From positions 58,195 to 122,194 of IMG/VR virus record IMGVR_UViG_3300005841_000030: a DNA stretch of 64,000 nt, one strand, 5' to 3'. A program made the translations under genes and the position numbers. Every line of letters starts with the position of its first letter. The first letter of the stretch is position 1. The DNA comes from a virus. The notes beneath the pieces were generated by a model. The model made no database searches and was not told the DNA's origin. It saw only the letters and a list, made by a program, of their open reading frames with translations. Of the stretch, positions 1 through 64,000 are shown in pieces.

Positions 1-587
1 TTTTCATTATTAGGAATATATATTTTTACTTCTTTAGATAATCCTGTTTTCTTATCTATTTTAGTAACTTTCTCATATTTACCTTTGGATTCGAAGTGAT
101 CTTTCATAATTCTATATATTTCATTTGGAGTTTTTGCTCCTTCATGAATAGTAATATAGTCATTTAGTAATTGATCAATATATTGTTTTTGGCTTAAAAA
201 CAAGGAATGCTCTACTTTTGTTAATTTAGCATCTTCCCACCATCCCATTATTCTAGGTAGTTCTATTACTTCCCCCTCATTCTTAAATATAAGATAACTT
301 ATCCATTTAGCTATTCTTAGTTTCTTATTTCTTTCCATACTAAATAGCTGGAAATCAGGCTTTAACCCAGAAGGATGATTCATATGATGATCACAAGCAT
401 TCAACATAATCGTGTCTATTAAGGAACTTTTCCCAGCACCTGTTGTAGAAAATAGTAATGTTAATATATTCTTTCTAATATTAGCATATCTTCCTAATTT
501 AGGAAGACCAATAGGAATAGATTGTACTTTTCCAGCAATGGCTTCAGTTACATCTTTATTTAGTTCATCAAATGTTGACTCCATCAT
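1..587 (-). CDS. SF4/DnaB-type replicative helicase-like ATPase (3' end outside window)
   Basis: Partial gene; its end lies left of the window. The protein starts MMEST at 587 (584 is an equally good ATG) and has a clear Walker A P-loop, TTGAGKSS, at residues 48-55. A segment FSMERNKKLRIAKW at about 82-95 resembles the helix after the P-loop in DnaB/gp4 helicases. Role inferred: unwinding DNA at the phage fork. It overlaps the loader-like gene 568-1194 by 20 nt and lies in the same operon as the DNA polymerase. Another RecA-fold ATPase is possible because the Walker B region is missing here. Confidence 0.75.
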   Translation of the reverse strand, partial: MMESTFDELNKDVTEAIAGKVQSIPIGLPKLGRYANIRKNILTLLFSTTGAGKSSLIDTIMLNACDHHMNHPSGLKPDFQLFSMERNKKLRIAKWISYLIFKNEGEVIELPRIMGWWEDAKLTKVEHSLFLSQKQYIDQLLNDYITIHEGAKTPNEIYRIMKDHFESKGKYEKVTKIDKKTGLSKEVKIYIPNNE

Positions 588-1194
588 AATTTTCTGGTGT
601 TTTTTCAGCTTTTTGTCCCTTTCTAACAAGTTCTACATAACTCTCATAAGTGTATTGTAATAAATATGTATGTGAATTTTGGAAATACGAGAGCTTATTT
701 TGACCTGTTTTAATACTATTTTCCTTCTTTTGATGAACTTCTAATTCTATAGCCTTTATAAGTTCTTCTATTGTATATTGTCCTTCATTAAGAATTTTAT
801 TCAATTTAAGCTTACAATCATCTTTTTTAGCCTTTAAACTCCTTGTACCAGGAAAATGTCTCCCTTTATAGTCAAATGTATCACTGGAAGGAAAGGCAGC
901 CCACCATGATTGAAAAGGTTCTTCAGAAGGTTTTTTCTTAACTATCTTTTTATTCTCTTTTATAGAGAGGAAAGAAATTAGTTCTTTCCCCTCCTTAGTC
1001 AAATTATGATTATCTGAAATTAGTCCTTTTCTATATAAAGATTGTATAATATTACCCAATTTAGGACTGTCTTTGGAAATTTCATCTAAATCTTCTCCAT
1101 TTTCAACATATTCTAAAAGATGAACAATATCAGAAGAATAACCTTTTTTATGTAATTCTATAAGCTTTTCAGATGTCACTTTCAACTCTATCAT
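568..1194 (-). CDS. Replication protein, helicase-loader/replisome-organiser-like
   Basis: 208 residues. The N-terminal 75 residues look like a winged helix (repeated short helices ending LTKEGKELISFL). The second half has a pattern typical of DnaD-like or loader proteins: a WWAAFP stretch, FPGTRSLKAKKDDC, then a helical segment ending in a Tyr-rich tail. It sits directly upstream of, and overlaps, the SF4 helicase, which fits a loader role. That role is inferred from context; no catalytic motif is visible. Confidence 0.5.
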   Translation of the reverse strand: MIELKVTSEKLIELHKKGYSSDIVHLLEYVENGEDLDEISKDSPKLGNIIQSLYRKGLISDNHNLTKEGKELISFLSIKENKKIVKKKPSEEPFQSWWAAFPSSDTFDYKGRHFPGTRSLKAKKDDCKLKLNKILNEGQYTIEELIKAIELEVHQKKENSIKTGQNKLSYFQNSHTYLLQYTYESYVELVRKGQKAEKTPENYDGVNI

Positions 1195-1363
1195 TTGAAA
1201 TAATTAATTGTTCATTGAATTTTACCTTGATCTGTGCTGGTTTTCTCTTCTTATCATATTTAATCTGCTCTTCCATCCATTCCCATTCTTCCTCTTCTTC
1301 CTTTTGAGCTTGAATATAAGCAAAATCAGTTAAGAATTCTCTTTCTTCATCAAATACTATCAT
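1169..1363 (-). CDS. Small acidic/basic hypothetical protein
   Basis: 64 residues, with a Glu-rich centre (EEEEEWEWMEE) followed by a Lys-rich stretch. It overlaps the loader-like gene by 26 nt and starts 4 nt after the end of the preceding gene, so it is part of the replication operon. I do not recognise it; a helical partner of the replication proteins is only a guess. Confidence 0.6.
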   Translation of the reverse strand: MIVFDEEREFLTDFAYIQAQKEEEEEWEWMEEQIKYDKKRKPAQIKVKFNEQLIISNDRVESDI

Positions 1364-1366
1364 AAG

Positions 1367-1663
1367 TTATTTTTTAGGGTTAGGTGATGTTTCTTTTACA
1401 CATTTTTTCAATACAGTAATTCTACTTTCTATATCTTCTTCTCTCCACCAAGAACCTGCTAACCAGGAAACAGATGAAGGAATTTTTTCACCAAATTCTT
1501 TAAAGATTATACGAACTTCATCAGCACCAATATGCTCATCTTTTCTTTCATTTACAATGTTCCTTAAAGCTATACATATAAATCTTTCATAATTTCTTCC
1601 ATCTTTTACTCTTTCTATAGCTTTCTTATAATATTTACATCTTTCCTTCTTTGTTAGTTTCAT
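1367..1663 (-). CDS. Hypothetical protein, intact copy of a tandem gene pair
   Basis: 98 residues, Lys/Glu-rich. The C-terminus has SWWREEDIESRITVLKKC, matching the neighbouring gene at 1660-1932 (GGWWPKKDKESRIEVLKQC), so the two are tandem paralogues. Its ATG overlaps the stop of that neighbour (ATGA junction). The family is not recognised. This copy has no internal stop. Confidence 0.7.
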   Translation of the reverse strand: MKLTKKERCKYYKKAIERVKDGRNYERFICIALRNIVNERKDEHIGADEVRIIFKEFGEKIPSSVSWLAGSWWREEDIESRITVLKKCVKETSPNPKK

Positions 1664-1932
1664 ATTTTAGGATTGGTTTCTTCGATACATTGTTTTAGTA
1701 CTTCTATTCTACTTTCTTTATCTTTTTTAGGCCACCATCCTCCTTCATTAGGAAGAGATATTATTACTTCAGGCTTCTTTTTAAACAATTCTGGAAAAAA
1801 TCATTCTAATTCTGATTCAGAAATCCAACTTTGCATTTGCCACATTAATATATTACAAATAAAGTCTCTTTCCTCATTTTCTATAGCTACTAAAGCATGT
1901 TTATAATGCTTATTTTTTTCTTCTTGTGTCAT
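1660..1932 (-). pseudogene. Paralogue of the 1367-1663 gene broken by an in-frame TGA
   Basis: Reading from the ATG at 1932 gives 43 codons, a TGA at 1803-1801, then 46 more codons to a natural TGA at 1662-1660. Similarity to the 98-residue neighbour runs through both halves: KHYKHA against KYYKKA, FIC in both, and the WW...ESRIxVLKxC block. So the stop interrupts one gene rather than separating two. Both ends keep ATGA coupling to their neighbours. It is a recent nonsense pseudogene, a read-through gene, or a sequence error. Confidence 0.65.
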
Positions 1933-2183
1933 GTTTTTTCAATATTTAGTCCAAAACAAAAATATAATGCTCCAAATATACCTCTAGCCTTCTTAGGTGT
2001 ACAACGTAAGGTTTTACAGATGATATTAATAGCATACTTTCTATATTCTTTATACTTATTTTCAGGAATGGTCCATTTAAATGACCATTCCTTGTCCTTT
2101 TCAGCATCTTTCATTGTTCTCCCAATAAGGGAGAGTTGATAAATAACAAGATGCTCTGCAAGATTTTCTCTTGTTATCTTCAT
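1929..2183 (-). CDS. Hypothetical basic protein
   Basis: 84 residues, starting MKITRENLAEHLVIYQLSLIG, with a basic C-terminal half (CKTLRCTPKKARG) and an aromatic tail. ATGA overlaps join it to genes on both sides (2180-2257 and 1660-1932). No family recognised; the helical pattern would suit a small DNA-associated protein. Confidence 0.6.
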   Translation of the reverse strand: MKITRENLAEHLVIYQLSLIGRTMKDAEKDKEWSFKWTIPENKYKEYRKYAINIICKTLRCTPKKARGIFGALYFCFGLNIEKT

Positions 2184-2257
2184 TCTCTTTGATTTTTACT
2201 ATGTGTATATGTAGTGAGAAGAAGCATAATTAATAATATGAATATTACAGTTGCCAT
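2180..2257 (-). CDS. 25-residue single-pass membrane peptide
   Basis: Starts MATVIFILLIMLLLTTYTH: nearly the whole N-terminus is one hydrophobic helix, followed by a short polar tail. Its stop overlaps the ATG of 1929-2183 (ATGA), which supports translation. It is one of many tiny membrane proteins in this arm. Confidence 0.5.
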   Translation of the reverse strand: MATVIFILLIMLLLTTYTHSKNQRE

Positions 2258-2259
2258 AA

Positions 2260-2460
2260 TTAAAATTTTAAATGTTCTGAGTAATTTAGTATATTCTTAA
2301 TTTTACTCCAATTTATAGTATAATGATAAGTATCAGCTCTCCAGTATTTCCAGAATTTTAGTAATTTCTTCCTTTTATGTTTAGGAAAGAGTCTATTTAT
2401 TTTTCTTCTTCTAGGTTTTGGATTTCTAGCCATAAGGTTATATTTAAAATTGGAACCCAA
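2260..2460 (-). CDS. Small highly basic protein
   Basis: 66 residues if started at 2460, or 57 from the internal ATG at 2433 (MARNPKPRRRKINRLF), which avoids most of the overlap with the polymerase end. About a third of the residues are Lys/Arg, suggesting nucleic-acid binding. It lies directly after PolB. Confidence 0.55.
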   Translation of the reverse strand: MGSNFKYNLMARNPKPRRRKINRLFPKHKRKKLLKFWKYWRADTYHYTINWSKIKNILNYSEHLKF

Positions 2461-4468
2461 GCTGGTTAATTGGTTGCTTCTTCACTGCTTTTCTTCCTTC
2501 CAGTTGGATTTTTGTTATAATCTCCTGACATTTCCCTATATAAAAATCATAATTTATATTACAATCTTCTACTTTTGTTGTTTTAGGGAGGAAATTACAT
2601 ACTACACAAGAATACCCTTTTCCTTCTTCTTTTTTTTCTACAATAGATACATCAGGGGCATTTGTTGTACATTCTGGATTTTTTATTTTAAATAAAGATT
2701 CCCCTGACTCAGAAACATAATATCTAATGAGCTTTCTATATACATTAGTACCTTTTTTAGACACCCCTTCATAGTGGAAATCCTTACTACTTTTTACTCT
2801 AGAACAAAAATCGTAGATATTCTTATGATTTCTTATAGTCTCATCTATAGAGATATTGTTAGTAAAATACTGTTCTAAGGCTTTTGCTATTATTACTTTT
2901 GATTTTTTCTCTCTTAATTCGAAATCTGTCTTAAATTCAGCTCCTTTTTTCTTAATAAAGTCTCCTTTATTATCAGCTATTTTCCTTTTGGCTATATATC
3001 CACTAACAGATGTTTGTGCAATCCATTCAAATTCTGTATATTCTACATTTCCCAATTCTTTATTACCTATTAATTCCTCATAATAAGATATTATTTCCTT
3101 GAATTCCTTTTCTCTAGATTTATCTATTAAAGCATCCCAGCCATCGGTATTCGCGCTTACTATATTATAATCTTTAAGAATAAGAGCTTCAATTATCATT
3201 AATATCTCTAATTGGCACCCCATAGTTACTTTTAACATAGCACATGGATCTTGTTGCCAATCTCCTTGTGTATTAAGTCTACCATAAGCTCCTCCATTTA
3301 GGGATAATTTGCCCATTTCTTGTAGGGATTCATATTTAGGATCTTTTGTATCTTTTGCTAACTTTTTGTACTTTAACCTTCTTTCAATCTTACTTACAAG
3401 CATATTATTCCATTCTATTCCTAAATGGGATGGGTAAATTTTATACTTTCTTATTGCATTGGGATATTGTGAACCTATATCACATTGTAGATATAATTGG
3501 TTTTCTGTAGGTTTTATATATCTAGGTTTCTCATTAGAATGTATACCTCCTCTCATTACAGTGACAGTTAAATCCTTATTAAACCTATACTTAAACTGTT
3601 GTTCTTCATTTTTAATAAATGTCTCACCTAGCTCTTTTACAAATTGTTGTAATTCTTTAGTTTGGAATTTCACTGTGTTAGGAAAAAACACTTTATACTT
3701 CTTCCCAAAGAAATTACTAACCTTTTTAGGTTTTAATTCTTTTTCATTTTTTCCTGTTAGTTTACAATAATCTAACTGATTCCACATCGCTCCTATCTTA
3801 ACATCATCAAAATTCAAGCAATTTAAGCCTGTTTCTTCTTGTATAATAAGTCTATCTTTTATCTTGTTTTTACCTTTATATAAAGGATTATCTGTTTCTC
3901 CTATAGTATACAAATATAACTCATAACTAGACATTATATCATTAAAACAGTAATCTTTAATTAGTTGTATTTCCTCTTTGGTTAAGTCTTTTTTTAGATG
4001 ATGTATTGGCATCTCTTCCACATTATACCAGTTTGTAGCATATTGTATTGCTTTTAAAGATACCCTTTGTACATTTTTACCCTCTCTTAATAGATGCCAG
4101 ATTAAAGGCAGATCTAATTGTTTTAAAGTTAAATCATACTCTCTATATCTGGAAAATAGCCCATAATTAGAATTATCTATATTATCATTAGATTCTTGAG
4201 ATATTAAAGCACATATTTCTAATCCTGTTAAATCATGCCAATTTTGATAGTTTCTTAAAACCCATTCGATTATTTGACCGTCATATTTAAGATTATTATA
4301 TCCTGTCCAATAGTAATCTTTATGAGTTTCAGTAAATTTAATAAACCCATCCAATGTATTTTCCCATTGATTTACTCCAAATTCATACCTTTTATCCTCT
4401 TCAGGGATATAGATTCCCACAAAGAAGCATTCTAAGAGAGCTTCTATATCCCAGATGAGTATTTTCAT
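2444..4468 (-). CDS. DNA polymerase, family B
   Basis: 674 residues with both active sites readable. The 3'-5' exonuclease has Exo I D7-x-E9 (WDIEA), Exo II with D63 (NNLKYDG) and Exo III with D177 (YCFND). The polymerase domain has motif A D330 (DIGSQYP), motif B K387-x3-N391-x3-YG, and motif C N440-T-D442-G. Motif C is NTD rather than DTD, but the metal-binding second Asp is kept. The length is at the short end of the family, as in phage enzymes. It presumably replicates the phage genome with the helicase at 1-587. Confidence 0.95.
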   Translation of the reverse strand: MKILIWDIEALLECFFVGIYIPEEDKRYEFGVNQWENTLDGFIKFTETHKDYYWTGYNNLKYDGQIIEWVLRNYQNWHDLTGLEICALISQESNDNIDNSNYGLFSRYREYDLTLKQLDLPLIWHLLREGKNVQRVSLKAIQYATNWYNVEEMPIHHLKKDLTKEEIQLIKDYCFNDIMSSYELYLYTIGETDNPLYKGKNKIKDRLIIQEETGLNCLNFDDVKIGAMWNQLDYCKLTGKNEKELKPKKVSNFFGKKYKVFFPNTVKFQTKELQQFVKELGETFIKNEEQQFKYRFNKDLTVTVMRGGIHSNEKPRYIKPTENQLYLQCDIGSQYPNAIRKYKIYPSHLGIEWNNMLVSKIERRLKYKKLAKDTKDPKYESLQEMGKLSLNGGAYGRLNTQGDWQQDPCAMLKVTMGCQLEILMIIEALILKDYNIVSANTDGWDALIDKSREKEFKEIISYYEELIGNKELGNVEYTEFEWIAQTSVSGYIAKRKIADNKGDFIKKKGAEFKTDFELREKKSKVIIAKALEQYFTNNISIDETIRNHKNIYDFCSRVKSSKDFHYEGVSKKGTNVYRKLIRYYVSESGESLFKIKNPECTTNAPDVSIVEKKEEGKGYSCVVCNFLPKTTKVEDCNINYDFYIGKCQEIITKIQLEGRKAVKKQPINQLGFQF

Positions 4469-4469
4469 A

Positions 4470-4883
4470 TTATTTCTTCTTTTTAACTAATATTTTAGTC
4501 TTTTTCTTTCTTTCAGGATAGGCTTCTTCTAAAGCTTTAGCTATTTCCTTAAAGTTGTATTTCTCTGTATCATTTAAAACATCTAGAGAATTCCCATCTT
4601 CTCTCCTCTTCTGAATGTCATCATTTATTTCCTTCAGCCATGTAGGAGCATATTTTTGATAATTAGGCATATCTCCTTCTAAATATGGAATTTCTGTCTC
4701 TTCACCAGTATTTTCATCCATCTTTGTTTGATATTTCCACTTGTTTTTAGGAATAAGTATTTTACAAGCTACGCCGAGGCAACAATAACCATCTTTGTCA
4801 TTTAAGGTTCCTGTTGTTTGTTTATATCTTCCTGATTTTAAGGCTTTTATCCATTTTCTGAATTGTTCTCTATTTAGTCTCAT
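4470..4883 (-). CDS. Conserved phage hypothetical protein
   Basis: 137 residues. The N-terminus has a pattern I associate with a widespread phage family of unknown function: LKSGRYKQTTGTLNDKDGYC followed by CLGVACK. The C-terminus is a helix with a very basic tail (KKKTKILVKKKK). It ends 2 nt before PolB begins, so the two are probably co-translated. No enzymatic motif is evident. Confidence 0.7.
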   Translation of the reverse strand: MRLNREQFRKWIKALKSGRYKQTTGTLNDKDGYCCLGVACKILIPKNKWKYQTKMDENTGEETEIPYLEGDMPNYQKYAPTWLKEINDDIQKRREDGNSLDVLNDTEKYNFKEIAKALEEAYPERKKKTKILVKKKK

Positions 4884-4895
4884 AATTGGTTTTAT

Positions 4896-5183
4896 TTAAA
4901 AATACAAAGTTACACTATCTTTTTGCATTACAGCTCTTTTAGGGACAAAATTAAACTCGAATCCTTGTGGGAGTTGTATTTCATTCACTTTTATATTAGC
5001 TGGTTTATATTTCCTTTTTCCTTGTACAAGATAGTATTTTTGTAAGATACACCCTACTGTCCTTCCTGACTCTTTTGAGAATATTTCCATAGCCTCCTTC
5101 TTAGTTATGTCACTTCTTTTAACCAAGTCTAACATTCTATCTGTTTCTTCTTTTGTCCAGAATTTTACTTTCATAAATTTCAT
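4896..5183 (-). CDS. Hypothetical protein with probable helix-turn-helix
   Basis: 95 residues. The N-terminal half (FWTKEETDRMLDLVKRSDIT, then a second helix ending GRTVGCILQKYY) has the spacing of a SANT/Myb-like or sigma-type HTH. The C-terminal part is a short beta-rich tail. The start is preceded by the TAATTATG-type leader common in this phage. DNA binding is inferred only. Confidence 0.5.
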   Translation of the reverse strand: MKFMKVKFWTKEETDRMLDLVKRSDITKKEAMEIFSKESGRTVGCILQKYYLVQGKRKYKPANIKVNEIQLPQGFEFNFVPKRAVMQKDSVTLYF

Positions 5184-5185
5184 AA

Positions 5186-5743
5186 TTAGTTAATTTTAGC
5201 TATACAACACATTGCACTACTATCGAAATAAGGAGCATAAATATACTTTCCCTTGTCTGTAGTGTATTTTGTATGCTCTACAGGGGAAATGAATCTTCTC
5301 TTGAATTCTATAATTTCATTCCTTATTTCAAAGAATCTATCTATTGTCTTATTTCCTATTAATCTCCTAGAGAAGGTCATAATGAAATTATTTTCTGTAT
5401 ATTTCCTTATTTCCTCTTCCATATTCATAATAGTGCTACAATAGTCTAAATCATAAAATACTTCCTTTTTAGGAGTTTCTTCCCCTATATTTCCTAATAT
5501 AAGAGAAATTGGTGTATTCTGTATCTTTGGAAGTTGTTCTACAACCACTTCTAAATCCTTCTCATACACCTTAATTTCCTTAAATTTGTGTTCCCTGCAC
5601 CAATTTATATATTCATCTATATTAGGTCCAGCAAGTCCTGTTAATTGGACATATTGGCTATAATAACCAATTAAGAAATCCCTAACCATTCTTTTCTGAG
5701 GTAAAGACCCTTCTTTTTTCACTTTCTTAAGATAATTACTCAT
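5186..5743 (-). CDS. Hypothetical protein, possible methyltransferase-like fold
   Basis: 185 residues from the ATG at 5743 (MSNYLKKVKKEG). A longer reading to 5845 would cover most of the lipoprotein gene, so I reject it. AGPNIDEYINWCREHKFKEI and FYDLDYCSTIMNMEEEI resemble pieces of a class I SAM methyltransferase-like fold, but no glycine-rich SAM loop is visible. Function unproven. It overlaps the upstream lipoprotein gene by 8 nt. Confidence 0.55.
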   Translation of the reverse strand: MSNYLKKVKKEGSLPQKRMVRDFLIGYYSQYVQLTGLAGPNIDEYINWCREHKFKEIKVYEKDLEVVVEQLPKIQNTPISLILGNIGEETPKKEVFYDLDYCSTIMNMEEEIRKYTENNFIMTFSRRLIGNKTIDRFFEIRNEIIEFKRRFISPVEHTKYTTDKGKYIYAPYFDSSAMCCIAKIN

Positions 5744-5951
5744 GATAATGCCTTTTAGATTTACAATCTCCTTTATGTGTAATAGATTCAACTTTCCATC
5801 CACCTGAAACATATGAAGATAATATAATATATTCACAGTTATCAATTACCCTAATTTCATAATCTCTACTTTCAGTATCTTTTACTTTAGGTTCTATTTC
5901 AGAACAAGATAATAGAAGTGAAAACAGTAATATTTTACATATCTGGTGCAT
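5736..5951 (-). CDS. Small lipoprotein
   Basis: 71 residues: a short basic start, a hydrophobic run and a lipobox-like end (ILLFSLLLSC, Cys16), then an acidic linker as in Bacteroidota lipoprotein export signals. The mature part has a beta-rich segment ending CKSKRHYHE. Predicted to sit in the cell envelope. Possible roles are superinfection exclusion or a lysis accessory, neither shown by the sequence. Confidence 0.65.
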   Translation of the reverse strand: MHQICKILLFSLLLSCSEIEPKVKDTESRDYEIRVIDNCEYIILSSYVSGGWKVESITHKGDCKSKRHYHE

Positions 5952-6132
5952 ATTTTTCTCTTTTCCAAGATTTATAGTTAGAAATAATATTCTTATCTCT
6001 CATTTTATATCTATTAGGGTGGTTCCCATAATAAACATGAGCAGCTTCTAATAATTGTTGCTCCCAATCATATGTAGAAGTATTTTCAGATATATAATCC
6101 CAATCCTCCATAAATTCATATATTTCATCCAT
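5935..6132 (-). CDS. Small acidic hypothetical protein
   Basis: 65 residues, starting MDEIYEFMEDWDYISENTST, acidic and aromatic at the N-terminus and basic at the C-terminus. It overlaps the lipoprotein gene by 17 nt and has an AACTAATTATG leader. No family recognised. Confidence 0.6.
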   Translation of the reverse strand: MDEIYEFMEDWDYISENTSTYDWEQQLLEAAHVYYGNHPNRYKMRDKNIISNYKSWKREKYAPDM

Positions 6133-6134
6133 AA

Positions 6135-6971
6135 TTAGTTTAATTTCGGATTATATACTAATTCATCTTGAGCTTCTAACCCCCAAGCTGTTACAATAAG
6201 ATAATATTTTATATTTTCATACATTACAGGTTGCAATACAATAGGATCTGGCACTTGTATTCTACATAATTGGAAATCCTTTACCTCCATATTTGTTGTA
6301 TCAAAATCACTCATTGGAGCCGCTATTTCTAAAGAGGATTTAGCTGTATTGAGAGTAGGATAATTGCGATGTATTCCTGAGGATAAATGACAGTCTCTAT
6401 TAAATATAATCATTTCTTTCTCATAGTCTATTCTTTTTTGATTAGCCGTATTGAAGCTTATGTTTTTAGGAGTATTCCTTCCTCTCCAATCTCTTTCTGC
6501 ATCCAACCATAATTCATCTTCCTCATTGATTTTAAATTTCTCCATCTCCTCAATTGCCCTATCTGGAACCATACCTTTATATCTAGTTATTCCTCCATAG
6601 ATAAGACCATATTTCATACATATTTTCTTAACACTATCCTCTGTAATGAATTTATAAGTAGGATATTTCATAGAAAAATATTCAATAGCTCTAATCAATT
6701 GCTTTTTATTATTGTTTTCTCTATTAATCTCAGCTAATCTTTCAATTTCCTTTTGAGCTACTATCATCTCTTTAGTTTGTTTGAAACCAAGATTTCTAAG
6801 CCTTTCTTGTTTTTTTAACAAATCTTCATATTGAGTTTCTGTAGATTTGCTAATTTTAGCCTCTGCTAACAATTTATCTACTTCTGTGAAAAAGGTTTCA
6901 TGAATTTCCTCTATAATTTTGTTTTTAGAAACTATTATAGTTTCTGCTTTTTTCATTAGATTTTTGAACAT
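6135..6971 (-). CDS. Conserved phage hypothetical protein with N-terminal coiled coil
   Basis: 278 residues. Residues 1-95 form a long charged helix or coiled coil. A globular second half contains YPTYKFITEDSVKKIC and CMKYGLIYGGITRYKGMVPD, then a segment ending in a hydrophobic strand (YYLIVTAWGLEAQDEL). I recognise the type from Bacteroidota phages but know no function. It lies in a run of small early genes. Confidence 0.65.
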   Translation of the reverse strand: MFKNLMKKAETIIVSKNKIIEEIHETFFTEVDKLLAEAKISKSTETQYEDLLKKQERLRNLGFKQTKEMIVAQKEIERLAEINRENNNKKQLIRAIEYFSMKYPTYKFITEDSVKKICMKYGLIYGGITRYKGMVPDRAIEEMEKFKINEEDELWLDAERDWRGRNTPKNISFNTANQKRIDYEKEMIIFNRDCHLSSGIHRNYPTLNTAKSSLEIAAPMSDFDTTNMEVKDFQLCRIQVPDPIVLQPVMYENIKYYLIVTAWGLEAQDELVYNPKLN

Positions 6972-6976
6972 ATTAT

Positions 6977-7306
6977 TTATAATTTAATTAATTTAATCCC
7001 TTCCTGTAAGCCTTTCTCTAAAGCTAATTCCCAATTAGAATTTCCTCCTATATATCCATCTCCATGTTGATGTGATGTATTTGGAGGAAGTACAATAATA
7101 CTCCATCTTGGTTTAGTAAGTCCATCATCATACCATCTAAGATACACCTTAATATTATGCTTATCTCTTAGCCATTTCTGTATCACCTCTTGAGATATTT
7201 CAGGATAATAAGTTTCACCAGAAGGTAATCTAATATAAGATTGTTCTGTAAACCTATCAAAACCCTTCTCAATAGCTAAATCTCTTGTCTCTGGAGAAAT
7301 AATCAT
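6977..7306 (-). CDS. Conserved Bacteroidota-phage hypothetical protein
   Basis: 109 residues: MIISPETRDLAIEKGFDR, then a beta-rich segment (LPSGETYYPEISQEVIQKWL), a KPRWSII strand and a C-terminal helix (NWELALEKGLQEGIKLIKL). The layout is familiar from phage and prophage proteins of gut Bacteroidales, with unknown role. It starts 5 nt after the coiled-coil gene's ATG region, so it is in the same operon. Confidence 0.65.
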   Translation of the reverse strand: MIISPETRDLAIEKGFDRFTEQSYIRLPSGETYYPEISQEVIQKWLRDKHNIKVYLRWYDDGLTKPRWSIIVLPPNTSHQHGDGYIGGNSNWELALEKGLQEGIKLIKL

Positions 7307-7309
7307 AAT

Positions 7310-7438
7310 TTAGTGTCTAAAAGGTGATAAAAGTATATATAATTCAATATAAAACAGTGTTGCTAATAGGACTAAAATGAAAAAAGCTGCAAAAGCAGCT
7401 AATTTCAAGTATTTCTTCATTTCTTTACTAAGTTTCAT
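7310..7438 (-). CDS. 42-residue membrane protein
   Basis: Basic N-terminus (MKLSKEMKKYLK) followed by one long hydrophobic helix (AAFAAFFILVLLATLFYIEL) and a short tail. Its ATG overlaps the stop of 7435-8214 (ATGA). Predicted N-in single-pass inner-membrane protein; a holin or regulator of an envelope process is possible but unproven. Confidence 0.55.
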   Translation of the reverse strand: MKLSKEMKKYLKLAAFAAFFILVLLATLFYIELYILLSPFRH

Positions 7439-8214
7439 AAGTCATTCTTTAGTGTAAGGATGAATTTGGACTTCAATTCATCAACCTCAGCCATTATTAA
7501 ACCAGATGTTTCATATACTTCTTTCCATAATTCATCCTGATTAGCTAAAGCCTCTTGGTCGCTTTTCTCTAACTTGGATTTTACATAATCACTTATGGCT
7601 TTACATATAAATATACTTTCAATACTTTCGTCATTCTGTAGATAGAAGTGAGTAATTGCTTGTTCATAAACTAAAAGTATCTCTTTGTAGGTAATCTCTT
7701 TCCCTTCTTCGCTTGGTGATTCAACTTTACCTTCAATAATATCTCTTTCTTCTTTACTCCATCCTGTTTGGTCATCTTCCTTTACCCCATCATCTTCGAT
7801 AAGGCAGGCTACTTGCTCAAATCCGTGTGGTTCATTGTAATTATCAACGTGCCCAAATTCTATTTCTTCAACTTTAAATTTCAACCCTTCAATCCTATAT
7901 TCGGTGAGGTCTTTTGGTTGCCATATTTTATCCGGGTTTAACAGCCACTGATTATGCTTAATCAAGTCAATAATATCAGATTTATCCTTTTCGTGGACTT
8001 TAAAAGGATGGGCACGGGCGTAGGATACTGCATCATTGTATTCTTTAAGATAAGCTGAATACTCGTACTGTGCTTCATTAAACCACATTGAATTGGGATA
8101 GTCTTCACGCTTAGGTGGCTCTCTATCTAAACATTTATGTGGTTTGTCCGGTAACTGGTACACATACATTTCTCCTTCTTTGAAGATAGCGATGTTAGGG
8201 GTGATTATATTCAT
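7435..8214 (-). CDS. Hypothetical acidic protein
   Basis: 259 residues, rich in Asp/Glu/Tyr. The N-terminus is extended (PHKCLDREPPKREDYP), followed by a helix (WFNEAQYEYSAYLKEYNDAV), a beta-rich middle, and a helical C-terminus from about residue 160. No catalytic motif stands out. The third-codon-position GC looks higher than in neighbours, hinting at separate acquisition. Coupled by ATGA to the membrane peptide genes on both sides. Confidence 0.65.
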   Translation of the reverse strand: MNIITPNIAIFKEGEMYVYQLPDKPHKCLDREPPKREDYPNSMWFNEAQYEYSAYLKEYNDAVSYARAHPFKVHEKDKSDIIDLIKHNQWLLNPDKIWQPKDLTEYRIEGLKFKVEEIEFGHVDNYNEPHGFEQVACLIEDDGVKEDDQTGWSKEERDIIEGKVESPSEEGKEITYKEILLVYEQAITHFYLQNDESIESIFICKAISDYVKSKLEKSDQEALANQDELWKEVYETSGLIMAEVDELKSKFILTLKNDL

Positions 8215-8333
8215 AAAAAAAGATTTGCGATTACAATAAACATGATAATTATCCCAAAAATAAAAGCTAGGATAAGATCAACAAATTCAAATTTCTTTTT
8301 CATTGTGTCGGTTATTATGTCTCCTGTTTTCAT
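8211..8333 (-). CDS. 40-residue membrane protein
   Basis: Starts MKTGDIITDTMKKKFEF; a second in-frame ATG at 8303 would give 30 residues. The rest is one transmembrane helix (VDLILAFIFGIIIMFIVIAN). ATGA overlaps on both sides support translation of this very short gene. Confidence 0.5.
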   Translation of the reverse strand: MKTGDIITDTMKKKFEFVDLILAFIFGIIIMFIVIANLFL

Positions 8334-8446
8334 TTCTTGTTATTTATAATTGCAACTAATCTTTTTAAATCTTCGAGTCTGATTTCTATTTGTTCTATGA
8401 TTTTTGCGATTTCATTAATAATAGGTTCTTTTCCAGTTGATGCCAT
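8330..8446 (-). CDS. 38-residue helical peptide
   Basis: MASTGKEPIINEIAKIIEQI followed by a charged helix ending in NNKK: heptad-like spacing of Ile/Leu suggests a short coiled coil. Its stop overlaps the ATG of 8211-8333. Unknown role; it could pair with the adjacent membrane peptide, a bicistronic layout seen in small regulatory or lysis modules. Confidence 0.45.
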   Translation of the reverse strand: MASTGKEPIINEIAKIIEQIEIRLEDLKRLVAIINNKK

Positions 8447-8458
8447 TTCATTTGTGGT

Positions 8459-8812
8459 TTATTGTTTCGGTTGAAGATTAAGCCAAGTAATGAATGTTAT
8501 CACATTTTTATAAACTTGTTGAATATTTGTAGATAAGCCAACTCTTCGATAGCTCCATGCTTTCCATCCAGTAGGATCATCCAAATGTTTTGATTCTGGA
8601 AATTCTTTTTCTTTAGCATCTCCAATTTCGTGGCATTTGATTACTACTGGCATCAGCCAATCCCATGAAGTGTGATATTTTAAATTCTTTTCAAGGATAA
8701 ACCTTGCTTCTGGTGCGCCTGCTTGTGGCATCTTTTTAACTACACTAAACCCCATAAACTCAGCAATCAATTCGTTCTTTGTTTTCATTGTTGTGTTGTT
8801 GATCTCTTTCAT
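8459..8812 (-). CDS. Conserved Bacteroidota-phage hypothetical protein
   Basis: 117 residues with a pattern I associate with a small family in Bacteroidota phages: IAEFMGF near residue 15-22, then YHTSWDWLMPVVIKCHEI and a C-terminal helix. No activity known. It starts 4 nt inside the end of the HNH gene (8809-9702), which appears to be inserted upstream. Confidence 0.65.
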   Translation of the reverse strand: MKEINNTTMKTKNELIAEFMGFSVVKKMPQAGAPEARFILEKNLKYHTSWDWLMPVVIKCHEIGDAKEKEFPESKHLDDPTGWKAWSYRRVGLSTNIQQVYKNVITFITWLNLQPKQ

Positions 8813-9702
8813 GGGTGAGGGGGTTCAGGTAAAATGTCTTCTACATGTTTCCAAGTTTTTTTTCTAATTATGCGACATATACTATCTATACTTACATTAA
8901 AAGTCCTAGCTATATCTTTAGTTCTTTCTCCTGCAATTTTCATTTGTCTAATTTTACGAATATCGTCCTCTTTTAATTTACAAGAACCTATATCTCTTCC
9001 TTTAGCAGAACTAGATTTAGTTCCCATTTTATAATTATCATAATGAAATAATCTATGACAATTAGAACATAATAAATCACATTTTTCAACTTCCTTTAGT
9101 ATTTTTTCAATAGATTTTCCTGAAATTGCTGTAGAAATGGTAAAATCTTTTAGAGAGGGATCTCTGTGATGTAGATCATAACAAGAAAAATGGTAAGTAT
9201 TATTACATATTTTACACTTATTTCCTTTTATCTCTAGAATCTTAGTCCAAACTTCTATCCTAACTTGTCTATTTAAATGATTTTTACAATATCCTCTAGC
9301 GTCATGAGGCTTATTACACCCTTCAATTTTACAACCTCCTGTATATTTATTAGGTTTTATAGGTAAATTTAAAGGAATCCCTTTTCTTAGTCTACCATAA
9401 TGAGTTTTACATAATCCTTTACTTGTCGAATATTTATTACAGTCTTTAACACTACATGGAAATTTAATAATTGATGGATCTGTAGATAATCTTTTATATC
9501 TATCTGCGGAATAATGAGTTGTACATAATTTTCTAGAATGTTGACATCTATTACATCCTTCTACTATGCATTTTTTATATGTAAAATTTTTTCTAATAGG
9601 AATAGTCATATCTATCCCTTTCTTATTTCTTAGATAATGAGCTGGACACATTCCTTTAGAATGGGATTTTTCTAAACATCCTTCAATAGTACATATTTTC
9701 AT
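8809..9702 (-). CDS. HNH homing-type endonuclease with four zinc-binding repeats and C-terminal HTH
   Basis: 297 residues. Four N-terminal repeats of about 33 residues share C-x4-C-x8-C-x2-H (for example CTIEGC...GMCPAHYLR). Next comes the HNH core: CKIC, YDLHHRDP, and LCSNCHRLFH as metal-binding strands. A C-terminal HTH follows (DDIRKIRQMKIAGERTKDIA...). This is a free-standing homing-endonuclease layout: zinc repeats and HTH for site recognition, HNH for cutting. It separates two early genes and probably has its own promoter at 9721-9752. Confidence 0.9.
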   Translation of the reverse strand: MKICTIEGCLEKSHSKGMCPAHYLRNKKGIDMTIPIRKNFTYKKCIVEGCNRCQHSRKLCTTHYSADRYKRLSTDPSIIKFPCSVKDCNKYSTSKGLCKTHYGRLRKGIPLNLPIKPNKYTGGCKIEGCNKPHDARGYCKNHLNRQVRIEVWTKILEIKGNKCKICNNTYHFSCYDLHHRDPSLKDFTISTAISGKSIEKILKEVEKCDLLCSNCHRLFHYDNYKMGTKSSSAKGRDIGSCKLKEDDIRKIRQMKIAGERTKDIARTFNVSIDSICRIIRKKTWKHVEDILPEPPHP

Positions 9703-9720
9703 ACTTTCCTTAAAATTCTA

Positions 9721-9752
9721 CAAAATTAAGGAAATTTATAGTAATTTACAAC
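9721..9752 (-). promoter_or_regulatory. Bacteroides-type promoter upstream of the HNH gene
   Basis: On the minus strand a GTTG (9752-9749) is followed 20 nt later by TAATTTTG (9728-9721), matching the primary Bacteroides consensus TTTG / TAnnTTTG with one change in the -33 box. The HNH gene starts 19 nt further on. The promoter lies partly in the end of the endolysin gene. Confidence 0.5.
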
Positions 9753-10362
9753 GATTTCTCCAGCTATTTATGAAAACCTTTTGACTACTATCTCTTTTTA
9801 TAATATTATTATAAAATATAAGTCTTCTATTATTTAGAGTTTTAAGAAAAATGTGTTTATTAGCGCGATTTATACATAAAATTGTCGAACTATCCATTGT
9901 ATTTTCTATAGGGATTCTGAATCCTAAGTCAGTTAAGCTTCTTCTAATTATACGATTTCCGACTGTTCCATTCACTCTAAAATCAAAGCAGTATGAAGCT
10001 ATATTTTGGTCATTTAATTCATACCATCCTTCTTTAACCCATAAATCTAAATAAAAATCAAGCACCCAATGGTCTAATTCTTCTATATGAGTATTCCACT
10101 CTATTTTACCATGTTTTCTTTTATATTCATCTAAGTATTGCCATCCAGCCCAATTTTTACAGTAATTTTTTGTAATTCCGCAATACGTCTCCCCGCCAAA
10201 ATCCAAAGGATGATCACTATAATACCCTTCGTTTTTAAGGATATAATTCAGACAAGTCCTAAAATCAGCCTTCTTTTGCATTTGTTTATCTAATTCTCTC
10301 CCTGGAGAATAGACACTAATACAGCTAAAAAGGATGAGCAATGCTATTATTATACTTTTCAT
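9736..10362 (-). CDS. Endolysin, GH108-like N-acetylmuramidase with export signal
   Basis: 208 residues. A hydrophobic N-terminus (IIIALLILFSC) is a signal peptide or lipoprotein signal. The catalytic domain begins near residue 33: YILKNEGYYSD places the general-acid Glu at E45, followed by DFGGETYCGIT as in GH108 muramidases. WVLDFYLDLW and a helical C-terminus correspond to the second half of that family. It should cleave peptidoglycan glycan strands. The signal implies export without needing a holin. A strong Bacteroides-type promoter lies directly upstream. Confidence 0.85.
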   Translation of the reverse strand: MKSIIIALLILFSCISVYSPGRELDKQMQKKADFRTCLNYILKNEGYYSDHPLDFGGETYCGITKNYCKNWAGWQYLDEYKRKHGKIEWNTHIEELDHWVLDFYLDLWVKEGWYELNDQNIASYCFDFRVNGTVGNRIIRRSLTDLGFRIPIENTMDSSTILCINRANKHIFLKTLNNRRLIFYNNIIKRDSSQKVFINSWRNRCKLL

Positions 10363-10390
10363 AGTTTTTTAAGTTTAAAATAAGAAAGGA

Positions 10391-10422
10391 CAAAGGTAGG
10401 TAAAAATCTTGAATTTTGCAAA
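10391..10422 (-). promoter_or_regulatory. Bacteroides-type promoter for the endolysin
   Basis: Minus strand: TTTG (10422-10419), 20-nt spacer, TACCTTTG (10398-10391). Both boxes are exact matches to the Bacteroides consensus. The endolysin ATG (10362) follows 29 nt downstream. Confidence 0.7.
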
Positions 10423-10430
10423 TTTACCTA
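10397..10430. repeat. Inverted repeat overlapping the endolysin promoter
   Basis: TAGGTAAA at 10397-10404 is mirrored by TTTACCTA at 10423-10430, with 18 nt between. The arms lie between and beside the two promoter boxes, where a dimeric repressor could block transcription. Operator function is inferred from position only. Confidence 0.4.
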
Positions 10431-10551
10431 ATTGTAGTAAGAATTCCCGTTACAATTACAGAATATTTCACCTTTTTCCTTAATTTAGGCTACGAATTTA
10501 CGGATTACACCTATTCCATTTAGCTTTGTGAAAATGGACAATCACATTACC

Positions 10552-10866
10552 TTAACCTAAAAAAGCTTCTTTTTCAGCTTTCAAGGACTCTTGAGCCTTC
10601 TTCAAATCTTGTACTTCTGTTTGAAGTGTAACAAGAGTTTGAATATAACTAGAAAGATTTCCTTCATTTTTAGCAGCATTTACAAGCTTTTCGCGTTGTG
10701 AATTCTGTTCAGCTTCTTTACCAAGAAGTTGTTCTTCCAAGCTATCTGCTGCTGAAGAGAAACTACGCTCAATCCTTTTTACAACAAAAGGACGTTTGAT
10801 TGCTTCAATAGCACCATCAAGGATTTTTTCTAATAGAGATTGTTTTTTTTCTGACTTGTTTTCCAT
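10552..10866 (-). CDS. Coiled-coil hypothetical protein
   Basis: 104 residues, almost wholly helical: a basic stretch (KRPFVVKRIERSFSSAADSL) then a Gln/Glu/Leu-rich helix to the end, with LEEQLLGKEAEQNSQREKLV and heptads through ALKSEKEAFLG-like residues. It follows the 1003-residue protein by 12 nt and shares its leader type. Probably a structural or scaffolding partner; unknown. Confidence 0.6.
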   Translation of the reverse strand: MENKSEKKQSLLEKILDGAIEAIKRPFVVKRIERSFSSAADSLEEQLLGKEAEQNSQREKLVNAAKNEGNLSSYIQTLVTLQTEVQDLKKAQESLKAEKEAFLG

Positions 10867-10878
10867 AATTGTTTAAAT

Positions 10879-13800
10879 TTAAATTGTTAATAAAATTGGT
10901 TTACTTTTCTTTACACTAATTACTACTTCTTTTTCTGTGTTTTTGAGTGTTACAGAAGCACTTTTCTTTAATTTGATGTTTGTCACTTCGCTATCTATTG
11001 TAATAGATGGTTTTTTCTCAATAGGATTACTATATATAATTCTTGAGAAATCCTTCATTTCTCCCATAGAAATTTTACCATAATTATTAGGATATTCTAC
11101 TATTTCAGCCCATGAATTTGTAGCTTTACAGTAAACATTCCAACTTCCTATTATCCACCAATCATTGTCAGATTTTTCATTATATAATGTGCATTCTTTT
11201 TCTTGTTTATAGATTGATTTACTAACACCTTCTACTTGTGTAATAGGTTTAAATTTACAACCCACTGGGAATCTCTTTTTAGCTTCAATCAAAAAACTCT
11301 CTTTTTCTGACATCTTAGAAACAAGTTCTATATGCTCAAAATATACACCATTTCCTGATTTAGGCCATGCTATATCTTCTGAAATTCTATCTATATGGAA
11401 CTCCATTCCTTTTACCCACCCTGATGATGTTTTACCATCTTTCTTTTTATCAGTATCACCTATACATCTTACTTTATCTCCTATTTTGAATTTTTCCATA
11501 GTTTTAATAGGTAATTTGTCTATATGTCCTTCAGGAAGGTATTGTTGGATTTCACTGATAGAGATTTCCTTAATAGGGGTTATTTCTGATGGTACATAAG
11601 CACCCTGTTTATAAAATGTAGAGTTTTGAATATAATCTCCCCATATAAGAGATGGATCAATTTTTTCGATTTTGATTGTTCTTTTTTCTCTATTGCTATA
11701 ACATTCGCACTCATACCACTTCCCTATAACAAATTTACTTTCTTCTTTATTAGGAGGAATAAAACCTATAGGCATTAGTTCCCATGAAATACCTGTAGTG
11801 ACATTATTATAATTCCAACTCCAGACTTTATTTAAGAATGTCCCTGATCCAGTAGTTGGAGAATCTATTCTGGTAATCAATAAATAGTCTCCTTTTTTCA
11901 TAGTTCCTATACTTTGAGGACCATCTTTTAGAGCTTTTAAATATCTTCCTACAAGATTTTCTTCTTTCTTTTCCATAGATTTCCCTATTTTTTTATAGAA
12001 TTCTTCTGGTGTAAGAACTTTTCCCCAAGGAATATTACTACTAGGAGCATAGTCTTTTAAACCCTTTTCTCCATAATACTTTTGTCCTCCGCACCAATTA
12101 TTTCTATGTTTTTTATTCAAGAATTCTCTAACATCATGACTAAGTGAAGGATTACCTTCTACAAGAACACACCAATCTTCATTTTTAGGCTCCATAGATG
12201 ATGAATTAGGTATTTCATGGGGAAGTGCTTTTCTATAGACATCAAAAAAATACTCTCTACCTATCCAACTAGGAGTGCTATTTCTATCTTTGGAAAAAAT
12301 CTGATCTCCATTTATACTAGTTATAATAGTAGGATTTTCCTTAATAGATAGATATTTACCTTCTTTATCCCATATCCAATCCCCTACTTGAGGTATCCAT
12401 TGTTCTTCTTTCATAGGAAAATTCTCTTTTTTAGCTGGAATTTCTTGTAAATTAGCTATTTCTTTCAAATTAATAGCAATATTCTGTCTACTCCCTCCAT
12501 CTAAATAAGCTTCTCTCGATTCTACAATGTTTATTCCTATAATAGCATCATATAATTCTATAGTTTTATTATTCCATGTCCATGTAAACCTGTAATTCTT
12601 CCCATTTTCTAATTTTGTTTCCATAGGTTTATTTTCTAATTTAGATGCCCAAATTCCTTTTCCTATAGGTACATAAAGTCTCCATTGATTATCATATAAT
12701 ATTTCTCCATCTCCATCTATTTTGAAGTCTTGATTGAATATTTCTATAATTTTATCATAATTAGAACTACTGTCTGCATATAATTGATAGAATTTAGTAC
12801 CAATGGAAAATAACTTTTTAGTTTCTTGTAATAATATAGATTCTGTAGATTTCAGAGCTTGCTTTTTAGGAATGAATTTATTAGCCTTAATACAGCATTC
12901 TAACCACTGGATTTCATCAGAATTAGCTTTTCTATCTCCTTCTCTTAGAAAACATCCTCCTCCTTTAGAAAACCCTGTATTACATGTTGTAGAAGTTCCT
13001 GTAAAGTGGTATTCACTATCTGTAGTGCCCCATTTATGAATATTTCCATTATCTGCTACATAATATTCTCCTTCAATTTTTACATCATTTTTAGGTCTTT
13101 CCTCAGGAAAATATTTGAAAACTTCTTCCATATTAGCAGGTTTTAAGTCAATCCAGCTTTTCTTACCTGCAAATCCATCCCAGTTTCCTGTTTGAGGGAA
13201 ATTATTATGGTTTATGTATTTATCTACTTTAAAATAATTGCCTTTATTTCCTAAATAATGAAATACATGTCTATTACCCCCATATAAACCCTCATACCAG
13301 TTTCCTTCAATAAGCTCTAATTCCTTAGATTTTACAGGTTTTGGAACAAATTTTCCTTTTTTAATACATAATTCCATCCATTCTATTTCATCTTCTGTAG
13401 AAGGAACAAATTTGTTATAAATATTACCTTTTATACTTTGGTCTTTAAAGAATACATCTACCATAGGATTAAGATAATAACAAGTTGTTTCATTTTTTAT
13501 TTTGAAAATTTGCCACCTTTTATTAATATTATCTTCTAGAGTAGTATAACATTTTCCTACTTCCCAATTTATCACCTTATCAATATGACCATCTGGGAGA
13601 TATTGCTGAATTTCTTCTAAATCTTTCATAGGTTCAGCATATTTCCACCAATCACTATTATCCACATCAAGATTTAATCCAACCTGATTACCTAAACTTT
13701 TAGCCAAATGAATAGTATCAGCTTTTAACTTATTATTCATAAGAATCAAAGGTTTCATATATCTCCCTCCATGAATCTTATACCATTTTCCTATTGCAAG

Positions 13801-13890
13801 ATCATTTATTTCCATAGTTTTTATTCTTTTTATAGGTTTTCTTCCATATCCTAGCCAAAATTCTTTTAATTCATCTATGAAAGTTTCCAT
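10879..13890 (-). CDS. Large multi-module repeat protein of unknown function
   Basis: 1003 residues with no signal peptide. It is built from roughly ten divergent modules, each opening with a pattern like [FL]-x-x-G-[KD]-W-Y: IGKWYKI (about 33), EGNWYEG (about 196), EGEYYVA (about 272), GKNYRFTW (about 436), VGDWIWD (about 515), IGKWYEC (about 740). Two near-copies of IQQYLP[DE]GHIDK link modules. The module size and strand pattern suggest small SH3-like beta barrels. No enzymatic motif found. Possible roles are a scaffold binding many partners or an inhibitor array; both are speculation. Confidence 0.75.
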   Translation of the reverse strand: METFIDELKEFWLGYGRKPIKRIKTMEINDLAIGKWYKIHGGRYMKPLILMNNKLKADTIHLAKSLGNQVGLNLDVDNSDWWKYAEPMKDLEEIQQYLPDGHIDKVINWEVGKCYTTLEDNINKRWQIFKIKNETTCYYLNPMVDVFFKDQSIKGNIYNKFVPSTEDEIEWMELCIKKGKFVPKPVKSKELELIEGNWYEGLYGGNRHVFHYLGNKGNYFKVDKYINHNNFPQTGNWDGFAGKKSWIDLKPANMEEVFKYFPEERPKNDVKIEGEYYVADNGNIHKWGTTDSEYHFTGTSTTCNTGFSKGGGCFLREGDRKANSDEIQWLECCIKANKFIPKKQALKSTESILLQETKKLFSIGTKFYQLYADSSSNYDKIIEIFNQDFKIDGDGEILYDNQWRLYVPIGKGIWASKLENKPMETKLENGKNYRFTWTWNNKTIELYDAIIGINIVESREAYLDGGSRQNIAINLKEIANLQEIPAKKENFPMKEEQWIPQVGDWIWDKEGKYLSIKENPTIITSINGDQIFSKDRNSTPSWIGREYFFDVYRKALPHEIPNSSSMEPKNEDWCVLVEGNPSLSHDVREFLNKKHRNNWCGGQKYYGEKGLKDYAPSSNIPWGKVLTPEEFYKKIGKSMEKKEENLVGRYLKALKDGPQSIGTMKKGDYLLITRIDSPTTGSGTFLNKVWSWNYNNVTTGISWELMPIGFIPPNKEESKFVIGKWYECECYSNREKRTIKIEKIDPSLIWGDYIQNSTFYKQGAYVPSEITPIKEISISEIQQYLPEGHIDKLPIKTMEKFKIGDKVRCIGDTDKKKDGKTSSGWVKGMEFHIDRISEDIAWPKSGNGVYFEHIELVSKMSEKESFLIEAKKRFPVGCKFKPITQVEGVSKSIYKQEKECTLYNEKSDNDWWIIGSWNVYCKATNSWAEIVEYPNNYGKISMGEMKDFSRIIYSNPIEKKPSITIDSEVTNIKLKKSASVTLKNTEKEVVISVKKSKPILLTI

Positions 13891-13912
13891 ATGTAAATTT
13901 TAAGTAAAAATC

Positions 13913-14074
13913 CTAATGGCTACAAAAATTGTCAACAGCATGTAAGATGTATTCTTTATGTTTCTTACCTTGTCCATCCTCTACAGTGATGGTTTCCCTT
14001 ATATGAAATACTGATTGAGGTTTTCTACCCAAAACCTTTTTACTCTTTTTCTTTGATTTCTTAATATTAGTCAT
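13913..14074 (-). CDS. 53-residue basic protein
   Basis: MTNIKKSKKKSKKVLGRKPQ, then a beta-like segment (VFHIRETITVEDG) and a short tail. Strongly basic N-terminus; ends 22 nt before the repeat-protein gene. Probably nucleic-acid binding; not recognised. Confidence 0.5.
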   Translation of the reverse strand: MTNIKKSKKKSKKVLGRKPQSVFHIRETITVEDGQGKKHKEYILHAVDNFCSH

Positions 14075-14076
14075 AA

Positions 14077-14499
14077 TTATAGAGTTTTAATTTCACCTTT
14101 TATATATTTAACTAGTCTTTCATTAGCTCCACTCCTCCAATTATTACCTCTAGCTATAAATACTTCAATAGGTGAGAAATAACTTGTTCTTTCTTTACTA
14201 AAACCAATATTTACAGCTCCATCCTCTTTTCTGTACTTTCCTATAGGAGTACCATTTAATTTATATTCTTCCCAATTATCTCCTGTTTTTGTAGAATACA
14301 CTCTACTACAACTTTTCTCTATTAATTCTTTAGCTCTTTTAGAAAAACAATTAGATGTCATTTGACCATAAATACACTCGAATTTGCTAGAAAAATCTAG
14401 TTTTTGAAAATTTAATCTATTTCTTTCCTCAACTGTAGCTAGTTTTCTTAAACTTTTAGCTTCTTTTATTACAAGAGCTGGATATTTGAATTTTTTCAT
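14077..14499 (-). CDS. Conserved hypothetical protein
   Basis: 140 residues. The N-terminal 55 residues are a basic helical region. It is followed by KLDFSSKFECIYGQMTSNCF and a C-terminal beta/alpha region (YFSPIEVFIARGNNWRSGAN). The Cys spacing does not give an obvious metal site. Two nucleotides separate its ATG region from the neighbouring genes, and it has the AATTATG leader. Role unknown. Confidence 0.6.
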   Translation of the reverse strand: MKKFKYPALVIKEAKSLRKLATVEERNRLNFQKLDFSSKFECIYGQMTSNCFSKRAKELIEKSCSRVYSTKTGDNWEEYKLNGTPIGKYRKEDGAVNIGFSKERTSYFSPIEVFIARGNNWRSGANERLVKYIKGEIKTL

Positions 14500-14501
14500 A
14501 A

Positions 14502-14675
14502 TTATTTATACTTAGAATAACTTTTACCACTACCTTGTACAATAAACCATCCATTACACATTCCTTGAGACATAGAATATAGGAATTCCACCTTATAATA
14601 TCTTTGTTTCAATTTAGCAAAGGATTGTCTTATTTGTTCTTTTGTCCTATTGTAGAAATATATTGCTTTTTTCAT
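14502..14675 (-). CDS. 57-residue basic protein
   Basis: Starts MKKAIYFYNRTKEQI at 14675; an upstream ATG at 14699 exists but overlaps the next gene further. The rest is a basic helix (FAKLKQRYYKVEFLY) and a Gly/Ser-rich tail. Unknown function. Confidence 0.55.
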   Translation of the reverse strand: MKKAIYFYNRTKEQIRQSFAKLKQRYYKVEFLYSMSQGMCNGWFIVQGSGKSYSKYK

Positions 14676-14679
14676 TGTT

Positions 14680-14835
14680 TTATTTATTTTTTGTTGCAAT
14701 AATTCCGATTATCATAAAGGATGAGCTAATCAAAATTGCAATTAATACTATTATATCCATCCTAATAAGAAACAAATTTAACAACATTGTAAGATTTGCT
14801 CCTAGATTAAACCATCTTAAATTGTTCCATTTCAT
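14680..14835 (-). CDS. 51-residue membrane protein
   Basis: N-terminus MKWNNLRWFNLGANLTMLLN is amphipathic, followed by a long hydrophobic segment (MDIIVLIAILISSSFMIIGI) and KNK. Predicted single-pass with a possible second re-entrant helix. The start is coupled by ATGA to 14832-15038. Confidence 0.5.
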   Translation of the reverse strand: MKWNNLRWFNLGANLTMLLNLFLIRMDIIVLIAILISSSFMIIGIIATKNK

Positions 14836-15038
14836 AATGAATAAGGGTTTTTATCTTGTGGTGGTTTATGATTTTCTGTTTCTCCCACTATAAATGAGAT
14901 GAATGCAAGAAGTAGGGATAGTATTCCCCAAGAGACAATACTTCTTTCTAATAGTATAATTCCTGAATATATTAGGAAAAATCCTCCTAATAAGAGGAAT
15001 ATGGACAGCCCATATATTAATTTTACATAAGTTTTCAT
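14832..15038 (-). CDS. Two-helix membrane protein
   Basis: 68 residues. Two transmembrane helices (LSIFLLLGGFFLIYSGIILL and WGILSLLLAFISFIVG) are separated by a short charged turn, with a hydrophilic C-terminus. Overlaps genes on both sides by 4 nt. Topology would suit a class II holin, but nothing else identifies it as one. Confidence 0.6.
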   Translation of the reverse strand: MKTYVKLIYGLSIFLLLGGFFLIYSGIILLERSIVSWGILSLLLAFISFIVGETENHKPPQDKNPYSL

Positions 15039-15328
15039 GATAGTTTGAGGGTTTCTTTAAATTTCTTTCTTATTTCTTTGATTTTGTACTTAGTTCCATA
15101 ATCAGAAATATCTAATAAATGGACTAATTCATGTATTATTCCTTCATCTCCTAATACATTATAGGAAGGAAGTTCCTTTAAATATGCTACAAAACAAGCA
15201 AAATGAAGAACTGAGGGTAGACAGTGTATGAACTCACTATCTGTCATTCTTATTATTTCATTATATTTTACCCTCAATTCTTCATATGAAAACGTATATC
15301 TTGCACCACTTTCACTTAGATAGTCCAT
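15035..15328 (-). CDS. HExxH-containing small protein, possible metallopeptidase-like
   Basis: 97 residues with the sequence GIIHELVHLLD, giving an HExxH motif at residues 66-70. No third ligand typical of zincins is obvious in the short tail (KIKEIRKKFKETLKL), so activity is doubtful. It may be an antirestriction-type or degenerate zincin. ATGA overlap with 14832-15038. Confidence 0.5.
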   Translation of the reverse strand: MDYLSESGARYTFSYEELRVKYNEIIRMTDSEFIHCLPSVLHFACFVAYLKELPSYNVLGDEGIIHELVHLLDISDYGTKYKIKEIRKKFKETLKLS

Positions 15329-15482
15329 TTGGTCCTGTTAAAATAAGTGGCTTATTCCAACCTACTACATCTTTTTCAATAGCTTTAAGTATCTTTTTAT
15401 CGTTTTTTGATAAAGAAGTACAAACATCCTTACTTGTTATCATTTCTCTTAGTAATTGTACTTTTTCTTCTAATGTAATCAT
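15312..15482 (-). CDS. 56-residue helical hypothetical protein
   Basis: Starts MITLEEKVQLLREMITSKDV at 15482, 4 nt inside the neighbouring gene. A helical body is followed by GWNKPLILTGPNGLSK, which looks like the start of a P-loop but ends before a full Walker A. It may be a remnant of an ATPase or a genuine small protein. Confidence 0.5.
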   Translation of the reverse strand: MITLEEKVQLLREMITSKDVCTSLSKNDKKILKAIEKDVVGWNKPLILTGPNGLSK

Positions 15483-15784
15483 ATCAATATGTTTAAATTT
15501 CCAATTAAAGCTAATAATAAATACCCTAATAGCCACTGAAATCCTCCATTTTGCTTATTAGGATCTAATTGTTTCTTTCTATACATCCTATCATATTCCT
15601 CTACTAGAATAGAATTAATTTCTCCATGTCTATAAGGAATAAAATGAGGAGAATATTCTTTTCTATGTAAATGGTGCTTACTTTCCTCTATTTTAACTCT
15701 TGTTTCCTTAAAATACACTGTTTTTTGAGGCTGTATACATGAAATACATATAAATACCATTAATATAAAAATTAGAGTTTTCAT
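15479..15784 (-). CDS. Lipoprotein with C-terminal membrane segment
   Basis: 101 residues. The N-terminal signal ends MVFICISC (lipobox Cys16). The middle is highly charged and helical (RVKIEESKHHLHRKEYSPHF). The C-terminus has a second hydrophobic stretch (WLLGYLLLALIGNLNIL). A lipid anchor plus a membrane helix could span or tether envelope layers, as spanins do, but this is not shown. Confidence 0.6.
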   Translation of the reverse strand: MKTLIFILMVFICISCIQPQKTVYFKETRVKIEESKHHLHRKEYSPHFIPYRHGEINSILVEEYDRMYRKKQLDPNKQNGGFQWLLGYLLLALIGNLNILI

Positions 15785-16041
15785 ACATATTCTTCAATTA
15801 ATGATTCTTCTAATTTCTTTATTACTTCCTCTCCAAAATCATTATCCACTTCTCTAAACCTTTCTACCCTTTTTAAATCTTGAGTTTCCTCAATGAAATA
15901 GCACTTGTTTCCTGTAATAGGATTGGGATAAATACTTCCATCAGTAGTGTATATTTCTCCTTCTACTAATCCTACTCCTATACTATTATTACCCAAATGT
16001 TTATTGGGAATAGGTCTATTATTTATACATACAAGTTTCAT
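15781..16041 (-). CDS. Small beta-rich phage protein (KLVCINN family)
   Basis: 86 residues starting MKLVCINNRPIPNKHL, followed by LVEGEIYTTDG and CYFIEETQDLKRVERFREV, a layout common in small phage proteins with an SH3-like barrel. The gene at 17238-17516 has the same opening pattern (VLCIENG...KKGEIY), so the two look like distant paralogues. Function unknown. Confidence 0.6.
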   Translation of the reverse strand: MKLVCINNRPIPNKHLGNNSIGVGLVEGEIYTTDGSIYPNPITGNKCYFIEETQDLKRVERFREVDNDFGEEVIKKLEESLIEEYV

Positions 16042-16048
16042 AGTATTT

Positions 16049-16465
16049 TTATTTAATTTGCCACCATCCCGTAGGAATTTGTTGAAGAGACTTTAATCTT
16101 GTAGGTTCGTCATCATCATAAAAATAATCATCGTACACCTCTCCATTACAAGCGTATGATACATGAATATCGAACATAGTAATGTATTTACCCTTATTTA
16201 AGATGGTTAACATTTGACCATATTCCACTCTAGATGTATTAGAAACATAATCTACTCTAAAATGAAGAACCTTTGCTATTCTATTAATAACTTTTGTACA
16301 TTCCCAGAAATTTAGTCCTTTTCTAGCCTTCAATTTCATTAAATCAGCTATGACAAAAAAAGCAGTTTCTGATATGTTAAATGCCTGAGAAATAGCCTTT
16401 GTAGCACATTCTCCATAATTAAATCCTGAATTTGTAGGATGTATAGTGATTATTGTTTTTCTCAT
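16049..16465 (-). CDS. Papain-like cysteine-protease-fold protein
   Basis: 138 residues. GECATKAISQAF places a nucleophile-like C20 at a helix start. A central helix is followed by TMFDIHVSYACNGEVYDD, giving H101 and D112 in the expected order for a Cys-His-Asp triad. This resembles a widespread phage/prophage protein whose substrate is unknown. The AT-rich leader and downstream block 15781-16041 suggest co-transcription. Confidence 0.55.
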   Translation of the reverse strand: MRKTIITIHPTNSGFNYGECATKAISQAFNISETAFFVIADLMKLKARKGLNFWECTKVINRIAKVLHFRVDYVSNTSRVEYGQMLTILNKGKYITMFDIHVSYACNGEVYDDYFYDDDEPTRLKSLQQIPTGWWQIK

Positions 16466-16678
16466 ATATTAGAAATTTAGGTAGAAAATAGGAGACTATC
16501 ACTCCTCTATATACACAATTAGGACTTAAAGAGTTAAACTTCGATGTAGTTACCTACAAACTTCTACCTGATTCTCGTTCTCCTAATAGAGAGTTTAAAC
16601 TGTTTTCAGGGCTATCTTGTTCCTAATAACACAATATAGGCTATGAATTCACACATATATCCTGTAAAAGGAGTGTCT
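16466..16678 (-). ncRNA. Gene-free block with local hairpins, candidate structured leader
   Basis: 213 nt with no plausible reading frame, between two minus-strand genes. Visible on the minus strand are TGTAG-GTAA-CTACA, a perfect 5-bp stem with GNRA loop, and AGGAG/CTCCT around TGATAGT. It may be the 5' leader of 16049-16465 or an independent RNA. No family recognised. Confidence 0.35.
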
Positions 16679-16828
16679 TTAAATAAAACAATATTCTATA
16701 TTAGCATAAGGTTCATGTATTCTTACATATTCCTCTAATATTTCTGCTACTTTTTCCCTTCTCCTCTTACGAGTATAATGGGTGAATCCGACACGCAAAA
16801 CATTAGCACATTTAATAAATGTTTTCAT
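16679..16828 (-). CDS. 49-residue basic protein
   Basis: MKTFIKCANVLRVGFTHYTR, then KRRREKVAEILEEYVRIHEP. Basic centre, helical C-terminal half. The start follows an AAAATTATG leader. It is isolated between two gene-free blocks, which is unusual here. Confidence 0.5.
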   Translation of the reverse strand: MKTFIKCANVLRVGFTHYTRKRRREKVAEILEEYVRIHEPYANIEYCFI

Positions 16829-16849
16829 AATTTTTATTAATTTACAATG

Positions 16850-17109
16850 TAAATAAAGAAAAAATAACTCTCTTGTCCAATTTTCTAGTGGAATAGGTGA
16901 TCAATTGGTTATCCCTATCTCTACAATAAACATTAACTGCTAGAACAAACTAATAGATTTCGTACTTTCTCTTGCACGCTGAATGTTTCATCTCTGCAAG
17001 TCCTGGTATATACTGTGGTAATTACTCCTATGTATAGCTGGCACATCTATGGTTCCTCTGTCAGGTATTCGTTTCTATTATTGTTTATCTTCAAGCAAGA
17101 GAGTATATT
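16850..17109 (-). ncRNA. Gene-free block closed by a long-range helix, candidate structured RNA
   Basis: 260 nt without a credible gene. ACTCTCTTG near 16866-16874 is perfectly complementary to CAAGAGAGT near 17095-17103, so a 9-bp helix can close the whole block. An internal hairpin CTTGCA...TGCAAG (around 16971-17001) is also present. It lies just upstream (in minus-strand sense) of 16679-16828. RNA class unknown. Confidence 0.4.
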
Positions 17110-17241
17110 TTATGTCTTTTTTAAACTACCTGGTTTATGATAACTTCCTGGATTACGAGATAAAGCATCTTGAATAGTTCTATCAGAATGAAAAGCACTT
17201 TGTTTTCTTTCTAATCTCTTTCTTTGTTTTATTGCTTTCAT
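17110..17241 (-). CDS. 43-residue basic protein
   Basis: MKAIKQRKRLERKQSAFHSD, then RTIQDALSRNPGSYHKPGS and KKT. Very basic N-terminus. Its ATG overlaps the end of 17238-17516 (ATG at 17241). A longer reading from 17385 is rejected because it runs antiparallel in frame through the neighbour. Confidence 0.55.
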   Translation of the reverse strand: MKAIKQRKRLERKQSAFHSDRTIQDALSRNPGSYHKPGSLKKT

Positions 17242-17516
17242 AATTGTGCGTAAAATGGTTGTAATTTTTGTGGTATTTCCACAGTTTCTTCTTTTTTGAA
17301 TGATTGCCCTTCTTGAGAAGGTAATTCTATAAATAAGGATATATGAGCAGCATCTAAAGGATTTAACTCCTCTAATCTGTGCCACATATCTAAATTTTTG
17401 TATACATATCCAACAGGCTCAATTCTAATACTATTATAAATCTCTCCTTTCTTAGGAATTAGTTTAACTGCATGCCCAGGTTGTAATGTTCCATTTTCTA
17501 TACATAATACTTGCAT
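17238..17516 (-). CDS. Small SH3-like phage protein, paralogue of 15781-16041
   Basis: 92 residues. MQVLCIENGTLQPGHAVKLI then PKKGEIYNSIRIEPVGYVY follows the same plan as MKLVCINN...LVEGEIY in 15781-16041. The Pro/Glu-rich tail is its own. No active site. Probably a binding module. Confidence 0.55.
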   Translation of the reverse strand: MQVLCIENGTLQPGHAVKLIPKKGEIYNSIRIEPVGYVYKNLDMWHRLEELNPLDAAHISLFIELPSQEGQSFKKEETVEIPQKLQPFYAQL

Positions 17517-17533
17517 TTTGATAAATTTTAAAG

Positions 17534-17716
17534 TTATTCAAATGTTATAGGACAAACTTTTACATTACTAGGCCAAGCATAAAATCGCTTGTTTGTACTA
17601 CAAAATACCTCTGTCATACCCATTTCATGAGCAAAAACAGTGAATATTCTATTGTCCCATATAAACTTCTGAGAAGTTCTAAATAGGCTTAATTCTGTTA
17701 TAGGATATGTTTTCAT
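17534..17716 (-). CDS. 60-residue hypothetical protein
   Basis: MKTYPITELSLFRTSQKFIW followed by short beta strands (RIFTVFAHEMGMTEVFCS). Compact, probably a small beta barrel. ATGA overlap with 17713-18258 supports translation. Not recognised. Confidence 0.55.
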   Translation of the reverse strand: MKTYPITELSLFRTSQKFIWDNRIFTVFAHEMGMTEVFCSTNKRFYAWPSNVKVCPITFE

Positions 17717-18258
17717 GATTTTTTATTAAATGGATATAATGTAGATTTCACATATTGATCAAAGAATTTCTTTGTTACTTTGGAATAGTTTTTCTCTCCT
17801 TCTAATGAGAATTCTACCATTAATTCTCCATCTTCCCAATATTCAATGATTTCTCTGGAATAAGAATAAGCAGGATATTTGTCCCCCTTCTTGTATCTAG
17901 GGTCTTCTAGACCTTTATTCCATTTTTCATTCCAATATTTATCATCTTCTGTATGAATTCTATCCTCTAAATGCTCAGGTTGCATATATTTATGTTTCTG
18001 AATATAGGGAAGGAATATCTTTTGAGCTGATTTTATACCCATTGTTACTTCAGAGACAACACTAATTCTATTAGCACAATAAGCATGTTCTCCAGATAAA
18101 CTACCTTTAAAAGTATTCATATCTGTTTCAATACTATCATTACCTATTATTCTTAGATAATCATGAGCAATAATTATTCTCTCAGCTCCCACATTCCTTT
18201 GTTCATCTTTTAATGAAACTACAAAAGTATGCTCGTCTATTTGGTTAATTATTTTCAT
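17713..18258 (-). CDS. Hypothetical protein
   Basis: 181 residues. The N-terminus (MKIINQIDEHTFVVSLKDEQ) and the centre are beta-rich. RYKKGDKYPAYSYSREIIEY and a C-terminal FDQYVKSTLYPFNKKS follow. Tyr-rich; no motif identified. In a cluster of co-oriented small genes. Confidence 0.6.
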   Translation of the reverse strand: MKIINQIDEHTFVVSLKDEQRNVGAERIIIAHDYLRIIGNDSIETDMNTFKGSLSGEHAYCANRISVVSEVTMGIKSAQKIFLPYIQKHKYMQPEHLEDRIHTEDDKYWNEKWNKGLEDPRYKKGDKYPAYSYSREIIEYWEDGELMVEFSLEGEKNYSKVTKKFFDQYVKSTLYPFNKKS

Positions 18259-18259
18259 A

Positions 18260-18508
18260 TTATAATGGGGTGTATTCTGTTACAAATTCTTTAATTTCTC
18301 CATTTTTGAGAGCATTGTAATTTTCTTCAAGAAAAGGAGGGTGAATAGTAGCATATTTATTATCTACAGGAGAACCTATTATATTTGATCCTACTCCAAT
18401 TCTATCATTATTTAATATTTTCTGCATTACCTTTGCCAATGGACAATTATAATTATCATCATAACTTCCAGCATTCTTTACATCTTCTTGTGTTATTACA
18501 ATTTTCAT
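18260..18508 (-). CDS. Hypothetical protein
   Basis: 82 residues: MKIVITQEDVKNAGSYDDNY, then NCPLAKVMQKIL, GVGSNIIGSPVDNKYATIHP and an acidic C-terminus. The pattern ITQEDV...CPLAKAL recurs in phage proteins of unknown role. ATGA overlap with 18505-18699. Confidence 0.6.
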   Translation of the reverse strand: MKIVITQEDVKNAGSYDDNYNCPLAKVMQKILNNDRIGVGSNIIGSPVDNKYATIHPPFLEENYNALKNGEIKEFVTEYTPL

Positions 18509-18699
18509 GGTTTTAGAGGTTTAGTGTCTTCAAAATCCATATATCCTATAACAGCACCTATTCCAAATAGAGCACTAAATCCGTAAATACATTCTCTTTT
18601 ATAAGAAGGTTCAAAATCAGATTCAAAGAATTTTATTACACATTTTACCTCTCCAACAATAAGAATTATAGCAATAGCTATATAAATTATATATTTCAT
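18505..18699 (-). CDS. Membrane protein with two hydrophobic segments
   Basis: 64 residues from ATG 18699: MKYIIYIAIAIILIVGEVKC then a polar loop (FFESDFEPSYKRECI) and a second segment (GFSALFGIGAVIGYM). A start at 18780 would overlap 18707-18880 in another frame and is rejected. Confidence 0.55.
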   Translation of the reverse strand: MKYIIYIAIAIILIVGEVKCVIKFFESDFEPSYKRECIYGFSALFGIGAVIGYMDFEDTKPLKP

Positions 18700-18706
18700 A
18701 ATATTT

Positions 18707-18880
18707 TTAGTTAAATTCGTCCAAAATAACAATAATTCCAGCAAGACCAAATAGAAATATACTAGCACCTCCCCATTCATTTGTTTTAAATGTCCAATTA
18801 AGGAGAGAAAAGAATAAGTACAGCACTATCATAAAAGATAGGAATTTAAAAAATCTATCTAGTGTTTTTAAGCTTTTCAT
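18707..18880 (-). CDS. 57-residue two-helix membrane protein
   Basis: MKSLKTLDRFFKFLSFMIVL leads into a helix (YLFFSLL), a short polar turn (NWTFKTNEWGG) and a second helix (SIFLFGLAGIIVIL). Eight nucleotides from the next gene. Part of a run of three consecutive membrane-protein genes. Confidence 0.5.
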   Translation of the reverse strand: MKSLKTLDRFFKFLSFMIVLYLFFSLLNWTFKTNEWGGASIFLFGLAGIIVILDEFN

Positions 18881-18886
18881 GTTTTC

Positions 18887-19060
18887 TTATTTTAGTGAGA
18901 AAATAGAGATGAGTAATAACAATAGTCCTATAATAGTAGGAATTGTAGAATAGAGATGATATTTAATTTCATAAAAAGGAAGATCATTCTTAGAATTTAC
19001 ACACACCCCTGCTATTCCTATTAGGAATAAACTAACTGCTATAATCCATAAAGTTGTCAT
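18887..19060 (-). CDS. 57-residue two-helix membrane protein
   Basis: Helices at MTTLWIIAVSLFLIGIAGVC and IPTIIGLLLLLISIFSL, separated by a polar loop (VNSKNDLPFYEIKYHLYS). Same size and topology as its neighbour 18707-18880 but little sequence similarity. Starts after a TTTATG leader. Confidence 0.5.
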   Translation of the reverse strand: MTTLWIIAVSLFLIGIAGVCVNSKNDLPFYEIKYHLYSTIPTIIGLLLLLISIFSLK

Positions 19061-19097
19061 AAATTTATTGGTTAATTTTAAAGAAAAAGAGGAAATT

Positions 19098-19502
19098 TTA
19101 TTCCTCTTTTGTATCTTTTAATGACTGATAGTATGATTTTTCAATTTCTTGAATATTCTCCACCATATTGAAGATTTCCTTCATTTTCTCTGAGAATTCT
19201 TTCTTTTTGTTTACCACTGTCTTTTTGAAATCCTCTTCAGCTTTCTTTACTTCCTTATCAAATTCAAGCTTTTTGTCCAAAAGACTCTTAGCCTTTGCTT
19301 TAAAGTCTTTTATGAAATCTTCCCTTCTTTCTTTCAATAAATCCTCTACAATTGTTCCTAATTCATCATTAGGAACATTTACCTTTTTAAGAGTTTTCTC
19401 TCCTCCCAATAAAGCTATCAATTTCTTGAAATTAGCATCAAATTGCTTGCTCACCTTATCATTCTGTTGTTCTGGGGTTTCTTGTGTTATATTATCTTCC
19501 AT
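19098..19502 (-). CDS. Coiled-coil hypothetical protein
   Basis: 134 residues, almost entirely charged helix: EDFIKDFKAKAKSLLDKKLE and FKKTVVNKKKEFSEKMKEIF. The acidic N-terminus (MEDNITQETPEQQND) is disordered-looking. No Cys or Trp. Likely an oligomeric adaptor; unknown. Confidence 0.65.
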   Translation of the reverse strand: MEDNITQETPEQQNDKVSKQFDANFKKLIALLGGEKTLKKVNVPNDELGTIVEDLLKERREDFIKDFKAKAKSLLDKKLEFDKEVKKAEEDFKKTVVNKKKEFSEKMKEIFNMVENIQEIEKSYYQSLKDTKEE

Positions 19503-19507
19503 ATTTG

Positions 19508-19852
19508 TTAAAATTTAAAGTTTTTAAGTTTACTAATGTCAAATTCTTCATTTCTATTTACTATTGATGATTCTAAAGCTAAGGAAGTATTGTTATAATC
19601 TTTAAATACATTATTTAATGTATAATTTAAACCATCTCTATAAGGATGACTAAATATAATATACTTAAATTCTCTATCTCCAGAAATCATGCAGTTTATA
19701 TCTCTGGGACTAAACCTATAAAAATCTTTAGAACAGTGTTTTAACCCCTGTATTAGAACACTTACAAAATCACTAGTTTTTAAATCTTCCTTCTTTCTAG
19801 CCCATTTGAATGTCTGTTCTATTACATTCTTTATATTTACAAAGTCATCCAT
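19508..19852 (-). CDS. Hypothetical protein
   Basis: 114 residues: MDDFVNIKNVIEQTFKWARK, then LKTSDFVSVLIQGLKHCSKD and DINCMISGDREFKYIIFSHP. Mixed alpha/beta. Operon partner of the coiled-coil gene, 5 nt apart. Not recognised. Confidence 0.6.
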   Translation of the reverse strand: MDDFVNIKNVIEQTFKWARKKEDLKTSDFVSVLIQGLKHCSKDFYRFSPRDINCMISGDREFKYIIFSHPYRDGLNYTLNNVFKDYNNTSLALESSIVNRNEEFDISKLKNFKF

Positions 19853-19876
19853 AAATTTAATTGTTTAGAATGTGTA

Positions 19877-19942
19877 AAAAAGGTTAATATCCTGTAACTT
19901 TAGCCTTGCTGCCTGTTAATTCAGACCAGTATTAACCTTTTT
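19877..19942 (-). terminator. Extended hairpin terminator
   Basis: AAAAAGGTTAATA at 19877-19889 pairs perfectly with TATTAACCTTTTT at 19930-19942 (13 bp). On the minus strand the second arm ends in a run of six T. The 40-nt loop is longer than usual, so it may also be a leader structure for the gene at 19508-19852. Confidence 0.5.
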
Positions 19943-19949
19943 CATTACT

Positions 19950-20063
19950 TTATTTATGTGTCTTGTAATTAGAATATGTATAACACACCTTCTTTGAAGG
20001 ACTACAAGAGAATACCATCATTGTAATTATTACAAGTAATAGTAAATAGAATACCTTTTTCAT
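19950..20063 (-). CDS. 37-residue lipoprotein
   Basis: MKKVFYLLLLVIITMMVFSC is a compact lipoprotein signal with Cys20, followed by SPSKKVCYTYSNYKTHK, so the mature part is only 18 residues. Similar micro-lipoproteins occur as entericidin-like or lysis peptides, but the role here is unknown. Confidence 0.55.
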   Translation of the reverse strand: MKKVFYLLLLVIITMMVFSCSPSKKVCYTYSNYKTHK

Positions 20064-20098
20064 TGTTTTTTAATTTATTTGGTTAGTTTTAATTGATT

Positions 20099-20284
20099 TT
20101 AGTCACCTTTGTACCATTCGTATAACACTAATCCCCAAAGAAAGGATAGAAGTACATCTGGTATCCATAGTAGAAACCATAAATTCTCCCCTGTCTTAGG
20201 AGGATAAAATTGATACATTTGAATAGGTATAAGCCATAAAAGTGCTATGAATAGTATTCCTAATACCGCTAATAAATCTTTCAT
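20099..20284 (-). CDS. Two-helix membrane protein
   Basis: 61 residues: a helix at LLAVLGILFIALLWLIPI, a Pro/Gly turn (FYPPKTGENLW), a second helix (FLLWIPDVLLSFLWGLVL), and a polar end. Trp-rich interfaces. Unknown; another member of the small-membrane-protein set. Confidence 0.55.
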   Translation of the reverse strand: MKDLLAVLGILFIALLWLIPIQMYQFYPPKTGENLWFLLWIPDVLLSFLWGLVLYEWYKGD

Positions 20285-20343
20285 ATTGTTTGTTTTTAGT
20301 GTAATTAGGGCTACATTTTAGAAGATGTTGCCCACGTAATAAC

Positions 20344-21018
20344 TTATATATTTTGATTCATCCAATCTTTTACTCCTGTTATAGTCTTGATCTTGGGATT
20401 AGCTTCTTCACGAGAATTGAAATAAACAAACTTTTCTATTAATTCTATTACTTCTTCTCTATTCCAAATATCTTTCACTCTCTTAATTGTAATAGTATTG
20501 TCTTTTGGATTTACTTTAGGAAAATATTCCAGTGGTCTATCTAACCACTCTATTCCTTCATATTCTACCATTACTTGTTTAATCTGTTTTCCTTCATTAT
20601 ATGCTTTTACATATACTTCAAGAAATGAGTTAGAGGGTTGAGGATAAAAATCTCCTATTTCTTTAAGTTTAGTAAAGTCTCTTAAAGAGCTATCTGTTGT
20701 AGCTATGATTTTTTTAAACCAAGCTTTATTAATTAATTGTTCTTTAGTTATTTGAAAAGGCTTTTCTCCTATAACAGATTCTTTATAAAGACACCAATCT
20801 CTTTCTTTTATCTCTTCATCTGATAAGATATAAAGATGTTGATTGGTACAACTATTATTTCTAAACTTTGCAAGTAGTTGCATAGGATTTAAAAATAATC
20901 CTTTTTGTACATTATTTAACGTTATAGGTGCTTTTTCATTAGTTGGAAGCATAACAACTTGTACTTTCTTTAACATAGCTTTAGCTTTTAGTTTTAGAAT
21001 TTCTATATATATATCCAC
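20344..21018 (-). CDS. Conserved phage hypothetical protein
   Basis: 224 residues. ILSDEEIKERDWCLYKESVI, then IIATTDSSLRDFTKLKEIGD and SNSFLEVYVKAYNEGKQIKQ are in an order I associate with a family common in Bacteroidota phages and plasmids. Function unknown. It overlaps 20981-21166 by 38 nt, unusually long for this operon. Confidence 0.65.
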   Translation of the reverse strand: MDIYIEILKLKAKAMLKKVQVVMLPTNEKAPITLNNVQKGLFLNPMQLLAKFRNNSCTNQHLYILSDEEIKERDWCLYKESVIGEKPFQITKEQLINKAWFKKIIATTDSSLRDFTKLKEIGDFYPQPSNSFLEVYVKAYNEGKQIKQVMVEYEGIEWLDRPLEYFPKVNPKDNTITIKRVKDIWNREEVIELIEKFVYFNSREEANPKIKTITGVKDWMNQNI

Positions 21019-21166
21019 TTTGAGATAGAGGTAAATTTAACTCTCTTCTTGATCTTTTAATAGCATCATTATAACTAGTAGCATCTTTTATAGTGCCAAG
21101 ATACTTATCGTCATCAAATACATCTATATCTCTAGTATATTGTTTATTCTTTTTCATTGTAGACAT
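20981..21166 (-). CDS. 61-residue basic hypothetical protein
   Basis: MSTMKKNKQYTRDIDVFDDD then KYLGTIKDATSYNDAIKRSR and a basic tail. The ATG at 21166 is preferred. An upstream ATG at 21205 lies inside the arm of the long hairpin at 21194-21268 and would be sequestered. ATG at 21157 is also possible. Confidence 0.55.
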   Translation of the reverse strand: MSTMKKNKQYTRDIDVFDDDKYLGTIKDATSYNDAIKRSRRELNLPLSQSGYIYRNSKTKS

Positions 21167-21193
21167 AGCTTTAATGTTTAAGTTTTTTGAAAA

Positions 21194-21389
21194 GGAATAG
21201 AACATTATATATACATTCAGGAGGGAGCTAATTGAATAGCTTTAGTGAATGTATTAATGCTCTATTCCAAATATAAGAGAAAAATAAGACTATTGACTTA
21301 TTATTGAAGCTATTATGCTCCCTACCATCTACTCTGTTTGATAATTCTATCAATCCTCTTACTTGGATGATATATCATCAATAGTCTTA
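21194..21389 (-). ncRNA. Candidate large structured RNA with two long-range helices
   Basis: No credible gene between 21167 and 21392. Helix 1: 21194-21219 pairs with 21246-21268 (22 of 23 paired, one 3-nt bulge). Helix 2: TAAGACTATTGA 21285-21296 pairs perfectly with 21378-21389 (12 bp). The loop of helix 1 contains AGGGAGC (21222-21228) and AATAGCTT (21235-21242). Both are complementary, in the right order, to AAGCTATT (21307-21314) and GCTCCCT (21317-21323) inside helix 2. That allows a 15-bp loop-loop interaction. Strand is taken from the flanking genes. Class unknown. Confidence 0.55.
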
Positions 21390-21392
21390 ATA

Positions 21393-21587
21393 CTACCTTT
21401 CTATGTGCATTACACTATTTGATTTCTTACCTCTATTTACCCATTGTACATACCATAGGGCTATAATAATCTGTAAATTTGATGTATAGAAGCCTAATGA
21501 CAATACTCCTATTAGGCCATCTACAATACATATAATTGAATACATTATAATGTACCAATTAGGGAGTCCTGCTTTCTTTATTGCCAT
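21393..21587 (-). CDS. Two-helix membrane protein
   Basis: 64 residues: a short amphipathic start (MAIKKAGLPNWY), then IIMYSIICIVDGLIGVLSLG and a second helix (NLQIIIALWYVQWV), ending in a basic tail. Lies directly before the structured block. Confidence 0.55.
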   Translation of the reverse strand: MAIKKAGLPNWYIIMYSIICIVDGLIGVLSLGFYTSNLQIIIALWYVQWVNRGKKSNSVMHIER

Positions 21588-21598
21588 TTTGTTTGATT

Positions 21599-21964
21599 TT
21601 AAGGAGATGTAATAAAAAATGTTGTAATATACACTATTTTAGGTGTAATGAAGGCTGTTACAACATAAGCCATTGGTTCATTCACTACTATTACATCATT
21701 CATTTCTGTAAAGTAATAGAAGCATCTACAGTCTAAATCTAATGTTTTCCTAGATATATGGAAATAAAGAGGATTTAAGCCCTCTTTATGATTTACCACC
21801 ATTGTATCAGAAACAGTGAAATATCCACAATTTGCTGATATGCTGTCTAACACTTGTTCTTTTGTCTCTTGCGAAGCATGTGTGCTAGCTGTCATGTTGT
21901 ATTTATATGTCTGAGCCATAGCTACATTACATATAAATAGGAGTATAAAAATGAGAGTTTTCAT
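21599..21964 (-). CDS. Secreted small protein
   Basis: 121 residues with a classical signal peptide (MKTLIFILLFICNVAMA, cleavage after AMA) then QTYKYNMTASTHASQETKEQ. The mature domain is beta-rich with Cys pairs (DLDCRCFYYF) and a hydrophobic strand near the end. Predicted periplasmic. Could alter the host surface or act in exclusion; unknown. Confidence 0.65.
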   Translation of the reverse strand: MKTLIFILLFICNVAMAQTYKYNMTASTHASQETKEQVLDSISANCGYFTVSDTMVVNHKEGLNPLYFHISRKTLDLDCRCFYYFTEMNDVIVVNEPMAYVVTAFITPKIVYITTFFITSP

Positions 21965-21966
21965 GA

Positions 21967-22248
21967 TTAATATTTAGAAGGATAATGTTTTTCAAAAAGA
22001 TTAATTATCCCCATTACAACATTAACAGTTGATAACAAGAACAGTAGAAACATCATCCAAAAATACCAATAGTGTCTAGCTCCCCATATCCAATAACTAT
22101 CAAAAGAAGATCCTGAGCAATTTTGCTGTCCACAATAAGTATCTCCTAAAAACTCTCTTAATTGGGGACTAATAAATGTCCACAGCATTCCTACACCAAA
22201 TAGAATAACTATTCTAATAGCTATTCCAAAATATACTTGATATTTCAT
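21967..22248 (-). CDS. Two-helix membrane protein
   Basis: 93 residues: first helix IRIVILFGVGMLWTFI, an extracytoplasmic loop with two Cys (CGQQNC) and aromatic residues (YWIWGARHYWYFWMM), then a second helix (FLLFLLSTVNVVMGIIN). Unknown function; beside other membrane genes. Confidence 0.6.
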   Translation of the reverse strand: MKYQVYFGIAIRIVILFGVGMLWTFISPQLREFLGDTYCGQQNCSGSSFDSYWIWGARHYWYFWMMFLLFLLSTVNVVMGIINLFEKHYPSKY

Positions 22249-22253
22249 AGTTT

Positions 22254-22454
22254 TTAATTTATATCTTCCCAGTCTCCTCTAAAAACCATAGAAATAGCTA
22301 TACATATTTGAGCTATTAATAGAAACCACCAAGATACTATTAATATAATCCATGCATACCAAGGATCATCCAAATCATTATTCAGCTTATAGGCTGTAAA
22401 GAATATTCCTATTACATATAATATACATAACAGAATAATAGTTAATAAATCCAT
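22254..22454 (-). CDS. Two-helix membrane protein
   Basis: 66 residues: helix MDLLTIILLCILYVIGIFFT, a short acidic loop (LNNDLDDPWY), helix AWIILIVSWWFLLIAQICIA. Small, hydrophobic, five nucleotides from 21967-22248. Confidence 0.55.
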   Translation of the reverse strand: MDLLTIILLCILYVIGIFFTAYKLNNDLDDPWYAWIILIVSWWFLLIAQICIAISMVFRGDWEDIN

Positions 22455-22477
22455 AATTTTTTAATTTAAAGCTATAT

Positions 22478-22666
22478 TTATTCTTCGTTTATACTATCCT
22501 TAATAACAGCACATTCATCCTTGTATGAAGCTGAAAGGACGATAATAGAATATTCCTTATTACTAAGAAATGTATGAATAGCTCCAGAAATACTTTGATT
22601 TCTTACTTCCTCTATATGGATTTCTTTATCCTTATAGGAATAATATTTAACAATAATAGTGTACAT
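22478..22666 (-). CDS. 62-residue hypothetical protein
   Basis: MYTIIVKYYSYKDKEIHIEE, then VRNQSISGAIHTFLSNKEYS and IIVLSASYKDECAVIKDS. A compact beta-alpha-beta pattern. Role unknown. Confidence 0.55.
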   Translation of the reverse strand: MYTIIVKYYSYKDKEIHIEEVRNQSISGAIHTFLSNKEYSIIVLSASYKDECAVIKDSINEE

Positions 22667-22685
22667 AGTAATGTGGGTTAAAGAT

Positions 22686-23024
22686 TTATTCTATAATTCT
22701 AACGAAATTTGAAGAAGTATATATTTCCTCACCTGTAGGAAATACAATTAATAAATCGAGTAAATATGGTTTAAAACCCATTTTTACTTCAACTTTATCT
22801 AGTTTTGTATAAATATTCTGATTGATAGCTATAACAATAGCTTCAGATTTGAATAGTTTATCAATACCCCATCTATGTTCACCTGTATTCTTATCAGTAT
22901 TTCCACTTCCATCCCATACCATTACTCTATCTCCAATTTCCTTTTTTCTATCATCCGAATTAGCAGCTTGAATAGCTGTAATGAGATAGATCATTTCTAA
23001 TGCTTCTTCTTTAATAGATTTCAT
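22686..23024 (-). CDS. Hypothetical protein with SH3-like segment
   Basis: 112 residues. The helix MKSIKEEALEMIYLITAIQA precedes a beta-rich portion (IGDRVMVWDGSGNTDKNTGE) whose IGDRV opening resembles the modules in the 1003-residue protein at 10879-13890. No catalytic residues evident. Confidence 0.55.
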   Translation of the reverse strand: MKSIKEEALEMIYLITAIQAANSDDRKKEIGDRVMVWDGSGNTDKNTGEHRWGIDKLFKSEAIVIAINQNIYTKLDKVEVKMGFKPYLLDLLIVFPTGEEIYTSSNFVRIIE

Positions 23025-23044
23025 AATGTGGATTTAGTGTATGA

Positions 23045-23083
23045 AAATTAGAAATAAGAGGTTAATTCAATAACCCCTTATTT
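23045..23083 (-). terminator. Hairpin terminator after the Lcl-like lipoprotein gene
   Basis: 23052-23064 pairs with 23071-23083: 13 bp on the minus strand with one G-U, loop of 6, followed by a T-rich stretch. It separates the lipoprotein gene from 22686-23024. Confidence 0.55.
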
Positions 23084-23085
23084 GA

Positions 23086-23592
23086 TTAAAATGATTTAAT
23101 TGCTATAACATATAGACTATCCTTAGATAATATCATAGATTTTAGGTTGTCTTTAATTCTAAAACCTGTTCCAGAATTACCATTGCCTTCACTCACCCAA
23201 TATGTGTTATTATTGGATATTAGCTTAGAAAGATAGAGTTTATTGAACTCCTGACTATTAGGTAGGAAATAACCTTCTAGATTACAAGCATTTGCAGCAT
23301 TATACACACCACATAGACTATTCATTAAAGCTGTATTATTTACACCTTCTCCTAATGTAGGTGATAGAGCATTTGGATTGATACCTGTTCCACATCCCCA
23401 CCATATATATTTCCCTTTCAACTCCTTGTATACAAACCCATGATTTTCGCCCTCAATATAGCCTTTATCACCTTTCTGGAGTGTATAGAACACATTTCCT
23501 CCATTTAGCTTACTATTTAAAGCTGTAGAAGGTGAGACATCATTACCCTTACAGGATAATAACATCGTTGTAAGTATAATGATGTATTTCAT
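23086..23592 (-). CDS. Lipoprotein with Lcl/DUF1566-like surface domain
   Basis: 168 residues. The lipoprotein signal MKYIIILTTMLLSC ends at Cys14, followed by a polar linker. The mature domain contains WWGCGTGI, LGEGVNNT, AANACNLEGYFLPNSQEFNK and YWVSEGNG. This is the order seen in the C-terminal domain of Lcl/DUF1566 proteins (trefoil of W-LP and Y-W-S motifs). Predicted to be displayed on the host envelope during infection, where superinfection exclusion or receptor masking is possible. No activity can be read. Confidence 0.65.
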   Translation of the reverse strand: MKYIIILTTMLLSCKGNDVSPSTALNSKLNGGNVFYTLQKGDKGYIEGENHGFVYKELKGKYIWWGCGTGINPNALSPTLGEGVNNTALMNSLCGVYNAANACNLEGYFLPNSQEFNKLYLSKLISNNNTYWVSEGNGNSGTGFRIKDNLKSMILSKDSLYVIAIKSF

Positions 23593-23622
23593 ATTATTTA
23601 TGTTTAATGCTATAAGTTGTAT

Positions 23623-23859
23623 TCAAATAAAACCTAATTCAATATAAGGAGATAATCTATTATCCCTCTCAATTAGCTTATTAAGGAGATATTCACATGT
23701 CTCAATAGAAACAATAAATCTCTTCCTAATACGTCTAGTAGTAATAAACGGGTCACAAGTAGCACTATTAATACCATTCTTATACACATTTCTATGATAT
23801 TTGGAAAGAATAGCTAATTGTTTATTCTCTTCTAATACATCAAGATTTATCTTAGCCAT
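23623..23859 (-). CDS. 78-residue hypothetical protein
   Basis: MAKINLDVLEENKQLAILSK, then ITTRRIRKRFIVSIETCEYL and LNKLIERDNRLSPYIELGFI. Helical and basic in the centre. Overlaps 23847-24086 by 13 nt. Confidence 0.55.
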   Translation of the reverse strand: MAKINLDVLEENKQLAILSKYHRNVYKNGINSATCDPFITTRRIRKRFIVSIETCEYLLNKLIERDNRLSPYIELGFI

Positions 23860-24086
23860 ATAATATACGGATAAGGCTCTTCAAACATAGCAAACCAACT
23901 ATCAATAGTCCTATTAATAGGATTAATTGGTTCATATTTAGAGTTATTAATTAATATAACTGATAAGACGCTACAAAGATCTTTATTAATATCAATAGAC
24001 GGATTACATATGTTGATAGTCTCATACCATTTTCCACTTGATTTAAATATACGTATTTTCATATTAGTTATATTATTTAATGCCAT
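23847..24086 (-). CDS. 79-residue hypothetical protein
   Basis: MALNNITNMKIRIFKSSGKW then a beta segment, VLSVILINNSKYEPINPINR and a tail ending YPYIIWLR. An internal ATG at 24062 may be the real start. Unknown. Confidence 0.5.
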   Translation of the reverse strand: MALNNITNMKIRIFKSSGKWYETINICNPSIDINKDLCSVLSVILINNSKYEPINPINRTIDSWFAMFEEPYPYIIWLR

Positions 24087-24105
24087 AATAATGAATAAAT
24101 AGTGT

Positions 24106-24648
24106 TTATTTCTTGAGTTTTAGGTCTAATCCTTCCCATAATTGACCTTCTCCATTGATAAGTCTATATGTTCTAACATTAGCAAATGTTGTAAGCTTAA
24201 TTCTTTCAAATTTAAGACCGTAATCAGCTTCTGTAAATGCATTAGTTATGTTATTTTCTATTGTTTCAGGAATACAATCAATTAGGTTATTATTACATAT
24301 AAAATCACTCATTTTACCCATAGCAATATTACCTATTGTCATATCTGGCATATAAAGAGTGTTAAATAGCTTAGAAATATTCACAATACTATATCCAACA
24401 CTAGAAGATACAGTAATCGTATGACCATCCTTGGTAGTTAAAGTCTGTATTGGAAGAGTAATTGTTCTTAATCTCTTCTCTTGAACATATATACTATCTA
24501 ATAATGGCAGCTTCAAATAAACCCCTTTATCTAATAATGTAATATGTTTACCAAATCTAACTCTTATTCCCTGCTCCCAAGGCATGACAATCACCCACCA
24601 TGTAAATAGTTTACTTATGTAGTCTATAATTTCTTTAAATATACCCAT
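24106..24648 (-). CDS. SPFH/Band-7 (prohibitin/stomatin-like) domain protein
   Basis: 180 residues from ATG 24648 (MGIFKEIIDYISKLFTWWVI); a TTG at 24708 would add 20 residues and is less likely. A hydrophobic N-terminal segment leads into the SPFH core: VMPWEQGIRVRFGKHITLLD, GVYLKLPLLDSIYVQEKRLR, then LPIQTLTTKDGHTITVSSSV. The order is the same as in HflK/HflC and stomatins. The protein is short and lacks the usual long C-terminal coiled coil. It should assemble at the inner membrane. It may mimic HflKC control of FtsH or organise membrane microdomains; both are inference. Confidence 0.8.
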   Translation of the reverse strand: MGIFKEIIDYISKLFTWWVIVMPWEQGIRVRFGKHITLLDKGVYLKLPLLDSIYVQEKRLRTITLPIQTLTTKDGHTITVSSSVGYSIVNISKLFNTLYMPDMTIGNIAMGKMSDFICNNNLIDCIPETIENNITNAFTEADYGLKFERIKLTTFANVRTYRLINGEGQLWEGLDLKLKK

Positions 24649-24857
24649 GAGTGATAATTGTTTAATAGTTAGTAATAGAGAATATAATGCTATAACAATT
24701 GAATACAACTAGTTTATTTGAATAATCGTTTAAGCGAATATACAGTTATAGTGATAGTACCACAACTCTAAAACACTCAAATCAATTAAATTTCACACTA
24801 TTTTGACATCAAACAGTGTATCACTCAATTAATATGTATATATAATAGAGTGAATAA

Positions 24858-24998
24858 TTAAGTTATCCACTCTAATGCATTATTTGCATCTTCTTTGGAG
24901 AAATAGAAACCAAATATGTCTCCATCTTCATCAATTATGCACCATTCTTCTCCAAGAGGAGAAGTATAATTGTCTGGAATCAAGCTTATTCTCCACAT
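24858..24998 (-). CDS. 46-residue hypothetical protein
   Basis: MWRISLIPDNYTSPLGEEWC, then IIDEDGDIFGFYFSKEDANN and ALEWIT. Acidic, mixed alpha/beta. Isolated between long non-coding stretches (24709-24857 upstream of SPFH holds only AT-rich sequence with a short CACT...AGTG repeat). Confidence 0.5.
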   Translation of the reverse strand: MWRISLIPDNYTSPLGEEWCIIDEDGDIFGFYFSKEDANNALEWIT

Positions 24999-25033
24999 AA
25001 TATTAATAGTTTAATTTACTCCTTATATATAGA

Positions 25034-25065
25034 TGTATAAAAAAGAGGCCATTACAGCCCCTTTT
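25034..25065 (-). terminator. Rho-independent terminator, first of a tandem pair
   Basis: Minus-strand stem AAAAGGGGCT against GGCCTCTTTT with two wobble pairs, loop GTAA-like, followed by six T. No gene ends here. It would stop a transcript coming from the inverted repeat at 25095-25180. Confidence 0.6.
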
Positions 25066-25094
25066 CCATTTCAACCTAAACCCATTTACTACCC

Positions 25095-25180
25095 AAACAG
25101 AATATTCTTTGGTATAAGACCCCTAAAAATAGGTATTGGTATATACAACAAATTACATTTCACCAAATATTATTCTGTTT
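25095..25180 (-). ncRNA. Inverted repeat between two terminators, candidate small RNA
   Basis: A 19-nt arm at 25095-25113 is matched by 25162-25180 (17 of 19 complementary). The 48-nt centre carries a small CCTA-AAAA-TAGG hairpin. The element sits between a terminator for the upstream gene (25196-25223) and another terminator just downstream (25034-25065). It looks like a discrete short transcription unit, though I found no good promoter. A DNA-level site for a dimeric protein is an alternative. Confidence 0.4.
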
Positions 25181-25195
25181 AAGTATAAATAGGTG

Positions 25196-25223
25196 TATAA
25201 AAGGAGAGCATTGCTGCTCCCCT
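25196..25223 (-). terminator. Rho-independent terminator after 25232-25624
   Basis: Minus strand: AGGGGAGCA-GCAA-TGCTCTCCT, a 9-bp stem (one wobble) with a GNRA loop, then TTTTAT. It starts 8 nt past the stop codon of the preceding gene. Confidence 0.8.
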
Positions 25224-25231
25224 CTCGTTAA

Positions 25232-25624
25232 TTACCAAGCCAATTCTTCTGGATTAAGCACTTCAGCTTCAATTGCTGCAACATTAATCTTCTCAACAGC
25301 AATCTCATGAACTCCACCAGTTGGAGGCATTGCTACAAACTGACGCAATTCACCTTTGTCATCTTCTGTTTCAATGACATTCAATCCTGCTAATTGGGAG
25401 ATTGTCAGCTTTTTAGCTCTGAACATCTCACTCACCTGCTTGCTACATGGAACAACAGCAGAATTACCAGCTTTGTTAGTAAGAACAACAACAACTCTCT
25501 TAGTGAGGTCATTGTAATTCTTCCTAAGGAAGCCAATCTTTCCACCTTTTCCAGCAAGATCTTTCACTGTGCCAAGGTCAGTAAGCTCTGCTGTACTGCC
25601 TTCATACTTCTTAAATTCTACCAT
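25232..25624 (-). CDS. Hypothetical protein, probably abundant early product
   Basis: 130 residues: MVEFKKYEGSTAELTDLGTV, a central beta region with KRVVVVLTNKAGNSAVVPCS, an HTH-like helix pair (VSEMFRAKKLTISQLAGLNV) and an acidic tail (IEAEVLNPEELAW). The codons are less AT-rich than those of its neighbours, as in highly expressed genes. It has its own strong terminator. First gene of the minus arm next to the divergent region. A ssDNA-binding or regulatory role would fit its position but is not shown. Confidence 0.7.
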   Translation of the reverse strand: MVEFKKYEGSTAELTDLGTVKDLAGKGGKIGFLRKNYNDLTKRVVVVLTNKAGNSAVVPCSKQVSEMFRAKKLTISQLAGLNVIETEDDKGELRQFVAMPPTGGVHEIAVEKINVAAIEAEVLNPEELAW

Positions 25625-25677
25625 AATACTTGTTTTTAATTGTGTTTTTGTTTTTTAATTCTCATTTGTTCTTAACC

Positions 25678-25709
25678 GGGGAGTGATGTCAACTCCCCAA
25701 ACTTGGGAG
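25678..25709. promoter_or_regulatory. Competing hairpins in the divergent region
   Basis: CTCCCC at 25693-25698 can pair either with GGGGAG at 25678-25683 (6 bp, loop 9) or with GGGAG at 25705-25709. The element is 54 nt upstream of the 25232-25624 ATG, so it may be its leader. The rest of 25625-25850 is AT-rich with no gene and no other feature I can support. Confidence 0.35.
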
Positions 25710-25850
25710 GGGTGGCTTGGTGGAGGTACACTACTCTCTCTTTAACATAAAAAATTCCTTAAATTTGGAAAATTTTTTATTTTTTCCTTCTCTAAAACAC
25801 ATCTCTTCTACTCCAAACTAGATTGATATTCCACCTTTTACAGTCTTATA

Positions 25851-25882
25851 TTTGGAAATGTCAAACCTTTTACATATATTTG
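25851..25882 (+). promoter_or_regulatory. Bacteroides-type promoter reading toward the tRNA array
   Basis: TTTG at 25851-25854, 20-nt spacer, TATATTTG at 25875-25882: an exact match to the Bacteroides consensus. It faces the tRNA genes, but a terminator at 26007-26039 lies between. Confidence 0.65.
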
Positions 25883-25948
25883 TCCCATGTTAAATAATAA
25901 TTTACGCCCCTTACAGCATTCACATTCGCTCCCTAGTTATCTAGTGGA

Positions 25949-26039
25949 GGAGGGGATATTTGTGTTTAATTATAGTTGATTCAGAACAACTTTTTAAAAC
26001 TTCAGAAAACCCCTCCTTAAAACAGAGGGGTTTTTTATT
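25949..26039 (+). promoter_or_regulatory. Attenuator-like leader with competing terminator and antiterminator
   Basis: Terminator: AAACCCCTC (26007-26015) pairs with GAGGGGTTT (26025-26033), followed by TTTATTT. Antiterminator option: GGAGGGG at 25949-25955 is fully complementary to CCCCTCC at 26010-26016 and would remove the terminator's 5' arm. The element lies between the promoter at 25851 and the first tRNA at 26042. It could control tRNA expression or end a short RNA of about 150 nt. The switch is inferred from complementarity alone. Confidence 0.5.
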
Positions 26040-26041
26040 TT

Positions 26042-26114
26042 CTAGGTGTATATCAATTGGTAGATTACCTGGTTTGGGACCAGGAGGCTGTAGGATCATA
26101 CCCTACCATCTAGA
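26042..26114 (+). tRNA. tRNA-Pro (anticodon TGG)
   Basis: Acceptor CTAGGTG/CATCTAG (7 bp with one wobble), anticodon stem CCTGG/CCAGG around TTTGGGA, T-stem GTAGG/CCTAC, discriminator A. First gene of the array; starts immediately after the terminator. Confidence 0.85.
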
Positions 26115-26116
26115 CT

Positions 26117-26187
26117 TTTAATATGGTGTAATGGATGCACATCAGATTTTGAATCTGAGAGTTTGGGATCATGACCCAATATTAAAA
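26117..26187 (+). tRNA. tRNA-Gln (anticodon TTG)
   Basis: Acceptor TTTAATA/TATTAAA, anticodon stem TCAGA/TCTGA with loop TTTTGAA, T-stem TTGGG/CCCAA. Two nucleotides after tRNA-Pro. Confidence 0.85.
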
Positions 26188-26189
26188 CT

Positions 26190-26260
26190 GTGTCTGTAGC
26201 TTAATGTAAAGTCTCACCCTGTGAAGGTGATGGATATGGGGTCGATTCCCATTAGACACC
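26190..26260 (+). tRNA. tRNA-His (anticodon GTG)
   Basis: Acceptor GTGTCTG/TAGACAC, anticodon stem TCACC/GGTGA with loop CTGTGAA, T-stem ATGGG/CCCAT, discriminator C as expected for tRNA-His. The -1 position in the DNA is T, so the extra G would have to be added. Confidence 0.85.
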
Positions 26261-26265
26261 TATTT

Positions 26266-26335
26266 CTTTCTGTAGCTTAAAGAAAAGCGATTGAATACGA
26301 ATCAATCAGATGAGGTTTCGCACCCTCCAGAAAGT
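26266..26335 (+). tRNA. tRNA-Arg (anticodon ACG)
   Basis: Acceptor CTTTCTG/CAGAAAG, anticodon stem ATTGA/TCAAT with loop ATACGAA. The T-arm is slightly irregular (GAGG/CCTC, enlarged loop TTTCGCAC). Expected to be deaminated to ICG to read CGN. Confidence 0.75.
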
Positions 26336-26339
26336 CTAT

Positions 26340-26419
26340 GCTCCTGTGACATATGCAAAATGGTACAGCTACTAGTTTTAGAAACTAGGTTATTATAGGT
26401 TCGAATCCTATCAGGAGTA
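26340..26419 (+). tRNA. tRNA-Leu by anticodon (TAG), but with a short variable region
   Basis: Acceptor GCTCCTG/CAGGAGT, anticodon stem CTAGT/ACTAG with loop TTTAGAA, T-arm ATAGG-TTCGAAT-CCTAT. The anticodon TAG reads CTA (Leu). The variable region is only about 6 nt, whereas Leu tRNAs normally carry a long arm, and the D-arm is enlarged and hard to pair. Charging identity is therefore uncertain. Confidence 0.65.
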
Positions 26420-26422
26420 CAT

Positions 26423-26511
26423 GTCCCTATGGTGAAAATGGCAGCACACGTTAGACTTAAAATCTAAAGCGAAGTAATAGTAGCGTGAAGGTTCGAAGCC
26501 TTCTAGGGATA
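26423..26511 (+). tRNA. tRNA-Leu (anticodon TAA)
   Basis: Acceptor GTCCCTA/TAGGGAT, anticodon stem TTAGA/TCTAA with loop CTTAAAA, long variable arm, T-arm GAAGG-TTCGAAG-CCTTC. Typical class II tRNA. Confidence 0.9.
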
Positions 26512-26516
26512 CATAA

Positions 26517-26603
26517 GGAGGGTATCTGGCTGGATGAAGAGCTTGTCTTGAAAACAAGTAGGTCGGTAATACTGGCTTGTGAGTTCGAGTCTCACATCCT
26601 CCT
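26517..26603 (+). tRNA. tRNA-Ser (anticodon TGA)
   Basis: Acceptor GGAGGGT/ATCCTCC, anticodon stem CTTGT/ACAAG with loop CTTGAAA, long variable arm, T-arm GTGAG-TTCGAGT-CTCAC. The discriminator appears to be T rather than the usual G. Confidence 0.85.
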
Positions 26604-26606
26604 CAT

Positions 26607-26691
26607 AGAGAGTTGACAGAGTGGCTTATTGTGTTTGTTTGCTAAACAAAAGGGTGTAACAGCTCCAGGAGTTCAAATCTCCTACTCTCTT
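26607..26691 (+). tRNA. tRNA-Ser (anticodon GCT)
   Basis: Acceptor AGAGAGT/ACTCTCT, anticodon stem TTTGT/ACAAA with loop TTGCTAA, long variable region, T-arm AGGAG-TTCAAAT-CTCCT. Reads AGC/AGT. Confidence 0.85.
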
Positions 26692-26696
26692 CAAAA

Positions 26697-26782
26697 CTGT
26701 AAGTATCCAAATTGGTGAAGGAGACAGACTGTAAATCTGTTGCCACTGGCTAAACTTGTAAGTTCGAATCTTACCTTGCAGA
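26697..26782 (+). tRNA. tRNA-Tyr (anticodon GTA)
   Basis: Acceptor CTGTAAG/CTTGCAG, anticodon stem ACAGA/TCTGT with loop CTGTAAA, long variable arm, T-arm GTAAG-TTCGAAT-CTTAC, discriminator A. Class II, as bacterial tRNA-Tyr. Confidence 0.9.
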
Positions 26783-26892
26783 CAAAAATAAATTAATAAA
26801 TATTAGGAATTGTAGGTTTTATTTACTACGTTTGTGATATGAAAATAAAGAGTGTTAATAATTCTGAACAAATAGAGACTGAGGAACATATT

Positions 26893-26964
26893 GTTCCTGT
26901 CATCTAATGGCTAGGATATTACACTTTCAATGTAAAAAAGAGGGGTCGAAACCCTCCAGGAATG
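26893..26964 (+). tRNA. tRNA-Glu (anticodon TTC)
   Basis: Acceptor GTTCCTG/CAGGAAT, anticodon stem TTACA/TGTAA with loop CTTTCAA, T-arm GAGGG-GTCGAAA-CCCTC, discriminator G. Preceded by a 110-nt spacer containing TACGTTTG (26827-26834), a possible -7 box without a clear -33 box. Confidence 0.85.
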
Positions 26965-26970
26965 CTAAAA

Positions 26971-27093
26971 ATGAAGAAAGATATTAAGATTAATTTAATA
27001 AAACTATTAGAAGAAAATGGTGGAAAATTTAGTTTTTTCCCAGAATGGACTTTGATAGGAACAGGTAAAGGTAAATTAACATCTATAAAATAA
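26971..27093 (+). CDS. Possible 40-residue protein within the tRNA array
   Basis: MKKDIKINLIKLLEENGGKF then SFFPEWTLIGTGKGKLTSIK. It starts 7 nt after tRNA-Glu and has an ordinary amino-acid composition with a helix and a beta hairpin. A further 28-codon frame at 27100-27186 is weaker. Either may be spacer sequence. Confidence 0.35.
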   Translation: MKKDIKINLIKLLEENGGKFSFFPEWTLIGTGKGKLTSIK

Positions 27094-27210
27094 AGAATTA
27101 TGAAAAGGAATTGGTTTAATATTATATTCACCATGTTTGCGACAAGAGATTGTGGCAAGGTGGGAGTATATTGTTGGAGCCAATAAAAGAATATAACACA
27201 AGTTATAATT

Positions 27211-27240
27211 AAGGCTCCCCAAAAAGGAGCCTTTTTTATT
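27211..27240 (+). terminator. Rho-independent terminator inside the tRNA array
   Basis: AAGGCTCC (27211-27218) and GGAGCCTT (27226-27233) form a perfect 8-bp stem with a 7-nt loop, followed by TTTTATT. It divides the array into an upstream and a downstream transcription unit. Confidence 0.85.
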
Positions 27241-27243
27241 TAT

Positions 27244-27317
27244 GGGGGATCATGTACCAAGGCTGGCGAGATTGCTTTGCAAGCAGACTGAGTAGGATTC
27301 GATTTCCTAATTCTCCA
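27244..27317 (+). tRNA. tRNA-Ala (anticodon TGC)
   Basis: Acceptor GGGGGAT/ATTCTCC with wobbles, anticodon loop TTTGCAA on a 4-bp stem, T-arm TAGGA-TTCGATT-TCCTA, discriminator A. Starts four nucleotides past the terminator. Confidence 0.8.
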
Positions 27318-27323
27318 CATAAT

Positions 27324-27396
27324 AGTTCTGAGGTCAAATGGTTAAGATGTCCCACTGTCTATGGGTACGGAGAGGGTTCAAATCCCTTCAGAACTG
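27324..27396 (+). tRNA. tRNA-Asp (anticodon GTC)
   Basis: Acceptor AGTTCTG/CAGAACT, anticodon loop CTGTCTA on stem TCCCA/TGGGT (end pair mismatched), T-arm GAGGG-TTCAAAT-CCCTT, discriminator G. Confidence 0.85.
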
Positions 27397-27399
27397 CAA

Positions 27400-27470
27400 G
27401 GGTTGTTAGTACAATGGTAGTACGAGTGACTGTTAATCACTGAATGGTAGTTCGATTCTATCACTTCCCT
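27400..27470 (+). tRNA. tRNA-Asn (anticodon GTT)
   Basis: Anticodon stem AGTGA/TCACT with loop CTGTTAA, T-arm GGTAG-TTCGATT-CTATC. The acceptor GGGTTGT/ACTTCCC has two T-T mismatches in the middle, so stability is reduced. Confidence 0.75.
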
Positions 27471-27476
27471 CAATAC

Positions 27477-27546
27477 ACACTTCAGGCTATGGTAGCCAAG
27501 GAGTCTCCAAAACTTCAGGACATCAGTTCGATTCTGTGGAGGTGTG
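27477..27546 (+). tRNA. tRNA-Trp (anticodon CCA)
   Basis: Acceptor ACACTTC/GAGGTGT (7 bp), anticodon stem GGAGT/ACTTC with loop CTCCAAA, T-loop TTCGATT on a weak stem, discriminator G. The anticodon is CCA and not TCA, so it gives no sign of TGA decoding. Confidence 0.8.
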
Positions 27547-27552
27547 CAATAT

Positions 27553-27626
27553 TCCCTACGTAGCTCAACAGGTGGAGCAATAGTTTTGTAAACTGGAGGC
27601 TGTCAGTTCAAATCTGACCTAGGGAT
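27553..27626 (+). tRNA. tRNA-Thr (anticodon TGT)
   Basis: Acceptor TCCCTAC/CTAGGGA (six of seven paired), anticodon loop TTTGTAA on a partly wobbled stem, T-arm GTCAG-TTCAAAT-CTGAC, discriminator T. D-arm GCTC...GAGC is clear. Confidence 0.8.
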
Positions 27627-27663
27627 CATGGTGATAGTACGAAGATATAGGTTATTCTAATAA

Positions 27664-27735
27664 ACTCCTGTAGTTTAAATGGAAAAACTATGCTCTTCTA
27701 AAGCATCATTCAGAGTTCGAATCTCTGTAGGAGTT
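27664..27735 (+). tRNA. tRNA-Arg (anticodon TCT)
   Basis: Acceptor ACTCCTG/TAGGAGT, anticodon stem ATGCT/AGCAT with loop CTTCTAA, T-arm CAGAG-TTCGAAT-CTCTG. Reads AGA, the dominant Arg codon in this genome. Confidence 0.85.
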
Positions 27736-27740
27736 CATAT

Positions 27741-27817
27741 TGAGATGTATCCTCTCACGCTTATATCGTGTAGAAAAGGTAATTGGTCACATAAGGGTTC
27801 GACCCCCTTCATCTCTA
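27741..27817 (+). tRNA. tRNA-like gene without a D-arm (anticodon TAT, Ile?)
   Basis: Acceptor GAGATG/CATCTC with an end T-T, and a perfect T-arm AAGGG-TTCGACC-CCCTT. The only good anticodon hairpin is TCACG/CGTGT around CTTATAT, which gives TAT (reads ATA). Only 7 nt separate the acceptor from this hairpin, so there is no room for a D-arm. About 21 nt lie between it and the T-arm. It is either a truncated, rearranged or non-functional tRNA, or an unusual D-arm-less one. Confidence 0.45.
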
Positions 27818-27867
27818 CAAATTTTATTAATATGGAAACAGATAAAAAAGACTATGAGAAGATTTAT

Positions 27868-27938
27868 TCTCTCATAGCTCAATGGTAGAGCTGGAAGCTT
27901 TTAACTTTCAGATCATGGTTCGATTCCATGTGGGAGAA
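27868..27938 (+). tRNA. tRNA-Lys (anticodon TTT)
   Basis: Acceptor TCTCTCA/TGGGAGA, D-arm AGCTC...GAGCT, anticodon stem GGAAG/CTTTC with loop CTTTTAA, T-arm CATGG-TTCGATT-CCATG, discriminator A. Confidence 0.9.
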
Positions 27939-27943
27939 CATAT

Positions 27944-28016
27944 AGTAACTTAGCTTAGATGGGAAAGCATCTGACTGATATTCAGAAGAGAACAGGATCG
28001 TTACCTGTAGTTACTA
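27944..28016 (+). tRNA. tRNA-Ile (anticodon GAT)
   Basis: Acceptor AGTAACT/AGTTACT (perfect), anticodon stem TCTGA/TCAGA with loop CTGATAT, T-arm ACAGG-ATCGTTA-CCTGT, discriminator A. Confidence 0.85.
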
Positions 28017-28074
28017 CTTAAAATAAATATCATAAATCATTTGGAATTTATGATACTTCTTATTAAATTTGTAA

Positions 28075-28461
28075 ATGCCTATTAAAGACAAAGAAATAAG
28101 AAAAATAAAAAGCAGAGAATACCAAAAGAAACATTACGAAAGTAAGAAATGGTATTATAAGCAAAAAACAAAAGACAGAAAGAAGAACATATTAGATATG
28201 CTTTCTGAATTAAAACAAACTTTAAAATGTAAAAGTTGTGGAGAAGATCATCCTAGATGTTTAGATTTCCATCATAGAAATCCGAATGATAAGAAAATAT
28301 CTATCGCAAGAGTTGCAAATCAAGGATGGAGTTTAGAAAAAATAAAAGAAGAAATAAATAAATGTGATGTTTTATGCTCTAATTGTCATAGAAAATTACA
28401 CTATGAAGAAAATAATGTGGGTAGGGCTAGTGCCCCAGTGAGTCTCATAAGCTCACCTTGA
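28075..28461 (+). CDS. Free-standing HNH endonuclease inside the tRNA array
   Basis: 128 residues. A basic N-terminal helix is followed by CKSCGE, CLDFHHRNP, and VLCSNCHRKLHYE, the zinc-bound beta-beta-alpha HNH core. There is no large recognition domain. The last 15 codons run into tRNA-Met (28416-28485), so the natural C-terminus may be near HYEENN. It lies between tRNA-Ile and tRNA-Met, as expected for a homing gene invading a tRNA array. Confidence 0.85.
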   Translation: MPIKDKEIRKIKSREYQKKHYESKKWYYKQKTKDRKKNILDMLSELKQTLKCKSCGEDHPRCLDFHHRNPNDKKISIARVANQGWSLEKIKEEINKCDVLCSNCHRKLHYEENNVGRASAPVSLISSP

Positions 28462-28485
28462 CAGGAGCGTAACCTGTACCCGCAA
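28416..28485 (+). tRNA. tRNA-Met-type (anticodon CAT)
   Basis: Acceptor TGTGGGT/ACCCGCA (7 bp with one wobble), anticodon stem TGAGT/GCTCA with loop CTCATAA, T-arm ACAGG-AGCGTAA-CCTGT. No GGG/CCC anticodon stem, so not an initiator. Could be Met or a lysidine-modified Ile for ATA. Its 5' half overlaps the reading frame of the HNH gene. Confidence 0.8.
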
Positions 28486-28490
28486 CAAAA

Positions 28491-28565
28491 GGAACATGAG
28501 CTAGTCTGGTGATTCAGCGTGCGCCTGAAGAGCGCAAGAATATGGTTCAATTCCATAATGTTCCA
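28491..28565 (+). tRNA. tRNA-Phe (anticodon GAA)
   Basis: Acceptor GGAACAT/ATGTTCC (perfect), anticodon stem TGCGC/GCGCA with loop CTGAAGA, T-arm TATGG-TTCAATT-CCATA, discriminator A. Confidence 0.9.
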
Positions 28566-28567
28566 CT

Positions 28568-28681
28568 GTATGGGAAGTTGACTAGTGTATAAAAAGGAAA
28601 CTAGAGTCATAGTTAAACTTAAAGGCTTGGCGGTAATTAGCTGTTATACATAGTTCGTCCTAACTAAAACCGCCTCCATAC
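28568..28681 (+). ncRNA. Unassigned structured RNA between tRNA-Phe and tRNA-Val
   Basis: A closing helix GTATGGG (28568-28574) / TCCATAC (28675-28681) encloses a GACTAG...CTAGAGTC-type hairpin (about 28580-28607). A second domain is closed by GGCGGT (28629-28634) / ACCGCC (28669-28674), with an internal TAGTT-CGTCCT-AACTA stem (28651-28666). The last helix abuts the closing helix as a T-arm abuts an acceptor. It has no recognisable anticodon arm. Degenerate tRNA or new small RNA. Confidence 0.45.
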
Positions 28682-28752
28682 TTCAGTAGCTCAGAGATAG
28701 CAGCAACTCCCTTACATGGAGAAGGTCAATGGTTTGATCCCATTCTGAAGTA
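28680..28752 (+). tRNA. tRNA-Val (anticodon TAC)
   Basis: Acceptor ACTTCAG/CTGAAGT (perfect), anticodon loop CTTACAT on CTCC/GGAG, T-arm AATGG-TTTGATC-CCATT, discriminator A. Shares its first two bases with the structured RNA before it. Confidence 0.85.
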
Positions 28753-28756
28753 CAAT

Positions 28757-28828
28757 GCAGAACAGGTGTTGTTGAAGGCACTCCTGACTTCCAATCAGGG
28801 TGGTTGGGTTTGAACCCCAAGTTCTGCA
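28757..28828 (+). tRNA. tRNA-Gly (anticodon TCC)
   Basis: Acceptor GCAGAAC/GTTCTGC (perfect), anticodon stem CCTGA/TCAGG with loop CTTCCAA, T-arm TTGGG-TTTGAAC-CCCAA, discriminator A. Confidence 0.9.
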
Positions 28829-28857
28829 CTTTTGTCAAGTGTTTTTGAAAATAATTT

Positions 28858-28891
28858 CTCCCTGATTACTAGCTAGTTAGGGAGTTTTTAT
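28858..28891 (+). terminator. Terminator after tRNA-Gly
   Basis: CTCCCT (28858-28863) pairs with AGGGAG (28879-28884), loop of 15 nt with an inner ACTAG/CTAGT palindrome, followed by TTTTTA. It separates the array from the virion arm. Confidence 0.7.
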
Positions 28892-28901
28892 TTTAATCCC
28901 T

Positions 28902-28933
28902 ATTGCTTTATAATTAAATTCGTTATAACTTTG
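28902..28933 (+). promoter_or_regulatory. Bacteroides-type promoter before tRNA-Cys
   Basis: ATTG (28902-28905), 20-nt spacer, TAACTTTG (28926-28933). One mismatch in the -33 box. It follows the terminator, and the transcript would include tRNA-Cys and perhaps the virion operon. Confidence 0.55.
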
Positions 28934-28951
28934 GGGATGGGTGGCAGGGTC

Positions 28952-28980
28952 TTGGAATATACCCTAGTTAGATATTCCAA
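28952..28980 (+). promoter_or_regulatory. Perfect 9-bp hairpin downstream of the promoter
   Basis: TTGGAATAT (28952-28960) pairs with ATATTCCAA (28972-28980), 11-nt loop. The 14 bases TATTCCAAATATAA at its 3' side recur at 21263-21276, where they are also the 3' arm of a hairpin. Confidence 0.5.
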
Positions 28981-28989
28981 ATATAAAAC

Positions 28990-29060
28990 ATCAGGATGGT
29001 TGAGTGGTTAAACATAGATCTGCAAAATCTAGTACGTGAGTTCGAACCTCACTCCTGATT
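28990..29060 (+). tRNA. tRNA-Cys (anticodon GCA)
   Basis: Acceptor ATCAGGA/TCCTGAT (perfect), anticodon stem TAGAT/ATCTA with loop CTGCAAA, T-arm GTGAG-TTCGAAC-CTCAC. Last member of the array, with its own promoter. Confidence 0.9.
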
Positions 29061-29076
29061 CTAAACCAATAACAAT

Positions 29077-29163
29077 ATGGGATATATAATAGGAATAATC
29101 TTCATTTTAGCTCTTTGTGCTCCTGATGATAGATATAAGAAAAAGGAAGAAAAGAAGAATTAA
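29077..29163 (+). CDS. 28-residue membrane/secreted peptide
   Basis: MGYIIGIIFILALCAPDDRY then a Lys/Glu tail. It resembles a signal peptide with a lipobox-like Cys and almost no mature part. First reading frame after tRNA-Cys. Confidence 0.4.
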   Translation: MGYIIGIIFILALCAPDDRYKKKEEKKN

Positions 29164-29193
29164 AGGATAATATAGCAATTATTTATAATTATT

Positions 29194-29225
29194 CTTGTTA
29201 GTTATGATAATTCCTTTTACATTTG
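29194..29225 (+). promoter_or_regulatory. Bacteroides-type promoter of the virion operon
   Basis: CTTG (29194-29197), 20-nt spacer, TACATTTG (29218-29225). One mismatch in the -33 box. The next gene begins at 29238, so its leader would be very short. Confidence 0.55.
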
Positions 29226-29237
29226 TATTAATTACGT

Positions 29238-29597
29238 ATGGAAACCAAAGAACAGAAAGTCCTTTTACAAAGAATAAAGCTTACAGAGACACAATCTCTG
29301 AACATAGCTCAGAAATATTATTCTCTTCTTTCAGCTATAGGAAACTCTCCTTTAACAGAAAGAGAGATTCAATTAGTAGCTTTTACAGCCATTAAGGGAA
29401 ACATTTCTTATTCTTCTAATAGGGAAGAGTTTTGCATCTTGTATAAATCATCCTCCCCTACAATAAATAATATCATCTCCAAACTAAAGAAGATGAAAAT
29501 TCTAGTAAAGGATGCAGGAAAGATAAAGGTTGATCCTAAGTACCTCTTGGATTTTAATAAAGATATTGTTCTACAAATCTCCCTATTACATGGATAA
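29238..29597 (+). CDS. Winged-helix DNA-binding-like protein
   Basis: 119 residues. LTEREIQLVAFTAIKGNISY, then SSPTINNIISKLKKMKILVK and a beta wing (GKIKVDPKYLLDF) follow the order of a wHTH. It is the first gene of the packaging/virion operon and overlaps the IHF gene by 8 nt. Probable regulator or DNA-organising partner of the IHF protein. Confidence 0.6.
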   Translation: METKEQKVLLQRIKLTETQSLNIAQKYYSLLSAIGNSPLTEREIQLVAFTAIKGNISYSSNREEFCILYKSSSPTINNIISKLKKMKILVKDAGKIKVDPKYLLDFNKDIVLQISLLHG

Positions 29598-29940
29598 ACC
29601 TCAATCAATGTCTGATAAGGACTATCTAATTAGAGTGATGAGTATTAAAACCAATACTCCTGTAGCTACAATAGATGCTGTTATCTCACATCAATTTGAG
29701 GCAGCCAATGAAGCTCTTAAAACCAATAATACAATAGAGCTTTCAGGATTTGGGAAGTTTGTCTTTAAATTAAAGAAAGCTCATAAGAAATTAGAAAGGA
29801 ATATAGGTAAGAAGGAGTATTGGGAGAAAGCTCTGCAAGATAGTGCTCTAACAGACCAGAAGAGGCAATCTTACACAAATAAACTAAATAATACAATAAA
29901 AGAAATAGAAGTGTTGAAAACCAAATTGAAAGTAGAATGA
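29590..29940 (+). CDS. IHF/HU family DNA-bending protein
   Basis: 116 residues from ATG 29590. NTPVATIDAVISHQFEAANE forms the helical dimer body and IELSGFGKFVFKLKKAHKKL is the family signature. The beta arm is replaced by a long C-terminal charged helix (about residues 70-116). A subunit of this kind is a hallmark of crAss-like phages, next to the packaging genes. It likely bends phage DNA for packaging or transcription. Confidence 0.9.
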   Translation: MDKPQSMSDKDYLIRVMSIKTNTPVATIDAVISHQFEAANEALKTNNTIELSGFGKFVFKLKKAHKKLERNIGKKEYWEKALQDSALTDQKRQSYTNKLNNTIKEIEVLKTKLKVE

Positions 29941-30260
29941 ATTTCTTAGAAATATTTGAAGGTTGGCGAAATCATCTTCTCCCTCCTGAAAGATTAAAGG
30001 ATTTAATTAAACAAACCAGTGAAGAAAGACTAGCTATATGTGTAAAATGTATAGCTTATGATGAAACAGGAGAAGGATGTGCAATGCCTCTATCTCAACC
30101 TTGCTGTAATAAACATGTAAAAGTGGAAGGAACTTTAGGATGTGGATGTCCTTTAAAAAGTAAAACTAAATGTCTTTCATGTAGCTGTCCTGCTGATAAA
30201 TGGAAAGCCATTTCTACACCAGAACAAGAAGAAATAATAAACAGTAAATTAAACAATTGA
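29937..30260 (+). CDS. Cysteine-rich zinc-ribbon-like protein
   Basis: 107 residues with ten Cys from residue 35: CVKC, CAM, CC, CGC, CLSCSC. The spacing suits two zinc ribbons. A helical N-terminus (MNFLEIFEGWRNHLLPPERL) precedes. Small Cys-rich proteins of this kind occur in this position in related phages. Binding partner unknown. Overlaps IHF by 4 nt. Confidence 0.65.
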   Translation: MNFLEIFEGWRNHLLPPERLKDLIKQTSEERLAICVKCIAYDETGEGCAMPLSQPCCNKHVKVEGTLGCGCPLKSKTKCLSCSCPADKWKAISTPEQEEIINSKLNN

Positions 30261-30264
30261 ATAT

Positions 30265-30543
30265 ATGGAGCCTAGAGATTATAAGATGATCAATATCGAA
30301 GCTATGATGGAAGTATTGAATATGCTTTGGAATAAAGGAGTGGACTACGTTGATATATCTGGAAAACAAGGAGAAGATCAAGATGAAATATGCTTCTCCT
30401 TTTGTAGGGAATATATGGATGAGGAATATAAAGATACATTTGAAGACGGATTTATACAAGAAGAAGAGAATGAAATCATCTCAAAACCCACTCAACAAAT
30501 AAAGGTGAAATTAACAGATAAAGACATAGACGAATTAATTTAA
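30265..30543 (+). CDS. Acidic hypothetical protein
   Basis: 92 residues: YKMINIEAMMEVLNMLWNKG, then an acidic centre and tail (EEEYKDTFEDGFIQEEENEI). Helical. Lies between the zinc-ribbon gene and the terminase block. Unknown. Confidence 0.6.
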   Translation: MEPRDYKMINIEAMMEVLNMLWNKGVDYVDISGKQGEDQDEICFSFCREYMDEEYKDTFEDGFIQEEENEIISKPTQQIKVKLTDKDIDELI

Positions 30544-30549
30544 ATAGAT

Positions 30550-30855
30550 ATGGGAAGGAAACCAAACCACTACAACCATGTAATCCAAGTTCTACAAGAA
30601 CTTCACAAACTATACCCCTCATATACAATGAGTATGCATTTAGCCACTGCTCTAGACGGATACAGAGACATATGGGGAATTACAGACAAAGAACTCCTAT
30701 TCGCTTTAGAGAAATATAAAGCTCAATTGGAAATGGAACCTCCTCACACAGAAGGAGATGAACTAGAAGGTATAATTAAAGAAGGAATGAATCTATCCTT
30801 ATCTAGTATCTTAGGAGCAGATGATGAGGATATTAGAGAACAAGAAGATTACTAA
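30550..30855 (+). CDS. Conserved hypothetical protein of the packaging block
   Basis: 101 residues. MGRKPNHYNHVIQVLQELHK then ALDGYRDIWGITDKELLFAL and an acidic tail. Its position just before the small gene preceding TerL suggests a packaging role, perhaps part of a two-protein terminase small subunit; not proven. Its stop overlaps the next start by one base. Confidence 0.55.
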   Translation: MGRKPNHYNHVIQVLQELHKLYPSYTMSMHLATALDGYRDIWGITDKELLFALEKYKAQLEMEPPHTEGDELEGIIKEGMNLSLSSILGADDEDIREQEDY

Positions 30856-31184
30856 TGGCTAAGAAAGCAAATAACTACATTACTACAGAACTTGATTGGG
30901 CTGAACAACAACTTAAGTCTTGGAAAGCTTATGTAGATGCTAATCCATTACATGAGTTAAAAGATAGAATTGAATGGAAACCTACGAGTAAAGGAGGACT
31001 ACTCCCTATGGTTATTGCCTCAATTGAAGCTCAAGGTAAGTTCATTCAAGACACTATGAAGAACTATCTAGCTTTATTAGAAGTAGTAAATAATCTTAGA
31101 GAAAGAGAAGAAGCAAAGGTGGAAATTAGAGGAAAAGGAGAGCTTTCTGTTATGGCTTCAAATTTCCTTAAAGATAGAAAATGA
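30855..31184 (+). CDS. Candidate small terminase subunit
   Basis: 109 residues, fully helical: LDWAEQQLKSWKAYVDANPL, a central GGLLPMVIASIEAQGKFIQD helix and a C-terminal charged helix (LREREEAKVEI). It ends 4 nt inside TerL, the place where terS is expected, and has the right size. No HTH is evident, so the call is by position. Confidence 0.45.
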   Translation: MAKKANNYITTELDWAEQQLKSWKAYVDANPLHELKDRIEWKPTSKGGLLPMVIASIEAQGKFIQDTMKNYLALLEVVNNLREREEAKVEIRGKGELSVMASNFLKDRK

Positions 31185-33208
31185 CAAACGAAGTAAAATC
31201 TATAGATTATAAAGATTGGTTTATTAACCAAAAACGTATTCCAGATAAAGGATCTATAGAACATGAGGAGTTCTTTAATTTTCATAAGGAACTATGTTTA
31301 AATGGATGTATGATAGGAGGGGTTTATTTTAACCCCTTTTTGTATTGGCATTTAAATATATGGCACACAGAAGTAGACATAATTGACTCCAAAGGAAGAA
31401 TATCTCAAAAGTATTCCAACCCCTATCTCAGGGATAATGAATGGATAGTTACAGAAGCTATTGAAAAAGCTCACGAAGAAAAGAAAGGATTGGCAATAGG
31501 AGGGATAAGACGTTTAGCTAAATCAGTAATAGAAGCTTCTTATATAGGATGGGGGGCAACATTTGATGAAAATTCTCAGAATGTTATTTCAGGATTAAAT
31601 TCTCCTGATATAAAACTAGTGACAGATAAGATAGACAAGGGTTTAAACTTTATACCTGAAGCTTGGAGGTGGCAGAGAATTGAGGATAATTGGAAGAACC
31701 AAGTAACTCTAGGAGTTAAAACTAAAAGTGGAGAAAGAATCCCCTTCTCAGCTATCCTTATAAGGAACTTAGATGAGGGTAATAATGAAGAAGCTATTGC
31801 TGGTACAAAGCCTAGGAAACTAATTATAGATGAAGGAGGAAAAGGTAGTTTCCTAAGAGGTTTACAAGCTGCTATTCCAGGATTTACTACACCTTATGGA
31901 TGGGGATGTTCTCCTATAGTAACGTTCACAGGTGGAGATATGACTAAATTTGCAGATGCTAAACTCCTAATGTTTGATGTAGAAGCATTTAACTTCCTAT
32001 CTTATAATAATACAGAAGATACTAAAAGAGTACATGGACTATTCTTAGGTCACAAATATAGAATGGAGGCTAAACGACCTTCTAATCTAGCTGACTATTT
32101 ACAAATTGATTCTCCAGAACTTAAGAAAATAGAGATGTTAGTTAGTGATGAGGAGATAGCTAACAAAATAACAGATGATAATCTAGCTAGATCTAAGAAA
32201 GCAGGAGACAGAATAGCATATCTTAAGGAAAAAATGTACTATCCTAAAACAGTGGATGATATATTCCTTAATGAGAATACCAATATATTTGATATAGAAG
32301 CTGCTAGAAGACAAAAAGCAAGGCTCCTATCAAGAGGATTCACAGGAACCCCTGTAATTTTACATATGGGAGAAAATGGTATATATCATGAATTCACAGA
32401 CAAAAGACCTATAACTAATTTTCCACTAAAATCTACAGATGACAAAGATGCTCCAGTAGTAATTATAGAATTTCCAATGACTAACCCTCCCTATGGATTA
32501 TATACAGGAGGAGGTGACCCATATAGACAAGGTAAGGCTATATACAGTACATCTCTTGGAGCTATATACATATATAAAAGAATGCATAATATTCTTACTG
32601 ATAAATATCAAGAAATGCTTGTAGCATATTATGTAGCTAGACCTGATAAAAAAGAAAAATGGGAGGAGCAAGCTAGACTACTTATTAAATATTACAATGC
32701 AAGAGCCTTAATAGAAAATGATGAGATCTCTTTCATAGATCATATGAAAGCCAAAGGAGATGCTAATTATTTAGAACCTCAACCTCAATGGTTAAGAAGA
32801 GTTATACCAAATACTTCTCAAAATAGAGATTATGGTTTATCAAGATCTTCAGATAAAATAATTGATTTTCTTCATGGAAATCTTAAAAAATATACAGAAG
32901 AAATAATACATTCTGAAAAAGATGAACATGGTAATACAATAAAAGAAATCACAGGAATGTCTAGAATTCTAGATCCTATGCTTTTAGAAGAAATGATTCA
33001 ATACAATGAAGATGGTAACTTTGATAGAATTGTAGCAGCAGAACTAGCCATCACTCAAGCAATTGAAATGGACCCTATATACGGAAAAGCAACACAAGAG
33101 AATGAAAGAGCTAAATCCTTATATCAAGGAAATAAAGCAAAACCAACACTATTTGGGGAAACTCCATCCCTATTCAATAAAAAAAGAACACGTAAATTAT
33201 TTGCATAA
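31181..33208 (+). CDS. terL: Terminase large subunit
   Basis: 675 residues. The ATPase has a Walker A variant GIRRLAKS (about 108-115) and Walker B LIIDEGG (about 214-220), followed by the coupling-motif-like PIVTFTGGDM (about 245-254). The nuclease domain has D446 in YTGGGDPYRQ, E512 in ARALIENDE, and an acidic residue in SSDKIIDFL. Cuts and pumps DNA into the capsid. Directly upstream of the portal gene, with one-base overlap (TAATGG). Confidence 0.95.
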   Translation: MTNEVKSIDYKDWFINQKRIPDKGSIEHEEFFNFHKELCLNGCMIGGVYFNPFLYWHLNIWHTEVDIIDSKGRISQKYSNPYLRDNEWIVTEAIEKAHEEKKGLAIGGIRRLAKSVIEASYIGWGATFDENSQNVISGLNSPDIKLVTDKIDKGLNFIPEAWRWQRIEDNWKNQVTLGVKTKSGERIPFSAILIRNLDEGNNEEAIAGTKPRKLIIDEGGKGSFLRGLQAAIPGFTTPYGWGCSPIVTFTGGDMTKFADAKLLMFDVEAFNFLSYNNTEDTKRVHGLFLGHKYRMEAKRPSNLADYLQIDSPELKKIEMLVSDEEIANKITDDNLARSKKAGDRIAYLKEKMYYPKTVDDIFLNENTNIFDIEAARRQKARLLSRGFTGTPVILHMGENGIYHEFTDKRPITNFPLKSTDDKDAPVVIIEFPMTNPPYGLYTGGGDPYRQGKAIYSTSLGAIYIYKRMHNILTDKYQEMLVAYYVARPDKKEKWEEQARLLIKYYNARALIENDEISFIDHMKAKGDANYLEPQPQWLRRVIPNTSQNRDYGLSRSSDKIIDFLHGNLKKYTEEIIHSEKDEHGNTIKEITGMSRILDPMLLEEMIQYNEDGNFDRIVAAELAITQAIEMDPIYGKATQENERAKSLYQGNKAKPTLFGETPSLFNKKRTRKLFA

Positions 33209-35799
33209 TGGCAATTATTAGATATACAAAGGACGCAACAATTAGATATGCCTATCTAAACATCTTTCCTGATCAGTTTAAAACTGAAGAAGAAAAGAAA
33301 GACGATAGTTGGATAAAGAATACAATGGACTACTTTGCTAATAAGGCATATGTAGAGTACAAGAAAAATAGAGAAACCTTTGTTAAAAACTATGATTTGG
33401 TTAAAGGTATTCTTAGACATGAGGATTTCTATGAAAATCAAGAAGTAAGTTCCTTTACAGAAACCCTAACAAGAGATTTAGACCTACCTGCTTATGTAAA
33501 GCATTATTCTATTCTAACCACTCCTATAAATGAACTTGTAGGAGAACTTTCTAAAAGACCAGACGGATATAAAGTGAAAGCTTTTGACGATGATAGTAAG
33601 GCTGAAGAGTTAGAATTTAAAACTCAAATACTTCAACAGTTTATCATCTCTCAAGCAAAAGAAAGAATTCAAGCTAATTTAGCTCTTCAAGGAGAAGAGG
33701 TTGATGATGAAGAACTTCAACAAATGACACTAGATGATGTTAAGGATGAGCTGGATAGTTATACTTCAATGGCTGAAAAATGGGGAAATCATGTACTTAC
33801 CTGCGCTAAAGCTGATTTCAATGTAAAGGAATTAAGCGAGGATGCTTTTAGAGATATGCAAATTTCTGCTAGAGAATACTATCATATTTACGAAGATAAC
33901 TCTAAAACAGGATTTAATATAGAAGTGTTTAATCCCAAGAATGTATGGTATTTAACCACTCCTGATAGAAAATATGTATCAGATCCTTCTGGTAGAACCA
34001 GAGGAGCATATGCTGCTGGAGGAGTACATGTCATGGAAATATCTGAAATTATAGAAACCTTCCCAGATATTACTAAAGATGAAATAGACCACCTTAGATC
34101 TTCTCTTCAAGACTATGGTCTTATTAATGTTAGAGAATCTAATTTAGGAGCAGATGTTACTCCAGGTATAGATAGTATAAAGTATGACACCTTTGATCCG
34201 GCTATTCTTCAAGAAAGAATGATGATAGAGGGAGAAATGAAGGAAAATAATGATAGTTTAAAGGATTTTCTAGGCCTTACTTCTAATGTTTCTTCATTTG
34301 GTTATAAGTATGTAGTGGTTAGAGCTTATTGGTTGTCTAAAAGGAAGATAGGAAAGGTGGTGTATGAGGACGAATTAGGTAATGAACAATCTATCCTTGT
34401 AGATGAAAATTATAAGAAGGGTACCATTCCTACAGAGATTTCGGTAGAATGGGGATGGACTAATCAATGGTATCAAGGAGTTAAGATTGGGCCAGATATT
34501 TATCATATTAAACCTTACAAACTATTAGACTATTGTCCTATTATAGGACTTATTTACGAAGTAAAAAACACTGAAGCTAAGTCTACAGTGGATATGATGA
34601 AACCTTTCCAGGTAATATACAATGTCTGTATGAATCAGATGTTTGAGCTATTAAAGAAGGAAATAGGTAATGTTGCCTCTGTAAACATTAGAAGAGTTCC
34701 TAGAATTAAAGATGGAGATGCTCAAGATGATATTGATTTGTGGGAACAAGAAGCTAGAACTAGAGGTATAATGTTCGATGACGATAGTCCTGAGAATACT
34801 AAAGCTCCAGTAACTAATACATCTATTGCTAAAAATGTAGACCTCACCAGAACTAATGAAATACAGGCTAGATACAATCTAGCTGTACAAATGAAGAACG
34901 AATGTTGGGAACTCATAGGAATGTCTAAACAAAGACTTGGTTCTATATCTGCCTCAGAGTCAGCAACAGGAACCCAAGCTGCTATAACACAGTCCTATTC
35001 TCAGACAGAACCTCAATTTGTAGCTCATGAGTATATATTAGGTCAATTATATCAGGCCATTATAGATGGATCTTTATATGTGGAGTCTCAGAAACCACAA
35101 TCCACCCTATCTTATATTACTAATAAAGGAGAATCTGCATTTGTACAAGTAAATGGAACAGATTTAAAATCAAGAGACTTAAAGGTATTTCCTACTAACA
35201 GACCGGAAGACAAGGAAATGTTTAAAGAACTTAGAGGTCTTGCTCACCCCGCTATGCAAAATGGAGCTACATTATATGATATTGTAGAATTATATTCTAC
35301 AGATTCTGTGCGTCAAATGAAGAAAACTTTTAAAACTCTTAAAGAAAGACAAGAAGAGCTTCAGAACCAACAAATGCAACAAAAACAGCAAGAATTGCAA
35401 CAAGAACAAGGAATTTCTCAAGCTCAATTACAGCAAGCTAAACAAATGCATGATGAACAAGTTGCTCATGATGATTATCAGAAACAACTGGATAGAGAAT
35501 CTAAGGAGAAAATTGCCATCATCCAAGCCACAGGTTTCGGAAAGGTGGAGTCTGAAGATTTGAATCAAAATGAAATACCAGATGTTTTAGAGGCTTCCAG
35601 GTTAGTACATGATCAGGAAAATGCTGTAAGAGACTACAATTTAAAGCTTACGGATATGGCTTCTAAGAACAAGCAGTCTTCTGAAAAGACAGCTTTAGAA
35701 AAGGAGAAGATTAAGGTGGAAAGAGAAAATCAAGCCAATGATTTAGCTATTGCAAAAATAAATGCCAAAAATAGGAAATCTCAAAATAAGAAAAAATAA
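33208..35799 (+). CDS. Portal protein
   Basis: 863 residues. The length, position straight after TerL, the acidic wing regions, a core from about residue 200 to 600, and a Gln-rich helical C-terminus (about 705-863, barrel/crown) fit a crAss-like portal. Forms the dodecameric gate for DNA. It also ends one base inside the GIY-YIG gene. The C-terminal helix bundle is rich in Gln/Glu, like P22-type barrels. Confidence 0.85.
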   Translation: MAIIRYTKDATIRYAYLNIFPDQFKTEEEKKDDSWIKNTMDYFANKAYVEYKKNRETFVKNYDLVKGILRHEDFYENQEVSSFTETLTRDLDLPAYVKHYSILTTPINELVGELSKRPDGYKVKAFDDDSKAEELEFKTQILQQFIISQAKERIQANLALQGEEVDDEELQQMTLDDVKDELDSYTSMAEKWGNHVLTCAKADFNVKELSEDAFRDMQISAREYYHIYEDNSKTGFNIEVFNPKNVWYLTTPDRKYVSDPSGRTRGAYAAGGVHVMEISEIIETFPDITKDEIDHLRSSLQDYGLINVRESNLGADVTPGIDSIKYDTFDPAILQERMMIEGEMKENNDSLKDFLGLTSNVSSFGYKYVVVRAYWLSKRKIGKVVYEDELGNEQSILVDENYKKGTIPTEISVEWGWTNQWYQGVKIGPDIYHIKPYKLLDYCPIIGLIYEVKNTEAKSTVDMMKPFQVIYNVCMNQMFELLKKEIGNVASVNIRRVPRIKDGDAQDDIDLWEQEARTRGIMFDDDSPENTKAPVTNTSIAKNVDLTRTNEIQARYNLAVQMKNECWELIGMSKQRLGSISASESATGTQAAITQSYSQTEPQFVAHEYILGQLYQAIIDGSLYVESQKPQSTLSYITNKGESAFVQVNGTDLKSRDLKVFPTNRPEDKEMFKELRGLAHPAMQNGATLYDIVELYSTDSVRQMKKTFKTLKERQEELQNQQMQQKQQELQQEQGISQAQLQQAKQMHDEQVAHDDYQKQLDRESKEKIAIIQATGFGKVESEDLNQNEIPDVLEASRLVHDQENAVRDYNLKLTDMASKNKQSSEKTALEKEKIKVERENQANDLAIAKINAKNRKSQNKKK

Positions 35800-36476
35800 T
35801 GAGAAAAGGCAAGATATATTGTTTAATTTGTCCCAAAACTGGAAAAATAAGATATATAGGACAAACCAAACAAAAAGGAAATAAGAGATTTCATCAACAC
35901 AAGTACCAATGGAGTAGATCTAATGGTCAACTATCTTATGTAAATGCTTGGATAAAAGGATTATATAACGATAATTTATTGCCAATATTTGAAATAATAG
36001 AAGATAATATATCTGAAGAACTATTAAACGAAAAGGAAATAAATTATATAAAATTATTTAAATCATCTGGGGCAATATTAGTAAATATAGAAGCGGGAGG
36101 AGGAACTTATAAAAATTTTACACAAAGAGAGGATTCTAAAATAAAGAGATTAAACACCTTAAAATCTTCAAAAAAGTGGAAAATTAGATCAGAAAGACAT
36201 TCTCAAATAATGAAAGATAAACACAAAGATGGAGTTTCTAAGATAGGATTTAAATATTTTTCTAATGAAAAATTAAGAGAAATGAATCAAATATCCTCTA
36301 TTTCAAGACAAAAGAAAGTGAAAGGAATTGATTTAAATGGAGAAAGTTTAGAATTTCCTTCTATTAGAGAAGCTGCAAAGTTTTATAATATAAAAGATTC
36401 AACTCATATAGTTCGAGTACTTAAAGGTAAATCCAAAAGCGGAATGACTCATAATATAAAATTTAGTTATTTATAG
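35799..36476 (+). CDS. GIY-YIG endonuclease (homing type)
   Basis: 225 residues. KIYCLICPKTGKIRYIGQTK is the GIY-YIG core with the YIG-adjacent helix (RFHQHKYQWS) and a Glu-bearing segment (NEKEINYIKLF). The C-terminus has a NUMOD-like module (GIDLNGESLEFPSIREAAKF). Inserted between portal and the next head gene; its ATG shares a base with the portal stop (TAATG). Ends in TAG, showing TAG is a true stop here. Confidence 0.85.
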   Translation: MRKGKIYCLICPKTGKIRYIGQTKQKGNKRFHQHKYQWSRSNGQLSYVNAWIKGLYNDNLLPIFEIIEDNISEELLNEKEINYIKLFKSSGAILVNIEAGGGTYKNFTQREDSKIKRLNTLKSSKKWKIRSERHSQIMKDKHKDGVSKIGFKYFSNEKLREMNQISSISRQKKVKGIDLNGESLEFPSIREAAKFYNIKDSTHIVRVLKGKSKSGMTHNIKFSYL

Positions 36477-36487
36477 ACAAAATTCTT

Positions 36488-36892
36488 ATGAAACCAATTC
36501 TTCTACAGAAATCTAGACTTCCTGTATTTAAAGCCACTATATGGATAGTTATAGGGAATGATGTAGAGAAATCGATTGATTATATAGAAGACGAAACTTC
36601 AGAAGTAATAGCTAAACAGAAGGATAAGAAATATATTAGAGCATACACATATGCTTATGAATCTCCAGATAACAAACGAAAGTACATGTTGTTTTTTAAA
36701 TATACAGCAAAACCTGGAGAAATAGCACATGAAGTAAAGCATCTAATAAATATATTATTTAGCTGGCATGGATATAAACTATCTATAACAAATGATGAAA
36801 TGGAATGCTATTATTTGGAGGATATTGTGGACAAAGTTCATTCAGCCCTCACAAGGTATAAAAAACTTTACAAGACAGATAAACAAAAATGA
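36488..36892 (+). CDS. HExxH metallopeptidase-like head-operon protein
   Basis: 134 residues. GEIAHEVKHLINILFSWHGY gives HEVKH at 81-85, with further acidic residues at about 104-111 (EMECYYLED) as possible third ligands. A beta-rich N-terminus precedes. The position between portal and scaffold is where a prohead protease often lies, so it may process head proteins. No substrate evidence. Confidence 0.6.
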   Translation: MKPILLQKSRLPVFKATIWIVIGNDVEKSIDYIEDETSEVIAKQKDKKYIRAYTYAYESPDNKRKYMLFFKYTAKPGEIAHEVKHLINILFSWHGYKLSITNDEMECYYLEDIVDKVHSALTRYKKLYKTDKQK

Positions 36893-37017
36893 TTAGAGTG
36901 AAATTCCTTAATGCTATATTATCTTGTAAATTCCTCGTTTTCAAGTACTTTTCCTTTGTTATTTCATAAATCTATTCTACTTTTACATAATAAAAACCAA
37001 TAGTAACTAACTAAATT

Positions 37018-38352
37018 ATGGCTGAGAAAGCAACTAATCTTCAGTCTACACAAGAATTATTTGGAAATTTCAGTATTTCTGATAGTGTAGAAATGACAGG
37101 AGCACAAGAAATCCTTGAAGGGTTATATGCCCCAGAAACATCCACTTCATCTCCTGATGAAATAGAGGAACTCGGTGAAGAAAAACCTTTAAAAAAGAAA
37201 TCAACAACTTCCACAGAAACAACTCTTAAAGAGGAAAAGAAAAAATCTCCTAAAGAACTTGCAGAAGAAGCTCGTCAAAAAGCTGCTAAACAAGCTGAAA
37301 AAGGACTAAACTCCTTCTTAGAAGGAGAAGAATCTCAAGAAGAGGAACAAGAAGAAGAGAATGAAGAAGAGGAATCTACAGAAGTAAAAAATAAAACTAA
37401 GGAAACTAAAGCTCTTGAGGAGACAGAAAATTCTGAAGAAGAGTCTTCTGAATCAGATAAAAACCAATTTGAAATCCTATCTAAGGAACTAACTAATCTT
37501 GGTGTCTTTTCAAAAGATGAAGATGAAGAAGATGTTGTTGCTAAAACTCCAGAAGAATTCCTAGCAAGATTTAACTACGAAAAGGAAAAAGGAGCTAGAG
37601 AAATGATTAGTAATTTCATTAGTCAATTTGGTGAAGACAGGAGACATGCATTTTCAGCTATATTTGAAAAAGGAGTAGATCCTAAAGAGTATTTCTCTTC
37701 TTATAATAAAATCGAAAATCTTTCAGAAGTAGATTTAACTAAAGAAGAAAATCAAATAGCAGTGGTTAGAGCAGGACTCACCACTCAAGGATTTGATCCA
37801 GCAGACGTAGATGGACAAATTGAAAAGTATAAAAACTATGGAGATTTGGAAGATATGTCTCAGAAATATCAAAAAATCCTAGTTAAAAAAGAAGCTGAGA
37901 AACTGTCGCAATTAGAAAAAGAAAGTGAACTTAAGATTCAACAACAAGCTGAATTCAAGAGTCAATATATGAAGAACGTAAATACAGTTCTTCAAAACAA
38001 ATTAAAAGATAAGGAATTTGATGGCATTCCCATTAATCCCAAATTAGCTAATGAACTACAAGATTTCCTTTTAGTAGATAAGTACAAAACTTCATCTGGA
38101 GAACCTTTAACAGATTTTGATGTTTCTATACTTGAACTAAAAAGACCTGAAAATCATGAAAGGAAAGTGAAAATAGCTCTTCTTCTAAAAATCTTAGAAA
38201 AAGACCCTACTCTCTCTACCATTCAAAAAACAGGAGTTACCAAAAAAACTAATCAGTTATTTGGTGAATTGGTGAAGCAAACAAGCAAATCCTCAGTGAA
38301 ATCAAGTAAGTCATCAGGAGCTTCAAAATCGTTGTTTTCTGAATACTTATAA
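37018..38352 (+). CDS. Scaffold-like acidic protein
   Basis: 444 residues. A disordered, very acidic N-terminal half (Glu runs through residues 45-150) leads to long helices (about 175-420) rich in Glu/Lys/Gln and a Ser-rich basic tail (KSSVKSSKSSGASKS). No fold-specific motif. Lies immediately upstream of the major capsid gene, the normal place for a scaffolding protein. The leader repeats the one before 40552-41514. Assignment by position and composition. Confidence 0.65.
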   Translation: MAEKATNLQSTQELFGNFSISDSVEMTGAQEILEGLYAPETSTSSPDEIEELGEEKPLKKKSTTSTETTLKEEKKKSPKELAEEARQKAAKQAEKGLNSFLEGEESQEEEQEEENEEEESTEVKNKTKETKALEETENSEEESSESDKNQFEILSKELTNLGVFSKDEDEEDVVAKTPEEFLARFNYEKEKGAREMISNFISQFGEDRRHAFSAIFEKGVDPKEYFSSYNKIENLSEVDLTKEENQIAVVRAGLTTQGFDPADVDGQIEKYKNYGDLEDMSQKYQKILVKKEAEKLSQLEKESELKIQQQAEFKSQYMKNVNTVLQNKLKDKEFDGIPINPKLANELQDFLLVDKYKTSSGEPLTDFDVSILELKRPENHERKVKIALLLKILEKDPTLSTIQKTGVTKKTNQLFGELVKQTSKSSVKSSKSSGASKSLFSEYL

Positions 38353-38378
38353 AATAAAAATCTAAATTTAAATAACAA

Positions 38379-39932
38379 ATGGCAATTCAAACAATCCCAG
38401 GACTAACTGGTTTTACCTATGCTAGGATAGCTTCTATGGACAAACGTGCTGTAGGTAAGCTCACCGATAGTAATCACTTGGAGAGTTTTCACTCTACAGA
38501 TCCTGCAAACTATGATAAAAAAATCATAAGTTTGTATACTCAGAGTTCATTGTATAGCAATGACTTCTTGGATATGATTAATAAATCCACTCCATTCTAT
38601 ATTGATACAAATAGCGATGCTTGGAAATGGGATGTTAATGTTCCTTACAAATTCCCTAAAATTATTGATGTTCCTGTTTCAACACAGAATCTCACTAAAC
38701 CTGGAATTGATGGACAAGAATTCTCATTAGTTTTGGATACTAATGAATTCTCTAAAAACTCCATCATCTCTGTTGGTAGCCGTCAATATGGTCCTAGGTT
38801 CTATGTAACCAAAGATCCTCAACCTTGGAATGTTGGATATGTGTATTCGTTTACACTTGTAACTGATAACCCTACAGTGGATTTCGTTGCCCCTGTATTC
38901 TTGGAGATTGGAATTGAATTGGAATTGGTTGATGCATCAATTGGTGAATTTGACCAAGATTTACTAGGCTTACCACGTTTGGGTGAGAAAATCACAATGT
39001 TTGAATCTTTAGGTTCAGGATATGGTTTTGAACATAAGATTACAGCATGGGCTGATACAAAAATGTTGAGAGATAGCTCAGGTAGACCTTTAGATATTCT
39101 AGTGTATGTTCCTCAACGTAGGAATCAATTGGCTCTTACTCGTAATGATATTAAGTGGGAACCATTTATCGAATTCTGGATGCGTAAAGCAATGCTAGAA
39201 TTGAAAGTTAAAAAGATGATCTGGGGTAAACCTGGAACCGTTAAAACTAATGGATCAAGACAAGAATTGAAACGTACTACTGCTGGTGTATACCACAGAA
39301 TGCGCAATAATGGTAACTTGGTACAATATAATCGTGGGGAATTCTCTGCTAACTTAATCCGTAGCGTATTTGGAGATTTATTCTACAGACGTGTGGATGT
39401 TAAAGATCGTAGAGTTAAAATGTATACTAATGAAGCTGGTTTTGATACTTTCCAACAAGCTTTAAAAACAGATGCTCTTAATTCAGGATTGACATTTATG
39501 GCAGATAGCGGTAATCGTTATATGCAAGGTGAAGGTCAACATATCACATACAACTTTGCATTTGATGCAATGGTTACTCGTGAAACAGGTAGAGTAGAAC
39601 TAGTTCACTTAAAAGAACTTGATCTTCCTCAATCTAACTTGGAATTCGGTCAAAATAAGAAGTCTACTCCTGTATTCTTTGTGTTTGATGTGTCTCCTAT
39701 GTCAGATGGATCAATGGTTAATAACATCCGTGAAGTACGTATGGAAGGTGAACCTTCTATGACTTGGGGATATATTGATGGACGTAGACATCACTTAGGA
39801 TTTGCAAAATCACAAGGTATGTCTAGTGCTAACAAGTTTCCTGGGTATGAATTGTGGATGCAAGATCGTTGTGATGTCTTCATTGAAGATTTGTCTCGTA
39901 CTGTCCTTATAGAAGAGATACCACAATTCTAG
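38379..39932 (+). CDS. Major capsid protein
   Basis: 517 residues. It opens MAIQTIPGLTGFTYARIASM and the N-arm (about 40-70) and mixed alpha/beta body follow the HK97-fold capsid proteins of crAss-like phages. Codons are richer in GGT, CGT and AAC than in neighbours, as expected for the most abundant virion protein. The TAG stop overlaps the GTG start of an HNH gene. A leader AAATTTAAATAACAAATG precedes it. Confidence 0.9.
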   Translation: MAIQTIPGLTGFTYARIASMDKRAVGKLTDSNHLESFHSTDPANYDKKIISLYTQSSLYSNDFLDMINKSTPFYIDTNSDAWKWDVNVPYKFPKIIDVPVSTQNLTKPGIDGQEFSLVLDTNEFSKNSIISVGSRQYGPRFYVTKDPQPWNVGYVYSFTLVTDNPTVDFVAPVFLEIGIELELVDASIGEFDQDLLGLPRLGEKITMFESLGSGYGFEHKITAWADTKMLRDSSGRPLDILVYVPQRRNQLALTRNDIKWEPFIEFWMRKAMLELKVKKMIWGKPGTVKTNGSRQELKRTTAGVYHRMRNNGNLVQYNRGEFSANLIRSVFGDLFYRRVDVKDRRVKMYTNEAGFDTFQQALKTDALNSGLTFMADSGNRYMQGEGQHITYNFAFDAMVTRETGRVELVHLKELDLPQSNLEFGQNKKSTPVFFVFDVSPMSDGSMVNNIREVRMEGEPSMTWGYIDGRRHHLGFAKSQGMSSANKFPGYELWMQDRCDVFIEDLSRTVLIEEIPQF

Positions 39933-40405
39933 TGATAACTACTCACGAAGATAGAAAATGTGAGTATTGTGGTAAAAAACTAGAAAAGAAGGAAAATAAA
40001 AGACAACTTAGAAGAGATAAAAAGTTTTGTAACCAAAAATGTCACGATAAATTTAAATATGAGAATTCTTCGAAATCTCACAAAAAGTTTAAAGATGAAT
40101 ATGGTTTAAACAAATACACATTAAAAGGAATTAAAAAGAAACTAGAGTTAATAGAATTGTTTGGAGGAAAGTGTGAAAAGTGTGGATATAATAAAAATAT
40201 ATCAGCTTTTGATTTTCATCACAGAGATCCAGATGAAAAGAGTTTTGAGATCAAAGTTCAGAATTTGAATTACAAAACAGATGAAGTTATTCTAGAAGAA
40301 GCTTTGAAATGTATGTTATTATGTTCTAATTGTCACAGAGAAATACATAATCCTTATATGGATAAGGAGCATGTGGACAGAGTTATAAAATTACAGAAAG
40401 CCTAA
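39932..40405 (+). CDS. HNH endonuclease inserted after the capsid gene
   Basis: 157 residues from GTG 39932. CEYCGKKL...CNQKC is a first zinc site. The HNH core follows: CEKCGYNK, AFDFHHRDPDEKSFEI, MLLCSNCHREIH. The FHHRDP and LCSNCHR blocks match the HNH at 8809-9702 and 28075-28461. Start and preceding stop are fused (TAGTG). It is followed by an isolated tRNA-Met, so the two may have arrived together. Confidence 0.85.
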   Translation: MITTHEDRKCEYCGKKLEKKENKRQLRRDKKFCNQKCHDKFKYENSSKSHKKFKDEYGLNKYTLKGIKKKLELIELFGGKCEKCGYNKNISAFDFHHRDPDEKSFEIKVQNLNYKTDEVILEEALKCMLLCSNCHREIHNPYMDKEHVDRVIKLQKA

Positions 40406-40447
40406 CCTCTTCAAAATGCTGAGTTTGAAGAGGGCTTTCAAAAAATA

Positions 40448-40519
40448 GCGGGTTAGAGAAGTGGCCATCTCACAAGCCTCATAAGCTTGAAAACCTTGGT
40501 TCGAATCCAAGACACCGCA
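40448..40519 (+). tRNA. tRNA-Met-type (anticodon CAT), isolated in the head operon
   Basis: Anticodon stem CAAGC/GCTTG with loop CTCATAA and a perfect T-arm CTTGG-TTCGAAT-CCAAG. D-stem GAGA/TCTC is visible. The acceptor pairs only at the end four bases and the last one, so it is partly degenerate. It reads AUG or, if lysidine-modified, AUA. Not an initiator by its anticodon stem. Confidence 0.75.
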
Positions 40520-40551
40520 ACAAAAATAAAAACCAAATAACTAACTAAATT

Positions 40552-41514
40552 ATGGGCAGGACAGGCAAAATCTCCACTATTAAGAGAACCTATAGCAGTA
40601 CACAGCAAACTATGCAAAGTGAACTTGCTAAACATGGAATTAGCAGAATCCCTGGAACAGGGGTATTCAAATTTCCTTACAAGGAACTCACTGGAGTTTA
40701 TAGAACAGGATTAGATCCAAAAGCAGCTTATATCAGCAGAATTCAAGATAGGGCAGCTAAAGAAGTAGAGATTGATAGGGTTACTAAACTAAGAGATAAA
40801 TTACAAGAAGCTCTTGGAGTAGACCTAGGACCAAAGTCCTCATTCTGGGATCATAGTAAATCCACTTCATCTGAGGATCAATCCCACGTTCAACCTGTTA
40901 AATTAATGGATGGAGATAATCTATTCGATTTATCTATTCCATATAAGGAGCTAGCTTTCTCTTGGCTTAGAGTTCACCCTACTGTTGCTTCTTCTTTTCA
41001 AGCATGGGAGAGAGGAGAATATCCAGCAGATACACAATTTTATGTAGCAGATGATGAAGTTGAAAATGCAATTGCTTTCAACAAGAAAAAGGCCATAAAT
41101 AAAGCCATTATAGCATTTGATGCTATGACTCCTGATAAGAAGAAGAAAGTGGCAAGACAATTAGGATTGCCTGTAGAAGATAATACAAAAGAAGAAATTG
41201 TTTATAACTTAGTAGACGATCTTTTCAAGAAAAGTGAATTTAAATCTGGCACTTTCCAAGGATTAAGTCCTATTGAAGTATTCAATAGATTTGCAAATAT
41301 GAAAGAAGATATTCTTCATGCAAAAGATTTAATTAAACAAGCCATCACTCACTCTATTTATAGAATGAAACCTAATGGTAAGCTCTATGAAGGAGAAAAT
41401 GAAATTGCAAAAGATGAGGATGATTTGGTTAAATTCCTAGTAAATGAAGATAACCAAGCTGATTTAATAGAATTACAAGAAAAATTAAAATATAAAACCT
41501 TGTCTGCTGTATGA
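40552..41514 (+). CDS. Hypothetical virion-operon protein
   Basis: 320 residues, helical. MGRTGKISTIKRTYSSTQQT then FKFPYKELTGVYRTGLDPKA, and a second region with FNKKKAINKAIIAFDAMTPD. Uniform composition and its position after MCP suggest a head-associated or assembly protein. It overlaps the following gene by 4 nt. The leader repeats that of 37018-38352. Confidence 0.65.
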   Translation: MGRTGKISTIKRTYSSTQQTMQSELAKHGISRIPGTGVFKFPYKELTGVYRTGLDPKAAYISRIQDRAAKEVEIDRVTKLRDKLQEALGVDLGPKSSFWDHSKSTSSEDQSHVQPVKLMDGDNLFDLSIPYKELAFSWLRVHPTVASSFQAWERGEYPADTQFYVADDEVENAIAFNKKKAINKAIIAFDAMTPDKKKKVARQLGLPVEDNTKEEIVYNLVDDLFKKSEFKSGTFQGLSPIEVFNRFANMKEDILHAKDLIKQAITHSIYRMKPNGKLYEGENEIAKDEDDLVKFLVNEDNQADLIELQEKLKYKTLSAV

Positions 41515-42242
41515 TTCCCGTAGATAGTTTATTGTACAAAATAGATCAAAAGCTAAATAAACTATCAAGTAACGAACATCAACAGATAAGTCTTGAAGAT
41601 AAAATATTAGCTTTAAATGAGGCTCAAATAAAGCTGATAAAACAGAAATTAGATGGTCAAAATACTGTTTCTGGTTTAGGATTTGATGCATTTAAAAAGA
41701 GATATGAAGATTTAGAAAGACTTATAGAGTCTTATGAAGATCATAAACTTCCTCTAGAAGAAACGAATAAAGAACTAAACAAATGGACTGCCTCTCTATC
41801 TGGAGTATCTCCTGCTTACATGTTCTATGTTGATAGTTATATATTAGCAGACAAAGGAAAATGTAAGAATAGAAGAATAAAGATAAATCCAGATTTAGCT
41901 AGACATGGAGATATTCAAATGTTATTAGCAAATGATCATACAAAACCATCATTTGAATATCAAGAAACATTTAATATAATAGCATCAGATGAAATATCTA
42001 TATTCACAGATGGGACGTTTTCTCCGTTAGATTTATATCTATCATATGTTCGTTATCCAGATTATATAGATAAAGAAGGATATATTAAATTAGATGGAAA
42101 TCCTTCAACAACTGTCAATTGTGTACTTAAAAACTATCTAGAGGACGAATTAGTGGATTTAACAGTACAAAATATAGCAATGTACACAGAAAATACATCT
42201 GCTGCCCAAAGTGCTGAATTTAGAATAAAAACAGACGAATAA
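41511..42242 (+). CDS. Hypothetical virion protein
   Basis: 243 residues. N-terminal helices (LLYKIDQKLNKLSSNEHQQI) are followed by a beta-rich half with CKNRRIKINPDLARHGDIQM and FSPLDLYLSYVRYPDYIDKE. The second half looks like a connector or ring-type beta domain. Start overlaps the previous stop (ATGA). Confidence 0.6.
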   Translation: MIPVDSLLYKIDQKLNKLSSNEHQQISLEDKILALNEAQIKLIKQKLDGQNTVSGLGFDAFKKRYEDLERLIESYEDHKLPLEETNKELNKWTASLSGVSPAYMFYVDSYILADKGKCKNRRIKINPDLARHGDIQMLLANDHTKPSFEYQETFNIIASDEISIFTDGTFSPLDLYLSYVRYPDYIDKEGYIKLDGNPSTTVNCVLKNYLEDELVDLTVQNIAMYTENTSAAQSAEFRIKTDE

Positions 42243-42267
42243 ACTTTAACAATTTAAATAAACAAAC

Positions 42268-43425
42268 ATGTCAGATTTCTCATTAACCACCGTCTTTGTT
42301 GTTCCAGTAGGGAATACACTCCCTAGCTCTGGTAGCACACAAGACTTAACTGCTGGTCAGTTTGGTATATTCAGAAGTGATTACACAGTAGCCACTGCTG
42401 GTAACATTGCTGCATCTGCTTACTTCTACCTTGCACAAGGAAGAACTAATACTTACCTACAAGGAAGTAAACGTTCTGATAAAATCAAGGGATGTGCAAC
42501 AGCCAATTGTACTTCAAATGTAACAGATTGGCGTAAGGTCACTGGATGTGCTACTGCTGCTACTCAAGTAACAGATGTAAGTGGATGGAATGTAAAATGT
42601 GGTGATATTCTCACTCTTACATTACGTGCCCAATCTTCTTATCTTTCTACTCTTTATTTCAATGGTTTCACTCGTTCAGTAACTGTTCAAGCTCCTTGTT
42701 GTGCTTGCGGTGCTGATCCTTGTACCGTTGTAGATGTACCTGCTCTTATTGATAAGCTTATCATAGCACTAAATCAAGCAGCTCCTGGTAATAATTCAGA
42801 TAATATTTCTCTTTCAGATTTCTATCAATTCCAACGTATAGGAAACAACTCATCTGCAATTCTTCGTATTTCTGGTAAGCCTCTTACTAGATATGGACAA
42901 CCTTGCGATATTGCTGCCTTTCCTTACGAATATGATAGAATGTGGTTTAGAACATTCGTATTCTCTGGTCCTGCTACCACAGCAGACTTTATTGTACCAG
43001 ATGCTTGTGATATTGTAGCTACAGCCACTGTAACACAAAGAGCCACTTATGCAACAGGTCAATCTGATGAAATTAAACAACTTGAAAAGAATTTCTATAG
43101 CTATCAAGCTGGATATTTGAAGAGTCTTTACAGAATGAACGGTTACAATGAGAACTTCGAATCTTGGGTAACTGATGGTACAAACTATGATACTTTCTAT
43201 ATTCGTTTTAATGAAATAGATAAATCAGCATATCAATGGGGAGATTATATTCCTGAAGACAGTCTTGTCATCATAGCAACTCCTTCATCTGTAACTGCTG
43301 GTATTCAAACTGTTTTGGAAGCTGCTTTAGGTACAGTAGTTACTGATAACGCTTGTATTACGACAACTAGTACTACAACTACTGTTTGGCCTACTACTTC
43401 AACAACTTCTACACTTATACCTTAA
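42268..43425 (+). CDS. Auxiliary capsid / head decoration protein with Thr-rich C-terminus
   Basis: 385 residues. A beta-rich N-terminal domain is followed by Cys-rich stretches (CATANCTSN, CCACGADPC) and a second beta domain. The last 20 residues are a Thr/Ser linker (TTTSTTTTVWPTTSTTS). The codons are like those of MCP, implying high expression. It has a strong terminator right after it. In crAss-like phages an abundant auxiliary capsid protein is encoded at this place. Call by position and expression signature. Confidence 0.6.
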   Translation: MSDFSLTTVFVVPVGNTLPSSGSTQDLTAGQFGIFRSDYTVATAGNIAASAYFYLAQGRTNTYLQGSKRSDKIKGCATANCTSNVTDWRKVTGCATAATQVTDVSGWNVKCGDILTLTLRAQSSYLSTLYFNGFTRSVTVQAPCCACGADPCTVVDVPALIDKLIIALNQAAPGNNSDNISLSDFYQFQRIGNNSSAILRISGKPLTRYGQPCDIAAFPYEYDRMWFRTFVFSGPATTADFIVPDACDIVATATVTQRATYATGQSDEIKQLEKNFYSYQAGYLKSLYRMNGYNENFESWVTDGTNYDTFYIRFNEIDKSAYQWGDYIPEDSLVIIATPSSVTAGIQTVLEAALGTVVTDNACITTTSTTTTVWPTTSTTSTLIP

Positions 43426-43448
43426 TAGTAGATTTAGAATAATATACC

Positions 43449-43489
43449 GAAAAAGGGGAGGAAGGATAACTTCCCTCCCCTTTTTTATT
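43449..43489 (+). terminator. Strong terminator after the auxiliary capsid gene
   Basis: A hairpin with AAAAGGGGAGG against CCTCCCCTTTT, inner AAG/CTT and loop GATAA, ends in six T. It marks a boundary of an independently transcribed capsid block. Confidence 0.85.
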
Positions 43490-43502
43490 TAAACTAATAG
43501 CA

Positions 43503-44072
43503 ATGGCAGACTTAACATTAGATATACTAGTAATTGAAACATTCAACAAGCTTACATTAGGAATAGCTGATATTTCTACTTATCCTGATAGTCCTCCTAT
43601 TTCTTCCCCTACTATCACTATAGAAATCCCTAATGGTTTTGATAGTGTTTCTCTTCCCTTTACTCCTAATACATTCAATGTATTTAATTCCTTAATTTTA
43701 GGACTTAGTGCTCCTGGGGATGATTTAACTCCTCTTCCAGATGGAACATACACATTGACATATTCAGTAACTCCTTCTTCAGAAAACTTTGTTACAAAAA
43801 CCTTTCAAAGAACGGAGATATTTCAGGAAAAGTTTGATGAAGCTTATATGAAGCTGGATATGATGCAATGTGACATGGCTATTAAAACTCAATCTAAAGT
43901 GGATTTAACTTCTATATATTTCTTTATAGAAGGATCTAAAGCAGCAGCTAATAATTGTGCCATTGATACAGCCAATACTCTTTACAGACAAGCAAATAAG
44001 CAGTTATGTAATTTTATTGCTAATAATTGTGGATGTTCAAGAAATAATAATTTTATAACTAACTTCATATAA
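43503..44072 (+). CDS. Ig-like/beta-sandwich virion protein
   Basis: 189 residues. The first 105 residues are all beta (DLTLDILVIETFNKLTLGIA, PTITIEIPNGFDSVSLPF). The C-terminal third is helical with a Cys-rich end (CNFIANNCGCS). Starts 14 nt after the terminator. A neck or fibre-attachment role is possible. Confidence 0.6.
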   Translation: MADLTLDILVIETFNKLTLGIADISTYPDSPPISSPTITIEIPNGFDSVSLPFTPNTFNVFNSLILGLSAPGDDLTPLPDGTYTLTYSVTPSSENFVTKTFQRTEIFQEKFDEAYMKLDMMQCDMAIKTQSKVDLTSIYFFIEGSKAAANNCAIDTANTLYRQANKQLCNFIANNCGCSRNNNFITNFI

Positions 44073-44082
44073 AACCAATTTT

Positions 44083-44226
44083 ATGAAATGCTCTAAATGT
44101 GGGGCAGTACAAGGATGTTCTTGCCAATTAAAAAATGGAATGTGTCCTTCATGCTATTCAGCCTCTTTACAGGCAACTAATCCAAATACACAACCTCAAG
44201 TAAATGCTCCAGCCCAGACTAACTAA
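44083..44226 (+). CDS. 47-residue zinc-ribbon protein
   Basis: MKCSKCGAVQGCSCQLKNGM then CPSCYSASL: two CxxC pairs plus a CSC, a compact zinc ribbon. The tail is Pro/Asn/Gln-rich. It overlaps 44204-44470 by 23 nt. Probably an assembly or RNA-binding factor; unknown. Confidence 0.6.
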   Translation: MKCSKCGAVQGCSCQLKNGMCPSCYSASLQATNPNTQPQVNAPAQTN

Positions 44227-44470
44227 TTGTGTAGATTGCACAACAATACCTGTATTACTATCAGAAATTAACTGTAAGATATTCTCATTAGCTAAAAATG
44301 AATACAATAATACAGTATTTGATCTTAATAAATGTATAGATAGAGAAGTTATGTGGGATTTGCTCTTATATAAAAGAATATTAACATTTAAATTATACAA
44401 TCCTGATTATGCTTGTAGGTTTACTGTTAAGAAAATAGCCAGCCGAATAAAAATATTAATTAATAAATAA
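44204..44470 (+). CDS. 88-residue hypothetical protein
   Basis: MLQPRLTNCVDCTTIPVLLS, then LAKNEYNNTVFDLNKCIDRE and a basic helical C-terminus. Cys at 9 and 12. It starts inside the zinc-ribbon gene, suggesting coupling. Not recognised. Confidence 0.6.
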   Translation: MLQPRLTNCVDCTTIPVLLSEINCKIFSLAKNEYNNTVFDLNKCIDREVMWDLLLYKRILTFKLYNPDYACRFTVKKIASRIKILINK

Positions 44471-44479
44471 ATCAATAAA

Positions 44480-45592
44480 ATGTGCTCAAACTGTTATAAT
44501 GGATGTACTGAAGTAACCTCAGATAAATGTGTAAGATACACAGGAGTAGATGTTCCTGTACTAGAAATACAAACAGGAGATAGTCTTTCCTATGTAGAGC
44601 AAGCTTTAATTACTTTTCTAACATCCACACTAGATGGAACAGGGATTAAACCTACAATTCCTTCAGAAATTATATGTACTTTAGTAAGTCAATATCTTCC
44701 TACCTGTGAAGATCTTACAGTGGTAAATTTACTTAAGGCTTTAATACAAGCAGCTTGTAATTTACAAGAACAAATAGATACAATTAACACTACACTTACA
44801 ACATTAAATGCTGATTATGATGTAGACTGTCTAACAGGAGTGGGTGCTGGAGATGGTACACATGCTATATTACAAGCAGTGATTACTAAATTATGTTCTG
44901 TAAGTACAGATTTAGCAGCTTTAACATTAAATGTTTCTACAAATTATGTAGCAATAGCTGACTTAAATGCATTAATCGCAGCATATCTAGATTCTCTTCC
45001 TTCTTCTACAGCATTCTATACAAAGATGGTTCCCTACACTGTTGTAGAATATTATGGATCTCTTAGTAGTTTTGATGCTACAGGAGCTGGATTTGGAGAT
45101 TGGATAAACATCTACTTATGTAATGGTTTAAATGGCACTCCAGATAAAAGGGGGAGAGTTCCTGTAGGAGCCATAGTAGGAGTCCCTGGTGGAGTATTAG
45201 CCCCTGCTGTAAATCCAGCATCCTCAGTTTTCAATCCTAATTATGCGTTAGGAGACACTGTATATGGAGTTAATAATATAGTGTTGGATACAACACAAAT
45301 TCCTTCTCATACTCACTCCATTACAGACCCTAGTCATTTTCATTACTCTGCCCAAGATGTAGCCCTATCAGGAGCTACAGTTCCTGTAACAGCAGCTTTC
45401 CCAATGGTTAGAAAATGGAGTGTAGCTGGAAATACTGATTATGACCTAAATTCAGGAAATGCAGCAGCTACAGTATCCCCTACAAGTACAAGTGCTACAG
45501 GAATAACAGGAGCAAATGCTACAGGAGGAGGATTAGGTCATGATAATAAACAACCCTCTCTAGCAACGTACTACATCATGTACATACCTTAA
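44480..45592 (+). CDS. Tail-collar-domain fibre protein
   Basis: 370 residues. Residues 1-180 are a trimeric-looking N-terminal part with coiled coil (CNLQEQIDTINTTLTTLNAD). The C-terminal region has the phage tail collar/microcystin-dependent pattern: TPDKRGRVPVGAIVGVPGG, SHTHSITDPSHFHY, and KQPSLATYYIMYIP. Probably a receptor-binding or baseplate-type fibre. The N-terminal Cys-rich start (MCSNCYNGC) links it to the zinc-ribbon neighbours in composition. Confidence 0.8.
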   Translation: MCSNCYNGCTEVTSDKCVRYTGVDVPVLEIQTGDSLSYVEQALITFLTSTLDGTGIKPTIPSEIICTLVSQYLPTCEDLTVVNLLKALIQAACNLQEQIDTINTTLTTLNADYDVDCLTGVGAGDGTHAILQAVITKLCSVSTDLAALTLNVSTNYVAIADLNALIAAYLDSLPSSTAFYTKMVPYTVVEYYGSLSSFDATGAGFGDWINIYLCNGLNGTPDKRGRVPVGAIVGVPGGVLAPAVNPASSVFNPNYALGDTVYGVNNIVLDTTQIPSHTHSITDPSHFHYSAQDVALSGATVPVTAAFPMVRKWSVAGNTDYDLNSGNAAATVSPTSTSATGITGANATGGGLGHDNKQPSLATYYIMYIP

Positions 45593-45599
45593 TACAAAT

Positions 45600-47345
45600 A
45601 TGACTATACCAGGAATGAATGATTGGCAAAATACTTCCAATAATAATGGATGTGGGTGTATTCCTACTATCACTTGGTTTCCTTGTGGTTGCTCTCCTAT
45701 TAGAATAAATAGCACAGATGTAATATACACAGGAGCAGATTTAGTTAATTCAGGAATTCTTACTAATGATAATTTAACACAAGCCCTAGCTAAAATTGAT
45801 GCAATTATTAGTTCTGGAGGAGGATTTACTTTAACTGATGGGAACGGAACCTTAGCAGGAGCAACTTTTGTAAACTGGGGAGGCACTTTAACTTCCGATG
45901 TAAGTATCTCAGGCTATCATAATATTACATTAGGTAATGGTCCAGCGTTACAAAGCTTTTCTGCCCATGTTACAGATTTTGCAGTTACTACTCTTTTAGA
46001 TTTGCTTTTAAGTGGTCTAGGATATATAGAAATTAGAAATGCAGGAGTTGGGGTTTATGACGAATCTATTACATTAACTTCAGGAGGTATATCCTTATTA
46101 TATACGAATTCTATATCTTCCAAACAAACAATAGTAAATGTTGGGGATAATTTTGTAAAAATTTCTTCTACAGATTCATCCTTTCCAGGAGCTACTTATG
46201 ATATTAATTATGGGGTTAATTTTACAACAAGATCTCTTATTGATAAAAATTATGCAGATATACATTTAACAGGATTAACTTTTACAAATTCCCCATCAAA
46301 TGGAAATGTTCCAACATATAATGGTACTAATTGGACATTTTCTACTCCAAGTGGAGGATCAGGGATAACCGTAGGAACTACTACCATTACTTCAGGTACA
46401 ACAGGAAGAATTCCCTATAACAATGCAGGAATTTACTCAGAGACAGCTAATTTGTCATGGGATGGATTTAGTATTTTACAAGTAAGTAGAGTTCAATCTG
46501 GAGGAACTGCTGGATATACCTCACAAGGATTCAATGCTGTTAATGGAGAATTTCAATATAGTAATAACGGTGCTGATGCTTTTGCGTCATTTAGGGTATC
46601 CCATTTTAGTTCTGTCGGTGGTTTAGGAACAGGAGTATCTATAGACTTTGGGAGTACAGCAGCAGCAGGTAATGAAAAATTGGGTGGGAATATTGGCATA
46701 GTAGCAACTAATGTAGGTGTAGGAACAGAAGCATTTGATTTTGTGATTAACTTAATGACTGGAGGTGCTGCTGCAACAGAGATATTTAGATTTGTACCAG
46801 ATGGTACATTAAAAACTCCGAATAATGGAGCCGGAACATCAGGTCAGCTTATTGTTAAAAGTGGAACAGGCACAACAGGAAGTGGATTTGTAGAATTAGC
46901 AAGTGGAGCTACTTCTGCTGGCACAAGTGGAGGAGCAGCAATTGTATCAGGAACAGGAACAACTGGTTCAGGCACTGTAGGAGTTATAAGTGGACCAGTC
47001 TCCGCTGGAGCATCTGGACAAGTAAGTGTAACTTCAGGAAATGGAACTACAGGAAGCGGACAAGTTCTAATTATAAGTGGAAATGCATCTGCTGGAAATA
47101 GTGGGGATATAATCATACAATGTGGATCAGCCAGCGGATCAGTAGGAGCTGTTATTGTACAAGGTAGAGCTACTGGAAAATTATCATTTTATGGTAATGC
47201 TGGAATATTACAACCAACTACTGCTGGAGCAGCATCATCATTTAGTGCTAATGCTGGAACTGCTATAAATGACGCTTCTACATTTGATGGATATACATTA
47301 AAACAAGTTGTAGCTGCCATCAGACTTTTAGGATTATTAGCTTAA
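45600..47345 (+). CDS. Repeat fibre protein (GTGTTGSG repeats)
   Basis: 581 residues. A Cys-containing N-terminal region is followed by beta-rich stretches and YNGTNWTFSTPSGG, a phage fibre signature. From about residue 400 there are repeats of about 20 residues: SGTGTTGSGFVELASG, then SGTGTTGSGTVGVISG and SGNGTTGSGQVLIISG, alternating with SAGxSG. It likely forms a beta-helical trimer. A C-terminal helix ends in LLGLLA. Followed by a strong terminator. Confidence 0.75.
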   Translation: MTIPGMNDWQNTSNNNGCGCIPTITWFPCGCSPIRINSTDVIYTGADLVNSGILTNDNLTQALAKIDAIISSGGGFTLTDGNGTLAGATFVNWGGTLTSDVSISGYHNITLGNGPALQSFSAHVTDFAVTTLLDLLLSGLGYIEIRNAGVGVYDESITLTSGGISLLYTNSISSKQTIVNVGDNFVKISSTDSSFPGATYDINYGVNFTTRSLIDKNYADIHLTGLTFTNSPSNGNVPTYNGTNWTFSTPSGGSGITVGTTTITSGTTGRIPYNNAGIYSETANLSWDGFSILQVSRVQSGGTAGYTSQGFNAVNGEFQYSNNGADAFASFRVSHFSSVGGLGTGVSIDFGSTAAAGNEKLGGNIGIVATNVGVGTEAFDFVINLMTGGAAATEIFRFVPDGTLKTPNNGAGTSGQLIVKSGTGTTGSGFVELASGATSAGTSGGAAIVSGTGTTGSGTVGVISGPVSAGASGQVSVTSGNGTTGSGQVLIISGNASAGNSGDIIIQCGSASGSVGAVIVQGRATGKLSFYGNAGILQPTTAGAASSFSANAGTAINDASTFDGYTLKQVVAAIRLLGLLA

Positions 47346-47374
47346 AACTCCACTTTTATTGGTTTAAGAGGAGT

Positions 47375-47410
47375 CCCCATTTGGTAGAAATATCAAATGG
47401 GGTTTTTATT
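47375..47410 (+). terminator. Terminator after the repeat fibre gene
   Basis: CCCCATTTG (47375-47383) pairs perfectly with CAAATGGGG (47394-47402), loop 10, followed by TTTTTATT. Confidence 0.9.
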
Positions 47411-47428
47411 TCTAATTGTTTTAGTTAA

Positions 47429-47460
47429 TTTACTATAATTAATTTAGTTAAATAAGTTTG
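47429..47460 (+). promoter_or_regulatory. Bacteroides-type promoter for the distal virion genes
   Basis: TTTA (47429-47432), 20-nt spacer, TAAGTTTG (47453-47460). One mismatch in the -33 box. Lies between the fibre terminator and the phosphoesterase gene, 55 nt upstream of its ATG. Confidence 0.5.
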
Positions 47461-47515
47461 CTAAATAGAAATCTTCTTCATATCTTTACTGTTGATTTAA
47501 CCAAACAATCATAAA

Positions 47516-48739
47516 ATGACTGAAAACCAAGAGATTTTAGATCAATTACAGAAACTCCTAACATGGAAGAAATCCAAAGCTTTTGTAGCTAGTAAATTAG
47601 GGGTTACGGAACTAGAACTGGAAGAATTAATAAAACAACTAAATAAAGAAGAAGAACCATTAGAATCAACTAAAAAAGTAAATAATGATAAGGGAACTAT
47701 AGAAAGCTCATTAGAGCTTGATTTTGAGCCTAAATCAGACGAAGACCTATATAAGCTTCATAAGATAAATCCTGAAAAGTACAAAATAAGTACATATTGG
47801 AGTAAGATGAAGTCTAATGGTAAATTTACTTCTTCTGTATTTGCTACGTTAATTAGAATAGATAGTGATTTAATCTCTCAAAAAGAGGTTTTACTAAAGG
47901 AGCTTAGAGATGCCTCAGAATACAAACCTTATAAATTTTCTGATTGTAAAGGTATAGATAGAAGATTAGCATATGAGGTAAATATACCAGATGTTCATTT
48001 TGGTAAAATGTCTTGGGGAGAGGAGAGTGGAGAAGACTATGATCTAAGAATAGCAGAAGAAAGATATAAAACAGCCATATCTGAACTTATTTCATATATT
48101 AATCCTTTATCTATAGAGAAAATCATATTTCCTATAGGAAATGACATGATTAATATAGATTCTAGAAGAAATGAAACTTTTGCAGGAACTCCTCAAGATA
48201 GCGATAGTAGGTTTTATAAAATAGTAAAAACTGTCAAAAGTATATTAATTAGAGCAATCGATGGATTATCTTTAATAGCTCCTGTAGATGTAATTGTGGT
48301 CAGTGGAAATCATGATACAGAAACAATGTTTATGATAGGAGAAATGTTAGATGCTTACTATCATAATAATTCTAATGTTAATATAGATAATTCTCCAAAA
48401 CAGAGAAAATACTACAGGTATGGAGTAACTGGATTTCAATATACTCACGGGAATGAAGAGAAACATCATGAGTTAGGATTGATATTCGCCACAGAGGAAT
48501 CTAGATTATGGGCAGATACTACATTTAGAATTTGTAAACTTGGGCATTTTCATAAAAATAAGAAAACAGAATATGTATCTGTTGATGAGCATCAAGGGTT
48601 TCAAGTCCAAATACTTCCTTCCCTAAGTGGATCAGATGCTTGGCATAAGTCTAAAGGATATATGTCTAAAAAGCAAGCAAAGGGATTTTTATATGATAAA
48701 CATAAAGGACAAATAGGAGAGTTTACTTATTCTGTATGA
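47516..48739 (+). CDS. Calcineurin-like metallophosphoesterase
   Basis: 407 residues. The N-terminal 70 residues are a helical HTH-like region. The catalytic core is complete: D159-x-H161 (PDVHFG), GND at 208-210, GNHD at 264-267, H311 (YTHGNE), and GHFH at 343-346. Binds two metal ions. Substrate could be a nucleotide or phosphodiester. In the virion operon, which suggests a virion or infection-time enzyme. Ends by ATGA overlap with a GIY-YIG gene. Confidence 0.85.
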   Translation: MTENQEILDQLQKLLTWKKSKAFVASKLGVTELELEELIKQLNKEEEPLESTKKVNNDKGTIESSLELDFEPKSDEDLYKLHKINPEKYKISTYWSKMKSNGKFTSSVFATLIRIDSDLISQKEVLLKELRDASEYKPYKFSDCKGIDRRLAYEVNIPDVHFGKMSWGEESGEDYDLRIAEERYKTAISELISYINPLSIEKIIFPIGNDMINIDSRRNETFAGTPQDSDSRFYKIVKTVKSILIRAIDGLSLIAPVDVIVVSGNHDTETMFMIGEMLDAYYHNNSNVNIDNSPKQRKYYRYGVTGFQYTHGNEEKHHELGLIFATEESRLWADTTFRICKLGHFHKNKKTEYVSVDEHQGFQVQILPSLSGSDAWHKSKGYMSKKQAKGFLYDKHKGQIGEFTYSV

Positions 48740-49377
48740 TAGTTTATATTACTACAAATCTTATTAATGGAAGAAAGTACATAGGAAAGGACGTTAGAAA
48801 TAATCCTAGCTATCTCGGAAGCGGTAAAATATTTAGACAAGCTTTATTAAAATACGGTAAGAAAAATTTCCAAAAAGAAATATTAGGAATTGCTAATAAC
48901 AAAGAAGAATTATGTGAATTGGAGTCCTATTATATAGATTACTATAATGCTCAAAAATCAGAATTATTTTATAATATTACAAAAGGTGGAGATGGAGGAG
49001 TTACGCATGATCAATCTTTAAAAAAGGTAAAAGTTTATCAATTTGATAAAAAACTAAATCTAATAAGAGAGTGGGAAAGTGCAGGAGAAGCATCTAAAAA
49101 TTTAACAATAAATAGATCTAAAATTGTTTCAGCTTGCAAAAATAATAGATTATCTGGAGGTTATTTTTGGAGTAAATATTCTAATATAATTTTAAGAAGT
49201 GATCTTCATCAAAGATATAAACCAATTTTACAATATACATTAGATGGAATTTTAATAAAAAGATGGGAATATCTAGAACAGATTAAAAAAGCAACAAGTT
49301 TTAATAAAGCAAATATTCATAAATGTCTTAAAGGTAAATACAAGAGAGTTTATGGATTTGTATGGAAATACGAATAA
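48736..49377 (+). CDS. GIY-YIG endonuclease (homing type)
   Basis: 213 residues. MIVYITTNLINGRKYIGKDV contains the GIY-YIG core, with SYLGSGKIFRQALLKYGKKN and ELCELESYYIDYYNA (Glu) completing the domain. The C-terminal half carries NUMOD/IENR-like repeats (VYQFDKKLNLIREWESAGEA, LQYTLDGILIKRWEYLEQI). It sits between the phosphoesterase and a ring-protein gene. Confidence 0.85.
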   Translation: MIVYITTNLINGRKYIGKDVRNNPSYLGSGKIFRQALLKYGKKNFQKEILGIANNKEELCELESYYIDYYNAQKSELFYNITKGGDGGVTHDQSLKKVKVYQFDKKLNLIREWESAGEASKNLTINRSKIVSACKNNRLSGGYFWSKYSNIILRSDLHQRYKPILQYTLDGILIKRWEYLEQIKKATSFNKANIHKCLKGKYKRVYGFVWKYE

Positions 49378-49379
49378 TT

Positions 49380-50102
49380 ATGACAGCAAGAAAAATTGTA
49401 AGTGACGTTCGCAGTATGCACAAATTATTATCCACTGATAATAGTATTACAGATAGAGCTATTCTTTCTGAGATTAGAAATAATACTATATTCTTAGTTA
49501 AAAGAGAAACAAATCTTAGAAAACTCTGGGCTACAGACACAATTTTCAATACCCTTCCTTGTTTGGAAATGATTGAGGTTCCAATAAGTGAGTGTTGTGA
49601 TTATGTTGATCCTTGTAATATAGCTAGGAGTAAATTCAAACTTCCAAGAATTTCAGAAGGAAATTATCAATATACCATACAAGGAGTATGGAGTATAAAT
49701 GCTCTAGGAGGTAGAGGAAAGGAACTTAAAGAAATAACAGTCAATCGTTATATTAATCTTTTAAAACTCCAGATAATTAAGAAAGATATATATTATTTCA
49801 TTGTTAATGGATATTTATATGCCACCAATCCATTACTTCAAGCTGTTAGAATGGCAGCTTTCTTTGAAGAAGATATTCCTAATGAAATAGCTTTTCCTGA
49901 TTGCGGTTGTGGAACAGCATACACACTAGAAGATTTATGTAAAAATCCTCTAGACAAGGAGTTTGCTCTCCCAGGATATTTAGAAAAGCCTGTTTTAGAA
50001 CTCACCTCTCAAAAACTACTTAATACCTATTACAGACTAAAAACGGACCTCACTTCAGATAATGTAGATGGTCAATCTCCTAATACAACAAACGCTAATT
50101 AA
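49380..50102 (+). CDS. Ring/tail-adaptor protein candidate
   Basis: 240 residues from ATG 49380 (MTARKIVSDV); an upstream ATG at 49362 lies in the GIY-YIG end. KETNLRKLWATDTIFNTLPC then VPISECCDYVDPCNIARSKF, an extended beta region, and a C-terminal helix near the end. Position before a second small protein, a third ring-type gene and the muzzle gene is as in crAss-like phages. The leader is AATAATTATG. Confidence 0.65.
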   Translation: MTARKIVSDVRSMHKLLSTDNSITDRAILSEIRNNTIFLVKRETNLRKLWATDTIFNTLPCLEMIEVPISECCDYVDPCNIARSKFKLPRISEGNYQYTIQGVWSINALGGRGKELKEITVNRYINLLKLQIIKKDIYYFIVNGYLYATNPLLQAVRMAAFFEEDIPNEIAFPDCGCGTAYTLEDLCKNPLDKEFALPGYLEKPVLELTSQKLLNTYYRLKTDLTSDNVDGQSPNTTNAN

Positions 50103-50582
50103 TTGAGAACAGCAGTAGACTATAGATCTGGAAGTAGAGATTGTTATACAGCCTTCTGTAAGAAGCATCCTACAATAAAAATCTCCTTCGACCAATGGAG
50201 GAATATTATATATGGATTTAATGAGTCTTTTAAAACTTATATTCTGGAAACAGGTAAAAAAGCCAGAATTCCTTCTGGCTTTGGAGAATTCTCCATAACT
50301 AAGAAGAAAAGAAAAAGAATAACTATAGATCCAGAAGGTAAAGAACATATCAATCTCCCTATAGATTGGAAGAAAACCAAGGAAAAAGGTAAAACAATAT
50401 ACAATTTCAACTTCCATACAGAGGGATATTTCTTTGGATGGATATGGTTTAAAAATTCTACAAGATTAAAACATGTAGATTTATGGTGGTTTAAACCTTC
50501 TAGAATAACATCAAGACTTATAAACCATTATATTAAAGCAGACAATAAATATCAACACCTCTATCAATCTTGGCATCCTTAA
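50103..50582 (+). CDS. Small ring/tail-tube candidate (TTG start)
   Basis: 159 residues. No ATG fits, so the TTG right after the previous TAA is used. SGSRDCYTAFCKKHPTIKIS, then ARIPSGFGEFSITKKKRKRI and aromatic beta strands (YFFGWIWFKN). Its short length and position suggest one of the neck ring components. The basic centre is distinctive. Confidence 0.6.
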   Translation: MRTAVDYRSGSRDCYTAFCKKHPTIKISFDQWRNIIYGFNESFKTYILETGKKARIPSGFGEFSITKKKRKRITIDPEGKEHINLPIDWKKTKEKGKTIYNFNFHTEGYFFGWIWFKNSTRLKHVDLWWFKPSRITSRLINHYIKADNKYQHLYQSWHP

Positions 50583-50591
50583 TATACTAAA

Positions 50592-51527
50592 ATGAGCTAT
50601 TATTATAAATATAATTTTGTTAGTCCTGAGCCTGTTTATGCTATAGCAAAAGAGGAATTCAAGACCTATTTTGATACAGGAGCTGTAGATGATTTATTAT
50701 TTCCAATTTACACAAATAAGTGTTTAAATAAACTTGGTAAAGGAAGTTATGCAATAGAAGAAGAAATTCTTCATATAGAGGATTTTGAAGCTAGGCTTCC
50801 TGATAATTTCTATGCTGTAAGAGAAGCTTGGTTATGCACAGCAGTAAATGGGTTCCCTGTACAAACAGCTAATTCATTCTATTCTCAGGCTGCATCTGTA
50901 CAAACTATACAAGTAAGCCCAGTTACAATAGGAGGTAGTGCTTGTACTAATGTGGAATGTCAAGATGCTAATTGTCCAGGATGTATGCCTGAATTTATAC
51001 AAGCTGTGTACAAAACTAATAATACTTTTAATCATACCTATAGAAGAGAATATCTATTAAAACCTGGAAATATCTCTACGAAAAGACATTGTTCTTTACA
51101 TTGTGCTAATTTTGGAGCTTCTGGACCAGATAGTTTTGATATTAGAGACAATAAATTTGTCACTAATTTTAGAAATGGACATGTTCATTTAATATTCTAT
51201 GCTACAGAGTATGATAGTTGTGACAATCAACTTATTCCTGATAATTATAGAATAAAAGAATTCATTGAACTCTTCATTAAATACAAAGTAGTGGAGACTC
51301 TTATTAATCAAGTTAATGATGAAACCTTTAATCAACTTCAAACTAAACTTGTATATTATAAAGCACTTGCCGATGAGGCTTTTATAATGGCAGATTTGGA
51401 AACAAAGAAACAAACTGTTTATCAGAAGAGATTAGCTATTAAAGGACAACTTAATAGTTTTAATAAATATGAACTTCCTAGTGGTACAGTGAGAGGACTT
51501 TGGCGTAGAAATGGAACTAGATGGTAA
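50592..51527 (+). CDS. Ring/tail tubular protein
   Basis: 311 residues. An N-terminal helical/Tyr-rich portion (MSYYYKYNFVSPEPVYAIAK), a Cys-rich central loop (CTNVECQDANCPGC), a beta sandwich and a long C-terminal helix pair (IELFIKYKVVETLINQVND). Lies immediately before the muzzle gene, as in crAss-like tails. Likely forms a dodecameric ring between portal and muzzle. Confidence 0.7.
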   Translation: MSYYYKYNFVSPEPVYAIAKEEFKTYFDTGAVDDLLFPIYTNKCLNKLGKGSYAIEEEILHIEDFEARLPDNFYAVREAWLCTAVNGFPVQTANSFYSQAASVQTIQVSPVTIGGSACTNVECQDANCPGCMPEFIQAVYKTNNTFNHTYRREYLLKPGNISTKRHCSLHCANFGASGPDSFDIRDNKFVTNFRNGHVHLIFYATEYDSCDNQLIPDNYRIKEFIELFIKYKVVETLINQVNDETFNQLQTKLVYYKALADEAFIMADLETKKQTVYQKRLAIKGQLNSFNKYELPSGTVRGLWRRNGTRW

Positions 51528-51538
51528 ATAATCTATAA

Positions 51539-54500
51539 GTGGCTGATCAACAATCTAATATACAACAAGAGAACAACATAGCCAGATTGGGTATGAATAT
51601 GGATCTTTCAGTGAATCAGATTCCTAAAGGTCAGTATACATATTCCTTAAATGGTAATGTTGAAAATTTTGATGCTAATGGAATCTCTATTCAAAATGAG
51701 AGTGGAAATGAACTTTGTTTAGAATTTCCTACAGATTTCAAATTAATAGGAAATCATTTTATTCAAGAACAAAATAAACATATATTCTTTTTAACCAATC
51801 CTAATACAGGAGATAGTCAGATAGGGTATATGAATAACAATGATTGTATATACTTAGTATATATAGATGACCCTTGTTTGAATTTTAATATTCACTATCC
51901 TATTTTAAAGTGTGTACATAAGATAACCAACTGTTCTACAGAGATATACTGGACAGATGGATTAAATTCTAGAAGATTTTTAGATTTGAATAATATTCCA
52001 TATAGGACTATTATAGGAGATACTATTTGTGATGTAAAAACATTCAAAGAAATAGATTGTAACAAACTTAAAGTACAGCCAAATTTTACAATCCCTCAGT
52101 TAGTAGTATCAGATGTTATAAATGGAGGAGATAATATTGCAGGAACTTATCAATTTGCAGTACAATATTGTGATGTAGCAGGAGATGGATACACTTCTTA
52201 TTATTCTATTACAAACCCTACACCATTATTTAATCCTTTAGTATCCACTTTAGACTTTAATTATCATATAAATAAATCGATAGTTTTAGACATTACTAAT
52301 ATAGATGTTACCGGATACTTTAAATACTTTAATGTAGCAGTAATAAAAACTATAAATAATATTACTTCTGTAGAGCTTGTAAATACTTATTTTATAGATG
52401 ATGATCATAAACAAGTTATATACAGTGGACAAAATCAAACACAAATAAGGTTAACTGTAAATGATATATTTGAGAAATTTCCATATTATGATATAGCTCA
52501 AGACGTAACTGCTGTACAGGATATATTAGTTTGGGATCAACTCACATCTATTGATAGAATAAACTACCAGCAAATAGCTAGTAAAATATCATTATATTGG
52601 GAAACTTGGAGAATTCCTTCATCAGAAACCTATGCCGATGAAACTAATTCTACTAATCTTAGAGGATATTTAAGAGATGAGGTATATCCTTTTGAAATAG
52701 TATTTCAACTAGCAAATGGTAAAGAAACTGATGGATTTCATATTCCAGGTAGACTAGCTCTTCCTTCTGATTTACTAGATGTTCCCCCTATAAATGATGA
52801 TTTTATAGGAACTCCTGATCCAGTGACAGGTAATCTTCCCTATTGGAAAATATATAATACTGCTTCTCTTATAGCAACTGATTCAGGATTTACAAATTCA
52901 TCAACCTATAAAGGACCTTACCAATATGGTAATTTCTCATATTGGGAATCTTCAGAAACATATCCTTGTAATACAGATGTATGGGGAGATTTAGCAGGAC
53001 AACCAATTAGGCATCATAAGTTTCCAGATGTATTAGTAAGTCCTATATTTGAAAGCTCTATATATACTTCAGGTTCTCCAATAACTCCAGTAATGGAAGA
53101 ATCTGCTATTTTCCCTATAGGAGTTAGGATAGATGCAAGTCAAGTTGCACAATTAGTTGCATCTTCTAATTTAACAAGTGCTCAAAAAGAAGCCATTGTT
53201 GGATTTAAAATAGTTAGAGGAGACAGAAGTACTAATAAATCCATTGTTGCTAAAGGTATTCTTAGAAATGTAGGAAAGTATAATAGACAGGGAAACGATT
53301 ACTATTTTGCAAATTATCCATATAATGATTTAAGGACAGATCCTTTCTTATTAGAAAATACAAATGCTTTTAATGCTCAATGTAATACATACAAATTTGC
53401 AGTTACAGTTACAGGAACCTATCAATATACTGACTGTTTTACAAACTCTACAATAACAGCAGATATGACTAGTGGAGAAACTGTGCAAGTTTGCTCTCTT
53501 ACAGTGCCTGTTATAGTATCAGGGACTGTTACCCTTCCTATACAACAATTGAATTATGATACTTATCAATTAATTGCAAATAACAATCCCACTATCTTTT
53601 CTTACACTGATATAGATAATAACGTACAATCAATCAGTGTATTTAGAGATAATCCTGTAACAGTGCAAGTAAAGGTGGGAACAACACCTGCTGTTTTATT
53701 TCCATTTTCAGGAACATCTATACAGATAAATACATTTAGAAATGACCTGTGTTATCCTGCTAATCTATCAGCATTCTCTACAGATGATAGTAAATTCAGA
53801 TATGTTTTCAATTCTCCAGAAACATCATTTGGACAACCCTTCTTAGGGAATGTCCTAAAATTAGAGAATGTTGTATTTGGTGCAGGAAAAGCACATTTTG
53901 TAGAAGTAAAGAAAAATGCCCTGTATAAACTTCTTACTAAGGAGGCTCAAGAAGATGCATTGAAATCAAGTTATGATATTGCAAATATAACTGCTCCATT
54001 CAATGCAACTGCAATGTTCACAGCATATCAGGCGTATCTTCAAATTTACATAAATGGTATAACAAGGAAGAATTATGGTTGGAGCTATAATTCTATAGCA
54101 AGTTATAACTATTGGGCAGATGTTAATAATAATTTGGGAATAAAACAAAGAGAACTAGATATAGCTCAATATTTGATTCCTGTTGTCCAGAGTGTTAATG
54201 AGTCTAATAGTATTGTAGTTAATAACTACCAAAGAGAATCTTCCATCTATTTAAAAACTAAAGGAAGTGTAGCCCTACCTTATGCTAGTCAGACTCCATC
54301 TTTAATTATTTCTGGTACTACTAGTGCAATTGAAGATAAGTCCAGATATGTGAATTCTCAAAAGGATTGTGCTCATCCTCAAAATCAATTTGATATTTCA
54401 GTGGTATCATATTATGGATCAATAAAAGACAACATACTCAATCAATGGGGACAGATATATTCATATACAACAATTGATACAGGATTTCAAACCCTTATAG

Positions 54501-56140
54501 ATTTGCAATCTTTGATAAGCTCTCCTTCTACAATAACAATATTTGGAGGAGATACATTTATTAATAAATTTGCTTTTAAAACAAAACTACCCTTCTTTAT
54601 AGATAATAGAGTGGGTGCTCCTGATGACAGTGATATATTCTATGATGAAATAGGGAATGTTGCCTATCCTCAATATTGGCACTCAGCTAGGTCTATATTA
54701 TATGATTATAAGGTGAATGCCACACCTACTTATGGGAAAAATTTAATATCCATAAAAGCTCATTATTTTGATTGTCCAAACAATCAACTTCCTGTACCAG
54801 ATCCAGTGGCTACTCCTCCTGTTGTAAATCCAGGAAGAACTTATTATGATGGTAAGATGTATATGTTCGCTTATGGAATACCATCGTTTTATTGTGAAAG
54901 TTCTGTAAATGTAGATTTAAGACAAGCATTTAATAATAGAGAAGGAGATTTCTTTCCTCATGTCACTAAGAATATTCCTGATGATTGGGTTCAAGAGAGT
55001 TTTGTACCTATTGTTCAGGATAATACATACTATTATAATGTATCTTATTCGAAACAAAATAATGAGAATTTTATATCACACCTACCCCCTAATTGGACTT
55101 CTCAGTTGTGTTTCACTCATTTTCCATTTAGAAGCATATATTCTGATCCTCAGCAAAGTTTTACAGATAATAAGATAAATGCATGGTTGATATACAGACC
55201 AATTTCCTATTTTGATTTCCCTCAAAACTACGGTAGGCTTGTATCTTTAGATGGTATAGAAAATAAGGCTATTTTAGCCAGATTTGAAAATAAATCATTA
55301 TTATACAATACTTTACTTACTATTAATACTAGTAATCCAAAAGCAGCCTATTTAGGAAACGATACATTATTTAGAAGTAGTCCTCCTATAGATTTTGCAG
55401 AAACAGATTTAGGATTTGTAGGAAGTCAACATAAATTCTTATTGAAAATTCCTCAAGGGCAAGTAACAATAGATGCTAAAAGAGGACAAGTATTTCTTAT
55501 AATGGGAGGTCAAGTTAAGGATTTATCCCAATTTGGGAGTGGTATGAATAGATTCTTTACAGATCATTTAGCTTTTGAAATATTAAGATATTTTCCAGAT
55601 GTAGATATAGATAACAATTTTAATGGAATTGGGCTACATGGAGTATATGATAGTAAATTTGATAGAGTTATAATTTCTAAATTAGATTATATTCCGGTAA
55701 GAGGAGACATTAAATATGATAGTATAAATAAAGAATTCTATATAGATCATATCTATTCCCAGAATGCTCCCACTACATCTAGTACCACTACAAATCCTGA
55801 TGCAACTACTACATCCACAACAACTATTCCTCCTATTGTAGTTAGAGAAATTGTAGAATTAACAGATAGAGACTACTTTTGTAACAAATCATGGACTCTC
55901 TCATATAATATAAATACCCAATCTTGGACAAGTTTTCATAGTTATATCCCTAATTACTATATAGCAGAGAATAATTTCTTCTATTCAGGAATAAACGAAG
56001 GATGTGATTTAGAAGCAATAGCTGCTGTAGAAGTCCCCACCACTTCTACTACCACTACAATAACACCAGATTGCACTATAGAGGGGGTTGCATATTTAGC
56101 AAGTTGCGGAATAGAAGGAGTAGCATTTAAAGAAGCATAA
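51539..56140 (+). CDS. Muzzle/tail stabilisation protein
   Basis: 1533 residues from a GTG start. A short N-terminus is followed by a beta-propeller-like core (about 10-470), further beta domains, then a C-terminal region. Two Thr-rich linkers (TTSSTTTNPDATTTSTTT near 1420, and TTSTTTTITPD near 1500) bracket a small domain with CNKSWTLSYNINTQSWTSFH. The size and location after the ring genes match the muzzle of crAss-like tails, which closes the tail tip. The Thr linkers suggest exposed appendages. Confidence 0.8.
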   Translation: MADQQSNIQQENNIARLGMNMDLSVNQIPKGQYTYSLNGNVENFDANGISIQNESGNELCLEFPTDFKLIGNHFIQEQNKHIFFLTNPNTGDSQIGYMNNNDCIYLVYIDDPCLNFNIHYPILKCVHKITNCSTEIYWTDGLNSRRFLDLNNIPYRTIIGDTICDVKTFKEIDCNKLKVQPNFTIPQLVVSDVINGGDNIAGTYQFAVQYCDVAGDGYTSYYSITNPTPLFNPLVSTLDFNYHINKSIVLDITNIDVTGYFKYFNVAVIKTINNITSVELVNTYFIDDDHKQVIYSGQNQTQIRLTVNDIFEKFPYYDIAQDVTAVQDILVWDQLTSIDRINYQQIASKISLYWETWRIPSSETYADETNSTNLRGYLRDEVYPFEIVFQLANGKETDGFHIPGRLALPSDLLDVPPINDDFIGTPDPVTGNLPYWKIYNTASLIATDSGFTNSSTYKGPYQYGNFSYWESSETYPCNTDVWGDLAGQPIRHHKFPDVLVSPIFESSIYTSGSPITPVMEESAIFPIGVRIDASQVAQLVASSNLTSAQKEAIVGFKIVRGDRSTNKSIVAKGILRNVGKYNRQGNDYYFANYPYNDLRTDPFLLENTNAFNAQCNTYKFAVTVTGTYQYTDCFTNSTITADMTSGETVQVCSLTVPVIVSGTVTLPIQQLNYDTYQLIANNNPTIFSYTDIDNNVQSISVFRDNPVTVQVKVGTTPAVLFPFSGTSIQINTFRNDLCYPANLSAFSTDDSKFRYVFNSPETSFGQPFLGNVLKLENVVFGAGKAHFVEVKKNALYKLLTKEAQEDALKSSYDIANITAPFNATAMFTAYQAYLQIYINGITRKNYGWSYNSIASYNYWADVNNNLGIKQRELDIAQYLIPVVQSVNESNSIVVNNYQRESSIYLKTKGSVALPYASQTPSLIISGTTSAIEDKSRYVNSQKDCAHPQNQFDISVVSYYGSIKDNILNQWGQIYSYTTIDTGFQTLIDLQSLISSPSTITIFGGDTFINKFAFKTKLPFFIDNRVGAPDDSDIFYDEIGNVAYPQYWHSARSILYDYKVNATPTYGKNLISIKAHYFDCPNNQLPVPDPVATPPVVNPGRTYYDGKMYMFAYGIPSFYCESSVNVDLRQAFNNREGDFFPHVTKNIPDDWVQESFVPIVQDNTYYYNVSYSKQNNENFISHLPPNWTSQLCFTHFPFRSIYSDPQQSFTDNKINAWLIYRPISYFDFPQNYGRLVSLDGIENKAILARFENKSLLYNTLLTINTSNPKAAYLGNDTLFRSSPPIDFAETDLGFVGSQHKFLLKIPQGQVTIDAKRGQVFLIMGGQVKDLSQFGSGMNRFFTDHLAFEILRYFPDVDIDNNFNGIGLHGVYDSKFDRVIISKLDYIPVRGDIKYDSINKEFYIDHIYSQNAPTTSSTTTNPDATTTSTTTIPPIVVREIVELTDRDYFCNKSWTLSYNINTQSWTSFHSYIPNYYIAENNFFYSGINEGCDLEAIAAVEVPTTSTTTTITPDCTIEGVAYLASCGIEGVAFKEA

Positions 56141-56144
56141 AATT

Positions 56145-56705
56145 ATGGCACAAACAGTATTAATAACATTAAGTATAGCAGGAACAGATACAGGTCCTTT
56201 TGATTTATATTCAAATGTAGATGGTTATGTTACCCCATTTGAAACGGGTATAAGTAGAGCCTCTCTTTTGGCTGGATATACATCTGTTGTGGTTCCTGAT
56301 GCAGCTTTTATAATAAGAGTTCAGTCTACTAGTATCGCCTGTCCTAATTTTACAGATTTAACTATTGTTACTTCTACCACTACTACCACATCAACTTCTT
56401 CTACAACTACCACCTCAACATCTAGTACTACAACCACAACTACAACAGCAGCTCCTATTGTAACTTATAGTTATTATTTTGCAGATGTGTATGCTTGTCC
56501 TGGATGTGCTCCTACTTCTAGTACAATTGTGGCTGTAGTTAATCCTCATACTCTCACTGTAAATAAATTCTATTATCAAATAGGTACTATTACAGCTACA
56601 GAATGTTACAAAATTACAGGTACTGGAGCACCTGCTGGTCCTTATCCAATTATGGAGTATACTGCTCCATCTAATACTTGTGCGTTTGCTTGTATTGTTG
56701 CATAA
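56145..56705 (+). CDS. Virion surface protein with Thr/Ser linker
   Basis: 186 residues. N-terminal beta domain (about 1-75), then about 35 residues of TSTSSTTTTSTSSTTTTTT, then a Cys-containing beta domain (YACPGCAP, NTCAFACIVA). Layout is two small domains on a flexible mucin-like tether. It follows the muzzle gene by 4 nt and shares its linker type, so it is probably attached to the tail tip. Confidence 0.65.
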   Translation: MAQTVLITLSIAGTDTGPFDLYSNVDGYVTPFETGISRASLLAGYTSVVVPDAAFIIRVQSTSIACPNFTDLTIVTSTTTTTSTSSTTTTSTSSTTTTTTTAAPIVTYSYYFADVYACPGCAPTSSTIVAVVNPHTLTVNKFYYQIGTITATECYKITGTGAPAGPYPIMEYTAPSNTCAFACIVA

Positions 56706-56719
56706 ATAAATGAATCAAT

Positions 56720-57592
56720 ATGGCTAAAACTATCATCATAAGATTAACAAAAGCTGGAAATAGAAACACTCTATTTTCCATCTCAGATGATCTTGGTAAC
56801 ATCTTGGATGAAGAAGTGACTAAAAAAGAACTCATTAAAGGAAAATCTTATATAGTGACTGATGAAACATCTGTTATAATTCTTACCTCTTTAAGTAAAA
56901 GTTGTTGTAATAAAACTTGGAATATTCCAGTATCTACAATTACTCTTCCTGAATTAGTAAATTTACAGTTTCAAGAAAAGAATACTACTTCCTTATGGAG
57001 GCATCTAACCAATCCTGTACTATATAATAATTTTTATGGATGTGTAGCCCCTTATGTAATAGAGTATCCTTTTTCCTATCAATATTATGATGAAATTGTA
57101 CAGAATATAAAAGACTACACTAAGGTTTATAAGTATCTTCCTACAGATGATGGAGTGTTCAATTCTAATAGAAAGATACAAACAGATAGTGATTATTTTA
57201 ATCAGACAGTAATTTACAATGATCAACAATCTTCAGGGATGTTAGAATTGGTCCCTAAACCTTTAAATAATTTAAAAGCTTATCTATCCTATCCAAAGTA
57301 CAATACAGAGAGTAAAACCATTCTATTCTCTAAAAGGGATAACTTCTATCAATATAATACCTTTTGGGATATTGTAAAAGATAAGCAAGTTCCTTTGTTT
57401 ATAAACTCATGTGAGTCCTTATCTATTGACAAGGAAGTAAATCAGGATAATATGATATACACTACTAGATCATTTAAGAAATTTCCTATTAGAGCAAAAG
57501 ATCTCAAAGTAAGAATGTTATTGACAAATAGATCAGATATACATTTAGTCAGTCAGTTTTTAATTCAATCTTCACAAATAAGCTATTTATAA
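56720..57592 (+). CDS. Hypothetical virion protein
   Basis: 290 residues. Basic N-terminus then beta strands (IITSLSKS-like), a Tyr/Asn-rich centre (YEIVQNIKDYTKVYKYLPTD) and a C-terminal mixed region (RTFKKFPIRAKDLKVRMLLT-like). No known motif. Uniformly spaced in the tail operon. Confidence 0.55.
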   Translation: MAKTIIIRLTKAGNRNTLFSISDDLGNILDEEVTKKELIKGKSYIVTDETSVIILTSLSKSCCNKTWNIPVSTITLPELVNLQFQEKNTTSLWRHLTNPVLYNNFYGCVAPYVIEYPFSYQYYDEIVQNIKDYTKVYKYLPTDDGVFNSNRKIQTDSDYFNQTVIYNDQQSSGMLELVPKPLNNLKAYLSYPKYNTESKTILFSKRDNFYQYNTFWDIVKDKQVPLFINSCESLSIDKEVNQDNMIYTTRSFKKFPIRAKDLKVRMLLTNRSDIHLVSQFLIQSSQISYL

Positions 57593-57593
57593 T

Positions 57594-60500
57594 ATGGCAA
57601 AGAAAAGTAAACCTAGTCCAGCAAAAGCAAAGGAAATGTTACATAACCCTCCACATGGGAAACCCTTGAGTGATAAACAACGTAAATACTTTGGTTATCT
57701 TTCTAATTTAAATTTAGGAGGTAAAATAGGAAATGAGAATAATAATTCCACTCATCTTCCTACAGGATTTGTAGGAGCAGGTTATAATAATATTGGTAGA
57801 AATTATAGTCCAGCTTGGGGTGGACAATTTCAGATGGGAGGAAGTCTTCCTGGAGCTGTAGGATTTACATATGCTAGAACAGGAAGTACGCCTTCTAATG
57901 GTAAATATGCTAAGAAAACAAAAGCATCTGCTCAAAATGGAGGATTCTTAGCATCTGGAGTTTCTGGAGCTAAATCAACAGGACAATTTAATAGCAATAG
58001 ATTACAGGGATGGAATGTTCCTGTAGATGAAGCTAAATATTTATTCAATGCTCTTCCTCAGAGGAAAGATGATACAATGGTTCATATTTGGTCACAAGAT
58101 TCTCCATCTACTTTATTACAAAGAAAATTACATCCTGGAAAACCTGTAGATACGAACACAATATATGGAGATACTACAGCATTAAATCGTCCACAAGGAG
58201 CTAATATTAATAACTTTCAAAATGGAGGAATGTTATACTATCAACATGGATTAGATTTCAAAACTAAAGGGATGCAAGATGGAGGAACTCTATTTGATGT
58301 AAAAGCTTTAAAGAAAAGAAATCAAAAAAGAGATAGTGTAAGAGAAGCTTTATATGAGAAATATCCTAAACCTATTGATTATCAAAAGGTTAATAATAAA
58401 ATGTTAGAGTATTTTCAACAAGAGAAAGCAATTAAAGACGATAAAGGATATTGGAATCCTAAAAACAAAGGAAAAGCTGTACAGATAGATTCCAATAAAA
58501 TTACAATGAATGGTGTTGATCAACCTCTATTGGGAATATCAGATACCAATCATATACAAATGATGCAACCTGGGGGTGAATACTCTTTTCACGGTAGTAA
58601 TGTTACAGAATACCCACTAAATGGAGGAAACCAAAATAAGGGACAATTAAAGAAATTAAGACAATTAACTGATTTTTCAAACAACAACAATATGGAGCAG
58701 GCTAAGGATGGTAAATGGATACAAGGAGCAGTTAATCCAAAACACAAAGGTTATTGTACACCTATGACAAAGTCTACTTGTACTCCTAAAAGAAAAGCAT
58801 TAGCTAAGACATTTAAAAAACATCATGGGTTTCATGAAGATGGTGGAACCATTGGACAAAATGGTTTAAATCTTAGTCAATACAATACAACAGCTCCTAA
58901 TTTTGGACCTCCTCAAGGAATGGGTTATCAATCTTTAAATTTAGGTCAACAACAACAAGTTTCTCAATATGGAAATTATCAAGCTCCTTCTCCAAATTTA
59001 AGTGGGCAAGGAGAAAGTACTATGGGAGCTGGAGGTGGTGGAAATATGATGGGAGGTATTGGTCAAGGATTGAATGTTGTAGGAGGAGTCATCAAGGGTA
59101 TTAAAATGTTGAAGCAGGAAAAAGTTCAAAAACAACAAGCTGAACAACAAGCCAGATTAACAGGTGTAGTAGCACAAGCTTCCGAAACTCGTCCAGAAGC
59201 TGTTAAACGTAAATATGTAAGACCTGAAGATATGGCAGTCCAACCAAATCAAATGTTTCCATCACAAGGAACAGGAACTAATTATCTGTCTGGTAAAAAT
59301 GGAGTATCTATAGTAGGAGAAATACAAAATACATATGCTCCTAATACATTATACACAGATTTAGAATATGAACCTTTGAACGAAAGTGGGAAAGTTAAAC
59401 AATTTCAAATGGGAGGATTGGTTCAAGGACAAACAGATCAATGGGGACAATCTTTAGGTTCATCTATAGGAGGAGGAAATGCTACAGGTACGCCTAATGG
59501 AGGATCTCAAGTAGGGTCTTCAATAGGGAGTGGTATAGGTTCTATATTTGGTCCCGTAGGAAGTATAGTTGGGGGATTTGCTGGAGGAGTAATAGGAGGA
59601 GCACTTGATAGAAATGCTAGAAAAATAACACAATTCCAAAAACAAACCAATGAAAATACAAATAGAATAGGAATACAACAAGGAGTAAAGAATATACAAA
59701 CCCAAAATTCCTCATTTATGGAGAATGGAGGATGGCTCTCTCACAATTGGAATCCTCAAGTAATTACTAAATTTGGAGATTATACAGCTAAAGAAGTATA
59801 TAATATTGCTCATGAAGGAATGCATTCTTTAAGAACAGGTGGAAATATTAGACAGAATACAAATATGGCTCTAGGAGGAGAATTAAAAATACATGGAGGA
59901 GGACATGCTGAATCTATATCTGCTAATCCTTATTTACCAGATGGAGGAGAAACAGTGATGTTCAGAGGTAAATCTCACGCTAATGGAGGGATGCCTATTT
60001 CTTTTGGAAATAGTCCTGTAGAGGTAGAAGGGGGAGAACCTGCTGTTAAATTACAAGATGGTGGTTCTGGAGAAGATAACTTAGTAGTGTTTGGGAATAT
60101 GAAAATTCCTTCTTATGGAGTAAATGAGATAGGGGATGAAAAAGCTAAAGGCATGAAATTCAAGAATTATATAGCTAAATTGAGTGAAAAAGAAACTAAA
60201 CAGAATAAAACAATTACTAAGGGATTAAAACTTATTAATGACACTGATGATAGAGATGCTTTTGACCAGCTTAAAATAGCTTCAGGAAAGGCTCTCCTAG
60301 AAGGAGGAAACATGAAATTAAAACAAATAGCTGAACAAAAACAAGCAGCAGCTAATGTTCAAAATGCTATTCTTGAAACAGCACAGGAACATGGATTAGA
60401 AAGCGATGCTCTATCTAAAGGGAAAATTAAAAAGGCTAAAATGGGAGCTAAAATGACATATGCTCAAAATGGTTCAAAATCAGCAGCAAGTAATCTCTTT

Positions 60501-61586
60501 GAGAATATTTCTCAATGGTTTTCTCCTGATGAAGTAGACAGTCTCACTAATAAAGGGTATCAACCTGTAGCTAATAAAAAGAATATCTTGTTCAAAGATA
60601 CTCCAGGAACTACAGCTCCTAAAGGTAGTGAGGATTTTAATAAAGCTTTTGGAAATGCTAGAAAACAAGGATTGAAGAACTTCATTTGGAAAGGGAAACA
60701 GTATGGTACACAATTAGCTAATTCATTAAGCCAACGTGATTATGTAGGTATTAGAGATCCTTATAATTATAATATCCCCTCTCCAGCAGATGTTTCTGCA
60801 TACACTCCTCAAGTTAAAGGAGGTCCTTCTATTACAGCTATATCTCCATCTTCCTCTAAAGATGTCAAGAGTAATTCTAAAGGTGTAGACTATCTAGGAG
60901 CAGTAGGTCAATTATGGCCTTATTTTAGACCTACAAATCAAATGGGACTAGATCCTAATCAATTATCTGGAGAATACTATGCTCTAGCTAATAATATCCT
61001 AGACCCTGTAAATGCTCAAAGATATAGTCCTTTATTAGACCAACCTTATGACATTAGTCTTCAGGATCAATTGAATGCTAATCAGGCTGATTTCAATGCC
61101 ATTCAGAGACAAACAGCTTACAATCCAGCAGCTCAATCAATATTAGCTGGTCAAAAATATGCTGCCAATTCTCATGTATTGGGAGAACAAACTAGAATCA
61201 ATCAAGCTAATAAAGCTGGTATTTACTCTAAAAATAGAGATATTCTTAATGATGCTCAATTGAAGAATCTGGCTTTATTAGATCAACAATATGTAAGACA
61301 GTCTCAAGCTAAGAGTAATACTAAAGCAATTGCTCAGTCTGCTCTTTCTTCTATTGCTTCTAAAATAGCTCAAAATAAGCTAGAAAACAGAACATTAGGT
61401 GTTTATGAGAATCTTTATGGATATAGATATGATAATCAAGGAAGAGCTTATAATCTTAATGCTCCTGCTCAATTCAATATTCCTCAGAATTCCAATGAAC
61501 TTTCAGTGGATCAATTACAATCCCTTATTGATCAAAAAAAGAAAAATAAGGCTAAAAATGGCTATCTAGTAAAGGCTCTTAAATAA
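57594..61586 (+). CDS. Large cargo/internal virion protein candidate
   Basis: 1330 residues. N-terminus MLHNPPHGKPLSDKQRKYFG then FGYLSNLNLGGKIGNENNN. The first third is Gly/Asn-rich with a Cys motif near residue 395 (GYCTPMTKSTCTPKRKALAK). A Gly-rich, Pro-rich middle contains a repeated GGGN pattern. The C-terminal third is helical and Gln-rich. The LSDKQRKYF start is shared with many phage minor head proteins. It could be ejected with the genome, as in crAss cargo. Assignment is by order and length. Confidence 0.6.
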   Translation: MAKKSKPSPAKAKEMLHNPPHGKPLSDKQRKYFGYLSNLNLGGKIGNENNNSTHLPTGFVGAGYNNIGRNYSPAWGGQFQMGGSLPGAVGFTYARTGSTPSNGKYAKKTKASAQNGGFLASGVSGAKSTGQFNSNRLQGWNVPVDEAKYLFNALPQRKDDTMVHIWSQDSPSTLLQRKLHPGKPVDTNTIYGDTTALNRPQGANINNFQNGGMLYYQHGLDFKTKGMQDGGTLFDVKALKKRNQKRDSVREALYEKYPKPIDYQKVNNKMLEYFQQEKAIKDDKGYWNPKNKGKAVQIDSNKITMNGVDQPLLGISDTNHIQMMQPGGEYSFHGSNVTEYPLNGGNQNKGQLKKLRQLTDFSNNNNMEQAKDGKWIQGAVNPKHKGYCTPMTKSTCTPKRKALAKTFKKHHGFHEDGGTIGQNGLNLSQYNTTAPNFGPPQGMGYQSLNLGQQQQVSQYGNYQAPSPNLSGQGESTMGAGGGGNMMGGIGQGLNVVGGVIKGIKMLKQEKVQKQQAEQQARLTGVVAQASETRPEAVKRKYVRPEDMAVQPNQMFPSQGTGTNYLSGKNGVSIVGEIQNTYAPNTLYTDLEYEPLNESGKVKQFQMGGLVQGQTDQWGQSLGSSIGGGNATGTPNGGSQVGSSIGSGIGSIFGPVGSIVGGFAGGVIGGALDRNARKITQFQKQTNENTNRIGIQQGVKNIQTQNSSFMENGGWLSHNWNPQVITKFGDYTAKEVYNIAHEGMHSLRTGGNIRQNTNMALGGELKIHGGGHAESISANPYLPDGGETVMFRGKSHANGGMPISFGNSPVEVEGGEPAVKLQDGGSGEDNLVVFGNMKIPSYGVNEIGDEKAKGMKFKNYIAKLSEKETKQNKTITKGLKLINDTDDRDAFDQLKIASGKALLEGGNMKLKQIAEQKQAAANVQNAILETAQEHGLESDALSKGKIKKAKMGAKMTYAQNGSKSAASNLFENISQWFSPDEVDSLTNKGYQPVANKKNILFKDTPGTTAPKGSEDFNKAFGNARKQGLKNFIWKGKQYGTQLANSLSQRDYVGIRDPYNYNIPSPADVSAYTPQVKGGPSITAISPSSSKDVKSNSKGVDYLGAVGQLWPYFRPTNQMGLDPNQLSGEYYALANNILDPVNAQRYSPLLDQPYDISLQDQLNANQADFNAIQRQTAYNPAAQSILAGQKYAANSHVLGEQTRINQANKAGIYSKNRDILNDAQLKNLALLDQQYVRQSQAKSNTKAIAQSALSSIASKIAQNKLENRTLGVYENLYGYRYDNQGRAYNLNAPAQFNIPQNSNELSVDQLQSLIDQKKKNKAKNGYLVKALK

Positions 61587-61684
61587 TCATTTCAGTTATA
61601 CAAGATTAATAATATTCGTTATCCAATTTGGATATAATAATTTCTTTGGTTAATTTTACCTTTCGAACCAAAACAACTACATCT

Positions 61685-62221
61685 ATGTTAAAATCTGAAC
61701 CTATACTTCAATATTTTTATGAAGTAATAAAGGATATTCAAATCCCTGAAGATCAACAAGTTTCACTTTTAGGAAAATATCACCACCCAAAAGGAAGCTA
61801 TTCATATAGGGGAGATACTGTAAAATCTCCAAAAGATAATCTGGATGCTGAATATTTTAAGAAAATATGTAGTATTAGAGAGGCTTGGAACGGAGATGTT
61901 AGAAAGGGAGTAAAAGAATGGCAAGAATATCTAAATGAGATTAATGGATGTGATTTAAAAGATAGATGGATTGAACAAGCATCTACTCATCCTAAAACTA
62001 GAACTGAAGTTATTTTCAAGGAAGTATACGTAGATAGATGGATTCCTACATTGTTGGTAGAACGTTTTAAAAAATGGATAAAATCAAAATTTACCAAAAA
62101 GGTAAATGATAGGAATGAGGATTATCCAGTAGAAGAAATAGATAGTTATTTTGAAGAGTTACTTTATAACGAAAACAATTTTCTTTCTAATTGGGATTCG
62201 GAAGGTAATTTTAAATATTAA
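61685..62221 (+). CDS. Hypothetical protein
   Basis: 178 residues from ATG 61685 (MLKSEPILQYFYEVIKDIQI); an upstream TTG at 61628 is possible but AT-rich and unlikely. YSYRGDTVKSPKDNLDAEYF and CSIREAWNGDVRKGVKEWQE, with an acidic C-terminal tail. Helical. Unknown, in the cargo gene cluster. Confidence 0.55.
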   Translation: MLKSEPILQYFYEVIKDIQIPEDQQVSLLGKYHHPKGSYSYRGDTVKSPKDNLDAEYFKKICSIREAWNGDVRKGVKEWQEYLNEINGCDLKDRWIEQASTHPKTRTEVIFKEVYVDRWIPTLLVERFKKWIKSKFTKKVNDRNEDYPVEEIDSYFEELLYNENNFLSNWDSEGNFKY

Positions 62222-62224
62222 TAA

Positions 62225-63055
62225 GTGGCTTGTATATATAAAATAACAAATTTAATAAATGGGAAGTTTTATATAGGAAGTACTATTAGACCTGTTTATA
62301 TACGAAAATACGAACATTTCTCAGAATTAAGAAAAGGAAAACATTGTAATAAATACTTACAAAATTCATTTAATAAGTATGGAGAGGTCAATTTTAAGTT
62401 TGAGATATTAGAAAGAGTTGAATTTACTAAAGAAACATCCAGATTAGAAATGGGTAAACTTATAGTAAATTTAGAATCTGAATATGTTAAAACATTAAAT
62501 CCTGAATATAACATAGATAGGATTATAGAAACTACAGGTAAAATAGGACATATTTTATCTGAAGAAACTAAACAGAAAATCAAGGAATCTAATAGAAAGA
62601 ATAGAGAAAATAAACCTTTATCTAAATCAGCATTAGTAAGACTTGATAGAGAGCTTCGTAGAAAAGAAGGTAGATTATACACTAATCGTCCCTATAATAA
62701 AGGTAGTTTAGGTACTAAAAAAGGATGGAAACATACTCCTGAAGCTATTCTAAAAATAAAAGAGAGGAGTTTAAAAGAGGATAATAAAAAAAGAATAAGA
62801 GAAATTCAGAAAATATCTACATTAAATAGGATAGGGACTCATAAATCTGAAGAAGAAAAATTAAAAACAATGAATAGTAAGTTTGGTAAATCTAGAAAAA
62901 TAATGATTTATAATAAAGAGGGAGTTTTGATAGACAGTTGTAATTTTTCTCCAGAAGCTGCAAGAATAACAGGGGTTAAAAGATCTAATATAAGTAATAA
63001 CTTATGTGGATTATCTAATTATGCTGGAGATTATATATTTAAATATTCTAACTAG
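62225..63055 (+). CDS. GIY-YIG endonuclease (homing type)
   Basis: 276 residues from GTG 62225. MACIYKITNLINGKFYIGST is a textbook GIY-YIG start, with YLQNSFNKYGEVNFKFEILE and a Glu in VNLESEYVKTLNPEYNI. The C-terminus has NUMOD-like repeats (IYNKEGVLIDSCNFSPEAAR). Its GTG follows the previous stop by three bases and its own TAG overlaps the next gene's GTG. It interrupts the cargo cluster. Confidence 0.85.
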   Translation: MACIYKITNLINGKFYIGSTIRPVYIRKYEHFSELRKGKHCNKYLQNSFNKYGEVNFKFEILERVEFTKETSRLEMGKLIVNLESEYVKTLNPEYNIDRIIETTGKIGHILSEETKQKIKESNRKNRENKPLSKSALVRLDRELRRKEGRLYTNRPYNKGSLGTKKGWKHTPEAILKIKERSLKEDNKKRIREIQKISTLNRIGTHKSEEEKLKTMNSKFGKSRKIMIYNKEGVLIDSCNFSPEAARITGVKRSNISNNLCGLSNYAGDYIFKYSN

Positions 63056-64000
63056 TGGGAAATTTTACAGATCAACTATTACCGTACACTCCATACATTG
63101 CTCAACTTCCAGTTGAACAAATGAAAAATGTTGGCGTCTATAAGCAACAGCAATATGATCAAGGAGTTGCTAAAATACAATCGCAGGTCGATGATATTGC
63201 TGGATTGGACGTAATTAGAGATATAGATAAACAATATCTTCAAACTAGACTTAATGATCTAGGAAATAATCTAAAGAAAGTGGCAGGTGGAGATTTTTCT
63301 AACTTCCAATTAGTGAATTCTGTAGGAGGAATGACTAAACAAATAGTCAAAGATAAGAATATACAGAATGCTGTAGCTTCTACAATGAGGTATAGGAAAG
63401 GTGTAGCAGATATGGATGCTGCTAAAAAGGAAGGTAAATCATCTCCTTCTAATGAATGGGATTTTCAAAATCAAGCTTCTCAATGGTTAAGTAATCCTGA
63501 CATTAAATCAAGCTTCTCAGGAGGATATAATCCTTATACTAATTATAAGAAGAATGCTTTAGATACAATAAAAGCTCTTACTAAGGATGAATCTATTACA
63601 GATGATGCTTTTACTATTGACAGTAAAGGTAATCTTGTAATAGCTGATGCTATAGTAAGGAAGAAATTAGCTGGTATAGATCCTGGGAAAATACAACAGG
63701 CATTAATGGCTACTCTTACACCTGCTGATTTTAAACAAATGGAGATAGATGGTAGATATACATATTCAAATGTTTCTCCTGAACAATTTTCTCAAAGTAT
63801 TAAATCCTCCTATAGAGGTAAAATAGATTTCTATAATGATCAAAAAAGAACATTACAGAATGCTAAAAGCAGTACAACCTCTGTCCTTCAGAAAAACAAA
63901 CTAGATGAACAAATTGCCTCATTAGACACTGTCATAGGAGGTATATCTAACGAGCAAAAGCAAATGGATGATGCTTTAGCTCATGGTAATATAGAAGGCG
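63055..64000 (+). CDS. Cargo/structural protein, 5' part (continues past window)
   Basis: At least 315 residues from GTG 63055 (GNFTDQLLPYTPYIAQLPVE), with long helices (NVGVYKQQQYDQGVAKIQSQ, DKQYLQTRLNDLGNNLKKVA) and a Gln/Ser-rich style like the other cargo proteins. No catalytic motif yet. In related phages the following genes include very large RNA-polymerase-associated proteins, but those are outside this window. Confidence 0.6.
   Translation, partial: MGNFTDQLLPYTPYIAQLPVEQMKNVGVYKQQQYDQGVAKIQSQVDDIAGLDVIRDIDKQYLQTRLNDLGNNLKKVAGGDFSNFQLVNSVGGMTKQIVKDKNIQNAVASTMRYRKGVADMDAAKKEGKSSPSNEWDFQNQASQWLSNPDIKSSFSGGYNPYTNYKKNALDTIKALTKDESITDDAFTIDSKGNLVIADAIVRKKLAGIDPGKIQQALMATLTPADFKQMEIDGRYTYSNVSPEQFSQSIKSSYRGKIDFYNDQKRTLQNAKSSTTSVLQKNKLDEQIASLDTVIGGISNEQKQMDDALAHGNIEG

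Follow-up and report, generated by a model that had tools for sequence, protein, structure and literature searches.

A nonredundant tRNA array covering all 20 isotypes in a crAss-like phage, a candidate replacement decoding set

An IMG/VR record of 122 kb, representing a crAss-like phage, carries an array of 24 tRNA and tRNA-like genes in which 20 of 20 isotypes are present and 24 codon boxes are covered by one gene each. On balance, we lean toward the view that this array is a translation-competent, near-minimal complete decoding set that replaces a depleted cellular tRNA pool. The reason why phages carry tRNAs is a long-standing open question, and the lineage described here offers a natural experiment, since relatives with 21 to 25 tRNAs stand beside relatives with 0 to 2, some with close codon usage. 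The analysis centered on a 64,000-nucleotide stretch of the record (the window), two close relatives (L001 and L002), and more distant carriers of similar arrays.

Phage and locus

The record encodes a terminase, a portal protein, and a major capsid protein of the crAss type (phrog_6681, phrog_6547, and phrog_11589), and Cellulophaga and gut crAss-like phages are among the relatives of its TerL. No DNA similarity to known phages was detected in the structural region. A host search using the terminase against bacterial genome contigs matched two metagenome bins and gave no host call. According to the ORF list, the window comprises two opposed gene blocks, one mostly on the minus strand to 25.6 kb and one on the plus strand from 29.2 kb. 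The tRNA array fills the junction of the leftward and rightward blocks and forms the head of the rightward (structural) block (Table 1). Used as a probe for further members, the 28-codon ORF within the array (MKRNWFNIIFTMFATRDCGKVGVYCWSQ) recovered just the two records already known. Upstream of the array, the window and L002 share the motif TTACGCCCCTTACAGCA, with no copy within two mismatches in L001 and none in array-less relatives.

Table 1. Features of the array and its surroundings (positions within the window)
Feature	Position	Strand	Support and remarks
Terminator-like hairpin and T run	26013..26041	+	Directly upstream of array; aligned in L001, L002
tRNA-Pro(TGG)	26042..26114	+	ARAGORN; Rfam 53.7 bits; A54/U58 T-loop ATCATAC
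tRNA-Gln(TTG)	26117..26187	+	ARAGORN; Rfam 53.1 bits; A54/U58 T-loop ATCATGA
tRNA-His(GTG)	26190..26260	+	ARAGORN; Rfam 56.9 bits; discriminator C
tRNA-Arg(ACG)	26266..26335	+	Rfam 44.6 bits; relaxed ARAGORN; orthologs in L001, L002
tRNA-Leu(TAG), weak	26343..26419	+	Rfam 26.9 bits; syntenic Leu(TAG) in L001, L002
tRNA-Leu(TAA)	26423..26511	+	ARAGORN; Rfam 50.3 bits
tRNA-Ser(TGA)	26515..26603	+	ARAGORN; Rfam 31.5 bits
tRNA-Ser(GCT)	26607..26691	+	ARAGORN; Rfam 52 bits
tRNA-Tyr(GTA)	26697..26782	+	ARAGORN; Rfam 57.4 bits
tRNA-Glu(TTC)	26893..26964	+	ARAGORN; Rfam 53.8 bits
28-codon ORF	27100..27186	+	Within array; kept in L001, L002
Terminator-like hairpin	27211..27233	+	Glu/Ala interval, within array
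tRNA-Ala(TGC), D arm weak	27247..27317	+	Relaxed ARAGORN; parse; L001 ortholog
tRNA-Asp(GTC)	27324..27396	+	ARAGORN; Rfam 49.3 bits
tRNA-Asn(GTT)	27400..27470	+	ARAGORN; Rfam 57.7 bits
tRNA-Trp(CCA), T stem imperfect	27477..27547	+	ARAGORN; clean orthologs in L001, L002
tRNA-Thr(TGT)	27553..27626	+	ARAGORN; Rfam 47.8 bits
tRNA-Arg(TCT)	27664..27735	+	ARAGORN; Rfam 58.2 bits
tRNA-Ile(TAT)-like element, degenerate	27741..27817	+	24.2 bits
tRNA-Lys(TTT)	27868..27938	+	ARAGORN; Rfam 65 bits
tRNA-Ile(GAT)	27944..28016	+	ARAGORN; Rfam 59.2 bits; A54/U58 T-loop ATCGTTA
HNH endonuclease gene	28075..28461	+	phrog_3106, E 4e-28
tRNA-Met(CAT), D arm damaged	28418..28486	+	Manual parse; L001 ortholog 59.4 bits
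tRNA-Phe(GAA)	28491..28565	+	ARAGORN; Rfam 45.5 bits
tRNA-Val(TAC)	28680..28752	+	ARAGORN; Rfam 50.9 bits
tRNA-Gly(TCC)	28757..28828	+	ARAGORN; Rfam 20.4 bits; L001 ortholog 69.5 bits
Terminator-like hairpin	28858..28884	+	Gly/Cys interval
tRNA-Cys(GCA)	28990..29060	+	ARAGORN; Rfam 60.4 bits; U73 kept
tRNA(CAT), between late genes	40448..40519	+	ARAGORN; Rfam 52.5 bits; ortholog L001:13521

Gene content and completeness of the array

ARAGORN with default settings called 19 tRNAs at positions 26042 to 29061, plus Met(CAT) at 40448. With 19 tRNAs in 3.0 kb, the locus is a viral tRNA gene cluster in the sense of Morgado and Vicente (2019), i.e., at least 15 tRNA genes at a density of at least 2 per kb. 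Relaxed ARAGORN (-ps95) yielded 23 array tRNAs, adding Arg(ACG), Ala(TGC), Ile(TAT), and the Leu(TAG) gene, which it misread as Ser(ACT). Using Rfam model RF00005 (cutoff, 29 bits), 17 genes in the whole window exceeded the cutoff, including the one at 40448, and a focused run added Phe and Val. Leu(TAG), Ile(TAT), and Gly scored below the cutoff, and the model gave no hit for Ala, Trp, or the array Met in the window. All weak members but Ile(TAT) have a clean ortholog at the same place in L001, L002, or both (in L001, 43.5 bits for Ala and 32.8 bits for Leu(TAG)).

Relaxed ARAGORN, Rfam, and the two same-order relatives together support 24 array genes (23 clear tRNAs and one badly degenerate), the number given in a preliminary description of this DNA. 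The further CAT tRNA listed there was also recovered, bringing the phage to approximately 25 tRNA genes with almost no duplicates. The claim that all 20 isotypes are represented was likewise borne out: the default ARAGORN calls with 40448 comprise 19 isotypes, and Ala was recovered by the relaxed search and synteny. Among the members singled out as weaker, Asn and Arg(ACG) passed the covariance-model check, Leu(TAG) stayed just below the cutoff, and Trp was called by ARAGORN only. Full isotype sets are indeed uncommon; in a 2019 survey, eight of 228 viral genomes with tRNA clusters of at least 15 genes had all 20 (PMC6409571).

The anticodons carry U34 in four-codon boxes, except for Arg(ACG), and G34 or U34 in split boxes, with CCA for Trp. 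Identity bases are kept in Ala (G3-U70, common to the window, L001, L002, and the distant carrier L153), Cys (U73), Asp and Trp (G73), and His (C73). No introns were called in the window tRNAs, CCA is not encoded in the array genes, and no tRNAs were found in the rest of the record outside the array and 40448.

The Ile(TAT)-like element has lost its D arm and retains the anticodon arm, the T arm, and an acceptor stem whose first pair is mismatched; L001 has a tRNA(CAT) at this site. On hand reading, the array Met fits a cloverleaf except for a short D arm, and its orthologs in L001 and L002 have an initiator-like look (A11-U24). With the D arm of the Ile(TAT)-like element unusable and the array Met damaged next to an HNH gene, AUA, which makes up 49% of Ile codons, may lack a healthy phage tRNA. 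Given these two degraded positions and a Val ortholog that was not found in L002, completeness is not strict.

Selection on the array

The arrays of L001 and L002 have a gene order identical to that of the window. Of the stem pairs that changed between orthologous tRNAs, 92 to 96% are still paired, and the majority of changes are two-sided and compensated (73/99, 108/136, and 123/155). Anticodons are kept, and anticodon loops are nearly constant across relatives. Judged from these substitution patterns, the array tRNAs are under selection for fold and anticodon. Such strong stem compensation makes it very improbable that the array arose by neutral or selfish accumulation, in which recombination and homing endonucleases gather tRNAs that are retained without benefit. 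The HNH gene within the array, which adjoins and overlaps tRNA-Met, would suit such a process, as would a homing endonuclease in the array of Leptolyngbya phage Lbo-JY46. However, alignment showed the HNH gene to be missing from the corresponding site in L001 and L002, so that the window alone among the three close carriers has the insertion. Redundancy is also absent; for 24 uniform draws over 24 boxes, the probability of drawing each box once is P ~5e-10.

Distribution among crAss-like phages

Three distant crAss-like carriers, Lbo-JY46, Cellulophaga phage phi17:2, and IMG/VR contig L153, have a near-identical nonredundant set at the same junction, in rearranged order with adjacencies partly common with the window. 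The 24-box set of L153 is identical and free of duplicates, and that of phi17:2 is nearly identical. The window shares six adjacencies with L153 and six with phi17:2, where approximately one is expected (P ~5e-4 each). In phi17:2 (Lightbulbvirus; Cellulophaga group G12 of Morgado and Vicente 2019), whose TerL is ~31 to 32% identical, the array also lies at the early/late junction, with 24 tRNAs in the locus; it differs in its opposite strand relative to TerL, its order, one annotated pseudogene, and the marine Cellulophaga host. The arrays of Lbo-JY46 (21 tRNAs) and L153 (24 tRNAs) lie a short way upstream of TerL, whose strand they share, and, as in the window, have one tRNA per box; L153 also has the run Leu-Leu-Ser-Ser-Tyr. 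They differ in that their TerL proteins are 37 to 40% identical and other genes are interspersed among the tRNAs, and the Lbo-JY46 array contains neither Ser nor Tyr.

Full-array records have 21 to 25 tRNAs each, against 0 to 2 in 22 near-full-length metagenomic relatives (records without a completeness estimate). Partial arrays occur in contig fragments that may be cut (up to 8 tRNAs in L154 and L155 and 4 in L156), and other tRNA-rich phages have 5 to 19 redundant tRNAs. The array is kept or lost almost as one unit among relatives. When the sparse tRNAs of array-less relatives were considered as relics, just one, Arg(TCT), looked related (74% over 61 bases).

This pattern bears on whether the tRNAs serve codons used more by the AT-rich phage than by its host. 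The phage GC3 of 0.19, the U34 anticodons described above, and an AUA share somewhat higher in carriers (0.46 to 0.50) than in four array-less relatives (0.34 to 0.42; 0.33 in G035) agree with codon compensation. Nevertheless, GC3 in array-less G009 (0.18) and G024 (0.21) matches that of carriers and codon usage in both is close, so that compensation explains little, and the highest AUA share (0.64) belongs to array-less G053. Compensation also predicts partial, codon-biased sets, whereas this set contains Trp, Met, Cys, and His, for which there is little or no codon choice. We therefore consider it unlikely; 21 to 25 versus 0 to 2 tRNAs at close codon usage argues instead for a set that functions as a whole. 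The cultured carriers phi17:2 and Lbo-JY46 are phages in which the array could be deleted for testing.

A proposed replacement decoding set

If the array replaces a depleted pool, its tRNAs would be transcribed in the late-gene direction, matured by host RNase P and the host CCA-adding enzyme, and charged by host synthetases, and would supply translation during depletion of the host tRNA pool, putatively by host tRNA-cleaving defenses or host shutdown. If the entire pool fails, only a full set would be of use, and this would account for the near all-or-none distribution. The earlier suggestion that the phage can translate when host tRNAs are degraded or scarce was upheld in part. The complete nonredundant cover and near all-or-none spread fit it best, as do the selection on stems and anticodons and the lack of a clear codon-usage signature. 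On the other side, a scan of proteins from a subset of ORFs yielded no tRNA nuclease, RNA ligase, synthetase, or CCA-adding enzyme, and the AUA-reader position and array Met look decayed here. The three carriers share tail-fiber-like and sugar modification genes and a 1,003-aa protein that were undetected in four array-less genomes; no tRNA enzyme was among the genes specific to the three carriers when these were screened for a partner acquired together with the array.

An altered T-loop in phage tRNAs

A covarying T-loop swap, from T54-A58 to A54-U58, was found in a subset of the array tRNAs and in three unrelated phages. The T54-A58 pair is described as highly conserved in cellular tRNAs (PMC7566577, PMC7912444). 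The swap is less expected than the array, such arrays being of a known kind, and is a testable structural change. Tentatively, phage tRNAs may have repeatedly reached a second compensated elbow form, with A54-U58 in place of T54-A58 and with G55 accompanying loss of the D-loop GG. If so, the TrmA site (U54) would be lost in the A54-U58 form, and G55 would additionally abolish the TruB site (U55); elbow-reading host enzymes or defense nucleases could miss the phage tRNAs, and the full array would stay active during host tRNA destruction.

Alternatively, altered sites may let the tRNAs escape specific tRNA-cleaving systems, with full cover a by-product of many attackers. Escape through anticodon-loop changes has been proposed for mycobacteriophage tRNAs (PMC10264068), evasion of a retron in this way has reportedly been demonstrated (PMC11555353), and the T-loop changes seen here could act likewise. 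We find this explanation rather doubtful, since anticodon loops are almost unchanged between relatives and specific attackers predict partial tRNA sets. Moreover, we know of no phage defense nuclease that has been shown to depend on the altered T-loop positions.

Comparison with other tRNA-rich phages

Mycobacteriophage C1 clusters also have a large tRNA cluster, for which resistance to host tRNA depletion has been hypothesized; they differ in number (36 tRNAs in Rizal) and in the proposed escape by anticodon-loop mutations (PMC10264068). Xanthomonas phage XacN1 resembles the present phage in covering all 20 amino acids but is a jumbo phage with redundant tRNAs scattered in its terminal repeats (PMC5852040). 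In the one XacN1 terminal repeat that was parsed, 28 tRNAs were distributed over 23 boxes.

A non-redundant tRNA array

Default ARAGORN settings detected 19 tRNA genes in the array and one further gene in the window; no tRNAs were found in the rest of the 122,194-base IMG/VR virus record, the final 64 kb of which form the window. With Rfam models, 17 genes exceeded the cutoff when the whole window was searched, and a focused search added two. Relaxed ARAGORN settings also called Arg ACG, Ala, and Leu TAG, as well as a poor Ile TAT, and the array Met was identified by manual inspection. Together, these cover all twenty isotypes, as the preliminary description had stated from 24 tRNA or tRNA-like genes. 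Two close relatives, L001 and L002 (terminases 85% and 75% identical, respectively), carry orthologous arrays at the same place and in the same order, with 24 and 22 genes. The Asn, Arg ACG, Trp, and Leu TAG genes had been named as weak members; array genes are syntenic in both relatives, and covariance-model scores in L001 were 43.5 (Ala), 32.8 (Leu TAG), 59.4 (Met), 69.5 (Gly), and 28.0 (Trp) bits. Two other members, the TAT element and the array Met, are damaged in the window. The HNH gene of the window is absent from the same place in L001 and L002. Genes for tRNA-Ile with anticodon TAT occur in several phages, and such a tRNA would be predicted to read AUA without lysidine.

Positions of features of the array and its surroundings
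Feature	Genome	Position	Remark
tRNA array	Window	26042-29061	
Further tRNA gene	Window	40448	
Degenerate TAT element	Window	27741-27817	Without D arm; L001 counterpart is a CAT tRNA
tRNA-Ile (TAT)	L153; L154; L283; L293	5554; 1912; 5994; 1611	
HNH gene	Window	28075-28461	Adjoins array Met
28-codon ORF	Window	27100-27186	
Band 7/SPFH protein gene (PF01145)	Window	24106-24708	Leftward block
Genes common to three array carriers	Window; G000 (L082)	10879-13890; 23712-31311	
A54-U58 swap	Window	26042; 26117; 27944; 28418	Pro; Gln; Ile; Met
A54-U58 swap	L001	1030; 2197	Glu; Phe
A54-U58 swap	L002	5212; 5994; 6968	Gln; Glu; Phe
A54-U58 swap	L335	17065; 22567	
A54-U58 swap	L283; L284	5994; 5841	

The 24 genes of the window correspond to 24 codon boxes. 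Each four-codon box has a single U34 tRNA, except for Arg (ACG), and each two-codon box has a single G34 or U34 tRNA; Trp CCA, Ile GAT, an AUA-reader position, and Met complete the set. The same boxes are covered by the 24 genes of L153, a more distant contig (terminase 75% identical to that of Leptolyngbya phage Lbo-JY46), and a 24-gene locus in Cellulophaga phage phi17:2 has nearly the same anticodons. In contrast, the same check showed redundancy in other tRNA-rich phages: Xanthomonas phages XacN1 (28 tRNAs over 23 boxes) and X1 (40 over 21) and in Streptomyces phage Alone3 (28 over 22). Gene orders differ, but six adjacencies of the window recur in L153 and six in phi17:2, where about one would be expected (P of about 5e-4 each). 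For both the box and the order comparison, the terminal pseudogene of the phi17:2 array was provisionally treated as Cys, and CAT tRNAs were assigned by eye. The shared adjacencies point to a common ancestral array or to exchange between crAss-like phages.

Between orthologous tRNAs, 92 to 96% of changed stem pairs still pair, mainly through two-sided changes; this range leans high because the parser favors pairing, although it was ARAGORN that placed the genes. Anticodons are constant among orthologues in the window, L001, and L002, with the TAT element as the sole exception. Bases with well-established roles in charging are retained in several tRNAs: G3-U70 in Ala, U73 in Cys, G73 in Asp and Trp, and C73 in His. 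The array is real, near complete, and well kept, and its kind is already known.

Distribution among crAss-like phages

Matches to phage families were obtained for the terminase, portal, and capsid of the window. By terminase identity, its closest named relatives are Lbo-JY46 at 40% and Cellulophaga phages at 32%, together with gut crAss-like phages. Lbo-JY46 (PP438436), recorded from a cyanobacterium, encodes a crAss-like terminase with an array of 21 tRNAs upstream; either this host assignment or the range of hosts of crAss-like phages merits checking. Among the terminase relatives fetched, arrays occurred, besides L001 and L002, only in L153, Lbo-JY46, phi17:2, and the partial contigs L154, L155, and L156. 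The distribution is close to all-or-none: whole-record searches gave 0 to 2 tRNAs in 22 array-less records, each of at least 99 kb, versus 21 to 25 in full-array records. At the array site, array-less relatives have a gap of about 250 to 1,065 bases before the same first rightward gene.

In the terminase tree, the three close carriers (the window, L001, and L002) form one clade within an array-less group, outside which the distant carriers fall; three changes of state are required. Some long branches leave details of the tree unsure. Because gene order is shared between carriers, an ancestral array followed by loss would be the simplest reading, and gain by transfer is possible. The distribution of the array is informative.

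A proposed replacement decoding set

If the array compensated for codon usage, its presence would be expected to track that usage. However, array-less G009 and G024 are close to the carriers (mean synonymous-fraction difference, 0.046 to 0.055), with a GC3 of 0.18 to 0.21 versus 0.19 to 0.23; codon usage in array-less G013 and G035 is further from the carriers'. The proteins scanned, a subset of ORFs, yielded no tRNA nuclease, ligase, synthetase, or CCA enzyme. Because of the carrier-like usage of G009 and G024, we favor a replacement decoding set over codon compensation: the host tRNA pool would be depleted by host defense or shutdown, and the array would supply decoding. The preliminary description had proposed translation when host tRNAs are degraded or scarce; this role is preferred here, and we infer that the array is expressed, that its tRNAs are charged, and that host tRNAs are lost. 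What the data show directly is that the array is present, conserved, and complete outside its damaged members, together with its position and distribution. Replacement of depleted host tRNAs has been suggested in other phages as well (PMC11025619, PMC10264068). As a caution, the authors of one study state that against tail-cleaving effectors, such as Cas12a3, tRNAs of viral origin would be of no ready help (PMC12851939).

A T-loop variant

T54-A58 is described as highly conserved, with A54-A58 a known eukaryotic variant (PMC7566577, PMC7912444). Among 141 tRNAs parsed from crAss-like arrays, 11 carried A54 and U58 instead. A54 occurred 13 times and U58 12 times; their 11 joint occurrences compare with an expectation of 1.1 (Fisher P of about 1e-13, the tRNAs not all being independent). 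In unrelated phages (Xanthomonas X1, Fusobacterium FNU2, and an uncultured huge phage), 4 of 147 tRNAs had the pair, and none of the 36 tRNAs from two bacterial metagenome bins did. The window and L001 have different bases here in six orthologous tRNAs, each time at both positions. G55 was seen five times, each time with the D-loop GG missing. No account of A54-U58 was found in the literature, coverage of which was incomplete; escape from elbow-reading enzymes would be a guess. The variant merits separate study.

Other genes in and around the array

The genes common to the three array carriers encode a 509-amino-acid tail-fiber-like protein, a family 2 glycosyltransferase, a sugar C-methyltransferase/RmlD fusion, and a 1,003-amino-acid protein of unknown family; none was detected in four array-less genomes. 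The pattern of the 28-codon ORF (MKRNWFNIIFTMFATRDCGKVGVYCWSQ) had no match in any other viral contig beyond the window, L001, and L002, whose arrays retain it at the same place. In the window, a terminator-like hairpin lies 3' of this ORF.
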